Source: a virus | DNA: 31,584 bases | Virus record (IMG/VR): IMGVR_UViG_3300033134_000381 | Location: 1 to 31,584 of that record | Direction: 5' to 3' (one strand) | In this document: positions 1 through 31,584 of the stretch, piece by piece | How positions within the stretch are numbered: the stretch's first letter is position 1 | How the letters are laid out: every line of letters begins with the position of its first letter | Program-made: the position numbers and the translations under genes | The notes under the pieces: model-generated | Database searches by the model: none | What the model was told of the DNA's origin: nothing | Seen by the model: only the letters and a program-made list of their open reading frames with translations

Positions 1-231
1 TGCCGGGCCTCGCGCCCGCGCGCTCTCACCGATCAATCGATTGGCCGCATCCGACACGGCGACCTTGAGGCGACCGACCGAACACTTATGACCATTCATT
101 CGCTCGGCCCGATTCCTGGATTCGTCAACGCCCGGCGCGATGGGCCCTGCACGGAAGAAGCCCGCGCACGCCTGTCCCGGAAGCTCGACAACGCCGCGAC
201 CCACCTCCAGTCGGGACGCCCGGTGGAATGA
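1..231 (+). CDS. Unidentified protein, 3' end only
   Basis: The reading frame is open from the first base to a TGA at 229-231, about 76 codons, so the gene probably starts outside the window. An internal ATG at 88 would give a 47-residue protein, but it lacks a well-placed ribosome binding site. The stop overlaps the terminase start in an ATGA arrangement, which implies translational coupling. The visible part is Arg-rich and shows no motif I recognise. Its place directly before the large terminase is where a small terminase subunit often lies, but nothing in the residues confirms that. Confidence 0.45.
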   Translation, partial: CRASRPRALTDQSIGRIRHGDLEATDRTLMTIHSLGPIPGFVNARRDGPCTEEARARLSRKLDNAATHLQSGRPVE

Positions 232-1628
232 GCGGTGGAGCGGAGAGGGGCGCAGGCGCCCGGCGCGCCCGCCGGCGCGGCTCTGGCCAGATCCCGAAGA
301 TCGAGCGGATTGAAGACATTCTCCGCTTCGACCCCGACGCGCGGGCCCGCCTCATCGAGGCGATGACGCCTGATGAATGTTCACAATTGCTGCACGACTG
401 GGCGTTTTGGGCTCGGTTTGATCAGGCGCCCCCGCCTGGCGACTGGATCATCTGGCTGATTCTCGCCGGGCGCGGCGCGGGCAAGACGCGCGCCGGCGCC
501 GAAGCCGTGCGTCGCTGGGTCAAGACCTACCCGATCGTCAACATGATCGGCGCGACCGTCGCCGACGTGCGCGACACTATGGTCACCGGCGAATCCGGCA
601 TTCTCGCCTGCTGCCGGCGCGAGGAGCGGCCGCGCTTCCTCGCCGCCGACATGCGCCTCGAATGGCCGAACGGCGCCGTCTCGCTGCTGTTCTCCGCCGA
701 GGAGCCCGACCGGCTCAGGGGCAAGCAGCACATGAAGCTTTGGTGCGACGAGCTCGCCGCCTGGCGGGAGCCCGACGCCCTCGATCAGGCGTTGCTGGGG
801 CTGAGGCTCGGGGACAAGCCGCAGGCGGTCGTCACCACCACGCCGCGCCCGACGAACATCATCAAGTCGCTCGCCATCGACAAGGACACCATCGTCACCC
901 GCGGCTCGACCTTCGACAATCGGGCCCATCTCGCGCGCGCGTTCTTCGAACGCATCACCGCACGTTACCAAGGGCGGCCGATCGGCCGGCAGGAGCTTCT
1001 CGCCGAAATCGTCGAGGAGACGCCCGGCGCCTTGTGGACGCGCGCCCTCATCGAGCGCCAGCGCGTCGCGCCTGAAGCGGCCCCGAAGGAATTCGCCGAA
1101 ATCGTGGTCGCCGTCGATCCGCCGGCGCGCGCGTCGGCCAAATCCGATGAATGCGGGCTCATCGTCGCCGCAAGGGCGGAAAATGGGCTCTTCTACGTGC
1201 TCGCCGACCTCACCAGCCAGGGCGATACGCCGGGGGCATGGGGAGCGAGGGTCGGCGCCGCCTATCGCGGCTTCAAGGCCAACCGCGTCGTCGCCGAAGT
1301 CAACAACGGCGGCGACATGGTGGCGGAAGTGCTGCGCCAGAGCGAGCCGAACCTGCCGGTGCGCGCGGTTCACGCGACGCGCGGAAAGTTCCTCCGCGCC
1401 GAGCCGGTCGCCGCGGCCTACGAGCGCGGGCTCGTGTTTCACGTTGGCGCGTTCGCCAGGCTCGAGGACCAGCTCTCTGCGCTCACCCCCGACTTCGATC
1501 GCCGCGCCGCAGGCTTCTCGCCCGACCGGGCCGACGCGCTTGTCTGGGCGCTCGCCGACCTCTTGGGCCTCGATAGGCGCGGCGCAGGGGGAATGATGGA
1601 GTTCTGGTCGACGAAGGCTGGCGAGTAG
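228..1628 (+). CDS. terL: Terminase large subunit (DNA packaging ATPase/nuclease)
   Basis: This is the motor that pumps phage DNA into the prohead through the portal and cuts the concatemer. The 466-residue protein has a Walker A motif GRGAGKT at 81-87, Walker B LWCDE at 171-175 and a coupling motif TTTPRPT at 203-209. The C-terminal half carries RNase H-like nuclease signatures: VAVDPPA with D297, AEVNNGGD around E357 and RADALVWAL with D436. These fit the acidic metal-binding residues of the terminase nuclease, and the whole resembles the gp17-like terminases of alphaproteobacterial phages and GTAs. The length is normal for a complete protein. The ATG at 228 overlaps the upstream stop. The first 25 residues are unusually Arg/Gly-rich, so a later start is possible, but no better one is evident. 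Confidence 0.95.
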   Translation: MSGGAERGAGARRARRRGSGQIPKIERIEDILRFDPDARARLIEAMTPDECSQLLHDWAFWARFDQAPPPGDWIIWLILAGRGAGKTRAGAEAVRRWVKTYPIVNMIGATVADVRDTMVTGESGILACCRREERPRFLAADMRLEWPNGAVSLLFSAEEPDRLRGKQHMKLWCDELAAWREPDALDQALLGLRLGDKPQAVVTTTPRPTNIIKSLAIDKDTIVTRGSTFDNRAHLARAFFERITARYQGRPIGRQELLAEIVEETPGALWTRALIERQRVAPEAAPKEFAEIVVAVDPPARASAKSDECGLIVAARAENGLFYVLADLTSQGDTPGAWGARVGAAYRGFKANRVVAEVNNGGDMVAEVLRQSEPNLPVRAVHATRGKFLRAEPVAAAYERGLVFHVGAFARLEDQLSALTPDFDRRAAGFSPDRADALVWALADLLGLDRRGAGGMMEFWSTKAGE

Positions 1629-1695
1629 GCGCGGTCCTATAGCCCGTCCATGAAACGGCGTCCGAGAGTGTGATTCTTCACCACGGCAACGCAGC

Positions 1696-1785
1696 CGTCA
1701 TTGCGAGCGAAGCGAAGCAATCCACAGGAACGTGGAAGCCCTACCACTCCTGGATCGCCGCGCCGCTTCGCTCCTCGCGATGACG
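1696..1785. repeat. REP-like imperfect palindrome
   Basis: The left arm begins CGTCATTGCGAGCGAAGCG and the right arm ends CGCTCCTCGCGATGACG, forming a long imperfect inverted repeat around a central spacer. This sequence type is a familiar dispersed intergenic palindrome in alphaproteobacterial chromosomes. It lies in the 1629-1955 gap between the terminase and the next gene. Apart from this and the smaller hairpin at 1875-1898, I see no gene in that gap. Confidence 0.75.
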
Positions 1786-1874
1786 GACTCCGTCTGAATG
1801 CGGAGCGCTTCGGCGGATACTCGACGGCCAGCCAAGCAGCCGGGGACTTCGCAGCGCCGCAACCCTAACCCCTG

Positions 1875-1898
1875 CCCCTCTCCCGGACGGGAGAGGGG
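1875..1898. repeat. Short perfect hairpin repeat (11-bp arms)
   Basis: CCCCTCTCCCG at 1875-1885 pairs perfectly with CGGGAGAGGGG at 1888-1898 across a 2-nt loop. No T-run follows, so it does not look like an intrinsic terminator. A diverged relative lies at 3849-3873 in a similar setting, preceded by a run of CCCTA-like bases. It is best read as a dispersed chromosomal repeat. Confidence 0.7.
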
Positions 1899-1955
1899 AA
1901 TCGCGTCGCGCCATGCCGCGCCGAAGAACCCTGCTTCCACCCAGAGGAGACCACT

Positions 1956-2372
1956 ATGTCAGACACCGCAATCGCGGCGGCGCCGATCGTCGCCGCGCTA
2001 TCCCCGCTCGTCAACGCCGTCGCATCGGGCGTTGTCATCGGCATCGGCGGCATTTTGTTCGCCCTTCTCGCCCGCATGACCGGGATCGCTTTTTCGCCCG
2101 ACCAGCAGGCGCGGCTCGAGAAGGCTGCCGATGCGGAGGTGCAGGCGGCGATTGCAATCGCGGAGGACAACCTCGCGACCGGCCATTACGGCATCGACAA
2201 TCCGGTCGTGGCCGCCATCACGGAGAACCTCGCCGAAAACGCTCCGGCGATCATCGCCAGGCTCGGATTGAGCCCCGGCCAGGTCAAGCAGGAGGTCGTC
2301 AAGGCGATCGGCCGCGCGCAGGCAAAAATGACGGCGGTCGATCCGACGGCGGCGAGCGCGCCAGCCAAGTAA
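1956..2372 (+). CDS. Small membrane protein, possible holin
   Basis: The 138-residue protein has a strongly hydrophobic N-terminal stretch at about residues 12-44, followed by a charged, Ala-rich helical region (about 50-125) and an Ala/Pro-rich tail. One N-terminal membrane segment followed by a long amphipathic helix resembles LLH-type phage holins in size and layout, but no diagnostic motif proves it. The ATG at 1956 has a strong ribosome binding site, GAGGAGA at 1944-1950. It is the first of three small hydrophobic or Ala-rich genes between terminase and portal, a place where some phages carry lysis or accessory genes. It could instead be a membrane protein of unknown role. Confidence 0.6.
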   Translation: MSDTAIAAAPIVAALSPLVNAVASGVVIGIGGILFALLARMTGIAFSPDQQARLEKAADAEVQAAIAIAEDNLATGHYGIDNPVVAAITENLAENAPAIIARLGLSPGQVKQEVVKAIGRAQAKMTAVDPTAASAPAK

Positions 2373-2501
2373 TCGCAATCCGCCCGGCAAAACAACGGTT
2401 CCGCCAGCCGCCGCGACCGTGATCCGGCCCAAGGCCTCGCAAGTTCCCGAGCGCGGGCGGGCTCCCCGCGCATACTCCCCAACTCCTTGAGGAAAATTTC
2501 C

Positions 2502-2870
2502 ATGTCCGCAATCTCCAGCGCTCTCTCCGCCCTCCAGGCCGCCGCCTCCGCCGCCGCAAATCCCTCGGTCTCGACCGCCGCCAGCAACGTCATCTCCGCG
2601 CTCACGACCAGCCACTCCGTCTACACCACAGCTACGGCGCAGTTGCAGGCGTTCCAGATGGCGCTCCTGCAGAAGAACGCGATGGGCGCGGCGCTCGCCT
2701 TGAACAGCCTCGAGGGCATGCAGGCCCAGCTTCCGGCTTCGGTCGGGCCGCAGCTCGCGATGCTCGCCAATCCCGATGTGCAGGCGAATCCGGTTGCGGT
2801 CGCCGGCGCCATCGCGGCCATTCAGTCGGCGCTCGCCCAGGCCAGCAATCCCGGCTTCTTCGGTCTCTGA
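2502..2870 (+). CDS. Ala-rich small protein, unknown function
   Basis: The 122-residue protein is rich in Ala, Ser and Gln and predicted helical, with no clear membrane segment, signal peptide or known motif. I chose the ATG at 2502 because TTGAGGA at 2487-2493 gives a good ribosome binding site; a TTG inside that site would add five residues but would then lack its own. The stop overlaps the next start by one base (TGATG at 2868-2872), so the two are probably translated together. The 129-nt gap upstream shows nothing else. I do not recognise the family. Confidence 0.6.
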   Translation: MSAISSALSALQAAASAAANPSVSTAASNVISALTTSHSVYTTATAQLQAFQMALLQKNAMGAALALNSLEGMQAQLPASVGPQLAMLANPDVQANPVAVAGAIAAIQSALAQASNPGFFGL

Positions 2871-3205
2871 TGGCCGCCGCCTCCGCTGCGGACGTGGAGC
2901 GGATGATCCGCGCCGCCGCCAATGTGGACTGGCTCGCGATCGCCGAGGCCATCGCGAGCAGATTCGCCGACAGCAAAGCCGACGAGGCCGCCGAGCAGAG
3001 CCTCGAAGAGCTTGCGTCCGATCTCGCGCCGATCATCGCGCCCTACGTGGCGGCGGCGATCGGCGCATCGCTCGCGCCGATCGCGCCGCTCGCGCCGCTG
3101 CTAATTCCGGCGCTCGTCTTCGCGATTGTCGAGTTCAAGGGCGGCGATCCCGATCCGGAGACCGACGCCAACGCCTATTCCGCCCGCGGCGGCCGGGGCA
3201 ACTAG
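2870..3205 (+). CDS. Small hydrophobic protein, unknown function
   Basis: The 111-residue protein has an acidic, helical N-terminal half (to about residue 50), then a long Ala/Pro/Leu/Ile-rich hydrophobic stretch at about 52-88 that could form one or two membrane segments. The tail is polar, with Asp, Pro and Glu, and ends in Gly/Arg. It is coupled to the upstream gene through a one-base overlap. Together with its two upstream neighbours it forms a cassette of small hydrophobic proteins. A role as a holin partner or a membrane accessory protein is possible, but no motif supports a specific function. Confidence 0.6.
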   Translation: MAAASAADVERMIRAAANVDWLAIAEAIASRFADSKADEAAEQSLEELASDLAPIIAPYVAAAIGASLAPIAPLAPLLIPALVFAIVEFKGGDPDPETDANAYSARGGRGN

Positions 3206-3229
3206 AACAGCCGCCGACGCGGGAGAAGA

Positions 3230-3284
3230 CCCTCATCCGGCCGCGCTGCGCGCGTCCGCCTTCACCCTGGGTGAGGGAGAAGGG
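3230..3284. repeat. Dispersed repeat, CCCTCATCC...GAGAAGGG type
   Basis: The element starts CCCTCATCCGG and ends GTGAGGGAGAAGGG, with a GC-rich core. It matches a dispersed intergenic repeat that is frequent in Rhizobiales-type genomes. An inverted copy of the same family lies at 3736-3788, on the other side of the minus-strand gene at 3325-3660. Confidence 0.7.
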
Positions 3285-3324
3285 TTCGCTGCCCGATCTA
3301 TCCGCAGGCCTATGACGAGCGACG

Positions 3325-3660
3325 CTACCGCCGCGGCGGGAACTCGTCGGCCAGTACGGGGTGCAACGTCGCGCCGAGCTTGCGATTGAACTCCTCGGCC
3401 TCGAACTGGGCGTTGACCGCCTCGGTCTTGTCCTCGAGCGGCTGTGGACATTGCGCGTCGATCCGCGCGCCCGACCGCTCGATCATCGCTTTGAACGCAT
3501 ATTCGAGCTCAACGCGGTTGCGCTCGGCCGCGAACACATCGGTGATCCAGACTTCGCCGCCGCTCTTCGACGCGGCGACGCAAAACGTCCAGCGCGGCTG
3601 AGCGTGGGCGAGCGCCGGCAGGCACACGGCCATCGCGACCAGCGCTATCGATCCGCGCAT
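3325..3660 (-). CDS. Small secreted protein on the opposite strand (possible moron)
   Basis: This is the only convincing minus-strand gene. From the ATG at 3660 it encodes 111 residues with a classic Sec signal peptide: a short basic start, a hydrophobic core, and ALAHA at 16-20 before a likely cleavage at Q21. The mature part is about 91 residues, with C27 and C71 as the only cysteines, which could form a disulfide in the periplasm. I chose this start because it gives a clean signal peptide; an upstream start would add 16 charged residues in front of it. The gene stands between inverted copies of one dispersed repeat, opposite to every phage gene around it. That suggests a cargo or lysogenic-conversion gene rather than a virion part. 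The family is not recognised. Confidence 0.7.
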   Translation of the reverse strand: MRGSIALVAMAVCLPALAHAQPRWTFCVAASKSGGEVWITDVFAAERNRVELEYAFKAMIERSGARIDAQCPQPLEDKTEAVNAQFEAEEFNRKLGATLHPVLADEFPPRR

Positions 3661-3735
3661 GACTTTTCCACTCTCGCGCGAGCCCCACACGCGCAATCTA
3701 GGCGGCAATCCCTAACGGAAGCCAAAGGCGCCCCC

Positions 3736-3788
3736 TCCTTCTCCCCTTGCGGGAGAAGGCGCCGTCCCGCCGGGCGACGGATGAGGGG
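3736..3788. repeat. Dispersed repeat, inverted copy of the 3230-3284 family
   Basis: It reads CCTTCTCCCC...GGGAGAAGG... and ends GGATGAGGGG, which is the reverse orientation of the element at 3230-3284. It lies in the 231-nt gap between the secreted-protein gene and the portal gene, a gap that otherwise holds only the next hairpin. Confidence 0.7.
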
Positions 3789-3848
3789 CCCGCAGCCGAA
3801 AGCGCGTTGGGCCAAGGCGTAATTCGGCGCCGGACCCATCACCCCTAG

Positions 3849-3873
3849 CCCCTCCCCCGGAAGGGGAGAGGGG
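3849..3873. repeat. Hairpin repeat related to 1875-1898
   Basis: CCCCTCCCCC pairs imperfectly with GGGGAGAGGGG across GGAA. The sequence and the preceding CCCTA-like bases resemble the element at 1875-1898. It ends just before the portal ribosome binding site (AAGGAA at about 3879), so it could also fold in the portal leader. Confidence 0.6.
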
Positions 3874-3891
3874 AACCCAAGGAACCGATCC

Positions 3892-5196
3892 ATGTCGGAC
3901 GACGCCCTCAGACGGCCCCTGCCCCCAAGCGTCTTCGCCCGCCTGGCCGAGGCGACGCGCTACGTGATCACCGGGGTCTCGCCGGAGACTTGGTTCGGGC
4001 CGCTGCAGCCGCTCGCGCCGATGGCGCCGCCCGAGGTCAAGGGGCGGCAGTTCGACTATCCGTTCGGCGCGAACCTCAATTACATTCCGCGCGCCGAGGA
4101 CGGCGTCTCGTTCGCCGAATTGCGCGGCCTCGCCGACGCGCTGCCGCTTCTGCGCGCCGTCATCGAGACCCGCAAGGACCAGATCGCCGGCCAGAACTAT
4201 GCGGTGCGGGCGCGGGCGCACGCCGACGCGCCGGACGCTTCGAAGAGCATCGATACGGTCACCCGTTTCCTCGCCCGCCCCGACCGGCGCCATTCGTTCG
4301 CCGATTGGCTGAGGATGGTGGTCGAGGAGATGCTGGTCATCGACGCGGCCACCATCTATCCGCGCTACGCCAGAGGCGGCGGGCTCTATTCGCTCGACAT
4401 CATCGACGGGGCGACGATCAAGCCGCTGATCGGCGAGGACGGGCGCGCGCCGGAGCCGCCCGACCCCGCCTATCAGCAGATCCTGAAAGGTGTGCCGGCC
4501 GCCGATTTCTCGGCCGAGGAGCTCATCTATCTGCCGCGCAACCTGCGCTCGCACCGGCTCTACGGGATGAGCCCGGTCGAGCAGATCGCGCTCACCGTCA
4601 ATATCGCGCTGAGGCGCGACGCGGCGACCCTCGACTATTACCGCTCCGGCTCCTCGCCGGACGCCTTCGCCACCTTGCCCAAGGAATGGACGGCCGACCA
4701 GATCCGCGCCTTCCAGGATTATTTCGACGCGCTGATGAGCGGCAACCTGGCGCGCCGGCGGATGACCAAGTTCATGCCCGCCGACTTCAAGCTGATCGAA
4801 ACCCGCCAGCCGCCGCTCAAGGACATGTACGACGAGTGGCTGGCGCGCATCATCTGCTACGCATTCTCGGTTCCCGCTTCGGCCTTCGTCAGCCAAGTCA
4901 ACCGGGCGACCAGCGAGACGCTTCGCCTGCAGGCGACGCAGGAAGGGCTTGTGCCGCTGAAGAGCTGGATCAAGAGCGCGCTCGACCATGTGATCTGCGT
5001 CTGCATGAACGAGCCCGGCCTCGAATTCGTCTGGGTAGGCGACGACGCGGTCGACCCGCTCCAGCAGGCCCAGACGCTCGAGATTCTGGTCGGGGCCGGC
5101 ATCAAGACGCGGGAAGAGGCGCGCGCCGACCTGGGGCTCGGGGCGGACAAGCCGCTCCCGTCGATCCGCGCCGGCCTCCCGGATTCCGGGCGTTAG
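3892..5196 (+). CDS. Phage portal protein (HK97-type family)
   Basis: The portal forms the dodecameric ring at one capsid vertex through which DNA enters and to which the neck binds. The 434-residue protein fits the size and pattern of phage portal proteins. It has an N-terminal region with a PFGANLNY stretch, then LPLLRAVIETRKDQIAG at about 85-101, where family members typically carry the V...I...K.QI pattern. A central fold follows with YLPRNLRS and YGMSPVEQI at about 213-230, then the clip and stem region. The C-terminal part has FSVPASAFVSQVNRATSE, a typical portal signature. It starts from an ATG with AAGGAA a few bases upstream. Its 3' end touches the putative LexA box. Confidence 0.9.
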   Translation: MSDDALRRPLPPSVFARLAEATRYVITGVSPETWFGPLQPLAPMAPPEVKGRQFDYPFGANLNYIPRAEDGVSFAELRGLADALPLLRAVIETRKDQIAGQNYAVRARAHADAPDASKSIDTVTRFLARPDRRHSFADWLRMVVEEMLVIDAATIYPRYARGGGLYSLDIIDGATIKPLIGEDGRAPEPPDPAYQQILKGVPAADFSAEELIYLPRNLRSHRLYGMSPVEQIALTVNIALRRDAATLDYYRSGSSPDAFATLPKEWTADQIRAFQDYFDALMSGNLARRRMTKFMPADFKLIETRQPPLKDMYDEWLARIICYAFSVPASAFVSQVNRATSETLRLQATQEGLVPLKSWIKSALDHVICVCMNEPGLEFVWVGDDAVDPLQQAQTLEILVGAGIKTREEARADLGLGADKPLPSIRAGLPDSGR

Positions 5197-5210
5197 AACA
5201 AAAAAAGAAC
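5196..5210. promoter_or_regulatory. Putative LexA (SOS) box, GAAC-N7-GAAC
   Basis: GAAC at 5196-5199 and GAAC at 5207-5210 are separated by exactly seven A residues. This is the direct-repeat GAAC-N7-GAAC (equivalently GTTC-N7-GTTC) recognised by alphaproteobacterial LexA. The site begins in the portal stop codon and lies six bases upstream of a -35-like TTGACT. Repression by host LexA and induction by DNA damage is inferred. Confidence 0.6.
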
Positions 5211-5216
5211 ATTTTC

Positions 5217-5246
5217 TTGACTGGCCTACTCCGCTCGTGGCATAGT
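5217..5246 (+). promoter_or_regulatory. Sigma70-like promoter before the protease gene
   Basis: TTGACT at 5217-5222 matches five of six -35 bases. CATAGT at 5241-5246 matches four of six -10 bases, after an 18-nt spacer. Transcription would start near 5253, giving a leader of about 120 nt to the protease ATG at 5376. The AT-rich block 5197-5220 stands out sharply from the GC-rich surroundings, which supports a real regulatory element. Confidence 0.6.
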
Positions 5247-5375
5247 TAGTTACAGTGGGGGAATGGCGCCGGCGGCGATGAGGCCGCTGGGGGCCTCTTC
5301 CACCTTCCCGATATCCTGCCTTCCGAGCCGCCCGCGTCCCGCCCGGGCGCGCGGCGCGTCTCTTCCGGAGCCTGC

Positions 5376-6512
5376 ATGTCCGCACTTGACCTCTTCCTGC
5401 CGCTCTTGAAGGTCGACCTCGATCGGCGCCTCGTCACTGGCGTCGCGACGGCGGAGACGCCCGACCGCGCGGGCGAGATTTTCGACTACGCGTCGAGCAA
5501 GCCCTATTTCGAGCAATGGTCGGCGGAGGCGCTTGCGGCGAGCGGCGGCAAGTCGTTCGGCGCCGTCCGCGCCATGCATGCGCCGATCGCCGCCGGCAAA
5601 TTGACCGACATCGCCTTCGACGACGACGGCAAGCGGATCACGGTCGCGGCGAAAATCGTCGACGACGACGAATGGCGCAAGGTCCAGGAGGGCGTCTACA
5701 CCGGCTTCAGCCAGGGCGGGCGCTACGTGAAGCGTTGGCCCGACCCGGACACCGGCCTTGTTCGCTACACCGCCGAGCCGTACGAGATCTCGCTGGTCGA
5801 TCTGCCCTGCGTGCCCGATGCGACGTTCGACGTCGTCAAGGACGGCGTGGCCGAGCAGCGCGCCTTCGCCCCGCGCCCCCTGCCCGACGCGGGAGACGCG
5901 ACGCCCGACGTCGCGAAGCGTGAGTTTTCGGCCGCGGAGCGTGAGAAGGACGCCGAAGCGGGCGTCGCCATGCCCGACGGCTCCTATCCGATCCGATCGG
6001 CCAAAGACATCGAGAACGCCGTGCGGGACTATTACCGCAGCGGCCAGAAGCCGGAGGTGAAGGCGCACATCATTGCGCGCGCGAAGGCCATCGGCGCCGA
6101 AGGCGCGCTGCCTGACGACTGGAAGGAAGCGGCCGACAAGGCCGCCCGTTCCTCCGTTCCGCCGAACCTCCGGAACGCCGCCCCCGAAGCCCTCGCCAAA
6201 GCGGCGGCCGCGCTCACCCAGGCGGCGCTCAAAGTCGAACGCGCGGCGGACGAGAACGCAAGCTTGCGCAAAGCGCTGGACGATCTCTCACCCAGGCTCG
6301 CCGATCTCACGAAGCGCATCGCAGCGCTTGAAGCCCAACCGCTGCCGGCCAAGGCGGCGCTGCGCCCCGTCGCCAAGACGGAGGACGGCGCCGATGAGGC
6401 TCTCATCAGCGCCGACGACGCGGTCAGACGCCTCGCGTCGCTGCCGGACCATCAGCGCGCCCTCGCGCTGACCAAGCTCAGCCTCGCCCATCCGATGCCG
6501 CAGCGCGTCTGA
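5376..6512 (+). CDS. Prohead protease (XkdF/S78-like) fused to helical scaffold-like tail
   Basis: The N-terminal ~160 residues resemble the XkdF-type phage serine protease family, which processes the prohead during capsid maturation. H68 in AMHAP and S112 in YTGFSQGG are candidate catalytic residues, and EISLVDLPCVPDATF at 137-151 is the characteristic later block. Residues about 198-250 form a separate small helical domain, with YPIRSAKDIENAVRDY and a following RAKAIGA. This pattern is often attached to such proteases and resembles DUF6582. Residues 270-325 look like a coiled coil that could act as an internal scaffold delta domain. At 378 residues it is longer than a bare protease. The ATG at 5376 has CCGGAG upstream, and the gene sits directly under the putative SOS promoter. 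Confidence 0.8.
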   Translation: MSALDLFLPLLKVDLDRRLVTGVATAETPDRAGEIFDYASSKPYFEQWSAEALAASGGKSFGAVRAMHAPIAAGKLTDIAFDDDGKRITVAAKIVDDDEWRKVQEGVYTGFSQGGRYVKRWPDPDTGLVRYTAEPYEISLVDLPCVPDATFDVVKDGVAEQRAFAPRPLPDAGDATPDVAKREFSAAEREKDAEAGVAMPDGSYPIRSAKDIENAVRDYYRSGQKPEVKAHIIARAKAIGAEGALPDDWKEAADKAARSSVPPNLRNAAPEALAKAAAALTQAALKVERAADENASLRKALDDLSPRLADLTKRIAALEAQPLPAKAALRPVAKTEDGADEALISADDAVRRLASLPDHQRALALTKLSLAHPMPQRV

Positions 6513-6818
6513 ACGCCGCCGCCAAGTAGTCACGGCGCGGGAAGCGGGCTGCCAAGGCCATTGCCCCCACTTTATGACCTTGTGGATTGCCGCGTCCCGA
6601 CGGGACACGGGACCCGGGGTCCTCGCGATGATGCTCAAGACCAGCCGATCCGAGGATCGCTGACGCCGCGGCGTCCGGCGAGGCGGCGGCCGAAGCCCGT
6701 CGGGCCATCGCCTCGCTCACGGCGGCGATCGGTCGACCGCACGCAGCTTCGGCCGCCGCGCATTTGCGACCTTTGCACAAGCGCACGCCTCGCGCGTGGC
6801 GCCCCGGAGAGATCGAGA
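6513..6818. other. Gap with no convincing gene; degenerate repeat
   Basis: At about 6577-6630 the sequence TTGTGGATTGCCGCG...CTCGCGATGATG resembles a worn copy of the REP-like element at 1696-1785. From about 6632 a frame stays open and reads as an Ala-rich helix-like stretch, but it has no start codon and no continuation that looks like a protein. It may be the remnant of a small gene. Confidence 0.4.
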
Positions 6819-6926
6819 ATGGCGTTGAACTACCGCGCGCCCGCCCCATACGCCGCCTTCGTCACCCGCAACGGCGCCTTCCAGGCCGACGCCAATGCGC
6901 TCATCTCCAACACCCATCCACGCTAA
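6819..6926 (+). CDS. Very small protein before the capsid gene
   Basis: The 35-codon frame starts at an ATG with GGAGAG at 6805-6810, a well-spaced ribosome binding site. The product has the pattern FVTRNGAFQADANALIS, which resembles the start of small phage proteins with a G.(Y/F).AD.(N)G.I motif found beside capsid genes. It ends early with a stop, so it may be a truncated version of such a protein. It ends 28 bases before the capsid start. Confidence 0.4.
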   Translation: MALNYRAPAPYAAFVTRNGAFQADANALISNTHPR

Positions 6927-6954
6927 CTCCTACCTCCTCCAAAGGACTGATCCG

Positions 6955-8427
6955 ATGAATATTGCCCGGGCTACCCAAGAGACCTTTGGGTTGATGAAAG
7001 AATCGCTTGCCAAAACCATAACCGTCTCGACCGGTCTCACCGCCTATGACCTGCAGGCGCCGGCGAAAAATCTCTATCCGACGATCACGCCGCTCAGAAA
7101 TTCGCTGCCGCGCGTGGCGCGCCTCAACCCCGGCGATGCGGCCCGCTGGCGCTCGATCACCACGGTCACCGGGTCTGGCTTCGACGCGATGGGCTGGGTG
7201 CCGGAAGGCCAGCGCACGGCGAGCATGAGTTATCAGGCCGTCCTCAACGTGGCGCCCTATGTGACGCTTGGTGAGGAAGACACAGTGACCTTCGAAGCCG
7301 AGGCGGCGGCGCAGGGCTTTGAAGACGTCAACGCCACCGCCACTTTGCGCATCCTGCAGAAGACAATGCGCAAGGAGGAAACCGCCCTGCTCGGCGGCAA
7401 CACTTCACTGGCCCTGGGCACTCCCGGCTCGCCGACCTTGACCGCCTCGGGCACGGGCGCAACTCTGCCCTCCTCGACCTACTCGGTGATCGTCGCCGGC
7501 TTGACCTTTGAAGGCTACCGAAACTCGAGCCTCTCAGGCGGCGTCGCCACGACCAAGACCATCACTGGCAACGATGGCAACACTTACACATTGAACGGCG
7601 GCTCCTCGATGCGCAGCGCTAACGTCACGCAGGCAGTGACGCTTGGACAGACGCTGTTTGCGACCGCCCCCATCATCAACGCCGCCGTCGCCTATGCATG
7701 GTATGTTGGGCCTGCCGGCTCGGAGACGCTGCAGGCGATCACCACAATCAACAGCGCCGCTTTTAGCGCGCCACTTGCTTCCGGTCAGCAGGCGGCGAGC
7801 GTCATCACCGCGGACAACTCCCGCAACCAGACGCTTGCCTTCGACGGATTGCTGACGGACGGCTTCAACCCGGCGACCTCCTCGTTCGTACAGGCATTGT
7901 CGACCGGCACGGCGGGCACGGGCACGTTCCTGACACCCTCTGGCCGAGGCTCGATCGTCGAAATCGACAATATGCTGATGCAAATGTGGAACAGCTATCG
8001 GCTCTCGCCGACGGTGATCTACGTCAACGCCCAGGAGCAGAAGAACATCACGGCCAAGTGCCTGACCAACGCTTCTGGGCCGCTCGTTCGCTATAATGTC
8101 GACGCCTCCCAGTCGGCCCCTTATGAGTTCACTGCCTCCGGCGTCGTTCGCTGGTATTACAATCCGTTTACTGGCGTCGAGATCCCGATGCCAGTGCATC
8201 CCGACCTGCCGCCCGGCACAATCCTGGCTTACTGCGAGCGGCTGCCGGCATGGTATCAATCGAACGAAACGCCCAATGTCGCTGAGGTCCTAACCCGCCG
8301 CGACTACTATCGCGTCGATTGGCCTGTCCGCACCCGCCGTCGCGAATTCGGCGTCTACACTGAAGAAGTCTTGGCCATATACGCCTCATTCGGCATCGGC
8401 ATCCTCACCAATATCGGCAACGGCTGA
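6955..8427 (+). CDS. Major capsid protein (HK97-like fold)
   Basis: This is the main head shell protein, recognised by position directly after the protease and by its pattern. The N-terminal part has a TAYDLQAPAKNLYPTITPLR region, an arm followed by ITPLRNSLPRV, as in several phage capsid proteins. The C-terminal half has IVEIDNMLMQMWNSYRLSPT, ..IYVNAQEQKNI and PVHPDLPPGTILA, typical of a phage capsid A-domain. Residues about 160-285 are Ser/Thr/Gly-rich and beta-like, and look like an inserted extra domain exposed on the capsid surface. The 490-residue length is large for an HK97 shell protein, which fits such an insertion. The ATG at 6955 has AAAGGA at 6941-6946; an in-frame alternative start at 6895 would lie inside the preceding small frame. 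Confidence 0.85.
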   Translation: MNIARATQETFGLMKESLAKTITVSTGLTAYDLQAPAKNLYPTITPLRNSLPRVARLNPGDAARWRSITTVTGSGFDAMGWVPEGQRTASMSYQAVLNVAPYVTLGEEDTVTFEAEAAAQGFEDVNATATLRILQKTMRKEETALLGGNTSLALGTPGSPTLTASGTGATLPSSTYSVIVAGLTFEGYRNSSLSGGVATTKTITGNDGNTYTLNGGSSMRSANVTQAVTLGQTLFATAPIINAAVAYAWYVGPAGSETLQAITTINSAAFSAPLASGQQAASVITADNSRNQTLAFDGLLTDGFNPATSSFVQALSTGTAGTGTFLTPSGRGSIVEIDNMLMQMWNSYRLSPTVIYVNAQEQKNITAKCLTNASGPLVRYNVDASQSAPYEFTASGVVRWYYNPFTGVEIPMPVHPDLPPGTILAYCERLPAWYQSNETPNVAEVLTRRDYYRVDWPVRTRRREFGVYTEEVLAIYASFGIGILTNIGNG

Positions 8428-8512
8428 AGCACGGCCGCATCCTATGCGCCTGCCCAGCCTCGGCTGACCGGCGCGGTCATATCGCCCTTGGGCCCGTCTT
8501 TGCGAGCGCTTG

Positions 8513-9334
8513 ATGTCGCCATACGATCTGACCAATCTTGCGGCCTTGAAGGCCTGGCTCGGACTGCCCTCTGCCGCGGGGCCGAACGATATGACTCTGA
8601 CCGCGCTCATCACTGCGGCGAGCTGTTCGATCTACGCGGCGATTAGCCGTCCGAGCCTGCTGCCGCGGTCTTACGCCGAGACGATCGACCTCGAGACGCG
8701 GCGCGTCACCCTGAGACAGTGGCCGGTGACGCAGGTCGTGTCGGTGACATGGCGAGGAATTGCCGTGCCGCCCGACCAGAACGCCGATCTCGAGGCCTCG
8801 GTTGGCTACGCCCTCGAGCCGGGCGACGGCGTTCCGCCGGGCCGACCGCAGGCGCTCGACTTGTTTGGCCATCAATACCGGAAGGGCCGCCAAAGCCTCG
8901 TCGTGTCCTACAGCGCCGGATATGCAGTGCAAAACGAGCCGCAGGCGGTTCCCGCGGCCGCTCCGTTTCAGTTCGCCGCGTTCGCGCCTTATGGGCCCTG
9001 GGGCTCGGATCTCGGCGTGACTTACGCCGCATCCGGCGCTGCGCTGACCAGCGTTGCGGCCTCGCCCGGCGCCGGGCAATATTCAGTCAGCGGCGGCGCC
9101 TATGCATTTTCCGCCGCAGACGCCGGGCAATCGCTCTCGATTACTTACGGCTATGTCCCACAGGACATCGCCCAAGCGGCGCTCGAATTGGCGGCCGAGC
9201 GCTTTCGCGCCGCCGAGCGGATCGGGCTCAAGTCAAAGTCGATGGGCGGCCAGGAGACGATCGCCTACGACATGAGCGCCATGTCGGCGCCGGTCCTCGC
9301 AATGCTGCAGCCCTATAAGCGGGTCGCGCTGTGA
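8513..9334 (+). CDS. Head-tail connector protein with inserted beta module
   Basis: The family (gp6-like connector or adaptor) forms the ring under the portal that closes the head and binds the tail. The N-terminal helices (LTNLAALKAWLGLP, ...LTALITAASCSIYAAI) and the VVSYSAGYA and VPQDIAQAALELAAERFR blocks fit this family. In ordinary members the AGY block runs straight into the P.D...A helix; here about 75 residues separate them. Residues 166-218 of this insert carry the module shared with the tail tube and hub proteins. The ATG at 8513 is preferred over the adjoining TTG at 8510. The stop overlaps the next ATG by one base. Confidence 0.75.
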   Translation: MSPYDLTNLAALKAWLGLPSAAGPNDMTLTALITAASCSIYAAISRPSLLPRSYAETIDLETRRVTLRQWPVTQVVSVTWRGIAVPPDQNADLEASVGYALEPGDGVPPGRPQALDLFGHQYRKGRQSLVVSYSAGYAVQNEPQAVPAAAPFQFAAFAPYGPWGSDLGVTYAASGAALTSVAASPGAGQYSVSGGAYAFSAADAGQSLSITYGYVPQDIAQAALELAAERFRAAERIGLKSKSMGGQETIAYDMSAMSAPVLAMLQPYKRVAL

Positions 9335-9822
9335 TGTTCGCGCTCGAGCTCAATGGCCTCGAACAGGCGAACGCCCGGTTCGAGGCTTATCCGGCCGCAT
9401 TGACAGCCGCGCTCGACGCCAAGGCGGCCCAGCTCGCGGCGGCGCTCGTCGACCTCATCCAGAACGACAAGCTATCCGGCGGCTTGCTGAACACGCGCTC
9501 GGGGGCCTTGCGCGATTCGATCGCGGCCAGCATCTCGGCCGATGCGGACGGCTTCGTCGCTTCTGTCGGCTGCGACGGCGACGTGAAATATGCGGCGATC
9601 CAGGAATACGGGGGCAAGACGGGCGCGCATGAAATCCTGCCGGTCAAGGCTCGGGCGCTCGCCTTCGTCGTGGGCGGCTTCCAGCGCTTCGCCCGCAGGG
9701 TCGAGCATCCGGGTTCCCTGATCCGCGAGCGGTCCTACTTGCGCTCGTCGCTCGACGACATGCGTGACGAAATCCTAGACGCGCTGGCAGAAGCCGCGGC
9801 CGACGCATTGGAGCGCGCATGA
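9334..9822 (+). CDS. HK97 gp10-like neck/tail protein
   Basis: This 162-residue protein belongs, by pattern and position, to the HK97 gp10 / minor tail Z-like family that takes part in joining head and tail. Signs are an N-terminal helical stretch, GGLLNTRSGALRDSI at about 50-64 and KYAAIQEYGGKTGAHEI at about 87-103. The YA...EyG.. pattern is characteristic. The C-terminal region is a long helix. The ATG at 9334 is preferred over a GTG just upstream, since it overlaps the connector stop. Its own stop overlaps the next ATG (ATGA at 9819-9822). Confidence 0.8.
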   Translation: MFALELNGLEQANARFEAYPAALTAALDAKAAQLAAALVDLIQNDKLSGGLLNTRSGALRDSIAASISADADGFVASVGCDGDVKYAAIQEYGGKTGAHEILPVKARALAFVVGGFQRFARRVEHPGSLIRERSYLRSSLDDMRDEILDALAEAAADALERA

Positions 9823-10253
9823 CCCGTGAAGCGGCCTTCTCCGCCCTGTTCGTCGCCGTTTCCTCAGCCTATCCTTGGGGCCTCGCGTCGCGGCGGATGA
9901 AGCTCTGGAGCGAAGTTCCGGCGGCGCTGCGCCCTGCGCTTTTCCAGCTCGAAAGCGGGCCGGAGACCTATCAATGGGCGTCGCCTGCGACCCTGAAGCG
10001 AACGCTCGAGGTCAAGCTGTTCCTCTATTTCGACGCCCGCGATCCGACGACGCCGGGCGCGACCGCGATCAACAGCGCGCTTGACGCGATCGATGCGGCG
10101 CTCGCGCCCGCCGGCTCTGACATCGGCCTCGGCCGTCAGACCCTCGGCGCCGCTGTCTACGACTGCAAGATCATGGGCGTGCCGGTCCGCGACACGGGCG
10201 ATCTCGACGGCGACGGGCTGGCGGTGGTCGCGGTGCGGCTGATCGGGCCGTGA
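9819..10253 (+). CDS. Tail completion/terminator protein
   Basis: The 144-residue protein has the layout of tail terminator proteins, which cap the tail tube and join it to the neck: an N-terminal helix (REAAFSALFVAVSSA), RMKLWSEVP, then a beta-rich region with LEVKLFLYFDARDP at about 64-77 and a final VVAVRLIGP strand. Its place between the gp10-like protein and the tail tube gene is the usual one. It is coupled to the upstream gene by a 4-base overlap. The 107-nt gap after it contains no gene I can support. Confidence 0.7.
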   Translation: MTREAAFSALFVAVSSAYPWGLASRRMKLWSEVPAALRPALFQLESGPETYQWASPATLKRTLEVKLFLYFDARDPTTPGATAINSALDAIDAALAPAGSDIGLGRQTLGAAVYDCKIMGVPVRDTGDLDGDGLAVVAVRLIGP

Positions 10254-10360
10254 GGCCGTCCGATTTCTCGTCCAGCTGAGCGGTCCAATGGAAACGCTTC
10301 CCGTCTCGCTGCTGGCGGCGATGCGATCCTCATAGCAATCCCCAACGGAGTTCACCCCTC

Positions 10361-11110
10361 ATGTTCGTATTCGGCTCGGGCGTGCTGACCGGCACGCAAT
10401 TGAATGTCGCGCCCCCAACCCCGATCAATTTCGGGCTGGTCCAGAAGGTCAGCGTCGACACGTCGGTCAGCGTCAAGGAACTCTACGGCCAATATGCGTT
10501 CCCGGTCGCCGTCGGATCCGGCACGCGCAAGGTGCAGTGCAAGGCTTCGCTCGCGCGTTTCAGCGGGCAGGCTCTCGGGCGCCTTTTCTACAATCAGGCG
10601 CCGAGCTCGGGCTCGACGATCTCCCAGTTCGCCGAGGTGCACGGCGTCCCCGCCTCCTCCCCCTATACCGTCACCGTGACCAACGCGACGCACTTCGTGG
10701 CTGACCAGGGCGTCGTTTACGCCTCGACCGGCCTGCCTCTCATCGCCGTCGCAACGGTTTCCGCCGCCGGTCAGTACAGCGTCAATGCAGCCACCGGCGT
10801 CTATACATTCTATTCGGGCGACTCGACGGCCAACGTCCTGATCTCCTACACCTACACGAACAGCTCGCAGGGCGAGTCTCTCGCCATCGCCAACCCGCTG
10901 ATCGGGCCGACGTCAACCTTCACCGCGACGCTGTTCGCGACCGACCCGACGACGAACGCGCAATTCTCGGTGACCCTCAACCAGTGCGTCGCCAGCAAGT
11001 TCTCGTTCGACACCAACATCGAGGACTTCTCCAAGCCGGACTTCGAGTTCCAGGCGTTCGCCAACGCCGCAGGTCAGGTCATGACCTTCAACTTCGGAGA
11101 CGCGGCGTGA
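10361..11110 (+). CDS. Major tail tube protein with inserted beta module
   Basis: The 249-residue protein is in the tail tube position, after the completion protein and before the chaperones. It is beta-rich, starting with GSGVLTGTQLNVAPPTPINF and a later VSVKELYGQYAFPVAV, and its C-terminal part (FSVTLNQCVASKFSFDTN...) fits phage tail tube proteins of this type. Residues about 109-170 contain the module shared with the connector and the hub (VVYASTG, AGQYSV, GVYTF, ISYTY), which would probably stick out from the tube surface. The stop overlaps the next gene's GTG start (GTGA at 11107-11110). Confidence 0.8.
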   Translation: MFVFGSGVLTGTQLNVAPPTPINFGLVQKVSVDTSVSVKELYGQYAFPVAVGSGTRKVQCKASLARFSGQALGRLFYNQAPSSGSTISQFAEVHGVPASSPYTVTVTNATHFVADQGVVYASTGLPLIAVATVSAAGQYSVNAATGVYTFYSGDSTANVLISYTYTNSSQGESLAIANPLIGPTSTFTATLFATDPTTNAQFSVTLNQCVASKFSFDTNIEDFSKPDFEFQAFANAAGQVMTFNFGDAA

Positions 11111-11505
11111 GCGAGGAGGCATTCGCCATATCGCTCGGGGGGAGGACCTGGGCGGTCCCGCACCTCCCGTTCCGGGCCATCAAGGCAATCCAGCCGGTGC
11201 TGTTCGACGTCTATCTCGCCGCTGGCGGCCCCACCATGTCGGGCGAATCCGTGGCGCGGCTCAACGAGGGCCAGCTCGATCGCCTCGCCGAAGCAACGTG
11301 GCGGGCGATCTCCTTCGTCGAGCCGGAACTTTCGTTCGCCAATTTCCTCGATCTGCCGTTTTCGGTCGGCGAACTGATTCAGGCCTTCCCGTCCGTCGCC
11401 AAGGCGGCTGGCCTTCGTCCAAGCGGAAGTGAGGGTCAAGCTTCGCCTGCGCGCGCGACGCCGGAGGCGTCGCAAGGCGTGGGAAAGTCGATTTCGACGC
11501 CCTGA
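11107..11505 (+). CDS. Tail assembly chaperone, zero-frame product (G-like)
   Basis: The 132-residue product starts at the GTG at 11107, overlapping the tail tube stop. It lies between tail tube and tape measure, where siphophages encode the gpG-like chaperone that coats the tape measure during tail assembly. Sequence pattern: a small beta start (FAISLGGRTWAVPHLPF), helices at about 52-100, and a low-complexity Ser/Ala-rich end. Near its end the slippery heptamer GGGAAAG allows some ribosomes to move into the -1 frame and make a longer protein. An upstream in-frame extension would overlap the tail tube gene out of frame and is not credible. Confidence 0.8.
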   Translation: MSEEAFAISLGGRTWAVPHLPFRAIKAIQPVLFDVYLAAGGPTMSGESVARLNEGQLDRLAEATWRAISFVEPELSFANFLDLPFSVGELIQAFPSVAKAAGLRPSGSEGQASPARATPEASQGVGKSISTP

Positions 11506-11726
11506 TCGCCCAGGTCGTCTCCAATACCGGCTGGAGCTGGGACCAGGCGCTCGATCAACTGACCGTCCCGCGTTTCTTGGCGCTCAAGGCCGAATGGCGC
11601 CGCAACCCGCCCGCTCACTGGCTCGTCGCCGCAGCGCTCAAGTATCGAGAGCCAAACGACGACGCCCCGTCGCGGCAGCCGACGATCGCGGAACTGAAGA
11701 CGGCATTTCCGAACGGCGCGCTCTGA
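11107..11726 (+). CDS. Tail assembly chaperone, -1 frameshift fusion (G-T-like)
   Basis: Slippage at 11481-11487 joins the first 127 codons to a -1-frame segment read from 11487 to the TGA at 11724-11726, giving about 206 residues. The -1 segment (79 residues) begins VDFDALIAQVV and contains WSWDQALDQLTVPRFLALKAE and NPPAHWLVAAALKY, the typical look of the T-like chaperone domain that recruits the tape measure to the tube. It has no convincing start of its own. The arrangement matches gpG/gpGT of phage lambda. Fusion levels cannot be judged from sequence. Confidence 0.8.
11481..11487 (+). promoter_or_regulatory. Programmed -1 ribosomal frameshift site GGGAAAG
   Basis: In the zero frame the codons read GTG GGA AAG, so the heptamer is placed exactly as X XXY YYZ. 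After slipping one base back the codons are GGG AAA GTC GAT, entering the open T frame. This is the same heptamer used by lambda genes G and T. The zero frame ends 18 bases later at the TGA at 11503. Confidence 0.85.
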
Positions 11727-11754
11727 CAGATTCCCATAAGGTCAAGGATCAACG

Positions 11755-13065
11755 ATGGCCGACGCCAATGTCTCCGTCAGCTTCAGCGCTTCGATCGACG
11801 ATTTCGTCTCCCAAGTCGGCGAGGCGAAGGACGCTTTACAAACCTTCTCGGCGCCGTTCGGCGACATCAACCGACAACTGGCCTCGCTCGGGGCCGCCAC
11901 GTCCCAGGCCTTCAGCGCTGATCGTCTTGAGCCATATCGCGACGCTCTCACCGCAACCCAATCGCTCCAGCGGTCATTCGCCGCCGACAGCGCACGCGCC
12001 GCCGCGGCGCTGCGCGCCGGCGACGACGAGGCGTATTCCGACGCGATGAGGGCGGCGCAGCTCGCGACCTCGGAAGAATTGAGGATCCTGGCTGACGCGA
12101 CGAAGCAGAAGCTCACCCTCTATGCGGAGGAGGCGCGCTCCTACGAGATCACCCAGCAGCAGAAACTCGCGCTTTCGCAAACCGCGCTCGACCAGGAATA
12201 CGCTGCCGAACTCGCCGCATTGCAGCGCCGCGAGGCGCTCGGCGACCAGTCGCTGGCGGCCGCGCAGCGCGTCAACGACATGATCATCGAAGCGACGCGC
12301 CGCCGCGACGATGAGATGGCGGCGTTAACTCGCTCGTCTCTGCAGGAACAGGAGCGCGACTACCAGTCGTTCGCCAATTCGACCTTGCAGGCGTTCAACT
12401 CCCAATTGCGCGGACTGCTCTCGGGGACGGAGAACTGGCATGCGGCGTTCAAGAGTGTGCTCGACGACTTGCTGATCAAATTCATCGAGTGGTGCGAGAC
12501 CACGGTCGAGCATTACATCCTGGCGGAAGCGATGAAGACAGCAGCGACCAGCGCGGGCGTCGCGGCGCGAACGAGCGCGGAGGACGCTGGGGCGGCAGCT
12601 TCGATGGGCGCCCAAGGCGCAGCGATGATCCGATCTATCCTCTCTTCCGCAGCGGAAACTTTTGCCGGCGTGTTCGGTTTTCTCTCGCCGCTCCTGGGTC
12701 CGTTCGCAGCCGGCCCGGCCGCCGCGGCCCAAGCCACGGTCGCCGGCATGGCCGGCGCCGTCGTTTCTGCCGATATCGGCATGTGGCAGGCGCCACAAGA
12801 CATGCTGACCCTGATCCATCACAACGAACTCATCATGCCGCAGGCGGAGGCCGGCGCATTTCGGTCGCTTCTCACAGCGTCGGCGAACGGCGGTTCGCCC
12901 GGCGCATCGGTCGCCATTCATCCGACCACCAATTTCAATGTGTCCGCGCTCGACGGCGCGTCGGTCTCGTCCTGGATGCGTAGCAATGGCCCCGGTATGG
13001 CGAAGGCGCTTGACGAAGCCGTGCGCCACGGAGCCGCGCTCGGATTGAAGCGCCTACGCGGCTGA
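11755..13065 (+). CDS. Tail tape measure-like protein
   Basis: Located right after the chaperones, this 436-residue protein should set tail length and be released on infection. The N-terminal half is a long, largely uninterrupted helix (about 15-230), with many Ala, Gln and Glu. Around 265-350 there is an Ala/Gly-rich hydrophobic region (FAGVFGFLSPLLGPFAAGPA and after) that could act at the membrane. The C-terminal part has IHHNELIMPQAEAGAF and ends in a helical tail, as in tape measure-like minor tail proteins. At 436 residues it would specify a short siphovirus tail. The ATG at 11755 has AAGG at about 11740. Confidence 0.7.
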   Translation: MADANVSVSFSASIDDFVSQVGEAKDALQTFSAPFGDINRQLASLGAATSQAFSADRLEPYRDALTATQSLQRSFAADSARAAAALRAGDDEAYSDAMRAAQLATSEELRILADATKQKLTLYAEEARSYEITQQQKLALSQTALDQEYAAELAALQRREALGDQSLAAAQRVNDMIIEATRRRDDEMAALTRSSLQEQERDYQSFANSTLQAFNSQLRGLLSGTENWHAAFKSVLDDLLIKFIEWCETTVEHYILAEAMKTAATSAGVAARTSAEDAGAAASMGAQGAAMIRSILSSAAETFAGVFGFLSPLLGPFAAGPAAAAQATVAGMAGAVVSADIGMWQAPQDMLTLIHHNELIMPQAEAGAFRSLLTASANGGSPGASVAIHPTTNFNVSALDGASVSSWMRSNGPGMAKALDEAVRHGAALGLKRLRG

Positions 13066-15602
13066 TGGCGTCCGTCAATCTCATCGGCGTGCACCTGTTG
13101 CCGTCGACAGGCGAATTCGCCTACGACGTCTATCCCGCGGTCGGGGCGCAGCGCGGGCCGAGCGGGCTCGACAACCTCTCGGTCCAGAACTACTTCTCCA
13201 ACCCGAGCCTGGCGGGAAATGTCACCGATTACACCAATTCGATCGAGCAACTTCAGGCGCAGCATCCCGAGTGCATGTCGGTTTCAGTGGTCGTCGCGTG
13301 GTTTTTCGATTCGGAAGACGCCTCGACCTGTCAGATCTATCCATCGACCAATTTCATCCTCGGCGAGTTTCAACAGAACTCCGGCGCCGGGTTCACGCCC
13401 GTGCATTGGATGGTGTCGAGCCTAACCGAGCAGACCTACCCTGGCCTCATTCCGATCCCCGAAATTCCCAATGCTCTCGGAACTCCAGGCTTCGTTTACG
13501 GCGGCACGCCGTCCGACCCCAGCGTCGTGCGCTGCATCCGCGATCTGAAGGCGCGCGGTTTCAAGGTCGTCTTCTATCCGTTCCTGCTTGGAACGGGACC
13601 AGGCTTTCCCTGGCGTGGCCGCATCACCTCGCCGAACGACCTCTCCCAATTGGCGACCAATGACATCAATACGTTCATGGGCGGCGCGGCGGTCGGAGAT
13701 TTCACATCCGACGTTAGCGCGCTGACAGTCGCCTATTCAGGAAACCCGTTCGATTACACCTATCGGCGGATGATCCTTCACTACGCCAACCTGGTGACAG
13801 TCGCCGGCGGCGTCAACCTATTCGTCATCGGTTCGGAATTGCGCGGGCTCGAGATCCTGCGCGGGCCTGGCTGGACTCAGGCGGGAACCACGGACGGGTC
13901 GGGCAATGCGATCTGGGACTATCCGATGGTTGCCGCGCTCAACACGCTGGCGAACGATGTGCGCTCGACCTTCGACGCCGCTGGCTACGCGAAAGACGAG
14001 ACGACCTTCGCGAATCTCATCACCTACTCGGCCGACTGGTCGAGCTGGATGGGGTGGCAGCATCCGGGCGAGAACGGGCAATGGCCGCATCTCGATCAGT
14101 TGCGCGCCAACCCGAACATTGATTTCGTCAGCTTCGACAATTACCTGCCGCTGACCGACTGGACGACCGCGGGCAACGGCGGCCTCGACGGCGACGAATG
14201 GCTGACGCCGATCTATTCCGGCGCATGGCCACCACCTTCGGGATCGCTCAGCGGTCTCGGTCTCAGCGGTCCGCCCACAATCTACTCGATGCCCTATCTC
14301 AAGCTCGGGATCGAGGGCGGCGAGTATTTCAACTGGTACTACAACGATGGCGTGGCCGGCGCCCACGCGGCCTACGGCCTCGACCCGAACGGCTCTGATC
14401 TTCAAGTGACGCTGCCCGCCGGTGATCGTCTGGCGCAGGCGCGCAACCCATATTATCCCAATCAGCAGATCCTCGCCCCGAAGCAGCTACGTTGGTGGTG
14501 GAACAATCTCCATTACGCGGTCTATGCGACGGCAGAGAGCGGCGGCGCCTGGGTACCGACAGGCCCGCAGACGCAATGGGTTCCGAATTCGAAATCGATC
14601 ATCACGCTCGAACACGGCTTTGCTGCTTGCGACAAGGCGACGAACCAGCCGAACGTGTTTTACGACCCCAAAAGCACGGAGAGCGCGACGGCCTTCTGGT
14701 CGATCTGGGATCCGGCGAACAATCTCGGTTATCTGCCGCGGCGCGACGACACGATCCAGGCGATGGCTCTGGAGGCGGTCTACGAATATTGGAACGTCGA
14801 CGGCAATAACACGGTCGTCGGCGGCCTGCCGATGTTCAACTGGATGTTCTGTTGCGTCTGGAATTGGGACGCGCGGCCGTTCCCCACCTTCCCTGACCTC
14901 AACTCGGCGTGGGGCGATACCGGAAATTGGCAACAAGGCTTCTGGACCAATGGCATCAGGGACATGCTGCCGCCGCCCGCGCCGAGCCCACCGCCGTCGC
15001 CGGGGAGTTTCGCCACCTTTCCACCCCTGGCGACCCTCGGCTGGTCGACGCACGTCAAGCCGAAATTCTCGACGCTGATTGCGGGGCACGTTTCCGGGCG
15101 CGAGACACGGACGCAACGGTTTGCCAATCCCTACTTTGATATCGAATTGACCTACGAGGTTTTGCATTCCGATCTGGGCTATGCCGAGCTCCAATCGATC
15201 GCCGGCTTCTTTGAGGAAGCAAGCGGAGAGGATGCACCGTTCTGGGTCGCGCCGCCTGGCCTCAACGGGGCCACGGGCCAATCAATAGGGACAGGCGACA
15301 GTTCGACCACGACATTTCCGCTGGTCGCCTCGATCGGCGGCTATTCCGGGTTCGTCTATGGGACATCGGGCGTGGGCGCCGTCTATCTCAATGGCGTCGC
15401 GCAGGCCAGCGGCTGGACTGTCAGCGCGGGTTTCCTGCCGGCGATCACGTTCACGACGGCACCCCAATCGGGCGTCGTGATCACCGCGGACTTTGGAATT
15501 TTATGGCTCTGCCGGTTCGCCGACGACGTCCAGGACTTCGAGGAATTCATGTCGATGCTGTTCGAATTCCGAACCCTACGGCTTATGACGACCCGGCCGT
15601 GA
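13065..15602 (+). CDS. GTA_TIM glycosidase-like barrel fused to DUF2460
   Basis: Residues 1-630 match the TIM-barrel-like domain (GTA_TIM) normally found at the N-terminus of the GTA host-specificity protein. Blocks include VVVAWF near 75, GGTPSDPSVV near 147, LFVIGSELRGL near 253-263, IDFVSFDNYLPLTDW near 352, CDKATNQPNVFYDPKSTES near 522-540 and VWNWDARPFPTFP near 599. E258 and E516 stand where a clan-A glycosidase would have acid/base and nucleophile, so glycan cleavage is plausible but unproven. A Pro-rich linker (about 633-647) leads to residues 648-845, a complete DUF2460 domain similar to the next gene product. The ATG overlaps the tape measure stop by one base. It probably sits at the tail tip. 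Confidence 0.85.
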   Translation: MASVNLIGVHLLPSTGEFAYDVYPAVGAQRGPSGLDNLSVQNYFSNPSLAGNVTDYTNSIEQLQAQHPECMSVSVVVAWFFDSEDASTCQIYPSTNFILGEFQQNSGAGFTPVHWMVSSLTEQTYPGLIPIPEIPNALGTPGFVYGGTPSDPSVVRCIRDLKARGFKVVFYPFLLGTGPGFPWRGRITSPNDLSQLATNDINTFMGGAAVGDFTSDVSALTVAYSGNPFDYTYRRMILHYANLVTVAGGVNLFVIGSELRGLEILRGPGWTQAGTTDGSGNAIWDYPMVAALNTLANDVRSTFDAAGYAKDETTFANLITYSADWSSWMGWQHPGENGQWPHLDQLRANPNIDFVSFDNYLPLTDWTTAGNGGLDGDEWLTPIYSGAWPPPSGSLSGLGLSGPPTIYSMPYLKLGIEGGEYFNWYYNDGVAGAHAAYGLDPNGSDLQVTLPAGDRLAQARNPYYPNQQILAPKQLRWWWNNLHYAVYATAESGGAWVPTGPQTQWVPNSKSIITLEHGFAACDKATNQPNVFYDPKSTESATAFWSIWDPANNLGYLPRRDDTIQAMALEAVYEYWNVDGNNTVVGGLPMFNWMFCCVWNWDARPFPTFPDLNSAWGDTGNWQQGFWTNGIRDMLPPPAPSPPPSPGSFATFPPLATLGWSTHVKPKFSTLIAGHVSGRETRTQRFANPYFDIELTYEVLHSDLGYAELQSIAGFFEEASGEDAPFWVAPPGLNGATGQSIGTGDSSTTTFPLVASIGGYSGFVYGTSGVGAVYLNGVAQASGWTVSAGFLPAITFTTAPQSGVVITADFGILWLCRFADDVQDFEEFMSMLFEFRTLRLMTTRP

Positions 15603-15603
15603 A

Positions 15604-16221
15604 ATGACCGCGCCGCCGTCCTTTCCCACGCTCTCCGGTCTGGGCTGGAGTGTGCACAAAAAACCCGTCTTCTCGACCATTGTCGCAGGACACGTCTCCG
15701 GTCGCGAGGTTCGCCACGCGCTCTATCAGAACCCGATCTGGCAGTTCGAATTGGCCTTCGACGGCCTCGACTCGACGGCCGACACCTATCCGGGCCTGGG
15801 TCCAAATTCACTCCAGGCGCTGACGGGCTTCTTTCTTGACTGCCAGGGGCAATTTGGCACGTTCCTCTATGTCGATCCGACCGATTCCTCCGCGACCGGC
15901 GCCACCTTTGCAACCGGCGACGGGACGACTGAGAGTTTCACTTTCTCCCGTTACATGGGCGCATTTCTCGAGCCGGTGGGCTGGGTGACGAGTGTTTCGA
16001 ATGTCTACTTGAACGGCGTCAACCAGGCGTCGGGATGGTCGCTCTCTACTCCAAACAGCCTCGTGTTTACCTCTCCTCCAGGGTCCGGAGTCTCGATTGC
16101 GGCGACATTCGCCTATGCCTTCCAATGCCGGTTTGATTCCGACGACATGGATTTCGAGCAGTTCATGTCGGCTCTTTGGAAGGTGGACAGCCTCAAGTTT
16201 AAATCGGTGAGGACATCGTGA
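15604..16221 (+). CDS. DUF2460 tail tip protein
   Basis: This 205-residue protein belongs to the DUF2460 family, equivalent to GTA gp12, a distal tail component. Recognisable blocks are FPTLSGLGWSVHKKPVFST and IVAGHVSGREVRHALY near the start, GFFLDCQGQFGTFLYVDP, then ATGDGTTESFTF, VYLNGVNQASGWSL and YAFQCRFDSDDMDFEQFMSA. Each block has a counterpart in the C-terminal 200 residues of the preceding gene product, so the two are tandem paralogues. The gene starts two bases after the previous stop, and its stop overlaps the next start. Confidence 0.85.
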   Translation: MTAPPSFPTLSGLGWSVHKKPVFSTIVAGHVSGREVRHALYQNPIWQFELAFDGLDSTADTYPGLGPNSLQALTGFFLDCQGQFGTFLYVDPTDSSATGATFATGDGTTESFTFSRYMGAFLEPVGWVTSVSNVYLNGVNQASGWSLSTPNSLVFTSPPGSGVSIAATFAYAFQCRFDSDDMDFEQFMSALWKVDSLKFKSVRTS

Positions 16222-16412
16222 TGGGCGCACTCGTTGGAATGTGGATTTCGGCGTCGCTCGTTCCGCTCGCAATGCTGCGGTCGTTCCTGGGTGGCGTGCG
16301 CCACGAGCTGCGCGAGTACGCACGGGACGAACGCCGCTTTACGTGGTGCGACACTGAAGAGGAGATCGAACGGTTTCAGACGCGCCTGGCGGAGCTTCGC
16401 CGCCGATGCTGA
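16221..16412 (+). CDS. Small membrane protein in the tail-tip operon
   Basis: The 63-residue protein has an N-terminal hydrophobic segment (MGALVGMWISASLVPLAML) and a charged helical C-terminal half ending in an EEEIERFQTRLAELRR coiled-coil-like stretch. The ATG at 16221 has GTGAGGA at 16207-16213; a GTG one codon earlier is less well spaced. It overlaps the DUF2460 stop and itself overlaps the next frame by 7 bases. The family is not recognised. Membrane anchoring is a prediction from hydrophobicity only. Confidence 0.6.
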   Translation: MGALVGMWISASLVPLAMLRSFLGGVRHELREYARDERRFTWCDTEEEIERFQTRLAELRRRC

Positions 16413-16537
16413 TTGCTGGCGCTGTCCGGAACTTGTTCTCGCGTCTCGCAACTGGCTTTGCGGCTGCGCGTTCGTTCCCTCGCCAAGACGCGCCGCGGCC
16501 CTGTCACCCATTTTGGGATAGCGGCTCGCGCCCATGA
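16406..16537 (+). CDS. Tiny coupled reading frame between DUF2460 and DUF2163
   Basis: The 43-codon frame starts with an ATG at 16406, inside the end of the previous gene (overlap 7 bases), and its stop overlaps the DUF2163 start in an ATGA arrangement. Its product is a short Ala/Arg-rich helix (AVRNLFSRLATGFAAARS) followed by a Pro-rich end. The tight overlaps on both sides favour real translation, at least as a coupling device that carries ribosomes to the next gene. No function can be given. Confidence 0.45.
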   Translation: MLIAGAVRNLFSRLATGFAAARSFPRQDAPRPCHPFWDSGSRP

Positions 16538-17403
16538 AGGCGACCACGACCGCCGTTCAAAGCCTTCTCGCCGCGTCAATGGCGGCGCCGGATGCGCCGA
16601 TCGCCTTCGCCGAGTGCTTTACCTTCCTCACGACGACGGGCGTCCAATACACTTGGACGAACGTCGACTATGACGTCGTCTACAACGGCTTCACATTCTC
16701 AGCGTCCGGTCCGCTGGTCTCGGGCCTGAAATACAAGGGGTCAGTCGGTCTTGAAGTTGACAAGCAGCAGATAACGATTGCGGCGCGGCCGACCGACTCG
16801 ATCAACACCGCTCCTTTCCTAGTTGCGCTCCGCGACGGCGCGTTCGACGGCGCGCCCGTCTACCGCGACCGGGTTTTCCTTTCCGCGCCCAACGGAAGCG
16901 TTGTCGGCGGGGTTCGAATGTTCCAGGGACGGGTCTCTACTGTCGACAGCGTGGGCCGCACTCAGGCAACTTTGACCGTCGCCAGCGATCTCGTGATCCT
17001 CGATTACGACATGCCGAGGAACCTGTTTTCGCCGACCTGCCTGCACACGCTCTATGACGCGGGCTGCGGCGTCATCCGCGGCACGTATAGCGTCAACGGG
17101 ACGGCCGAGGCCGGATCGACCTCGAACCTGATCCTGACGTCCGTCGCCCAGGTTGGCCACGCCCAGGGCTCGCTCGTTTGGACGTCGGGCGCCAACGCCA
17201 ACGTGCGCTCGACGGTCAAAAGCGTCACCGCCGGCTCGGCGCTCAACCTCATGTACCCGTTGCCGTTCGCGCCGGCTACTGGCGACGCGTTCACCGTTGC
17301 GTTTGGCTGCGACCACACGCAGGCGACCTGTCAGAGCAAGTTCAACAACCTCGCGAATTTCCGCGGCTTTCCATATGTGCCGCCGCCACAGCTTGCCTAT
17401 TGA
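16534..17403 (+). CDS. DUF2163/BR0599-family tail tip protein
   Basis: This 289-residue protein is equivalent to GTA gp13, part of the distal tail. The N-terminal ~170 residues fit DUF2163, with FTFLTTTGVQYTWTN and the SVGLEVDKQQITIA block followed by DGAFDGAPVYRDRVF. The C-terminal third has the Phage_BR0599-type signature GCDHTQATCQSKFNNLANFR followed by GFP, with paired cysteines, close to the end. The middle has two further cysteines (CLHTLYDAGCGVIRG). Length is normal for the family. The ATG overlaps the upstream stop by 4 bases. In GTAs this gene comes directly before the NlpC/P60 peptidase; here one 54-residue gene lies between them. Confidence 0.9.
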   Translation: MKATTTAVQSLLAASMAAPDAPIAFAECFTFLTTTGVQYTWTNVDYDVVYNGFTFSASGPLVSGLKYKGSVGLEVDKQQITIAARPTDSINTAPFLVALRDGAFDGAPVYRDRVFLSAPNGSVVGGVRMFQGRVSTVDSVGRTQATLTVASDLVILDYDMPRNLFSPTCLHTLYDAGCGVIRGTYSVNGTAEAGSTSNLILTSVAQVGHAQGSLVWTSGANANVRSTVKSVTAGSALNLMYPLPFAPATGDAFTVAFGCDHTQATCQSKFNNLANFRGFPYVPPPQLAY

Positions 17404-17414
17404 GGAATTAATTC

Positions 17415-17579
17415 ATGACGCCCGAACAGGCCGAGAAGATCATCAGGCTCCTTGAAGCGATCGACGCGAAGCTTGGGGCGCCTTCGAATCTGGCCTTTCG
17501 TCCGAATCCGACCTTCGATAACGCAGCGCCCACGCCGGCACCGGGCTATACGTTCACGATGGTCGTCGGCGCTCCTTGA
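17415..17579 (+). CDS. Small protein between DUF2163 and NlpC/P60
   Basis: The 54-residue frame starts at an ATG with GAGGAAT at 17403-17409, a good ribosome binding site. The N-terminal 22 residues form an amphipathic helix (PEQAEKIIRLLEAIDAKLG); the rest is Pro/Asn-rich and ends in a short strand (YTFTMVVGAP). The stop overlaps the TTG start of the peptidase gene, so translation of that gene probably depends on it. The family is not recognised. Confidence 0.6.
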   Translation: MTPEQAEKIIRLLEAIDAKLGAPSNLAFRPNPTFDNAAPTPAPGYTFTMVVGAP

Positions 17580-18028
17580 TCAGCGAGACTGAGGCGCGGC
17601 GCGCGGTCGTCGCCTCCGCGCGGTCGTGGCTCGGGACGCCCTACCATCATGCGGCGGATGTGAAGGGCCGAAATGGCGGCGTCGACTGCGCCATGCTGCT
17701 GGTGCGTGTCTATTGCGACCTTGGCCTAGTCACGCCTTTCGATCCGCGCCCCTACACCCGGGACTGGTTTTTGCATCGCAACGAGGAACGCTATCTCGGC
17801 TTCCTTCTCGCGCGATCGCACGAGGTTCGCTCTCCGAGGGAGGGGGACATCGTTCTTTTCCGGATCGGGCGCTGCTACGGTCACGGCGGGGTTGTCTCGC
17901 GTGCAGAACCGCTGGCGGTTGTGCACGCCTTCGCCAACGCACGCTGCGTCGTCGAGGACGTGATCGAGCGCAACGCGGAGTTGAGCGCTCGGCTCAAGAC
18001 GGCGAAATTCGCAAGCTATTGGGAATAA
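17576..18028 (+). CDS. NlpC/P60-family tail peptidase
   Basis: The 150-residue protein is equivalent to the GTA gp14 / phage cell-wall peptidase, which opens peptidoglycan during DNA entry. C38 in NGGVDCAMLL is the candidate nucleophile, H103 in YGHGG the base, and H117 (VVHAFA) a possible third residue. WLGTPYHHAADVKG before the cysteine and REGDIVLFRIG before the histidine are standard NlpC/P60 blocks. The frame begins at a TTG that overlaps the upstream stop (TTGA), which implies coupled translation; no in-frame ATG gives a complete domain. Genes for the tip proteins lie on both sides, as in GTAs. Confidence 0.9.
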   Translation: MISETEARRAVVASARSWLGTPYHHAADVKGRNGGVDCAMLLVRVYCDLGLVTPFDPRPYTRDWFLHRNEERYLGFLLARSHEVRSPREGDIVLFRIGRCYGHGGVVSRAEPLAVVHAFANARCVVEDVIERNAELSARLKTAKFASYWE

Positions 18029-18031
18029 GCC

Positions 18032-18142
18032 ATGTTTTCGAGCAGCGACTCTGACAGCACACGCCAGTCGATTGTCACTGTCGACGTCGTCGTTGTGGTT
18101 GCGCTCGTTGTCCTCGGCGTCCTTATGGGGCGTGCTGTCTAG
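18032..18142 (+). CDS. 36-residue single-span membrane protein
   Basis: The frame starts at an ATG 3 bases after the peptidase stop and ends 2 bases before the hub gene. The product has a polar Ser/Asp-rich N-terminus (about 14 residues), one strongly hydrophobic segment (VDVVVVVALVVLGVLMG) and a short basic tail, so it is a likely membrane micro-protein with the N-terminus outside or inside undetermined. The tight spacing on both sides supports translation. A role in lysis or in DNA passage through the membrane is conceivable, but nothing shows it. Confidence 0.5.
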   Translation: MFSSSDSDSTRQSIVTVDVVVVVALVVLGVLMGRAV

Positions 18143-18144
18143 TT

Positions 18145-20676
18145 ATGGGCTTCCTTCGCCGCAACGACAACGCCAAGCCGGATTACACGGCGCTCCAGCT
18201 CCAGACTTCGAGCTCGATCCTGCCTATTCCGATCGTCTGGGGTCAGACCAAGATTTCGCCGAACGTCCTATGGTACGCAAATTTCCAGGCAGTCGCGAGC
18301 AGTGGCGGCAAGGGCATTGGCGGCAAGGGGGGCCTCTTCGGCGGCAGCAGCGCAGCGGCGGGAGCTGATTACACCTATACTGCAGACCTGATCATGGGCC
18401 TTTGCGAAGGGCCGATCAACGGCGTCGGTCTGATCTGGAAAGATCTTTCGATCTATGCCCTTGCGGAGCTCGGACTGGGCCTCGAGAACGGTACGACGCC
18501 TCAAGCCGTCTGGTCCTATCTCGCAACCAATTACCCCTCCAACGCGCTTGCCTATCAGGGGACCGCCTATGCCTGGGGAGCCGGCTACAACCTCGGCGAC
18601 TCGGCGTCGATCGGCAACCACAACTTTGAGATTTTGGGCGTCCTTTCCGGTTCTGGTGTCAACGGGATCGACGCCAACCCCGCGCTGGTGATCCAGGACT
18701 TCCTGACCAACGCGCAATATGGTTGCGGCTTCGGCCCCGGCAGCATCGACTCGGGCTCGCTGCTTACCAATGCCGATTCGTTCCAGGCATACTGCTGGGC
18801 GATGGGCTATGCGTTTTCGCCCGCCTTGGTCAGCCAGGAACAGGCCTCGAGTATCCTTACCCGCTGGCTGCAGTTGTTCTCAACGGCGGCGGTATGGAGC
18901 GGCGGCCTGCTCAAGTTCATTCCCTACGGCGACACCGCGATCTCGCAGGGGACGGCGACAACCTATCAGACGCAGCTCTCGATCCCCTCGCCAATCCCGG
19001 CATCTTCGGGCGTCACACTGCCGGCTTATGTCACAGTCAGTGCCGCGTCGGCGTTCGTTTCCGACGGCGGTGTGGTCTACGCCTCTTCCAACATCGCTTT
19101 CACCTTCATCGGGGCGGCGATTCCAAGCGTCGCCGGCGAATATGGGATGGTGACGCCGGGCACATACATTTTCGGGCCGGCCGACCAGGGAAAGCCTGTC
19201 GTCATCACCTATACTGCCCAAGCGGCCGGGAGCTATACCCCGAACCTGACGCCGGTCTACGATCTGACCGACACCGATTTCATCGACGAGAGGGGCAACA
19301 AAGACCCGCTCACAGTCGAGCGGGCCGACATATTCTCACTGCCGACGATTCAGCGCATCGAGGTCTCATCTCGGGACAACCAATACAGCGCGACCCCGGT
19401 TGAGGCCCGCGACCAGTCGCAGATTGAGATTTTCGGCCCGCGCGTCGGCTCGACAATCCAGGCGCTCGAAATCTGCGACGAGTTCGTCATGGGGCCGCTG
19501 ATCGCGCAGACGATCTTGCAGCGCGAGCTTTATGTTCGAACCAAGTTCACTTTCAAGCTCTCTTGGGAGTATTGCCTGCTCGATCCCATGGATATCGTCA
19601 CCATCACAGATTCCAATCTGGGGCTGACTGACTATCCCGTTCGCGTCATCCAGATCGAGGAGGACGACAAGGGGCTGCTCGCTTTTACCTGCGAAGAGCT
19701 CGTGGCGGGCGTCTCCAATCCCGCTTTCTACGCGAGCGCCAGCGCGGGCGGCTTTCAGCCAAACCAGGGCGTGCCGGCGGTGCCGGTCAACACGCCGCTC
19801 ATTGTCCAGCCGCCGACGTCCCTGACCGGAGGGCTCAACCAGATCTGGGTCGGCGCGTCGGGGATCAACAGCGGCAGCGGCATGCAATGGGGCGGCGCCA
19901 CCGTCTATGTCTCGATCGACAACGTTACCTATTCGCAGGTTGCGGTTCTGACCGCGCCAACGCGTCAGGGCTTCCTCACCGCGGCTCTTCCCGCCGCGGC
20001 AGGATGGGATTCGATCGACACCCTCGCGGTCAATCTGGCCGAGAGCGGCGGCGTCTTGACGGGCACAAGCCAAGCTGCGGCGCAACAGGGAGCTACGCTC
20101 TCGATCGTCGATAGCGAATTTCTCGCTTATGAGACGGCGACACTCGTCTCAGGCAACGCCTACAACCTCACCGGCCTCGCGCGCGGGCAGGGTGGGTCGA
20201 CACCGACAGCACATCCGACAAATGCGCCATTCGCGCGCATCGACGGGGCGGTCATCCGATACACGCTGCCGGCCAATTTCGCCGGCCAAACGCTTTATCT
20301 CAAGTTCCAGAGCTTCAACGTCTTCGGCGGCGGCTTCGAAGACCTTTCGACCTGCACCGCCTACACCTTCACCCCTTCGGTCGCCACTGCGGACCCGATC
20401 TTCGCCCAGTTGCAGACCGGATTCGCGCTCGATCTCGGTCAGGTCACGGACGCGCCGACCGTATCTGATGACTGGGGCCCGGTGACGGCTGCGGCGATCT
20501 CGTCGCTCGATCTCGGCTCGGTGGCGGTCACAGTCTCCGATCCGATTGCTGTCCAGCTCTTGAGTGGAACCCCGCTCGATCTCGGTATGACGACGAGCGC
20601 GGTGACGGTTTCAGATGATTTCGGCTCGACCAACGATGCTGTGGTCGACGTGATTGACTTAGGGACAGCGCCATGA
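18145..20676 (+). CDS. Tail hub/host-specificity protein (GTA gp15-like, without its TIM barrel)
   Basis: The 843-residue protein occupies the hub position after NlpC/P60. The N-terminal part (ALQLQTSSSILPIPIVWGQT, YTADLIMGLCEGPI) is the typical start of phage tip proteins. Residues about 440-560 fit the Phage-tail_3 domain (QRELYVRTKFTFKLSWEY, LLDPMDIVTITD). In GTAs the homologous protein carries the GTA_TIM barrel; here that barrel is in the gene at 13065. Residues about 300-360 contain the module shared with the connector and tail tube. Residues 660-740 (LAYETATLVSGNAYNLTGLA, RGQGGS) are the usual receptor-side region. The last 85 residues hold LDLG/TVSDD repeats. Confidence 0.85.
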   Translation: MGFLRRNDNAKPDYTALQLQTSSSILPIPIVWGQTKISPNVLWYANFQAVASSGGKGIGGKGGLFGGSSAAAGADYTYTADLIMGLCEGPINGVGLIWKDLSIYALAELGLGLENGTTPQAVWSYLATNYPSNALAYQGTAYAWGAGYNLGDSASIGNHNFEILGVLSGSGVNGIDANPALVIQDFLTNAQYGCGFGPGSIDSGSLLTNADSFQAYCWAMGYAFSPALVSQEQASSILTRWLQLFSTAAVWSGGLLKFIPYGDTAISQGTATTYQTQLSIPSPIPASSGVTLPAYVTVSAASAFVSDGGVVYASSNIAFTFIGAAIPSVAGEYGMVTPGTYIFGPADQGKPVVITYTAQAAGSYTPNLTPVYDLTDTDFIDERGNKDPLTVERADIFSLPTIQRIEVSSRDNQYSATPVEARDQSQIEIFGPRVGSTIQALEICDEFVMGPLIAQTILQRELYVRTKFTFKLSWEYCLLDPMDIVTITDSNLGLTDYPVRVIQIEEDDKGLLAFTCEELVAGVSNPAFYASASAGGFQPNQGVPAVPVNTPLIVQPPTSLTGGLNQIWVGASGINSGSGMQWGGATVYVSIDNVTYSQVAVLTAPTRQGFLTAALPAAAGWDSIDTLAVNLAESGGVLTGTSQAAAQQGATLSIVDSEFLAYETATLVSGNAYNLTGLARGQGGSTPTAHPTNAPFARIDGAVIRYTLPANFAGQTLYLKFQSFNVFGGGFEDLSTCTAYTFTPSVATADPIFAQLQTGFALDLGQVTDAPTVSDDWGPVTAAAISSLDLGSVAVTVSDPIAVQLLSGTPLDLGMTTSAVTVSDDFGSTNDAVVDVIDLGTAP

Positions 20677-20689
20677 AGGATCAAACCAT

Positions 20690-21544
20690 TTGAGCGAGCA
20701 ACTCCAACTTCGCCGCGGCACGTCAGCGCAGGTCGCCGCCTTCACTGGGGCGCAGGGCGAGACAGTGATGGATACGACCAACAATCGACTGGTCGTCAAC
20801 GATGGCGCGACCGCCGGCGGCTGGCCGGTCGCCAAACTCGCCGAGGTCGTCACCAACGGGCGCACGGCGGTATCGGACGCGGCCTATACGGCGCTCGAGA
20901 CTGATCGCATGATCGCCTACACGGCGCTGACCGCCGCCCGCGTTGTCAGCCTCCCCGCTGCCTCCGCCTATCCGACCGGCACTCGGCTGATTGTGGTCGA
21001 TGAGACGGGCAATTGCTCGGTGACCAACACTCTCACCATCGCGCCAAACGCCACGGACGCGATCGACGGCGCAGCATCCGCAGTCCTTAATGTCGCTTAT
21101 GGTTATATCGGCATCGAGAGCAACGGGGCCGGCGCCTGGACGGTCACCGATCAGGGCTTCATGCCGGCGCTCGCGTTCGTCGCCGCCGCGGCGCATGGCG
21201 CCAGTGTCCAGATCGGTATCCTCGAGACGCTCGTTACACTTTCGGGCGCGTCGACCAGCGGTAGCGTGCAAATCCCCGCCAACTGCATCGTGCTCGCTGT
21301 CGGCGCGCGGGTTGTGACCGCCATCTCCGGCGCGACATCCTATGAAGTCGGGGTGTCTGGGAATCTCTCGCAATTTGGCTCGGGCCTCGCGATTGCGACC
21401 GGTTCGACTAATTACGGCCTTATCGGCCCGACCGCTTTCTATTCACCGACGACGCTGACAATCACCGCAACTGGCGGCAGCTTCAGCGGTGGCCAGGTCA
21501 GACTGTCGATCGCATACATGCTGGCCAATCCGTCGGCGGCCTAA
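20690..21544 (+). CDS. Tail fibre/adhesin with Mtd_N-like N-terminus
   Basis: Residues 1-48 (LQLRRGTSAQVAAFTGAQGE, MDTTNNRLVVNDGATAGGWP) match the small N-terminal domain that attaches many phage tropism determinants and fibres to the tail. The rest of the 284 residues is beta-rich, Ala/Gly/Ser/Thr-rich and ends in VRLSIAYMLANP, compatible with a receptor-binding or trimer-forming region. It starts at a TTG at 20690 with GAAGGAT a few bases upstream; an ATG at 20673 in another frame makes only six codons. No reverse transcriptase or variable repeat is seen nearby, so tropism switching is not suggested. Confidence 0.7.
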   Translation: MSEQLQLRRGTSAQVAAFTGAQGETVMDTTNNRLVVNDGATAGGWPVAKLAEVVTNGRTAVSDAAYTALETDRMIAYTALTAARVVSLPAASAYPTGTRLIVVDETGNCSVTNTLTIAPNATDAIDGAASAVLNVAYGYIGIESNGAGAWTVTDQGFMPALAFVAAAAHGASVQIGILETLVTLSGASTSGSVQIPANCIVLAVGARVVTAISGATSYEVGVSGNLSQFGSGLAIATGSTNYGLIGPTAFYSPTTLTITATGGSFSGGQVRLSIAYMLANPSAA

Positions 21545-21575
21545 AGCTGATCCTCCCTCAATCGAGGCTTCTTTC

Positions 21576-22829
21576 ATGAATCGTATAATTCTCGCCGCGC
21601 TGCTGGCGGCTGGCGTCGCCGTGCCCGCGCACGCGCAAACCTATCAGGATTCCGGCGGCACGGTTGTTCCGGGAGTCGTGCCGATCCAGCCAGGCGTCGG
21701 GCCGCTGTTTACTTCGGCCAATCCCGGCAAGATATCCGGCTCGTTTTCGGCCTCCCTGACCGGCTTTCAGCCGACACCATCCTATGCGTCGCTTTCAGTT
21801 GGCGCGACGTCCAACCGTGTTGCGTTGCCGAGCGGAACCGTCGTCGTCGTCTACAATACTGGCGCGAACGCAGCTTATGTGACCATTGGCGGCCCCAGCG
21901 TCACGGCGACCACATCCGACGATTTCGTGCCTGCTGGCGGCTGGATGGCCTTCTCAGTTGGCTCCAGCACGTACTTGGCTGGAATCGAGACCGCTGGCGC
22001 GAGCACACTGAACCTTTCAGGCGGCTCAGGCCTGCCCACCGGAGCCTGCTGCTCCACCAGCGGCGGCAGTGGGTCGAATGCCTCGGTCGGCGCGACCGGA
22101 GCTGCAGTTCCCTCATCCGCGACGCTCGGCGGCATGAGTGTCGGCGGCACGATGACGGCGCTGCTTGGAACGTCAAATGGCCTCAAGGTCGACGGCTCCG
22201 CGGTCACGCAGGCCGTCTCCGCCGCGAGCCTGCCGCTGCCATCGGGCGCGGCGACGGCTGCCAATCAAACCTCCTGGCAGGGAGCAACCGGGAGCTCGGT
22301 CCCGACTAATGCGGCGCTCGTCGGCGGCAACCTCGGTGGCGTTCTGACGGCGCTGCCGATGACCTCGAATGGCCTCAAGGTCGACGCTTCGGCTGTCACG
22401 CTCAATGTCGCCCATCCGACCGTCGGCTCCAGTGGATCGTCGGTCCCAAGCAGCGCAAGCTACGTTGGCGCGAACAGCGGGGGCAACCTCGTCGGGATCA
22501 TTCAGGCGAACGCCTCGGTTCCGATCAACATCTCGACGGCCACAACGACCCAGCTCGTACCGGCATCCGGATCGACCAAAATCTACGTAACTTCCTATGG
22601 TCTGCTTGCGGCGGGAACCGGCAACCTCACGTTTGAATATGGAACGGGATCAAACTGCGGGACGGGGACGACGGCGCTGACCGGCGCCTTCAATCTGACA
22701 GCGCAGGCGGGCGTTACGCAGGGCAGCGGCCTCGGCCCGATCCTCGTCGTGCCGGCCGGCGACGCGCTTTGCGTCCTGACCACCGCCGCGGTGCAGATGA
22801 GCGGCAGCGTCGCCTTTACCCAGTTCTGA
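21576..22829 (+). CDS. Repeat-containing adhesin with a signal peptide
   Basis: The 417-residue protein begins with a clear Sec signal peptide (MNRIILAALLAAGVAVPAHA, likely cut before Q21). The mature part is beta-rich. Two tandem units of about 60 residues between 170 and 290 each contain a VP..A...GG...TAL...SNGLKVD.SAVT pattern, followed by a diverged third. The C-terminal ~105 residues form a compact domain with NLTFEYGTGSNCGTGTTALT and a final CVLTTAAVQMSGSVAFTQF, with two cysteines. I take the ATG at 21576 because it gives the signal peptide; the frame is open further upstream. Its position suggests a fibre, but the signal peptide would send it to the periplasm or surface. Confidence 0.7.
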   Translation: MNRIILAALLAAGVAVPAHAQTYQDSGGTVVPGVVPIQPGVGPLFTSANPGKISGSFSASLTGFQPTPSYASLSVGATSNRVALPSGTVVVVYNTGANAAYVTIGGPSVTATTSDDFVPAGGWMAFSVGSSTYLAGIETAGASTLNLSGGSGLPTGACCSTSGGSGSNASVGATGAAVPSSATLGGMSVGGTMTALLGTSNGLKVDGSAVTQAVSAASLPLPSGAATAANQTSWQGATGSSVPTNAALVGGNLGGVLTALPMTSNGLKVDASAVTLNVAHPTVGSSGSSVPSSASYVGANSGGNLVGIIQANASVPINISTATTTQLVPASGSTKIYVTSYGLLAAGTGNLTFEYGTGSNCGTGTTALTGAFNLTAQAGVTQGSGLGPILVVPAGDALCVLTTAAVQMSGSVAFTQF

Positions 22830-22855
22830 ACGCAATGGACGGCTGGCAGAACCTC

Positions 22856-25800
22856 ATGCTGAGAAAATTCATCGCCGCCATCGCGGCCCTCATTTTCGCA
22901 GGCGTCGCGCCCGCCGAGGCCACCTCTATCACGCTGACCGGCGCCGGGGGCGTGTTCATCGGCTCGGGGCCGCTCTCGCCGCCGGCGATCACGCCGCAAG
23001 TCTCCGCGGCGTTCGACATCAATTCGGTGCTCGGCTCTGGCAACAACGCCCTCACCATGCCGGCGTCCGGCCCGACGGAGCTTCCCGCGACGCCGTCGAA
23101 TTCATGGTACATGACGGTCGAGGGCACGATCGACGCCAACCTCAGCACCTCGCAGACCGGCACCGAATATGCGCTGGCGAACTCGAACGCCTATGCGCTT
23201 CTCAGCGTCTTTCCGGCCACCGCCGGCTCGCCGGAATTCACCAGCCAATTGCGCTATGACGGGACAGCGTTCGCCTGGTGGTACGGAACGCCCGGCATCA
23301 ACCTGCCGCCCGCTGTCTTCCCGACCGCCGCCGCCACATCCAACACCAATCCCGGCCTCTATCAATGGACCGGCCAGGGCGGAAACTGCGCCCGCGAGCC
23401 GTCCGGCTATTTCGGCCCGACCGTCGGAGAGTTCGGCATCGCCGATCCCGGCTTCGGCTGCGTATTCACCCCGGCGGTGGTCATAGCGTCGATTCCGGGC
23501 TTCGGCATGCAGCAGACGCTGTCGACCGGGGCGACCTCGTGCGTCAGCAATTCGCCGGTCTCCGGCGAGATGACGGTGACCACGACGGTCGGCGTCGCCC
23601 ATGGCGTCTATCCGGGCGGGAGCTTCACGCTCTCCGGCTTCACCGGCGCCGGCAACACCGGGTATAACGCAACCTATAACGCGCTGATCGGCACGACCGG
23701 GACCACGCTCGTCGGCGAAGCGACCGGGAGCTGCCCGGCGAACAGCCCTGACACGTCCGGCGGCCTCGCGCTGTCGGGGACCGGCGGCGCGGTCACCATG
23801 CCCTCGACGACCAACACTCTCGCGGCCCAGGCCGGCCAGGGCATCACCACCCACGCGAACCAGAAGTTCTCCTGCGTCATCGGCGAGTTCGGCGCCGATT
23901 CGGCGACGCCCGGCGTCGCGTTCTCCCGCTGCGTCGACGGCAAGACCGGCAGCGATCTCTACGGCTCGCCGGCGGTGGTCAACACGGCCCTCAACGAAGG
24001 GGCGAGCAACTTCACCGGCTACGTGCTGGGCCTGGGCTCGAGCGGCTCGGCCCCGGAGCAGGACACCAGCTTCCCGGTCACCGCCTCGATCTCGGCCGCC
24101 GGCGTGATGAATGTCACCGCCAACACTTTCACGAGCAGCGCAACGGTTAACGGCACGACGACGCTCACGACGAGCGGCACGCCGACGGGCGTCATCGCGG
24201 TCGGCATGACGGTGACGGGAACCGACATTCCCGGCGGAACGACGATCACGGCGCTCGGGACGGGCACTGGCGCGGCCGGAACCTATACGATGAGCCAAAG
24301 CGCCACTGGCTCCTCGTCGATAACAGCCACGTTTGCTGGCGTGCTTTCCGTCGGCCAGACGGTCACCGGCCCGTCGCTGCCGCGAACCACCATCGCCTCG
24401 CTCGGGACGGGAACCGGCGGGACCGGCACCTATAACCTCGCCGCCGCGCAGGCCGGGCCGCTGGCGTCGGGGACCTATACCGTCCACACCTACGCGCCGG
24501 CGCTCGACGTCACCGCGCTCAATTCCTATTCGATCAGCGCGGCGAGCTGGGCTTCGACCGGCAACGGCCAGGCGACCTTCACCACGACCGCCGCGCACGG
24601 GCTCGTCCCCGGCTCGGTGTTCACCGTCTCCGGCGTTTCGCCCAGCGGCTATAACCAGACCTATATCGCGCTCGCCGGGACGACCGGCTCGACTCTCGTC
24701 GGCGGCGAGATCACCAGCACGTCCAGCATCACGCCGGTCGCGCTCGCCAATCCCGGCGCCTATTCCTCCGGCGGCTCAGCCTCGCCGAATATCGAGCCGG
24801 GCATGATGATCACCGGGACGACCGGCTCGGCCCTCATCTCGCCCTATGGAACCTATGGATCGAGCGGGACCGGCGGGACCGGCTCCTACGCGCTCAGCGC
24901 CAACCAGGGAACCTGGACGATCACCGCCGGGACCGGCGGCGTCGCCAGCACGTCGCTGGTCGTCGCGACCCAGGGGGGAACCGGCTCTTACGAATTCCTC
25001 GCCGCGGGGGTCGGCCTCACCGGCTCGGGCGTCAGCGCTGGAACCTACATCCAGACCACTGTGAATGGCGGCGGCGCTGGCGCCTATACGCTCAACCAGA
25101 ACGCGACCGTCTCGACCGGCACGACGCTGACCACGACCGGAAATATCTGGTCCTCGTCCTCGCCGGGCAATCTCTACGCCGCGCCGCCTTTTTATTACCA
25201 TCCGCTGCCCAACACCGCGGCCTACGGCGGCTCGCTCAGCACCCACACGCAAACAAATTTCGGCAACATCGTCGGCCCGGTCGGATCGGAATACGCCACC
25301 TCGGCGAGCGGCGACCATCAGTGGGGCGGCTCGCTCGCCAATGTCGGCATGCACTGGACCGTCTTCCCGCAGAACCCGCCAGGATCGTCCGACGGCGCAG
25401 GCAATCCGTCGCTGACCGCGCTGCAATCGATCGCCGAGAAGACGACCGATTTCCTCGCCCTCGACAGCGCCAACGGCGGCTCGACGCAGTCGATGTATCG
25501 CCTGAGCGACACCGGCATCTGGGGCGACTCGAGCAACGCGACGATCACCGGCTATATTTCGGGCGCGAGCGGCGCGACGGCGACCCTCAACGTCTCCTCG
25601 ACCGTGCTCGGCTCGCTGGCGCTGGCGACGGGAACGGAGACCGCCTATCTCACCGGCCCTGGCCTCAACGGCGGCCAGGGGGCTTATGCGACGCTGCCGC
25701 TGACCACGACGGGATCGTCGACCTACACGCTCACCTTCTCGTCCGGGACGGCCGCCAATCTCGGCTCGTCCGGCTCGCCGGTCCAGTTCAACGTCGGGAA

Positions 25801-28800
25801 GCAGAAGCCGCTCGGCGTGCAGGGCAACGGCCTGATCACCGGCTACCTCACCGCCTCGGGCGGCTCGGGGCCCTGCGCCTCGGGGCCGTGCCTGCATGTC
25901 ACCGGCTTCCAGACATCGAGCCAATACTGGGCCGGCACGGCGTCGCTCTCGGGGACGGCGGGGACCTACCAGGACACGCTCACCATCAACTCGACCACCA
26001 CCGGGACCCCGGCGATCGGCGATCTCTGCTTCGATTCGACCCCGACCGACCTCACCGGGCCGCCGCTGGCGATCGCCGCCGGGACGACCTCGCCCTATAC
26101 GGTCGGCAACAATTATTATCTCGCGGGCTTCACCAGCGACGCAAACATGTATTGCACGCTCGCCCAGGTGACGCCGAACCAGTATCTTCTGAACGCCGGC
26201 CTCGCCACGCCGGTCATGGTCACCGGCTACGCCAACGGGTCGCAGGGCGGCCTCGGCGACTACACGATCTCGACCGCCGCCAACGGCGCGGTCGGCTCGT
26301 CCGGCTCGCCGGTCAACATCACGCTTTCCGGCGTTTTCGGCGGCGGCGCGCCGTCGCCCGGCCCGGCGCTCACCATCGCCGATCATGGGCCGGGTACGAC
26401 CTACGCCATCACCAACCGGCCGACCGCGAGCCCGACCGGCTCGATCCCGCTTTCCGGGACCTACAGCACGGCGAGCCTCGGCGGAACGCCGTCGGCGATC
26501 CAGGCGCAGCTTTCGCTGACCGCGAACGGCCCTGCGGTCAGCGGCTTCTCGTGGGCGAACCTTTCGTCGCAGACGATCGGCTCCGGAAACTGGTCGGGGA
26601 CGATCACCGGCGTGCCGCCGGGCGAATACTGGGTCTCGGTCCGGGCGGCGAACGGCACGGCCTATGCGACGCTGCCGAACGTGATCATGGTCGGCGATGT
26701 CTGGACCCTGACCGGCGAGGGCAATTACGGCAGCTGCACCGGGACGCTGGGCGGAAGCGTCGCCGCGACCAACTGGGGCTTTTTCGACGGCTCCGTCGTG
26801 CTTGGCTTCACCGATCCGATCTTCGGCCCGGCGGTGATCAACGACCTCAAGCCGTCCTCGTCGCAGGCGGCGCTCGTCAACCGCTACTCCCCCGGCGGCA
26901 CGGTCGCGGTGCTGCCGGAATGCACGATGAACCAGGCGCAGACCTGGTGGAACCTGGCCGGGACGCCGCTCGCGCAGCTTTACCTCATCCGCAACGGCAC
27001 CGGCATCGGCCCGGACCTCTGGGGCAACCAGTCGCAGGTCCAGACGCTCGGGATCGGCGACGGGACATCGACGACCTGGTGCTCGTCGGCGAGCCTCTGC
27101 GCCAACGATTCGTCGAGCCTCTTGACCTTCAACGCCGCGAGTTTGAGCGGCGCGCAGATCACCGGCTACGTGACAACCTCGGGCGGCGTCTCGACGCTCA
27201 CCGTCAGCACCATCATCGGCGCGCTCGAACCGGGGCTCATCCTGTCCGGCTCCGGCGTCAGCGGCTCGCCGACGCTCGTCGCCTGCAAGGTGGTCTCGTC
27301 GAGTTCGTGCAACTTCAACTCGAACGAGAGCGGGACCGCGATCGGATCGAACTGGCTCATTTCCGCCAATCTCGGCACGATCGGCTCCTCGGGGAGCCCG
27401 GTCGCCTTCACCCTTACCCCCTCGGGCGGCGCGGCGCTGCCGAACGGCAACCTGAATGCAACCGGCACTGGCCCGGTCGGCAGCTTCTCGACCAGCGTCG
27501 CGGCAAGCGTGCTTTATGGCTGGAACACGATCGCGCCTGGGACCTTCTCGGTCAGCGTCAACGGGACGGTGGTGTGCTCCGACACGACCGCCTTCTCCTA
27601 CACCGTGGCGTCCGGCCAATGCGCCGGCGCGGGAATCGCCAGTTCGTTCATCAATTACGGGACCGGCGCCTACGAGATCAATTTCTCCTCGCCGCCGGCA
27701 AGCGGCGCGGCGATCAACGCGACCTGGACCACCATCATGTCGGCCGACAATACCGGCGGCCCGGAGCTGGTCGACTGGTTCGGAACGAGCACGAGTCCGA
27801 CGAGCGGCCTCTGGGCGAGCGCGTTCGACAAGGCTCCCGGCGGCCCGTCGGCCAACGTGTTCGGCGGCTGCGGCTCCGACTGGGGTCCGGCTCAGACGAG
27901 TTCCTTCGGCTATCCGCGCTGGGCGATTGGCTACACCCAGCAGCTCGCGGAACTCTACGGGACCAAGGTTCCGGCGATCTTCCCCGGCGCGGTCTCGGCC
28001 CCCCTCCTGATGGCGGTCTACTGGCGCAACGACGGGCCGAACTGGGCGGACAACGGGACTTATGCGACAGCGTGGGGCGTCGGCAGCATGGCCTGCGACC
28101 AGTGGGCGCGCGACGCGACGACCTCGTCGCATTTCACGGGCTATGTCACCGCCGGCGGAACGCCGACGCTGACCCTCACCGCCGCCGCATCGGGGCCAAT
28201 GTGGGAAGGCGAAGTCATTGGCTGCAACCCCTATAGCGCTGCCTGCGCGCTGCCGGTCGGAACCTGGATCACCGGGCTTTCGAGCGGGACCTGGGGCGCG
28301 AGCGGGTCGGTCTATTCGCTGACCGCGCCGCTCGGCTCCTCGACGATCACCAGTTACGGCTCCTCTGGCTCGCCGGTCGCGATGCTGAACGAGGTCTATT
28401 ACGGCGACGCGCCGGAAAGCCACGGCGCGCCGGGCTATTTCGTCGGGCCGTTCAACGACAATTCGGTGCAGGAGACCGGCGGCGTCGGCGGCCTTGCGCT
28501 GCATCCCGCCGCCGGCATCGCGGGCGGCCGGCGGATCGGAACGCGGATCGCTGCGTTAGCGGCCGGGCCGCTCAGCGCCAATCCGAGCCTCACCGCGGCG
28601 CCGACGCTGTCGCGTTCGGTCAGTGGACCGGGAGCGTGCGATTCCTCGGCGACGACCTCGCCCTGCTTCGATGTCTCCGCAGCCTATCAGGCCTCGGCGA
28701 GCGCGACCTGGAGCGGCTCGACGGTGACGATCAGCGGGGGCTTGTCGGCGCACGCCCGGCCGTTCGTCGACGGCATGGCGATCTCCTGCTCGGGCTGCAA

Positions 28801-29911
28801 CAGCGGCCTCTACATCGTCTCGGTCTCGGCCCCGCCGACGCAATCGACAGTGTCCGGCGCGGGCCAGGTCGGCAACACCTTCACCTTCACGGCAAATGGC
28901 GCGATCGGCGGCTCGGGCTCGGGCACGATCGACGGCGGCTGCTCGGGGACGGCGGGGACCGGGTCAAACTGCATCGACATGGCGTTCTCGATCAACGTCA
29001 GCGGAACCTTCGGGACCGCGGCGGCGCTCGCCACCTGCGGGGCGAACAACCTTCAGGGCACGCCGAGCGGCGTCGGCGCCGTGCCGCTCGGCAAATGCGT
29101 CGACGGCGGGATTGGCTCGATCGTCCGCAATTTCCGCATCGGCTCAAGCGCATGGATGGGAGTCGGCGACAACTACTACACCACGGCCGGCAATTATTAT
29201 GACGACGGCGCCGACTTCATCGCCGCCAATTACAACCAGAGCGGCGCGTTCACCTGCAACATCGTCGCGGCCAAGGTCGTCCAGTGCGTCAAGGGGCCGG
29301 TTTATACCAAGGGCGTTCCGTCAGGCGTCGGCGAATGGCTGAGCGGCGCGACTTTCGTTGAATACGGCGACGACATCCAGGGCGTCGGCCGAAGCGGCGG
29401 GATTACGGGGAATGTCGGCGGCCAGTCGTTCGCCTTCACCGCCGGCTCCGGCTACACCAATAATTCGAGCACGGCCTATGTCGGGACGGCGGTGTCTGGC
29501 TCATGCGCGATCGCCTTGGGGCCGGAGCCGAAGATCGACGTCTGGGTCTCGGGCGGTGCGATCGTCGACGTCTATCCGAGTTCGGCGACGGGCGCGATGA
29601 CCTACGGCATCGGCGGCGCCTGCTCGTTCCCGGCGGTGAGCAACACCAACTATGCGGGCATTGGCTCGGGCTCTGGCGGCGCGATCACAGCGCTCACCCA
29701 AGGCCCGAACGAGGGCCAGGGCGGCGTCGTCACTACCGGCAGCAACAACAACACGACGGGCGTCCAGCTCTACGACAATTCTTGCGAACCGGGGAACCCG
29801 CTGGCCACGCTGAATGTTGGGTGCGTCGCGCCAGCGACCAACACCTATTTCGAGCCTGGCCTGCCGGTCGTTCCGTGGGGCCAGTTCTACGGCGCGGCGG
29901 TGAGCGGATAA
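22856..29911 (+). CDS. Giant modular adhesin/tailspike with signal peptide and SGNH-like domain
   Basis: From the ATG at 22856 the product has about 2351 residues (an in-frame ATG at 22835 would add seven). It starts with a likely signal peptide (MLRKFIAAIAALIFAG, cut near A22). It is Gly/Ser/Thr-rich and made of beta modules. Residues about 230-800 contain repeated HG..PGS.FT.SG and VG..V.G...GT.I...GTGTGG.GTY units. From about 1190 a carbohydrate-esterase-like region appears: a SGTYST start, VGDVWTLTGEGNYG at 1279-1292 and LHPAAGIAGGRRIGTRIA at 1882-1899. These resemble sialate O-acetylesterase/SGNH proteins, but the usual GQSN serine is G1289 here. Four copies of another module interrupt this half. 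The end (about 2100-2351) has paired cysteines. It is the largest gene and the best receptor-recognition candidate. Confidence 0.75.
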   Translation: MLRKFIAAIAALIFAGVAPAEATSITLTGAGGVFIGSGPLSPPAITPQVSAAFDINSVLGSGNNALTMPASGPTELPATPSNSWYMTVEGTIDANLSTSQTGTEYALANSNAYALLSVFPATAGSPEFTSQLRYDGTAFAWWYGTPGINLPPAVFPTAAATSNTNPGLYQWTGQGGNCAREPSGYFGPTVGEFGIADPGFGCVFTPAVVIASIPGFGMQQTLSTGATSCVSNSPVSGEMTVTTTVGVAHGVYPGGSFTLSGFTGAGNTGYNATYNALIGTTGTTLVGEATGSCPANSPDTSGGLALSGTGGAVTMPSTTNTLAAQAGQGITTHANQKFSCVIGEFGADSATPGVAFSRCVDGKTGSDLYGSPAVVNTALNEGASNFTGYVLGLGSSGSAPEQDTSFPVTASISAAGVMNVTANTFTSSATVNGTTTLTTSGTPTGVIAVGMTVTGTDIPGGTTITALGTGTGAAGTYTMSQSATGSSSITATFAGVLSVGQTVTGPSLPRTTIASLGTGTGGTGTYNLAAAQAGPLASGTYTVHTYAPALDVTALNSYSISAASWASTGNGQATFTTTAAHGLVPGSVFTVSGVSPSGYNQTYIALAGTTGSTLVGGEITSTSSITPVALANPGAYSSGGSASPNIEPGMMITGTTGSALISPYGTYGSSGTGGTGSYALSANQGTWTITAGTGGVASTSLVVATQGGTGSYEFLAAGVGLTGSGVSAGTYIQTTVNGGGAGAYTLNQNATVSTGTTLTTTGNIWSSSSPGNLYAAPPFYYHPLPNTAAYGGSLSTHTQTNFGNIVGPVGSEYATSASGDHQWGGSLANVGMHWTVFPQNPPGSSDGAGNPSLTALQSIAEKTTDFLALDSANGGSTQSMYRLSDTGIWGDSSNATITGYISGASGATATLNVSSTVLGSLALATGTETAYLTGPGLNGGQGAYATLPLTTTGSSTYTLTFSSGTAANLGSSGSPVQFNVGKQKPLGVQGNGLITGYLTASGGSGPCASGPCLHVTGFQTSSQYWAGTASLSGTAGTYQDTLTINSTTTGTPAIGDLCFDSTPTDLTGPPLAIAAGTTSPYTVGNNYYLAGFTSDANMYCTLAQVTPNQYLLNAGLATPVMVTGYANGSQGGLGDYTISTAANGAVGSSGSPVNITLSGVFGGGAPSPGPALTIADHGPGTTYAITNRPTASPTGSIPLSGTYSTASLGGTPSAIQAQLSLTANGPAVSGFSWANLSSQTIGSGNWSGTITGVPPGEYWVSVRAANGTAYATLPNVIMVGDVWTLTGEGNYGSCTGTLGGSVAATNWGFFDGSVVLGFTDPIFGPAVINDLKPSSSQAALVNRYSPGGTVAVLPECTMNQAQTWWNLAGTPLAQLYLIRNGTGIGPDLWGNQSQVQTLGIGDGTSTTWCSSASLCANDSSSLLTFNAASLSGAQITGYVTTSGGVSTLTVSTIIGALEPGLILSGSGVSGSPTLVACKVVSSSSCNFNSNESGTAIGSNWLISANLGTIGSSGSPVAFTLTPSGGAALPNGNLNATGTGPVGSFSTSVAASVLYGWNTIAPGTFSVSVNGTVVCSDTTAFSYTVASGQCAGAGIASSFINYGTGAYEINFSSPPASGAAINATWTTIMSADNTGGPELVDWFGTSTSPTSGLWASAFDKAPGGPSANVFGGCGSDWGPAQTSSFGYPRWAIGYTQQLAELYGTKVPAIFPGAVSAPLLMAVYWRNDGPNWADNGTYATAWGVGSMACDQWARDATTSSHFTGYVTAGGTPTLTLTAAASGPMWEGEVIGCNPYSAACALPVGTWITGLSSGTWGASGSVYSLTAPLGSSTITSYGSSGSPVAMLNEVYYGDAPESHGAPGYFVGPFNDNSVQETGGVGGLALHPAAGIAGGRRIGTRIAALAAGPLSANPSLTAAPTLSRSVSGPGACDSSATTSPCFDVSAAYQASASATWSGSTVTISGGLSAHARPFVDGMAISCSGCNSGLYIVSVSAPPTQSTVSGAGQVGNTFTFTANGAIGGSGSGTIDGGCSGTAGTGSNCIDMAFSINVSGTFGTAAALATCGANNLQGTPSGVGAVPLGKCVDGGIGSIVRNFRIGSSAWMGVGDNYYTTAGNYYDDGADFIAANYNQSGAFTCNIVAAKVVQCVKGPVYTKGVPSGVGEWLSGATFVEYGDDIQGVGRSGGITGNVGGQSFAFTAGSGYTNNSSTAYVGTAVSGSCAIALGPEPKIDVWVSGGAIVDVYPSSATGAMTYGIGGACSFPAVSNTNYAGIGSGSGGAITALTQGPNEGQGGVVTTGSNNNTTGVQLYDNSCEPGNPLATLNVGCVAPATNTYFEPGLPVVPWGQFYGAAVSG
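25544..28383 (+). repeat. Four copies of a TGY...GSSGSPV module inside the giant adhesin
   Basis: Copies at about 25544-25795, 25835-26330, 27158-27411 and 28132-28383 each begin with (I/F)TGY followed by a Gly/Ser/Thr-rich stretch, and end with GSSGSPV and a hydrophobic residue. Copy lengths range from about 80 to 165 codons, so units are diverged or carry insertions. Two copies interrupt the SGNH-like region. Confidence 0.6.
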
Positions 29912-29969
29912 CGCATCGACGCCGAAATCCTCTTTCAACGCTGAATTTTTCGCACAGGGAAGCAGCGTC

Positions 29970-30470
29970 ATGACCACTATCCGCCTGACCTTTTTGTCGC
30001 ATTTCTTAATTTGTCTTGCCTGCATGGCCCTAGCCTTCTTCGCCTGGATGAATGGCGTACCGCAGACGATTTGGGCCAACGACGTTTCCATGATGACGAG
30101 CGTGATTGGGGTCTTGTTCGCCGGGACCGCGCTCGCGCTCGCCCGACAGGCGTGGCTTGTCGACGAGCCCTTTGCAGAAACCGCGGCGCGGCAGTCGCGC
30201 TCCATGGGCGTGAGTATCGAGGATGAGCCCGCGGCACCGGCGATCTCTGCCGACCTCGGGCATCTCGCCGAGCGGCTTTGCGTCATGGCCGGTTTCGTCG
30301 GCACCGCGATCGGACTCAGCCTGCAAGCTAAGTCGCTCGCCGGCGGCGCCACCTCGTTCACGGCGCTCGCGACTTCACTCTACACCACGGCCTGCGGTGG
30401 CGCAGCGGCCGCGCTTACCGCGGTCCTTACTTATTCGCTCGAGGTGGGGATTCGGAGGGCGCGGCGATGA
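29970..30470 (+). CDS. MotA/TolQ/ExbB-like membrane protein
   Basis: The 166-residue protein has four likely membrane segments at about 9-26, 41-58, 102-118 and 135-155. The last two carry GTAIGL (111-116) and LATSLYTTACGG (133-144), which match the proton-channel core of the MotA/TolQ/ExbB family. Known members pair with MotB/ExbD/TolR proteins to convert proton flow into mechanical work in the envelope. A polar loop of about 40 residues lies between segments 2 and 3, shorter than in MotA. The stop overlaps the next start (ATGA), and that product looks like the partner. The ATG at 29970 has AGGGAAG at about 29956. No such gene is normally needed for a tail. Confidence 0.75.
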   Translation: MTTIRLTFLSHFLICLACMALAFFAWMNGVPQTIWANDVSMMTSVIGVLFAGTALALARQAWLVDEPFAETAARQSRSMGVSIEDEPAAPAISADLGHLAERLCVMAGFVGTAIGLSLQAKSLAGGATSFTALATSLYTTACGGAAAALTAVLTYSLEVGIRRARR

Positions 30471-31069
30471 GAGACCGCAGCCCCATATGGATCGGCCTTG
30501 CCGATCTCATGCTCTGTATCGTGTCGGTCGTCATCGTCGCGGTCGCGCCAGTCAAAGCAAGGACGGATGGCATCAAGCCCAAGGCCGAGTACCTGATCTC
30601 GGCCGATTGGGACGTCATGCTCGACTCGGATGTTGACCTTTGGGTTGTCAATCCGTCTCAAAAGCCAATCTTCTACGGCTCTCGACAAGTCGGCTGCGCC
30701 GATCTCGATCACGACAGCCTTGGCTTCCAGACCTCGCTCGTCACCCTCGCCGACGGCTCGACCATCCGCGCAATCTCGAACAAGGAAGTAATATCGGTTC
30801 GCTGCTTCGAGCCAGGTCATTGGGACATCGCAGTGAACCTCTATTCCGATCGTGAACTCGCGGGGGGCAGGAAAGACATCAAGGTTCACGTCGAAGTCGT
30901 CGGCCTCAACCCGGAAGTTCGTACGGTGTTCGCCAAGGATGTGGCCCTCGATCGGGTCGGCCAGACTGTCAACGTCGTTTCGTTCGAGATGGAGCGTGAC
31001 GGCAAAATCACACTCGGCGACCCACCACTCCAGCCGATTACCGAGGCTTACAGGGGGAGGAAGCCGTGA
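30467..31069 (+). CDS. MotB/ExbD-like protein with unusual C-terminal domain
   Basis: The 200-residue protein has one N-terminal membrane segment (about 8-27) containing WIGLADLMLCIVSVVIVA. D13 is placed like the proton-carrying Asp of MotB and ExbD. The remaining ~170 residues are not the OmpA-like peptidoglycan-binding domain of MotB. They form a soluble, probably beta-rich domain with DVDLWVVNPS at 56-65, FYGSRQVG at 70-77 and LDHDSLG at 81-87, and would lie in the periplasm. GGAGG precedes the ATG, which overlaps the upstream stop. Pairing with the MotA/ExbB-like neighbour is inferred from this coupling and the topology. The C-terminal family is not one I can name. Confidence 0.75.
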   Translation: MRDRSPIWIGLADLMLCIVSVVIVAVAPVKARTDGIKPKAEYLISADWDVMLDSDVDLWVVNPSQKPIFYGSRQVGCADLDHDSLGFQTSLVTLADGSTIRAISNKEVISVRCFEPGHWDIAVNLYSDRELAGGRKDIKVHVEVVGLNPEVRTVFAKDVALDRVGQTVNVVSFEMERDGKITLGDPPLQPITEAYRGRKP

Positions 31070-31584
31070 GCTGCTTCAACGCCTTCGCGCTTTCCTTCGG
31101 ACTGTTGCTCATCGGCTTGACGCTCATTGCGGCATGGATATTCCGCACAGCAGCGGCGCCCTTGGCCGCCAAGCTTGCCTTGCCTGCTCTTTTGATCGCT
31201 CTCGGATGTATAACGCCATATGAAATCAATTCGATACTCGGGATGCCGAAGATGTCCGCACTCGCTGCGCTGCCGGACCGAGCTGAACTCATCGCCTTCG
31301 TGGCTCAAGATAACGATAAGCGCGCTGATCTTTGGCTCAGTGTCAGAGATGCCCCGCCGCGCGCTTACGAGATCGACATTGACGAGGCGATGAAGGAACT
31401 GCTGCGGGACGCGCGCAACCGCAAGGAACATGGCGATCGGGTAATGCTGGTCAAGCACGCCGAACATGCCGCCAAAGAAATGGGCCATCTGAGCATGACC
31501 ATGCAGATATCCCTCGATCCAGCGTACACGATCGACGACAGCGCCTTCGCTTTGCCGAACAAGAACGGGGCGATCGACCCGTAA
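31066..31584 (+). CDS. Third membrane protein of the proton-channel-like trio
   Basis: The 172-residue protein starts at a GTG overlapping the previous stop (GTGA), with GGGGGAGG at 31053-31060 as a strong ribosome binding site. It has two membrane segments (about 7-25 and 36-50), then a soluble domain with ELIAFVAQDND at 74-84, ADLWLSVRDAPPRAYEID at 87-104, a charged helix (about 106-125) and a polar end. The DLW..V...P pattern recalls the upstream protein's DVDLW region, but similarity is too short to call homology. The frame ends exactly at the last base of the window with TAA, so it appears complete. The function is unknown. Confidence 0.7.
   Translation: MSCFNAFALSFGLLLIGLTLIAAWIFRTAAAPLAAKLALPALLIALGCITPYEINSILGMPKMSALAALPDRAELIAFVAQDNDKRADLWLSVRDAPPRAYEIDIDEAMKELLRDARNRKEHGDRVMLVKHAEHAAKEMGHLSMTMQISLDPAYTIDDSAFALPNKNGAIDP

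Follow-up and report, generated by a model that had tools for sequence, protein, structure and literature searches.

The segment at 5196–5246 of the window, a stretch of 31,584 nucleotides (positions 1 to 31,584 of IMG/VR record IMGVR_UViG_3300033134_000381), is likely an SOS-controlled promoter. Judged from sequence comparisons, it would belong to a prophage-derived cluster resembling a gene transfer agent (GTA) and would be wired directly into the SOS regulon of the host. The host SOS system thereby probably switches on particle production without a phage repressor.

LexA-type box and promoter elements

The LexA-type box GAACAAAAAAAGAAC (5196–5210) has the form GAAC-N7-GAAC, and its first G coincides with the final base of the portal stop codon. 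The -35 hexamer TTGACT (5217–5222), preceded by a C (CTTGAC), starts after a distance of 6 bases and is separated by a spacer of 18 bases from the -10 hexamer CATAGT (5241–5246), which was located by a promoter scan and the upstream alignment and reads GGCATAGT in relatives. The spacer holds the element TACTCCG (5227–5233; TTAC(G/T)CCG in relatives), and the alignment also revealed a conserved start region, ACAGTGG (5252–5258; ACANTGG in relatives). All these elements lie on the + strand. The transcription start is predicted near 5253, which places the box at about -57 to -43. The box and the promoter had been pointed out by the initial annotation as parts of an AT-rich island, and both were recovered at the same positions; the GC content was 0.56–0.57 at the box and promoter vs 0.65–0.73 in the surroundings.

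The promoter scan returned 2 promoter-like matches in 20 kb, TTGACT/CATAGT among them, with a chance expectation of 2.3. GAAC-N7-GAAC occurred three times in the window, the expected number being 1.08, and at least three copies were found in 12% of the shuffles. The motif count alone is thus within chance, and the significance of the box at 5196–5210 comes from its conservation. The other two copies, at 19534 and 30917, were rejected as further operators, both being inside ORFs and consistent with chance. The possibility that the 5' leader forms a conserved RNA hairpin was also rejected, as the RNAalifold consensus paired no bases. The DNA search of phage and plasmid collections with the intergenic stretch resulted in short chance-like matches only.

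Conservation in related loci

Relatives were gathered from IMG/VR and GTDB genomes by portal and protease searches. The box followed by CTTG(A/C)C, a TTACGCCG-like spacer, a -10 (mostly GGCATAGT) and the start region was present in 37 distinct sequences, the window included, so the recurrence of the box at this position, which had been proposed as a check, was observed. In these sequences the box preceded the protease start by about 180 bases (range about 170–210). Where the protease was 73% identical or more, most relatives carried the box with an A-rich spacer.

The per-column conservation was determined with 45 upstream regions picked irrespective of the box. The columns of the GAAC half-sites were 78–89% identical (1.1–1.5 bits), the last three N7 columns were 47–53% conserved (0.3–0.4 bits), and upstream of the box the conservation fell sharply to a mean of 0.33 bits. 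Conserved half-sites with a variable N7 end are the alignment signature of an operator with two half-sites. The TTGAC of the -35 was 76–93% conserved, and the TTACGCCG element, with 1.1–1.7 bits per column, was as conserved as the -35.

In a tree of 81 proteases, all the box-bearing rows fell within one clade of 49 rows with 6 label changes, which is consistent with a single gain and several losses of the box. The tree slightly overstates the losses, since L142, whose gap between the box and the -35 is one base longer, was counted as lacking the box. A more distant contig (L155, 47% identical), which is below the cut-off of the protease tree, also carries the box. The protease promoter is without the box in several lineages, the cultured R. 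fermentans among them; of the isolates, both R. fermentans and Methylocapsa sp. S129 lack it there. The operator is accordingly conserved in orthologous position, as in a LexA regulon, and was lost in some lineages.

When 2.9 million viral contigs were scanned, the complete string of box and promoter was matched in 19, each of which had already been recovered as a portal or protease relative. Among 149 genomes of the family, the strict pattern was found only in G007 because the cluster is absent from most of them. Of 9 host genomes, 4 contained the strict core of the protease-type promoter, each in one copy, and 5 lacked it. The idea of a host promoter that had been captured or repeated was rejected, as the core occurred at most once per host genome; capture is also disfavoured by the full string being confined, among the viral contigs, to those of this cluster.

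The motif in the host SOS regulon

Nine host genomes were reached via the loci. GAAC-N7-GAAC was located just upstream of lexA in 9/9 genomes and also preceded recA in each of the five genomes with readable upstream sequence; in two genomes ssb had such a box as well. The assignment of the repeat to host LexA, made earlier from the motif known in alphaproteobacteria, is therefore supported by the hosts' own genes. The recA box of the host is GAACAAAAAAAGAAC, a 15-mer identical to the box of the window. The pattern AGAACAWAWNNNGAACW resulted in 37 matches in the 9 host genomes and the reversed control in 0. According to promoter elements identified by eye, the lexA box is placed between the -35 and the -10, and the recA box abuts the -35 from upstream. 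The boxes hence have the marks of a LexA regulon: an operator adjoining the promoter, and the same motif at lexA and recA of the same hosts.

The LexA consensus of Caulobacter is GTTCN7GTTC (PMC12700426). The motif, its orientation and the exact recA box are all the same here as in the alphaproteobacterial LexA/SOS regulon (GAACN7GAAC / GTTCN7GTTC), whereas the target is a capsid and tail operon instead of a repair gene.

Sister promoters and a putative second regulator

Most lineages have a promoter at terS that shares the core of the protease promoter (CTTGC..CGCCG..GGCATAGT), and in L004/L146, L006, L010 and G001, which include the closest kin of the window, it also carries a LexA box. In two clade-B genomes the megatron gene, too, is preceded by a promoter of this class, the third one. 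The megatron promoter of G006 (contig C217) has an additional LexA-type box, AGAACAAAACAAGAACA, downstream of its predicted start (L349:1586-1602); this box is missing in the sister genome G007.

The TTACGCCG/CGCCG element between the -35 and the -10 is common to the protease promoter and the terS promoters of L084, L083, L164, L167, L170, L171 and L174 and is shared also with the clade-B tail promoter. It is a putative site of a second regulator or a promoter determinant. In L080 and L150, which lack the LexA box, a CAGAAA/TTTCTG-type motif takes its place (L080:317, L150:5368) and the promoter core is retained; the same motif type is present at the megatron promoters L348:1994(-) and L349:1512. 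The replacement is possibly an exchange of operators.

Given that the conservation of the TTACGCCG element equals that of the -35 and that the box is swapped in some lineages, LexA is unlikely to be the sole input. The protease promoter is not the sole control point either, because terS and terL have their own sister promoter. The initial interpretation is supported in part.

Gene content and chromosomal setting

The genes from terL to the tail module are on the + strand. The left edge holds terS (about 1–230), the promoter of which is outside the window, and the terminase large subunit gene terL (228–1628). The portal gene (3892–5196) is directly upstream of the box, and the first gene after the promoter encodes the head maturation protease (5376–6512; PHROG head maturation protease, phrog_21715). 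The probable major capsid protein (6895–8427; phrog_13692, function unannotated there) was assigned from its position and conservation. Head-tail adaptor, neck and tail genes (8510–11110; ORFs 8510, 9331, 9819 and 10361), syntenic in relatives, are followed by an RcGTA-type tail module (11755–20676; match to RcGTA 6tba, E 4e-61) with a tape measure, a megatron TIM-barrel half with DUF2460, a second DUF2460, a hub, an NlpC/P60 peptidase and a megatron C-terminal half. The dN/dS values of the protease and the probable capsid were 0.16–0.26 and 0.06–0.11, respectively; within this range of 0.06–0.26 the structural genes are under purifying selection.

Further features of the cluster were recorded. 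In the split megatron (13065–15602, 15604–16221, 18145–20676), the TIM-barrel half is fused to DUF2460 and followed by the second DUF2460 gene, and the C-terminal half is separate. An Mtd_N (major tropism determinant-like) protein is encoded at 20690–21544. It is followed by an ORF of 2380 aa (22769–29911), which is fast-diverging (35–44% where its neighbours have 70–80%). Extra portal copies, mostly 5'-truncated and many of them ending near residue 416–420, with small cargo genes between them, are present in many relatives (L002/L154, L004/L146, L007, L009, L010, L011, L014, L164, L279), and R. fermentans has at least 6. The gap between the portal and protease genes seems to be a hotspot at which cargo arrives together with a portal fragment. 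In R. fermentans, genes of a LuxR-type autoinducer-binding regulator and an ABC transporter are inserted just before the protease (L079:7724-9799), and the LexA box is absent there.

TerL was matched in 9 of the 11 genomes of the soil genus holding Roseiarcus fermentans, being broken in one genome and distant in another. The breakage in G005, where TerL is in pieces (C75:4054-5165; L326, L338), suggests that the cluster is decaying there. Across the family at large the capsid match was patchy and mostly 38–46% identical. Host DNA was detected directly upstream of terS, in three conserved groups of sites. The left neighbour is dapD in 7 loci (R. fermentans, four other genomes and two viral contigs). 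In two MAGs the host core sequence atpG-atpD-atpC with a gene of the xanthine dehydrogenase family (xdh) lies left of terS, and xdh and/or the neighbouring orf317 were found in five more contigs, resulting in 7 loci in all. In 2 loci, those of L010 and genome G001, the closest kin of the window, the gene to the left is a multicopper oxidase. The 13 viral records of the cluster that were searched, which are fragments, yielded no integrase, and neither did the R. fermentans cluster contig C7.

The presence in 9/11 genomes, the conserved chromosomal sites, the RcGTA-type tail module and the purifying selection make the cluster resemble a gene transfer agent. Like a GTA, it occupies fixed chromosomal positions and is inherited vertically in the host clade, and its structural genes are kept by selection. 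The cluster is thus probably an integrase-less, chromosomally fixed, genus-wide GTA-like element and not an ordinary mobile prophage, a setting which the initial annotation had missed in treating it as a prophage.

Repressors and the SOS route

The SOS induction of phage particles usually proceeds through a phage repressor or antirepressor. The sole Peptidase_S24 protein found in four host genomes was LexA, and no Peptidase_S24 protein was detected in the 13 viral records of the cluster, which are fragments; a direct, repressor-less circuit is therefore plausible. No CI-type S24 repressor was found with the Roseiarcus clusters in the MAGs, isolate drafts and viral records, of which the MAGs and viral records are incomplete. 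A repressor combining HTH and Peptidase_S24, as expected of a temperate prophage, was thus not found in the four host genomes and is present in the Rhodoblastus-type relatives. The earlier claim that no intermediate phage regulator takes part is plausible as regards a CI-like repressor; a second regulator is probable in view of the TTACGCCG element and the swapped motif.

The Rhodoblastus-type prophages (L085, L087, L091, L092, L106, L109, L180), whose terL, protease and capsid are homologous to those of the window, carry a conserved GAACATAA-N3-GAAC box in front of the gene for a CI-like repressor (HTH + S24), some 1.5 kb before terL. Their order was observed to be: LexA box, ATGGGAA..TTCCCAT-like inverted repeat, CI-like HTH+S24 gene and terS; the arrangement is at L106:3305, L091:678, L109:4351, L085:278, L180:567, L092:3019 and L087:4318. 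In these prophages the box is at the repressor gene upstream of terS, which is the usual indirect SOS route, whereas in the Roseiarcus clusters it is on the promoter of the structural genes. As the Rhodoblastus relatives have the box on a repressor gene and no such gene was found with the Roseiarcus clusters, the comparison supports a shortened circuit in the latter, in which LexA would act straight on the structural genes.

The same Rhodoblastus-type arrangement, along with the classification of the contigs as viral by IMG/VR, the fragmentary records and the broken TerL of G005, would also fit real LexA control of an ordinary or decaying temperate prophage, whose repressor and integrase are outside the sampled contigs and where LexA adds to a phage repressor. 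This is unlikely in the light of the host genes directly upstream of terS at all three groups of sites, the lack of matches to an integrase or to an S24 protein besides LexA in the records searched, the TerL distribution in the genus and the purifying selection on the structural genes.

Proposed mechanism

In the GTA-like cluster, host LexA would bind GAAC-N7-GAAC upstream of CTTGAC/CATAGT and repress the protease, capsid and tail genes. Upon DNA damage, the RecA-stimulated self-cleavage of LexA would free the promoter, and the packaging genes would be expressed from the sister terS promoter, which is LexA-boxed in the window's closest kin. A second factor would probably act through the conserved TTACGCCG element. 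The cluster would have been kept vertically in Roseiarcus-type Hyphomicrobiales, the integrase and the CI-type repressor having apparently been lost. A wider proposal, possible but tentative, is that this is a new genus-wide Roseiarcus GTA, in which the particle genes are LexA-repressed at the paired terS and protease promoters, DNA damage triggers the production and the ancestral LexA-to-repressor relay has been shortened.

Repression is the likeliest effect of LexA and is not certain, because the box of the window ends 6 bases before the -35 and is farther upstream than the boxes of recA and lexA. Due to this distance, the repression may be weak or LexA may act otherwise. LexA of Rhodobacter sphaeroides has a dual role, and activators frequently bind in the region before the -35 where the box is located (about -57 to -43); a class-I-like activation of the promoter instead of repression is still quite improbable, since in these hosts recA, which is a canonical SOS-induced gene, has its box immediately upstream of the -35 in a similar geometry, and the flanking contacts of LexA would extend to the -35. 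It is very improbable that the GAAC repeat is incidental, with the conserved unit being a promoter for another regulator (TTACGCCG or CAGAAA) and the A-rich stretch an UP element: the chance-level motif count and the CAGAAA-type replacement with an intact promoter core would agree with this, but both half-sites are conserved, in contrast to the variable N7 end, the box is identical to the host recA box, and the terS promoter of the closest kin is boxed too.

Comparison with known systems

With direct repression by LexA as the preferred reading, the cluster can be compared with known GTAs and LexA-controlled phages. The GTAs of Rhodobacter capsulatus (RcGTA) and Dinoroseobacter shibae are integrase-less, vertically inherited head-tail clusters with homologous tail proteins, and the present cluster, with no integrase found in the records searched, resembles them. 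The portal and capsid had no PDB match by sequence, RcGTA included. The megatron is split and under the cut-off of GTA_megatron (NF048004), and none reaches it in seven genomes, so the cluster is not a canonical RcGTA. Instead of the full-length megatron and the RcGTA-like portal and capsid of that family, it shares only the homologous tail. Unlike in these two GTAs, LexA boxes are conserved here right on the promoters of the structural genes. The production of RcGTA needs LexA, apparently via CckA, by an unknown mechanism (PMC9638019), and a LexA site has been reported in silico for the D. shibae GTA cluster (PMC6473078). No paper pairing "gene transfer agent" with "Roseiarcus" was found in the literature collection searched. 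The arrangement described here offers a simple link from DNA damage to the production of GTA-like particles, which is still unclear mechanistically in R. capsulatus (PMC9638019), and the comparison with Rhodoblastus suggests how the host rewiring of a domesticated prophage can happen.

Direct LexA control of phage propagation genes is described as rare in the paper on the Bacillus thuringiensis phage GIL01 (PMC4551915), which cites CTX and SaPI operon I as cases of direct control by host LexA; to judge by the box, dozens of lineages of the present cluster keep such control. In GIL01, the CTX prophage and SaPI operon I, phage or satellite genes are under direct repression by host LexA, as is proposed for the present cluster. 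These systems are mobile, reside in unrelated hosts and have cofactors or repressors of their own, whereas the Roseiarcus cluster is chromosomally fixed, with no repressor found, and would be controlled by LexA of the host directly at its structural genes.

Follow-up and report, generated by a model that had tools for sequence, protein, structure and literature searches.

A decoration-type domain in the tail tube, head-tail connector and hub of a virus with a GTA-like siphovirus cassette

Ig-like and carbohydrate-binding decorations of virions are usually regarded as add-ons to single proteins, and the Ig-like domains of phage virion proteins (Big_1, Big_2, fn3, I-set) are typically terminal extensions. 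An article entitled 'Ig-like domains on bacteriophages: a tale of promiscuity and deceit' reportedly deals with promiscuous Ig-like domains in phages. Within the tail tube protein of phage JBD30, residues 88–175 form an immunoglobulin-like decoration domain that protrudes tangentially (PMC11445458), and the corresponding domain of the SPR tube is the peripheral D2 (PMC10981675). Domain 2 of the YSD1 tube, also termed Ig-like by its authors, latches adjacent subunits and buries 950 Å2 (PMC7385642). In lactococcal 936 phages, carbohydrate-binding modules occur on the neck passage structure, the major tail protein and Dit, and one tail and one neck module bound host cells (PMC6669499). Similarly, Ig-like domains on the capsid and tube of mycobacteriophage Douge bind the host surface (PMC13033339). 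It has already been described that phage proteins in general exchange domains by shuffling (PMC10684548), so the phenomenon itself is of a known kind.

The stretch of DNA analysed here (the window; 31,584 bases of an IMG/VR virus record) carries a GTA-like siphovirus virion cassette. It comprises terminase, portal, capsid protein, connector, HK97 gp10-like protein and tail terminator-like protein, followed by tail tube, tape measure, GTA-TIM protein, DUF2460 protein, DUF2163 protein, NlpC/P60 peptidase and hub. The names terminase, portal, capsid, gp10-like, terminator, tape measure and NlpC were taken from gene order and sequence, not from profile matches. The putative tape measure protein (11755–13065) has only 436 aa, which suggests a short tail. 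DUF2460 is present twice in tandem (13065–16221), as a C-terminal fusion to the GTA-TIM protein (aa 652–841) and then as a separate gene, the two being 41.5% identical. A protein with an N-terminal Mtd_N (Major tropism determinant) attachment domain is encoded at 20690–21544 and adjoins two long fibre-like ORFs.

One module in connector, tube and hub

A single domain of about 75 residues occurs in the head-tail adaptor, the tail tube and the hub of the same phage. Comparison of the 17 window proteins by blastp linked tube with hub (E=7e-9, 37% over 120 aa), connector with tube (E=4e-7) and connector with hub (E=1e-4, 49% over 51 aa), and gave no other strong cross-match apart from the two DUF2460 domains. 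Pairwise local alignment scores were 106, 90 and 114, which none of the 5,000 shuffles per pair reached (maxima 67, 65 and 72), so the similarity is better than chance. Profiles of the connector and tube modules aligned with an hhalign probability of 99.7%. These results confirm the pattern that a preliminary description had placed in all three proteins, and support its idea of a portable domain common to neck, tube and hub. The 55–60 residues given there cover the C-terminal part of the module. The N-terminal part 'E..xVPA.sPYtvTV', which was missed, is common to the copies and belongs to the unit.

The three classes have the residues P, D.GV.Y, G.Y, G.Y.F, D.G and V.I.Y in common, which look like turn and strand positions and like a structural skeleton; no exposed site common to the classes is evident among them. 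Outside these residues, each class has its own consensus. The charge of the module is very low (K+R 0.7–1.9%, K+R+D+E 6–8%) and its F/Y content is high (about 11–12%).

The connector gene (8510..9334, + strand) encodes 274 aa, with a core at aa 1–138 and C-terminal helices at aa 218–274. Both profile and fold identify the protein as a phrog_442 / gp6-like head-tail adaptor: it matches the phrog_442 profile at E=1e-19, and its AlphaFold model (mean pLDDT 84.9) resembles adaptors and neck proteins of T5 (9ilp_a, Z 10.5) and GTA (6toa_D, Z 8.9), as well as those of SPP1 and Mycofy1. A structural search of viral predictions also returned mainly gp6-type adaptors, of about 170–300 aa. The module (8930..9157, + strand; aa 141–216) follows the 'SYSAGY' strand and precedes the 'VPQDIAQA' helix, and was modelled as a separate unit of seven strands with block-mean pLDDT values of 81–96. 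About 20 homologous connectors lack the module at exactly this junction. Their AGY strand leads straight into the helix ('YTAGYAA' followed directly by 'IPADLSQA'), and the window connector is longer by about 78 residues at this point. Lengths are roughly 273 aa with the module versus 186 aa without it, and nearly all module-free ones fall within 180–206 aa. A non-redundant census gave 68 connectors with and 25 without the module, although four of these 25 are broken or very divergent cases that should not be counted. Hence, the module splits the AGY block from the following helix exactly as first described, module-free relatives show a clean empty site, and the connector module is a real insertion.

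The tail tube gene (10361..11110, + strand; 249 aa) contains the second copy (10628..10864, + strand; aa 90–168) in the place of the decoration domain or domain 2, after the helix at aa 69–76. In its AlphaFold model (mean pLDDT 89.6; module block means about 92–97) this helix is followed by the module strands (82–173) and then by core strands, and the strand order of the module is the same as in the connector model. The tube model matches the SPR tail tube over its whole length (8xkn_B, Z 15.4, 226 aligned, rmsd 3.8). Whole-length matches were also found with the tubes of JBD30 (Z 13.5), Chi (Z 13.4) and YSD1 (Z 12.6), where an rmsd near 9 Å over the full length implies a different domain orientation. 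This strand layout and the whole-length matches to 8xkn_B, 8rk3_f and 6xgr_A together show a beta-sandwich that is inserted behind the helix into the core of the tube. The module sits at the same position as the JBD30 decoration domain (aa 88–175), which supports the decoration-type beta fold proposed earlier. The connector module on its own matched SPR tube residues 90–154 (Z 5.1, rmsd 2.3, 62 aligned) and residues 143–209 of a phage 812 neck protein (Z 7.4, rmsd 1.9, 65 aligned), but Z values under 8 may reflect only a common arrangement. PDB profile searches with the module and the whole tube as queries yielded no solved relative, the SPR, JBD30 and YSD1 tubes included, and a very remote kinship is possible.

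All of the 100 non-redundant tube homologues contain the module, down to about 30% identity. Across these homologues, then, the module is obligate, a fixed part of the tube family. The earlier claim of insertion into three proteins therefore holds for connector and hub, for which module-free relatives exist, but not for the tube. Since the tube always carries the domain and matches solved tubes over its whole length, module included, we conclude that the module is the decoration domain (domain 2) already known from tubes, which other proteins have reused. PHROG 8234, a family with no function listed, may accordingly be a tail tube with decoration domain.

The third copy (18994..19218, + strand; aa 284–358) is located in the tail hub or tip protein (18145..20676, + strand; 843 aa), which matches Phage-tail_3 (PF13550, E=1e-29) and Rcc01698_C (PF23666, E=6e-16). 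It lies between 'KFIPYGDTAISQG' and 'SYTPNLTPVYDLTDTDF'. The hubs of two relatives (loci L001 and L067) read '...PYGDEAQTGGGVTYIPN...' and '...PYGTSTVTGNGATYTPD...' instead, and in module-free relatives 'PYGD...' is joined straight to 'TYIPN...'. The hub census found 18 proteins with and 23 without the module, and the copy is an optional insertion. Across hubs the module occupies at least five sites. Besides the window site, these are the positions that follow 'WGYL' (two tandem copies in L068) and 'NFEVKG' (L068, with L136 close by), the one that precedes 'YQNFCLASG' (L094, L149) and one within the C-terminal region (L109).

Two further features of the hubs were observed. The C-terminal tail of the window hub (20377–20676; aa 745–843) consists of diverged repeats of the type 'DLG.VT.A.TVSDD.G.....'. 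The L067 hub (14597–17855) has a different beta module ('VSSPYQITL...VKYTYY') after 'WSYM', near one of the L068 module sites, which is possibly a remote relative of the module.

Spread and age of the module

The module profile identified 282 host ORFs in 164 loci, although some loci overlap and the counts are not independent. Most host ORFs were tubes (148), connectors (100) and hubs (28). The others comprised a DUF2163 protein (L076), a DUF2460-type protein of Brevundimonas phage Polewnik (L001), whose connector and tube have the module as well, and two SGNH-hydrolase-like proteins from Rhodoblastus acidophilus (L099, L100). One more connector, of divergent sequence (L094), and a broken connector fragment (L042) complete the set. 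The same sequence family is thus present in connector, tube and hub and, in relatives, in DUF2460, DUF2163 and SGNH-like proteins, which qualifies it as a promiscuous virion decoration domain. For the scans of collections one module profile (A1) was too diverse and a closer set (A6) worked; scanning IMG/VR with one conserved stretch yielded 404 encoding places. Bacterial genomes with module loci include those of Rhodospirillales, Methylocapsa, Beijerinckia, Rhodoblastus and Ferrovum. Cultured phages gave few matches, and a tblastn search of the phage collection with the hub segment gave none.

In Pfam, 24 diverse modules matched neither a Big_1, Big_2, fn3 or I-set family (E<=1), which by profile leaves the module outside the curated Ig-like families, nor any carbohydrate-binding family. 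As searched, Pfam and NCBIfam contain neither the module family nor its use as an internal and nested unit of neck, tube and hub proteins, and in PHROGs it is almost confined to tube family 8234.

Nesting was found in three connectors, which have the N-terminal half of one module, a whole module and then the C-terminal half (L030, 4668–5771; L032, 2743–3849; L101, 907–2247). The loop that receives the nested copy follows 'D.GVTYA', and L044 shows the end of a like arrangement. In the hub module of L109 (10056–12656) it is a foreign 'DLG..DDFGS' repeat that breaks the chain at this loop, and this repeat resembles those in the C-terminal tail of the window hub. Together, the three nested loci and the L109 repeat point to a module that would fold in a self-contained manner and has a loop tolerant of insertions. 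The modules of the SGNH/lipase-like proteins (L099, 8795–11554; L100, 8801–11545) have an extra cysteine-containing stretch in this tolerant loop.

On an unrooted tree of 178 modules, in which few columns leave the fine branching unsure, the host-protein labels require 9 changes versus 74.7 for shuffled labels. The nearest rows of the three window copies are their counterparts in other phages. Because the copies cluster by host protein and not by genome, the spread of the module is old and the insertions are inherited. The preliminary description had envisaged spread within one genome; a recent burst of this kind was rejected on the same grounds.

The tube was probably the donor, given the universality of the module in tubes and the like-placed domains of remote tubes, though the unrooted tree itself gives no direction. 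Also in favour of the tube as donor, the three window classes align by sequence, whereas the module profile finds no SPR, JBD30 or YSD1 tube in the PDB.

Possible roles of the module

Our preferred explanation, in which we have somewhat more confidence than doubt, is that the tube decoration domain was copied into other ring-forming virion proteins and acts as structural bracing. The module would be an autonomous small beta-sandwich, namely the peripheral domain that this class of tube always carries after the helix. Copies may long ago have entered other ring-forming proteins, chiefly the head-tail adaptor and the hub, at strand ends or in loops exposed on the surface. The chain ends probably enter and leave the module as adjacent strands, which would allow it to fit into a loop while the host fold is left undisturbed. 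After insertion, each copy evolved along with its own host protein. By analogy, the module would lie on the outer surface of the particle. Its likeliest job is structural, where the peripheral unit would pack on or beside neighbouring subunits and so brace the rings of neck, tube and hub, perhaps with weak contact with the host surface as a side role.

Conservation of the module was higher than that of the rest of the protein in the tube (0.56 vs 0.46) and the connector (0.54 vs 0.49), and slightly lower in the hub (0.57 vs 0.67). A module at least as conserved as its tube or connector is unlike a diversifying receptor binder. Several points count against bracing: a nearly uncharged module cannot copy the salt-bridge latch of YSD1 in detail, the rings of connector and hub do not require a module that is only optional there, and the hub copy is less conserved than its protein.

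Alternatively, the module might be a weak host-surface (glycan) binding domain, and its copies on neck, tube and tip would then provide avidity over the whole length of the particle. Lactococcal 936 phages (PMC6669499) and Douge (PMC13033339) are strong precedents for such a role, and it would suit a charge-poor module rich in F and Y, of which one copy resides in an SGNH-hydrolase-like protein. However, no exposed aromatic motif common to the three classes is evident, and in tube and connector the module diversifies no faster than its host protein. Moreover, the tubes never lose it, though some tube Ig domains elsewhere are dispensable, such as that of SPP1 (PMC8718954). The 'same surface' for glycan binding put forward in the preliminary description is likewise not favoured by the lack of a carbohydrate-binding match in Pfam, the structural look of the shared residues and the class-specific nature of the rest. 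We infer a bracing or decoration role adapted to each protein rather than a common glycan-binding surface, for which we would allow about one chance in four.

It is considerably less probable that the copies are neutral passengers, in which case recombination would have spread these insertion-tolerant domains and their harmlessness would have preserved them. Their optional presence in connector and hub, the many different hub sites, and the nested and interrupted copies would all fit such passengers. Yet connector copies remain intact and equal or exceed their host protein in conservation, down to about 30–35% identity, and tubes have never lost the module.

We consider it most improbable that the segments are core folds made alike by convergence on a common phage beta-sandwich: the core beta-domain (aa 52–137) and the module (aa 138–216) of the connector do match the same phage 812 neck region (Z 7.0 and 7.4, again values that a common arrangement may explain), which indicates that many neck and tail proteins have this fold, but core and module reach an hhalign probability of at most 1.3%, far below that between the connector and tube modules, and module-free relatives refute a core fold for connector and hub, while the tube domain stays a fixed part of its family. 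The connector insert thus adjoins a core domain of like fold. Its origin as a duplicate of that domain was also considered and rejected, as the folds are alike but the sequences share no similarity.

In this phage lineage, mostly from alphaproteobacterial and environmental samples, a tube domain might have become a plug-in used in at least six kinds of virion-associated protein at some ten sites, nested in places, with the copies at neck, tube and tip serving one function, for instance binding of the same host ligand. We put this forward as a speculative reading that is rather unlikely to hold in full.

Comparison with known systems

One sequence family can here be traced as an internal plug-in through tube, neck, hub and beyond, with relatives that show clean empty sites, so that insertion, spread and function can be dissected. 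As in the lactococcal 936 phages, neck, tube and tip of one virion are all decorated. The 936 modules have BppA-like and other carbohydrate-binding folds with demonstrated host binding (PMC6669499), whereas binding by the window module would be putative.

Like the promiscuous Ig-like domains of phages, the module is a small beta-sandwich reused across several virion proteins. It differs from them in having no Pfam Ig match and in that its copies are mostly internal insertions, some of them nested.

The window connector corresponds to the HK97 gp6, T5 and GTA adaptors in its core (aa 1–138) and C-terminal helices, but after its last core strand and ahead of the helix it has an extra second beta domain. 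Most of the solved adaptors that match it best are proteins of 170–200 aa.

The closest likeness is to domain 2 of the SPR, JBD30, YSD1 and Chi tubes, also a beta-sandwich, which has the same place in the chain, after the helix and between core strands (tube Z 12.6–15.4). Compared to domain 2 of SPR, JBD30 and YSD1, the window module is nearly uncharged and has no sequence similarity detectable by PDB profile search. Unlike the domain in those tubes, it serves also in the connector and the hub.

Follow-up and report, generated by a model that had tools for sequence, protein, structure and literature searches.

A GTA-type barrel joined to a Dit tail-tip protein in uncultured soil phages and Beijerinckiaceae prophages

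A fused barrel-Dit gene in a tail-tip cluster

The window, by which we mean the whole 31,584-base IMG/VR virus record, carries on its plus strand a tail-tip cluster in the order tape-measure-like gene (from 11755), fused barrel-Dit gene (13065), plain Dit gene (15604), gp13-like gene (16534), NlpC/P60-like gene (17576) and hub gene (18145). The fused gene (13065-15602) encodes 845 amino acids that Pfam, PHROG and NCBIfam models divide into a GTA_TIM barrel, a Pro-rich linker and a DUF2460 (distal tail protein, Dit) domain, and its start ATG overlaps the stop codon of the gene just upstream, which encodes a 436-aa C-terminal tape-measure-like protein (11755-13065; phrog_2854, E 3e-13). The original prediction had read the fused gene as GTA_TIM motifs within residues 1-630, then a Pro-rich linker and a full DUF2460 domain, and these calls hold. 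GTA_TIM (PF13547) matches residues 231-610 over the entire model (positions 1-299 of 299) with 293 bits (E 3.4e-87; Pfam gathering cut-off 27 bits), and the barrel match reaches back to residues 6-7 with other models, PHROG 4271 covering residues 6-630 and the NCBIfam megatron model aligning from residue 7. From the strands of a predicted structure and from VIA-align, we delimit a GH113-like (beta/alpha)8 barrel at residues 1-635 (13065-14969). The linker takes up residues 636-651 (14970-15017), with the Pro-rich stretch LPPPAPSPPPSPG at about residues 635-648 and low pLDDT at 632-644. Beyond it, the 'a'-type Dit domain spans residues 652-841 (15018-15587), matches PF09343 at model positions 5-202 of 205 (94 bits, E 1.1e-26) and finds the R4C Dit by Foldseek (8gtc_G, E 1.2e-8); by alignment, it contains an insertion domain at about residues 737-815 (15273-15509).

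Left unmentioned in the original prediction is a second, standalone Dit of 205 aa directly after the fusion (15604-16221; PF09343, 136.8 bits, E 8.9e-40), which is of the 'b' type in Dit trees and 41% identical to the fused DUF2460 domain. Both Dits pass the Pfam gathering cut-off for this family (30.4 bits), and both score below the curated cut-off of 136.65 bits on the Rcc01695-type Dit model TIGR02217 (fused 29.4, solo 34.5 bits). On the megatron equivalog NF048004 the fused protein reaches 372 bits against a curated cut-off of 800, and is no megatron. The family PHROG 2913, although labelled 'glycoside hydrolase', corresponds to DUF2460, and its label is no evidence for an enzyme.

Downstream lie a gp13-like hub/adaptor with phiJL001 Gp84 N-terminal and BR0599 regions (16534-17403; TIGR02218, E 8e-28, above cut-off) and a gp14-like NlpC/P60 cell wall peptidase (17576-18028; TIGR02219, E 1.3e-13, below cut-off, with a weak match to Pfam NLPC_P60). 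The cluster continues with a megatron-like hub (18145-20676), identified by Pfam, NCBIfam and a hub tree, that consists of an adhesin-like N-terminus, Phage-tail_3 and Rcc01698_C. This hub had been predicted to lack the barrel, and so it does: GTA_TIM is matched within residues 1-630 of the fused product, and the Pfam search of the 18145 product gives only Phage-tail_3 and Rcc01698_C, with no GTA_TIM. With 131 bits on NF048004 against the same cut-off of 800, the hub is no megatron either. It is colinear with the barrel-less hubs of Polewnik, KT1 and Acinetobacter phages, which together with the Pfam result rules out a barrel concealed inside it.

Fold and conserved glutamates of the barrel

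An AlphaFold2 model built from 113 sequences (pLDDT 82.7, pTM 0.74), which supersedes a poor earlier model from 22 sequences (pLDDT 62), contains a complete (beta/alpha)8 barrel across residues 8-602, with DSSP strands at 8-12, 72-81, 167-176, 252-257, 318-323, 355-359, 512-517 and 597-602. Its top VIA-align match is the R4C megatron (8gtc_M; Z 32.0 over 508 residues, 34% identity), followed by GH113 beta-mannanases (Z 23.4-25.4, about 290 of about 310 residues) and then, at Z 14.6, by the next family. The scores of 23-25 to GH113 chains support a clan GH-A barrel fold for the fusion barrel. At the level of sequence profiles, the window barrel scores 13.7 bits on Pfam GH113, below the cut-off of 27 bits; 15 of 22 relatives match GH113 at E <=0.01, and L029 scores 27.3 bits.

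Retaining glycosidases of clan GH-A carry two catalytic glutamates, at strands 4 and 7. E258 and E516, the two residues that the original prediction had proposed to mutate, sit at the ends of strands beta4 and beta7. Neither varies among 53 fused proteins and 38 megatrons, and RcGTA has both equivalents too. E258 (codon 13836-13838), directly after strand 252-257, is the putative acid/base, and E516 (codon 14610-14612), at the end of strand 512-517, the putative nucleophile, so that the barrel fits the clan pattern as far as positions go. Also invariant across these fusions and megatrons are R235, H239, D324, W325, D358, W479, W505, K510, N527, N530, D602 and R604. In the predicted model, the glutamates at strands 4 and 7 support a putative active site, short of proving catalysis.

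A possible but, in our judgement, less probable alternative is that the barrel has ceased to be an enzyme and serves the Dit as a lectin-like binder or a structural spacer. In no GTA-type tip does this barrel have a known activity; a 2026 preprint counts it among three protruding domains whose precise role it describes as still unknown (PMC13420450), and the authors of the RcGTA structure take several domains of the tip to bind oligosaccharides (PMC7296036). Against a purely non-enzymatic role, E258 and E516 are retained together with many polar residues in all 91 sequences, across two tail contexts, and among enzyme folds GH113 is the closest, well ahead of the next. Binding alone gives no obvious reason to retain both glutamates.

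Distribution and arrangements of the fusion

We compared 88 loci, comprising the window, its relatives in viral contigs and one genome locus; two of them (L020 and L033) are one and the same prophage of Methylocapsa sp. S129. Barrel and DUF2460 form one ORF in 84 of the 88, and a second DUF2460 follows directly downstream of the fusion in 82. Of the other four, three run into contig ends and L032 has a Dit but no barrel. None of the hubs found in these loci contains a barrel. All 22 relatives that were scanned match both the GTA_TIM and the DUF2460 family, and an alignment-based scan counted 273 related stretches, 80 of them among the matches listed. Within the Methylocapsa family, 31 of 248 sampled genomes have barrel and Dit in one open frame, 19 with the insertion domain (18 plus G001) and 12 with the core only, while a sparse sample of 397 genomes across the order yielded the fusion in Methylocapsa only, in one genome. 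Among the 50,697 records of a phage collection, none matches at least 80% of the query, which leaves no known isolate with the fusion in that collection; the barrel matches whose neighbourhood we inspected there are megatrons, apart from one in the jumbo phage LucasX.

Chance or an assembly artefact is ruled out, because the ORF recurs in 84 of the 88 loci, drawn from many metagenomes as well as genomes. Barrel, fused Dit, plain Dit and hub all show dN/dS values of about 0.1-0.2 in most pairs, and the highest, 0.31, belongs to the fused Dit (L011 against L014); decay of the fused Dit is thereby ruled out, and the fusion gene is kept by purifying selection. The rearrangement is real, and it is conserved across a large family made up of soil phages that are uncultured and of prophages in Beijerinckiaceae. 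Widespread as it is, we found no description of a GTA_TIM-DUF2460 fusion in the literature that we searched.

The barrel and the two Dits occur in three arrangements. The window and the majority of its relatives combine a fused Dit that has the insertion domain with a plain Dit. A second, sister group (L029 and L166-L175) has a fused Dit without insertion domain, reduced to the ring core, next to a plain Dit that retains the domain. In the third (L031 and L164), the barrel is in frame with a b-type Dit and no second Dit was found; L165 shares this layout, with a frame break and likewise no second Dit. The contigs of L164 and L165 are partial or frame-broken, and for them 'only Dit' applies to the sequence present. 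The Dit domain to which L031 and L164 join their barrel falls among the plain Dits in the Dit trees, and the barrel has thus moved between the two paralogs. Because the barrel is kept whether the Dit is the sole one or a core-only one, the constant element across the arrangements is the barrel plus the Dit ring core.

Origin, proposed role and known counterparts

In a tree that compared fusion barrels with 36 megatron barrels, three standalone podophage-type barrels and LucasX, the fusion barrels form a single clade (support 100) on a long branch; two rows labelled as megatrons inside that clade are fusions truncated by contig ends. In the hub tree, 32 megatrons are set apart with full support from 24 fusion-phage hubs and six barrel-less isolate hubs, the latter from Brevundimonas, Pseudomonas KT1 and Acinetobacter phages, and the Polewnik hub comes out as sister of the fusion-phage hubs (92). 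No GTA_TIM occurs anywhere in the records of these six isolates. The Dit trees place the clade of fused Dits as sister to that of the plain Dits (86; 92/85 in the careful tree), with isolate and megatron Dits outside. An AU test rejects the joining of fused Dits to isolate Dits (p 0.033), and a topology that groups plain Dits with isolate Dits and leaves the fused Dit outside still stands (p 0.098). The best-supported order of events, as the sequences suggest it, would thus be a barrel-less hub, then a Dit duplication, then the gain of a barrel by one copy. Detached GTA_TIM genes also lie in podophage-type regions, one copy (L102) directly after a head-closure gene, which marks the barrel as a mobile module. 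The DUF2460 protein of Polewnik has a Gly-rich fusion of its own, so that this Dit family has more than one case of an N-terminal addition.

The original prediction had gone further, to a barrel that moved off the hub to a different ring of the tip. That the barrel is off the hub, on a Dit (ring) domain, and conserved there is what we find; an origin in this hub has no more than partial support, because the hub type groups with the barrel-less hubs of isolates that have no barrel at all. A true relocation, in which the barrel of an ancestral megatron was excised from the hub and attached to the Dit instead, and in which the barrel-less hubs of the Brevundimonas, KT1 and Acinetobacter phages share that descent and later lost the fusion, seems to us unlikely. 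It would account for the homology of the hub N-terminus and C-terminal domains to the megatron regions that flank the barrel, and for a conserved order, as the barrel of the R4C megatron leads into a domain with the core topology of Dit (PMC10276861) and a barrel followed by a Dit-like fold would simply have been kept. But it requires loss of the fusion in several lineages whose sampled members are without any GTA_TIM, the best Dit tree dates the a/b duplication after the split from the barrel-less isolate phages, and the fusion barrels are not nested within the sampled megatrons. Relocation out of the lineage's own older hub is therefore possible at the cost of several losses.

We give an equally small chance to a ready-made import, whereby a foreign a-type Dit already bearing the barrel was acquired beside the native solo Dit, without duplication in place. 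The topology left standing by the AU test, with solo Dits and the Dits of barrel-less phages together and fused Dits apart, would suit such an import, as would the long branch of the barrel clade; however, a and b Dits are sisters in the best trees, and the collections searched yielded no a-type Dit donor outside the lineage.

The reading that we prefer, and consider likely, is that the fused protein is a modified Dit: one copy gained a GTA-type barrel after duplication, sits in the ring between tube and hub, and acts on a host glycan. In a siphophage lineage with a barrel-less hub, the Dit gene would have been duplicated, and one copy would have received a GTA-type barrel (GH113-like, with the clan GH-A fold) at its N-terminus by way of a Pro-rich tether, while the second Dit would retain its insertion domain. 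By its Dit core, the fused protein most likely takes its place in the ring or rings that link the tail tube to the hub, and the barrels may be held outside on the tether. From there they could bind or cleave a surface glycan of the host so that the tip reaches the outer membrane, after which hub and NlpC/P60 peptidase would work as in GTA-type tips. The virion position, ring composition, catalysis and substrate in this scheme are proposals drawn from homologous particles, and the duplication order is one drawn from the trees.

In RcGTA and R4C, the tube is connected to three hub chains and three megatron chains by a Dit hexamer, whose odd and even subunits differ to fit the threefold baseplate (PMC7296036, PMC10276861). 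The number of barrels per particle would accordingly depend on the ring: six if every subunit is fused, as in the third arrangement or in a stacked second ring, and three if the paralogs alternate. It is an attractive, if rather doubtful, idea that they do alternate, with three fused and three plain copies in one ring that would step the sixfold tube down to the threefold hub and bring the barrels into register with it; as the phage keeps a barrel-free Dit, such a mixed ring would still bear three barrels, and the altered number per particle that the original prediction expected need not follow. Phage JBD30 meets the same six-to-three mismatch with a trimer of two-domain Dits, a working example of a threefold Dit layer (PMC11445458).

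These phages suggest that GTA-type tip modules can occupy a different ring. In solved particles the barrel lies within a trimeric hub protein of roughly 1300 aa and is hard to handle alone. Here it is carried by a small ring protein, sometimes the sole or a core-only Dit, and should be expressible, mutable and deletable apart from the hub, so that its role is easier to test in this rearrangement. The prophages of the Methylocapsa family, in addition, offer a defined system in which to ask how Dit copies are allocated at the six-to-three symmetry step.

Among known systems, the closest counterpart of the barrel is the peripheral TIM barrel of the RcGTA and R4C megatron (gp15, NF048004), which belongs to the same barrel family, has both glutamates and is encoded in the same kind of tail-tip gene neighbourhood; that barrel is internal to the hub protein, whereas here it is N-terminal on a Dit and the hub is without it. 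The Dit domain corresponds to Rcc01695, the R4C Dit and DUF2460 (gp12), being of the same family and in the same position after the tape measure gene, but known Dits of this kind are single and of about 200-215 aa, and here there are two, one with a barrel of about 635 aa. The closest isolates by hub are the Brevundimonas phages Polewnik and Strzyga (42% identity). The DUF2460 protein of Polewnik also bears a large N-terminal fusion, but a Gly-rich domain rather than a barrel, and its record has one Dit and no GTA_TIM. The nearest solved enzyme folds are the GH113 beta-1,4-mannanases AaManA and BaMan113A (about 292 residues aligned, Z about 25), which share with the fusion barrel the clan GH-A arrangement of glutamates that end strands 4 and 7; the fusion barrel differs from them in its 16-20% identity by structural alignment, its large loop insertions and its place on a phage tail protein. 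The evolved Dits of lactococcal, streptococcal and lactobacillus siphophages likewise add a carbohydrate-related module to a Dit, around the ring, in their case binding modules that are built into its peripheral galectin domain, in phages of Gram-positive hosts (PMC7291167, PMC10688798). Unlike these, the fusion places an enzyme-like barrel at the N-terminus, beside a plain Dit, in phages of Gram-negative Alphaproteobacteria. With an N-terminal barrel as its module and no CBM in its insertion domain, it falls outside the definition of an evolved Dit (PMC7291167), and appears nonetheless to work like one.

The hub and the genes downstream of it

The barrel-less hub protein of the window carries an inserted domain of ~90 aa (window 18949-19218, hub residues about 269-358), which is missing from the hubs of the Methylocapsa sp. 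S129 prophage (L020), of a locus in which the barrel is in frame with a b-type Dit (L031), and of the Brevundimonas phage Polewnik. The insertion is similar to part of a virion protein encoded at window 10361-11110; the two are 37% identical across 120 aa (E 8e-10). Directly after the hub, window 20690-21544 encodes a protein that has the N-terminal domain of major tropism determinant (Mtd_N), and 3' of the tail genes lies a 2380-aa ORF (window 22769-29911) for which Pfam and PHROG gave no match.

Variation at the fused and plain Dit pair

Three of the compared loci (L019, L021 and L022) have an extra ORF of ~385 aa, or a gap of similar size, between the barrel-fused Dit and the standalone, plain Dit. 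In L019 this stretch spans 2625-3797, and in L021 the extra ORF occupies 5667-6830 and was without a match in a Pfam search. The plain Dit itself is larger, at 323-386 aa, in L119, L121, L134, L147, L152, L154, L160 and L166-L169; at least in L166-L169, where the fused Dit is reduced to its ring core, this growth is an addition within the insertion domain of the plain Dit.

Barrels and DUF2460 proteins in other phages

GTA_TIM also occurs as standalone proteins of about 714-758 aa in L099, L100 and L102 (G074, G140 and G031). In L102 the standalone gene comes immediately after the gene for a head-closure protein (Hc3), within a cluster of podophage type, and the barrel is thus also found in short-tailed phage regions. 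In the Xanthomonas jumbo phage LucasX, a 2021-aa protein (L098 6290-12355) contains GTA_TIM in its N-terminal portion, and its gene adjoins ribonucleotide reductase genes, outside any tail module with a Dit.

PHROG 2913, UOF81680.1 (L035) and WBC28292.1 (L036), all DUF2460 Dit proteins, are labelled 'glycoside hydrolase'. This database name is misleading, because the Dit domain alone is present in them. The sole DUF2460 protein of Polewnik (L038 5128-7578) has a Gly-rich domain (PF12810), together with repeats, fused at its N terminus.

Follow-up and report, generated by a model that had tools for sequence, protein, structure and literature searches.

A conserved three-gene operon of phages and Proteobacteria with a predicted MotA/TolQ/ExbB-type channel subunit and a predicted TerD-like periplasmic domain

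Organization of the locus

The window, that is the whole stretch of DNA that was analysed, corresponds to an entire IMG/VR record, linear and 31,584 bases in length. It carries late genes from a tailed phage; the tail proteins are gene-transfer-agent-like (GTA_TIM, DUF2460). There is no integrase in view within the record and no lysis gene within the window itself. It ends with three genes, here designated A, B and C (29970-31584, all on the plus strand), which overlap by 4 bases each (ATGA and GTGA), as had been stated in a preliminary description of this DNA. They are located immediately downstream of a giant tail-associated gene, the product of which is rich in Gly, Thr and Ser and has no PHROGs match. 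The record terminates with the stop codon of C, so that the operon may extend past it. The main features are as follows.

22769-29911, plus strand: giant tail-associated gene immediately upstream of A, 2,380-aa product
29970-30470, plus strand: gene A, 166 aa, predicted channel subunit of the MotA/TolQ/ExbB superfamily with a short cytoplasmic loop
30288-30305, plus strand: GFVGT motif of the third span of A (residues 107-112); G108 and G111 invariant and T112 nearly so in the family alignment
30384-30398, plus strand: TTACG of A (residues 139-143) at the start of the predicted fourth span; T140 and G143 invariant, candidate channel Thr ring
30467-31069, plus strand: gene B, 200 aa, single-span ExbD-like partner with a predicted TerD-like beta-sandwich
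30503-30505, plus strand: Asp13 of B, candidate proton carrier
30587-31018, plus strand: predicted periplasmic domain of B (residues 41-184), TerD-like beta-sandwich according to VIA-align of the AF2 model
30629-30643, plus strand: DVDLW of B (residues 55-59); D55 and D57 invariant in 65/65 proteins
30704-30724, plus strand: LDHDSLG of B (residues 80-86; LDRDDxG in the family); L80, D83 and G86 invariant
31066-31584, plus strand: gene C, 172 aa, GTG start, two spans and a predicted periplasmic OB-like domain
31354-31368, plus strand: PPRAY motif of C (residues 97-101); P98 and R99 nearly invariant in the family

Taken singly, the A, B and C products of the window gave no useful match in Pfam, PHROGs, NCBIfam or PADLOC, nor did A or C retrieve anything from phages by tblastn. 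The sole entry point to the family was B, for which tblastn returned 21 Rhizobium phage records. HMMs were built from relatives only, the window and L007 (a locus of the window's own phage lineage) being left out, and each of them had a single match among the 319 ORFs of the window, which was A (4.4e-9), B (3.9e-39) or C (1.9e-14); since the profiles of the relatives pick these three ORFs alone, the trio is not a chance assemblage. At the level of the family, B and C have no notable Pfam match and no PHROGs, NCBIfam or PADLOC model naming them. No paper dealing with the trio was found among the open-licence papers searched, nor was a phenotype found for any of its genes.

Gene A is related to the channel subunits of ion-driven motors

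Hydropathy indicates three clear spans in A (residues 6-24, 39-57 and 103-121), and the alignment points to a weaker fourth span at about residues 135-155. The product of the window's gene A alone has no match to PF01618 or to any MotA/ExbB model, but PF01618 (MotA_ExbB) is matched at E <= 0.1 by 33 of 35 relatives, several of which exceed the curated cut-off, and the A family profile finds MotA (8gqy, 7e-10), PomA, TolQ and ExbB in the PDB. The earlier assignment as a four-span protein of the MotA/ExbB type thus stands by way of the relatives and not for the window's A alone, which is unmatched and has three clear spans; the absence of any profile match, which had been put forward as a refutation, was found for this protein by itself and not for its relatives. 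The Gly/Thr pattern expected of the last two channel spans is present in A, with T140 as a candidate for the channel Thr ring reported for MotA, ExbB and TolQ (PMC12204202). In phylogenetic analyses, the A proteins of the trio form one clade (98/92; 99% of bootstrap trees) apart from the sampled ExbB-, TolQ- and MotA-type proteins. From sequence comparison, A belongs definitely, if distantly, to the MotA/TolQ/ExbB superfamily, in which it represents a separate, new clade.

Phage A proteins are 141-167 aa long versus 207-266 aa for their chromosomal counterparts, a gap that according to the alignment corresponds mostly to the cytoplasmic loop. The annotation of the A gene of phage RHph_N3_19 (EVB99_065, L005:7451-7882) is 90 bases short, and a longer start recovers the first span.

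Gene B combines a membrane Asp with a predicted beta-sandwich, and gene C is a two-span protein

A single span is indicated by hydropathy at residues 9-27 of B, with Asp13 at its start. This position is occupied by Asp in 56/65 B proteins and by Val or Ile in the remaining 9, all of the Labrys/Inquilinus clade, in which the Asp of a DPF motif three residues upstream may stand in for the membrane Asp. The Val/Ile loci (L010, L018, L023, L024, L026, L062, L065, L072 and L079) belong to one chromosomal group, and those of their proteins that were inspected carry the earlier Asp within DPFSV. In hhalign comparisons, Asp13 falls in register with the Asp of ExbD, at a modest score and with the helix alone aligning. 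No Pfam match to the ExbD periplasmic domain (PF02472), to OmpA-like domains or to vWA domains was found in the window's B or in 36 relatives, so that the preliminary description of B as a single-span protein with a membrane Asp (D13) and no OmpA-like domain holds.

The AF2 model of B (pLDDT 87.6) consists of a helix (residues 6-26) followed by a beta-sandwich (42-184). When this domain was compared using VIA-align, three TerD-family entries were retrieved with Z scores of 11.3, 10.1 and 9.5, together with the radial-spoke protein 7jtk_A (Z 9.7), the following rows being at 6.2. Foldseek of B against the PDB gave no match at E <= 0.001, PF02342 was matched by neither B nor its relatives, and the hhalign probability for TerD was 0.6-2%; the TerD likeness is therefore a predicted one, at the level of the fold, and is not confirmed as homology by sequence. 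Nine residues are invariant in 65/65 B proteins (W48, D55, D57, L80, D83, G86, E107, R112 and G117), and D55, D57, D83 and E107 are compatible with Ca2+ binding. This acidic cluster of the sandwich probably represents a Ca2+-binding site, a prediction to be set beside the calcium binding reported for Klebsiella TerD (PMC8123226).

The third product proved to be a two-span protein with a PPRAY motif, as first described. Its spans lie at residues 7-25 and 31-49 (hydropathy), and the loop between them carries K or R in 36/36 relatives, which by the positive-inside rule places the remaining domain in the periplasm. The AF2 model (pLDDT 81.4) contains two helices followed by a beta-beta-beta-alpha-beta arrangement that is OB-like. 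Foldseek against the PDB yielded no significant match, and the best OB-like fold match (Z 6.0) is too weak for a family name.

Distribution and history of the trio

When 84,980 species genomes were scanned, 44 B loci were retrieved. Gene A occurs just upstream and C just downstream of B in 39/39 chromosomal loci, this number being the 44 loci minus L007 and four distant ones devoid of A and C. The same A-B-C order was found in 26/26 loci from two surveys, two of these loci coming from genomes already represented. The trio is a conserved unit; homologues that occur singly, which had been put forward as a refutation, are not the rule. In the surveys, B was detected at E < 1e-20 in 56/385 Alphaproteobacteria (ca. 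15%) and 39/369 Gammaproteobacteria (11%), these figures rising to 65 and 43, respectively, at the looser threshold of E <= 0.001. Overall, the trio occurs in about one eighth of the sampled Alpha- and Gammaproteobacteria, among them many free-living species; this chromosomal occurrence had escaped the preliminary description. The B-like matches L047-L050, from Myxococcota and a deltaproteobacterium, have neither A nor C and a DUF2135-type look, and were excluded. One contig carries a tandem pair of B genes (L087:5018-6254) with no A or C found alongside, and a full trio (L088) elsewhere.

Among phages, the trio is found in T4-like Rhizobium phages, a 68-kb phage, a 238-kb contig and the temperate phage 16-3. 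In the Rhizobium phages N34, I1_18, N3_19 and AF3, genes for short membrane proteins lie on either side of B, again in the order of the trio, and in phages 16-3 and NV1.1.1 the trio has been retained despite the insertion of small genes between its members. No Rhizobium chromosome or plasmid was found among the B relatives. In the B tree, phage sequences occur in two places, those of 16-3 and NV1.1.1 being located beside the Azospirillum/Kiloniella type and the others forming one phage group, inside which the window sits on a long branch. Support for this group is moderate (89/80), and long branches converge there. The tree makes it likely, though not proven, that the trio has been exchanged between chromosomes and phages more than once.

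Genomic neighbourhood

The relation of the trio to lysis and tail genes differs among phages. In L007, a tail gene is followed by A, B, C, a short gene designated X, a gene encoding a 315-aa product and an endolysin gene (Amidase_2 and PG_binding_1, both above cut-off) located ca. 2 kb past the trio. In L158, an endolysin gene (Phage_lysozyme2) and then a holin-like gene (match below cut-off) lie shortly upstream of A, B and C, from which they are separated by small genes followed by X. The Rhizobium phages N34, AF3, I1_18 and N3_19 carry the trio among replication and recombination genes, the lysozyme gene of N3_19 being 17 kb away on the opposite strand. A constant linkage to endolysin or holin genes was thus not found, and the initial proposal that the operon occupies the usual place of lysis genes applies to the window lineage (L007, L158) but not to the Rhizobium phages. 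Similarly, the impression that such proteins occur near the tail genes of other phages was correct for phage 16-3, L051, L157 and L159 but not for N34, AF3, I1_18 and N3_19; a tail gene followed by A is an order common to the window, L007, L157 and L159.

Gene X encodes a short secreted protein ('LTPGQFHFVEGxYVGSPxTPDGLPPGDGALL') and is found beside the trio in all four relatives of the window's phage, L007 (ca. 2608-2990), L157 (10664-11122), L158 (9474-9995) and L159 (11975-12436). It probably also occurs just beyond the end of the window. In two of these, both close relatives, A and C are open and B is damaged, being broken by frame changes in L157 (8891-10477) and mostly deleted in L159 (9932-11232). 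This loss represents either decay or an assembly error; taken at face value, it indicates that the machine is dispensable there.

On chromosomes, the neighbours of the trio are mostly unrelated housekeeping genes, with no defence island and no universal neighbour. Only a gene encoding a DUF3108-like lipoprotein ('YFPL...W.Y') recurs, by C in 8/55 chromosomal regions (L089, L090, L092, L093, L094, L096, L099 and L103) and directly adjacent in 7, and its product is a possible outer-membrane partner. Other genes were noted around phage copies of the trio. A protease of the trypsin-like type, probably periplasmic, is encoded in 16-3 (L155:12163-13062), in NV1.1.1 (L156:4973-5695) and in an IMG/VR contig (L058:10993-11649), and RHph_N3_19 also has an annotated trypsin-like protease (EVB99_075). 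A vWA-domain protein is encoded 2 kb past the trio of Rhizobium phage I1_18 (L004:10748-12181). In ter systems, vWA and TerD domains are associated.

Comparison with known systems

Ion-driven motors of the 5:2 type, among them the proton-powered ones that rotate flagella or energise transport at the outer membrane, form a small group. The trio resembles TolQ-TolR and ExbB-ExbD in having a PF01618 channel, a single-span partner with a membrane Asp, a third inner-membrane protein and a predicted periplasmic output. It differs from them in that A forms a separate clade, in that B has a predicted TerD-like sandwich in place of the ExbD/TolR domain, and in that C has two spans and no TolA or TonB features. 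Unlike in flagellar MotAB, B has no OmpA-like peptidoglycan-binding domain, its predicted sandwich being closest to TerD. With Zorya ZorA-ZorB it shares a MotA-like ring protein and an Asp helix outside motility, but it is devoid of the long cytoplasmic tail, of the ZorB domain and of ZorC/D or ZorE effectors alongside. TolQ-like motors with TPH-vWA partners, which have vWA heads and paired B genes, have been described (Mol Biol Evol 2025, PMC12204202), and there too a TolQ-type ring gene adjoins that of a membrane-Asp helix partner with an unusual periplasmic domain; the trio has instead a predicted TerD-like all-beta head, a single B and a third gene, C. DUF appendages on such motors have also been reported (PMC12505986). 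Since these surveys contain other unusual motor partners, the principle is already known, yet neither text was found to mention a TerD-like head or a trio of this kind, and no such phage system was found in the text of PMC12204202. As for TerD itself, the likeness lies in the fold that is predicted for the B domain (Z 9.5-11.3) and in the acidic DxD and LDRDDxG motifs; B differs in being membrane-tethered, in its presumed periplasmic location and in not being detected as TerD by sequence.

A close case in a growable phage is p038/p040/p042 of the temperate Rhizobium phage 16-3, a trio in the same order that differs from that of the window in the insertion of p039 and p041 and in a B of the Azospirillum/Kiloniella type. 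These comparisons indicate that the trio is not a Zorya, Tol, Ton or flagellar system and, in the absence of any OmpA, PF02472, ZorB or vWA match, uphold the earlier statement that it fits no named system.

Possible function

We propose, with a probability of roughly 0.6, that the three products together make up a single ion-driven machine of the inner membrane, of the MotA/TolQ/ExbB type, which has a purely periplasmic output and serves phages as an accessory. By analogy with MotAB, ExbBD and TolQR, and on the assumption of a 5:2 arrangement, A would form a pentameric ring and two B helices the axle; protons would pass via Asp13 of B and the Thr of A, so that B would be moved or rotated, and C would probably be a coupling or gating subunit. 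The machine would act on a target in the periplasm or the outer membrane, as Tol and Ton do. A periplasmic output is suggested by phage A proteins having little cytoplasmic loop and by B and C facing outward, and the DUF3108-like lipoprotein by C and the secreted X by the trio likewise point to the periplasm or outer membrane. Counting against a motor is the Val or Ile that replaces the membrane Asp in 9/65 B proteins. As a guess, the machine would serve the phage to alter the host envelope during infection or lysogeny; we tentatively suggest exclusion of rival phages first and support of lysis second. In a fuller version, phages would encode an entire rotary motor of their own, driven by protons and fitted with a TerD-like, calcium-responsive axle head and a third, gating subunit, and would use it to remodel the envelope of the host; this is possible but doubtful.

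Because the trio borders an endolysin gene in L007, and an endolysin and a holin-like gene in L158, it might instead be a lysis component, its channel collapsing or redirecting the proton-motive force, or disrupting the outer membrane, late in infection together with the endolysin. This seems unlikely, since in lytic Rhizobium phages the trio is surrounded by DNA-replication genes (17 kb from the lysozyme gene in N3_19), which makes a general lysis role improbable. L158 moreover already has a holin-like gene of its own, and the conservation of the trio on the chromosomes of many free-living species is hard to fit with a killer cassette. A Zorya-like anti-phage defence, in which a membrane motor would sense a rival infection and trigger a response, would agree with the presence of the trio in both phages and chromosomes, as for other defence genes, with weak matches of chromosomal A proteins to ZorA models (best 3.9e-7, via the shared channel domain) and with the link of ter operons to phage inhibition (PMC8123226). 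We regard it as quite unlikely, given that no PADLOC family is matched by B, or at a meaningful E-value by C, that A has no cytoplasmic tail, that no nuclease or helicase gene is regularly found beside the trio and that its chromosomal neighbours are mostly housekeeping genes.

Two further explanations concern the phage copies. These could be decoys for counter-defence or takeover that poison the host's own trio or its Tol, Ton or Zorya motors, as the shortening of phage A, the clustering of most phage B proteins in one group and the association with replication genes in lytic phages would allow. One subunit would suffice for this, however, and all three are retained together with the membrane Asp, while the absence of Rhizobium chromosomes and plasmids from the B relatives leaves no obvious target of like kind in those hosts; we hold such a role to be distinctly improbable. 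That the genes are passengers of no use to the phage would accord with the damaged B of L157 and L159 and with the long branch of the window lineage, but the trio is intact and its invariant residues are retained across T4-like, 68-kb, 16-3-like and 238-kb phages, which makes this the remotest of the explanations considered.

Whichever use phages make of it, the trio enlarges the ion-driven motors by an uncharacterised family that has a third subunit and a periplasmic head of a new type. All three genes have been retained by several phages that are unrelated to one another, and as growth and editing are feasible for 16-3 and the Rhizobium phages, the use of the trio by phages is testable now. 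If the proposal of an ion-driven envelope machine is true, a phage motor that remodels the envelope, for example by shutting out other phages, would represent a new type of function for a phage.
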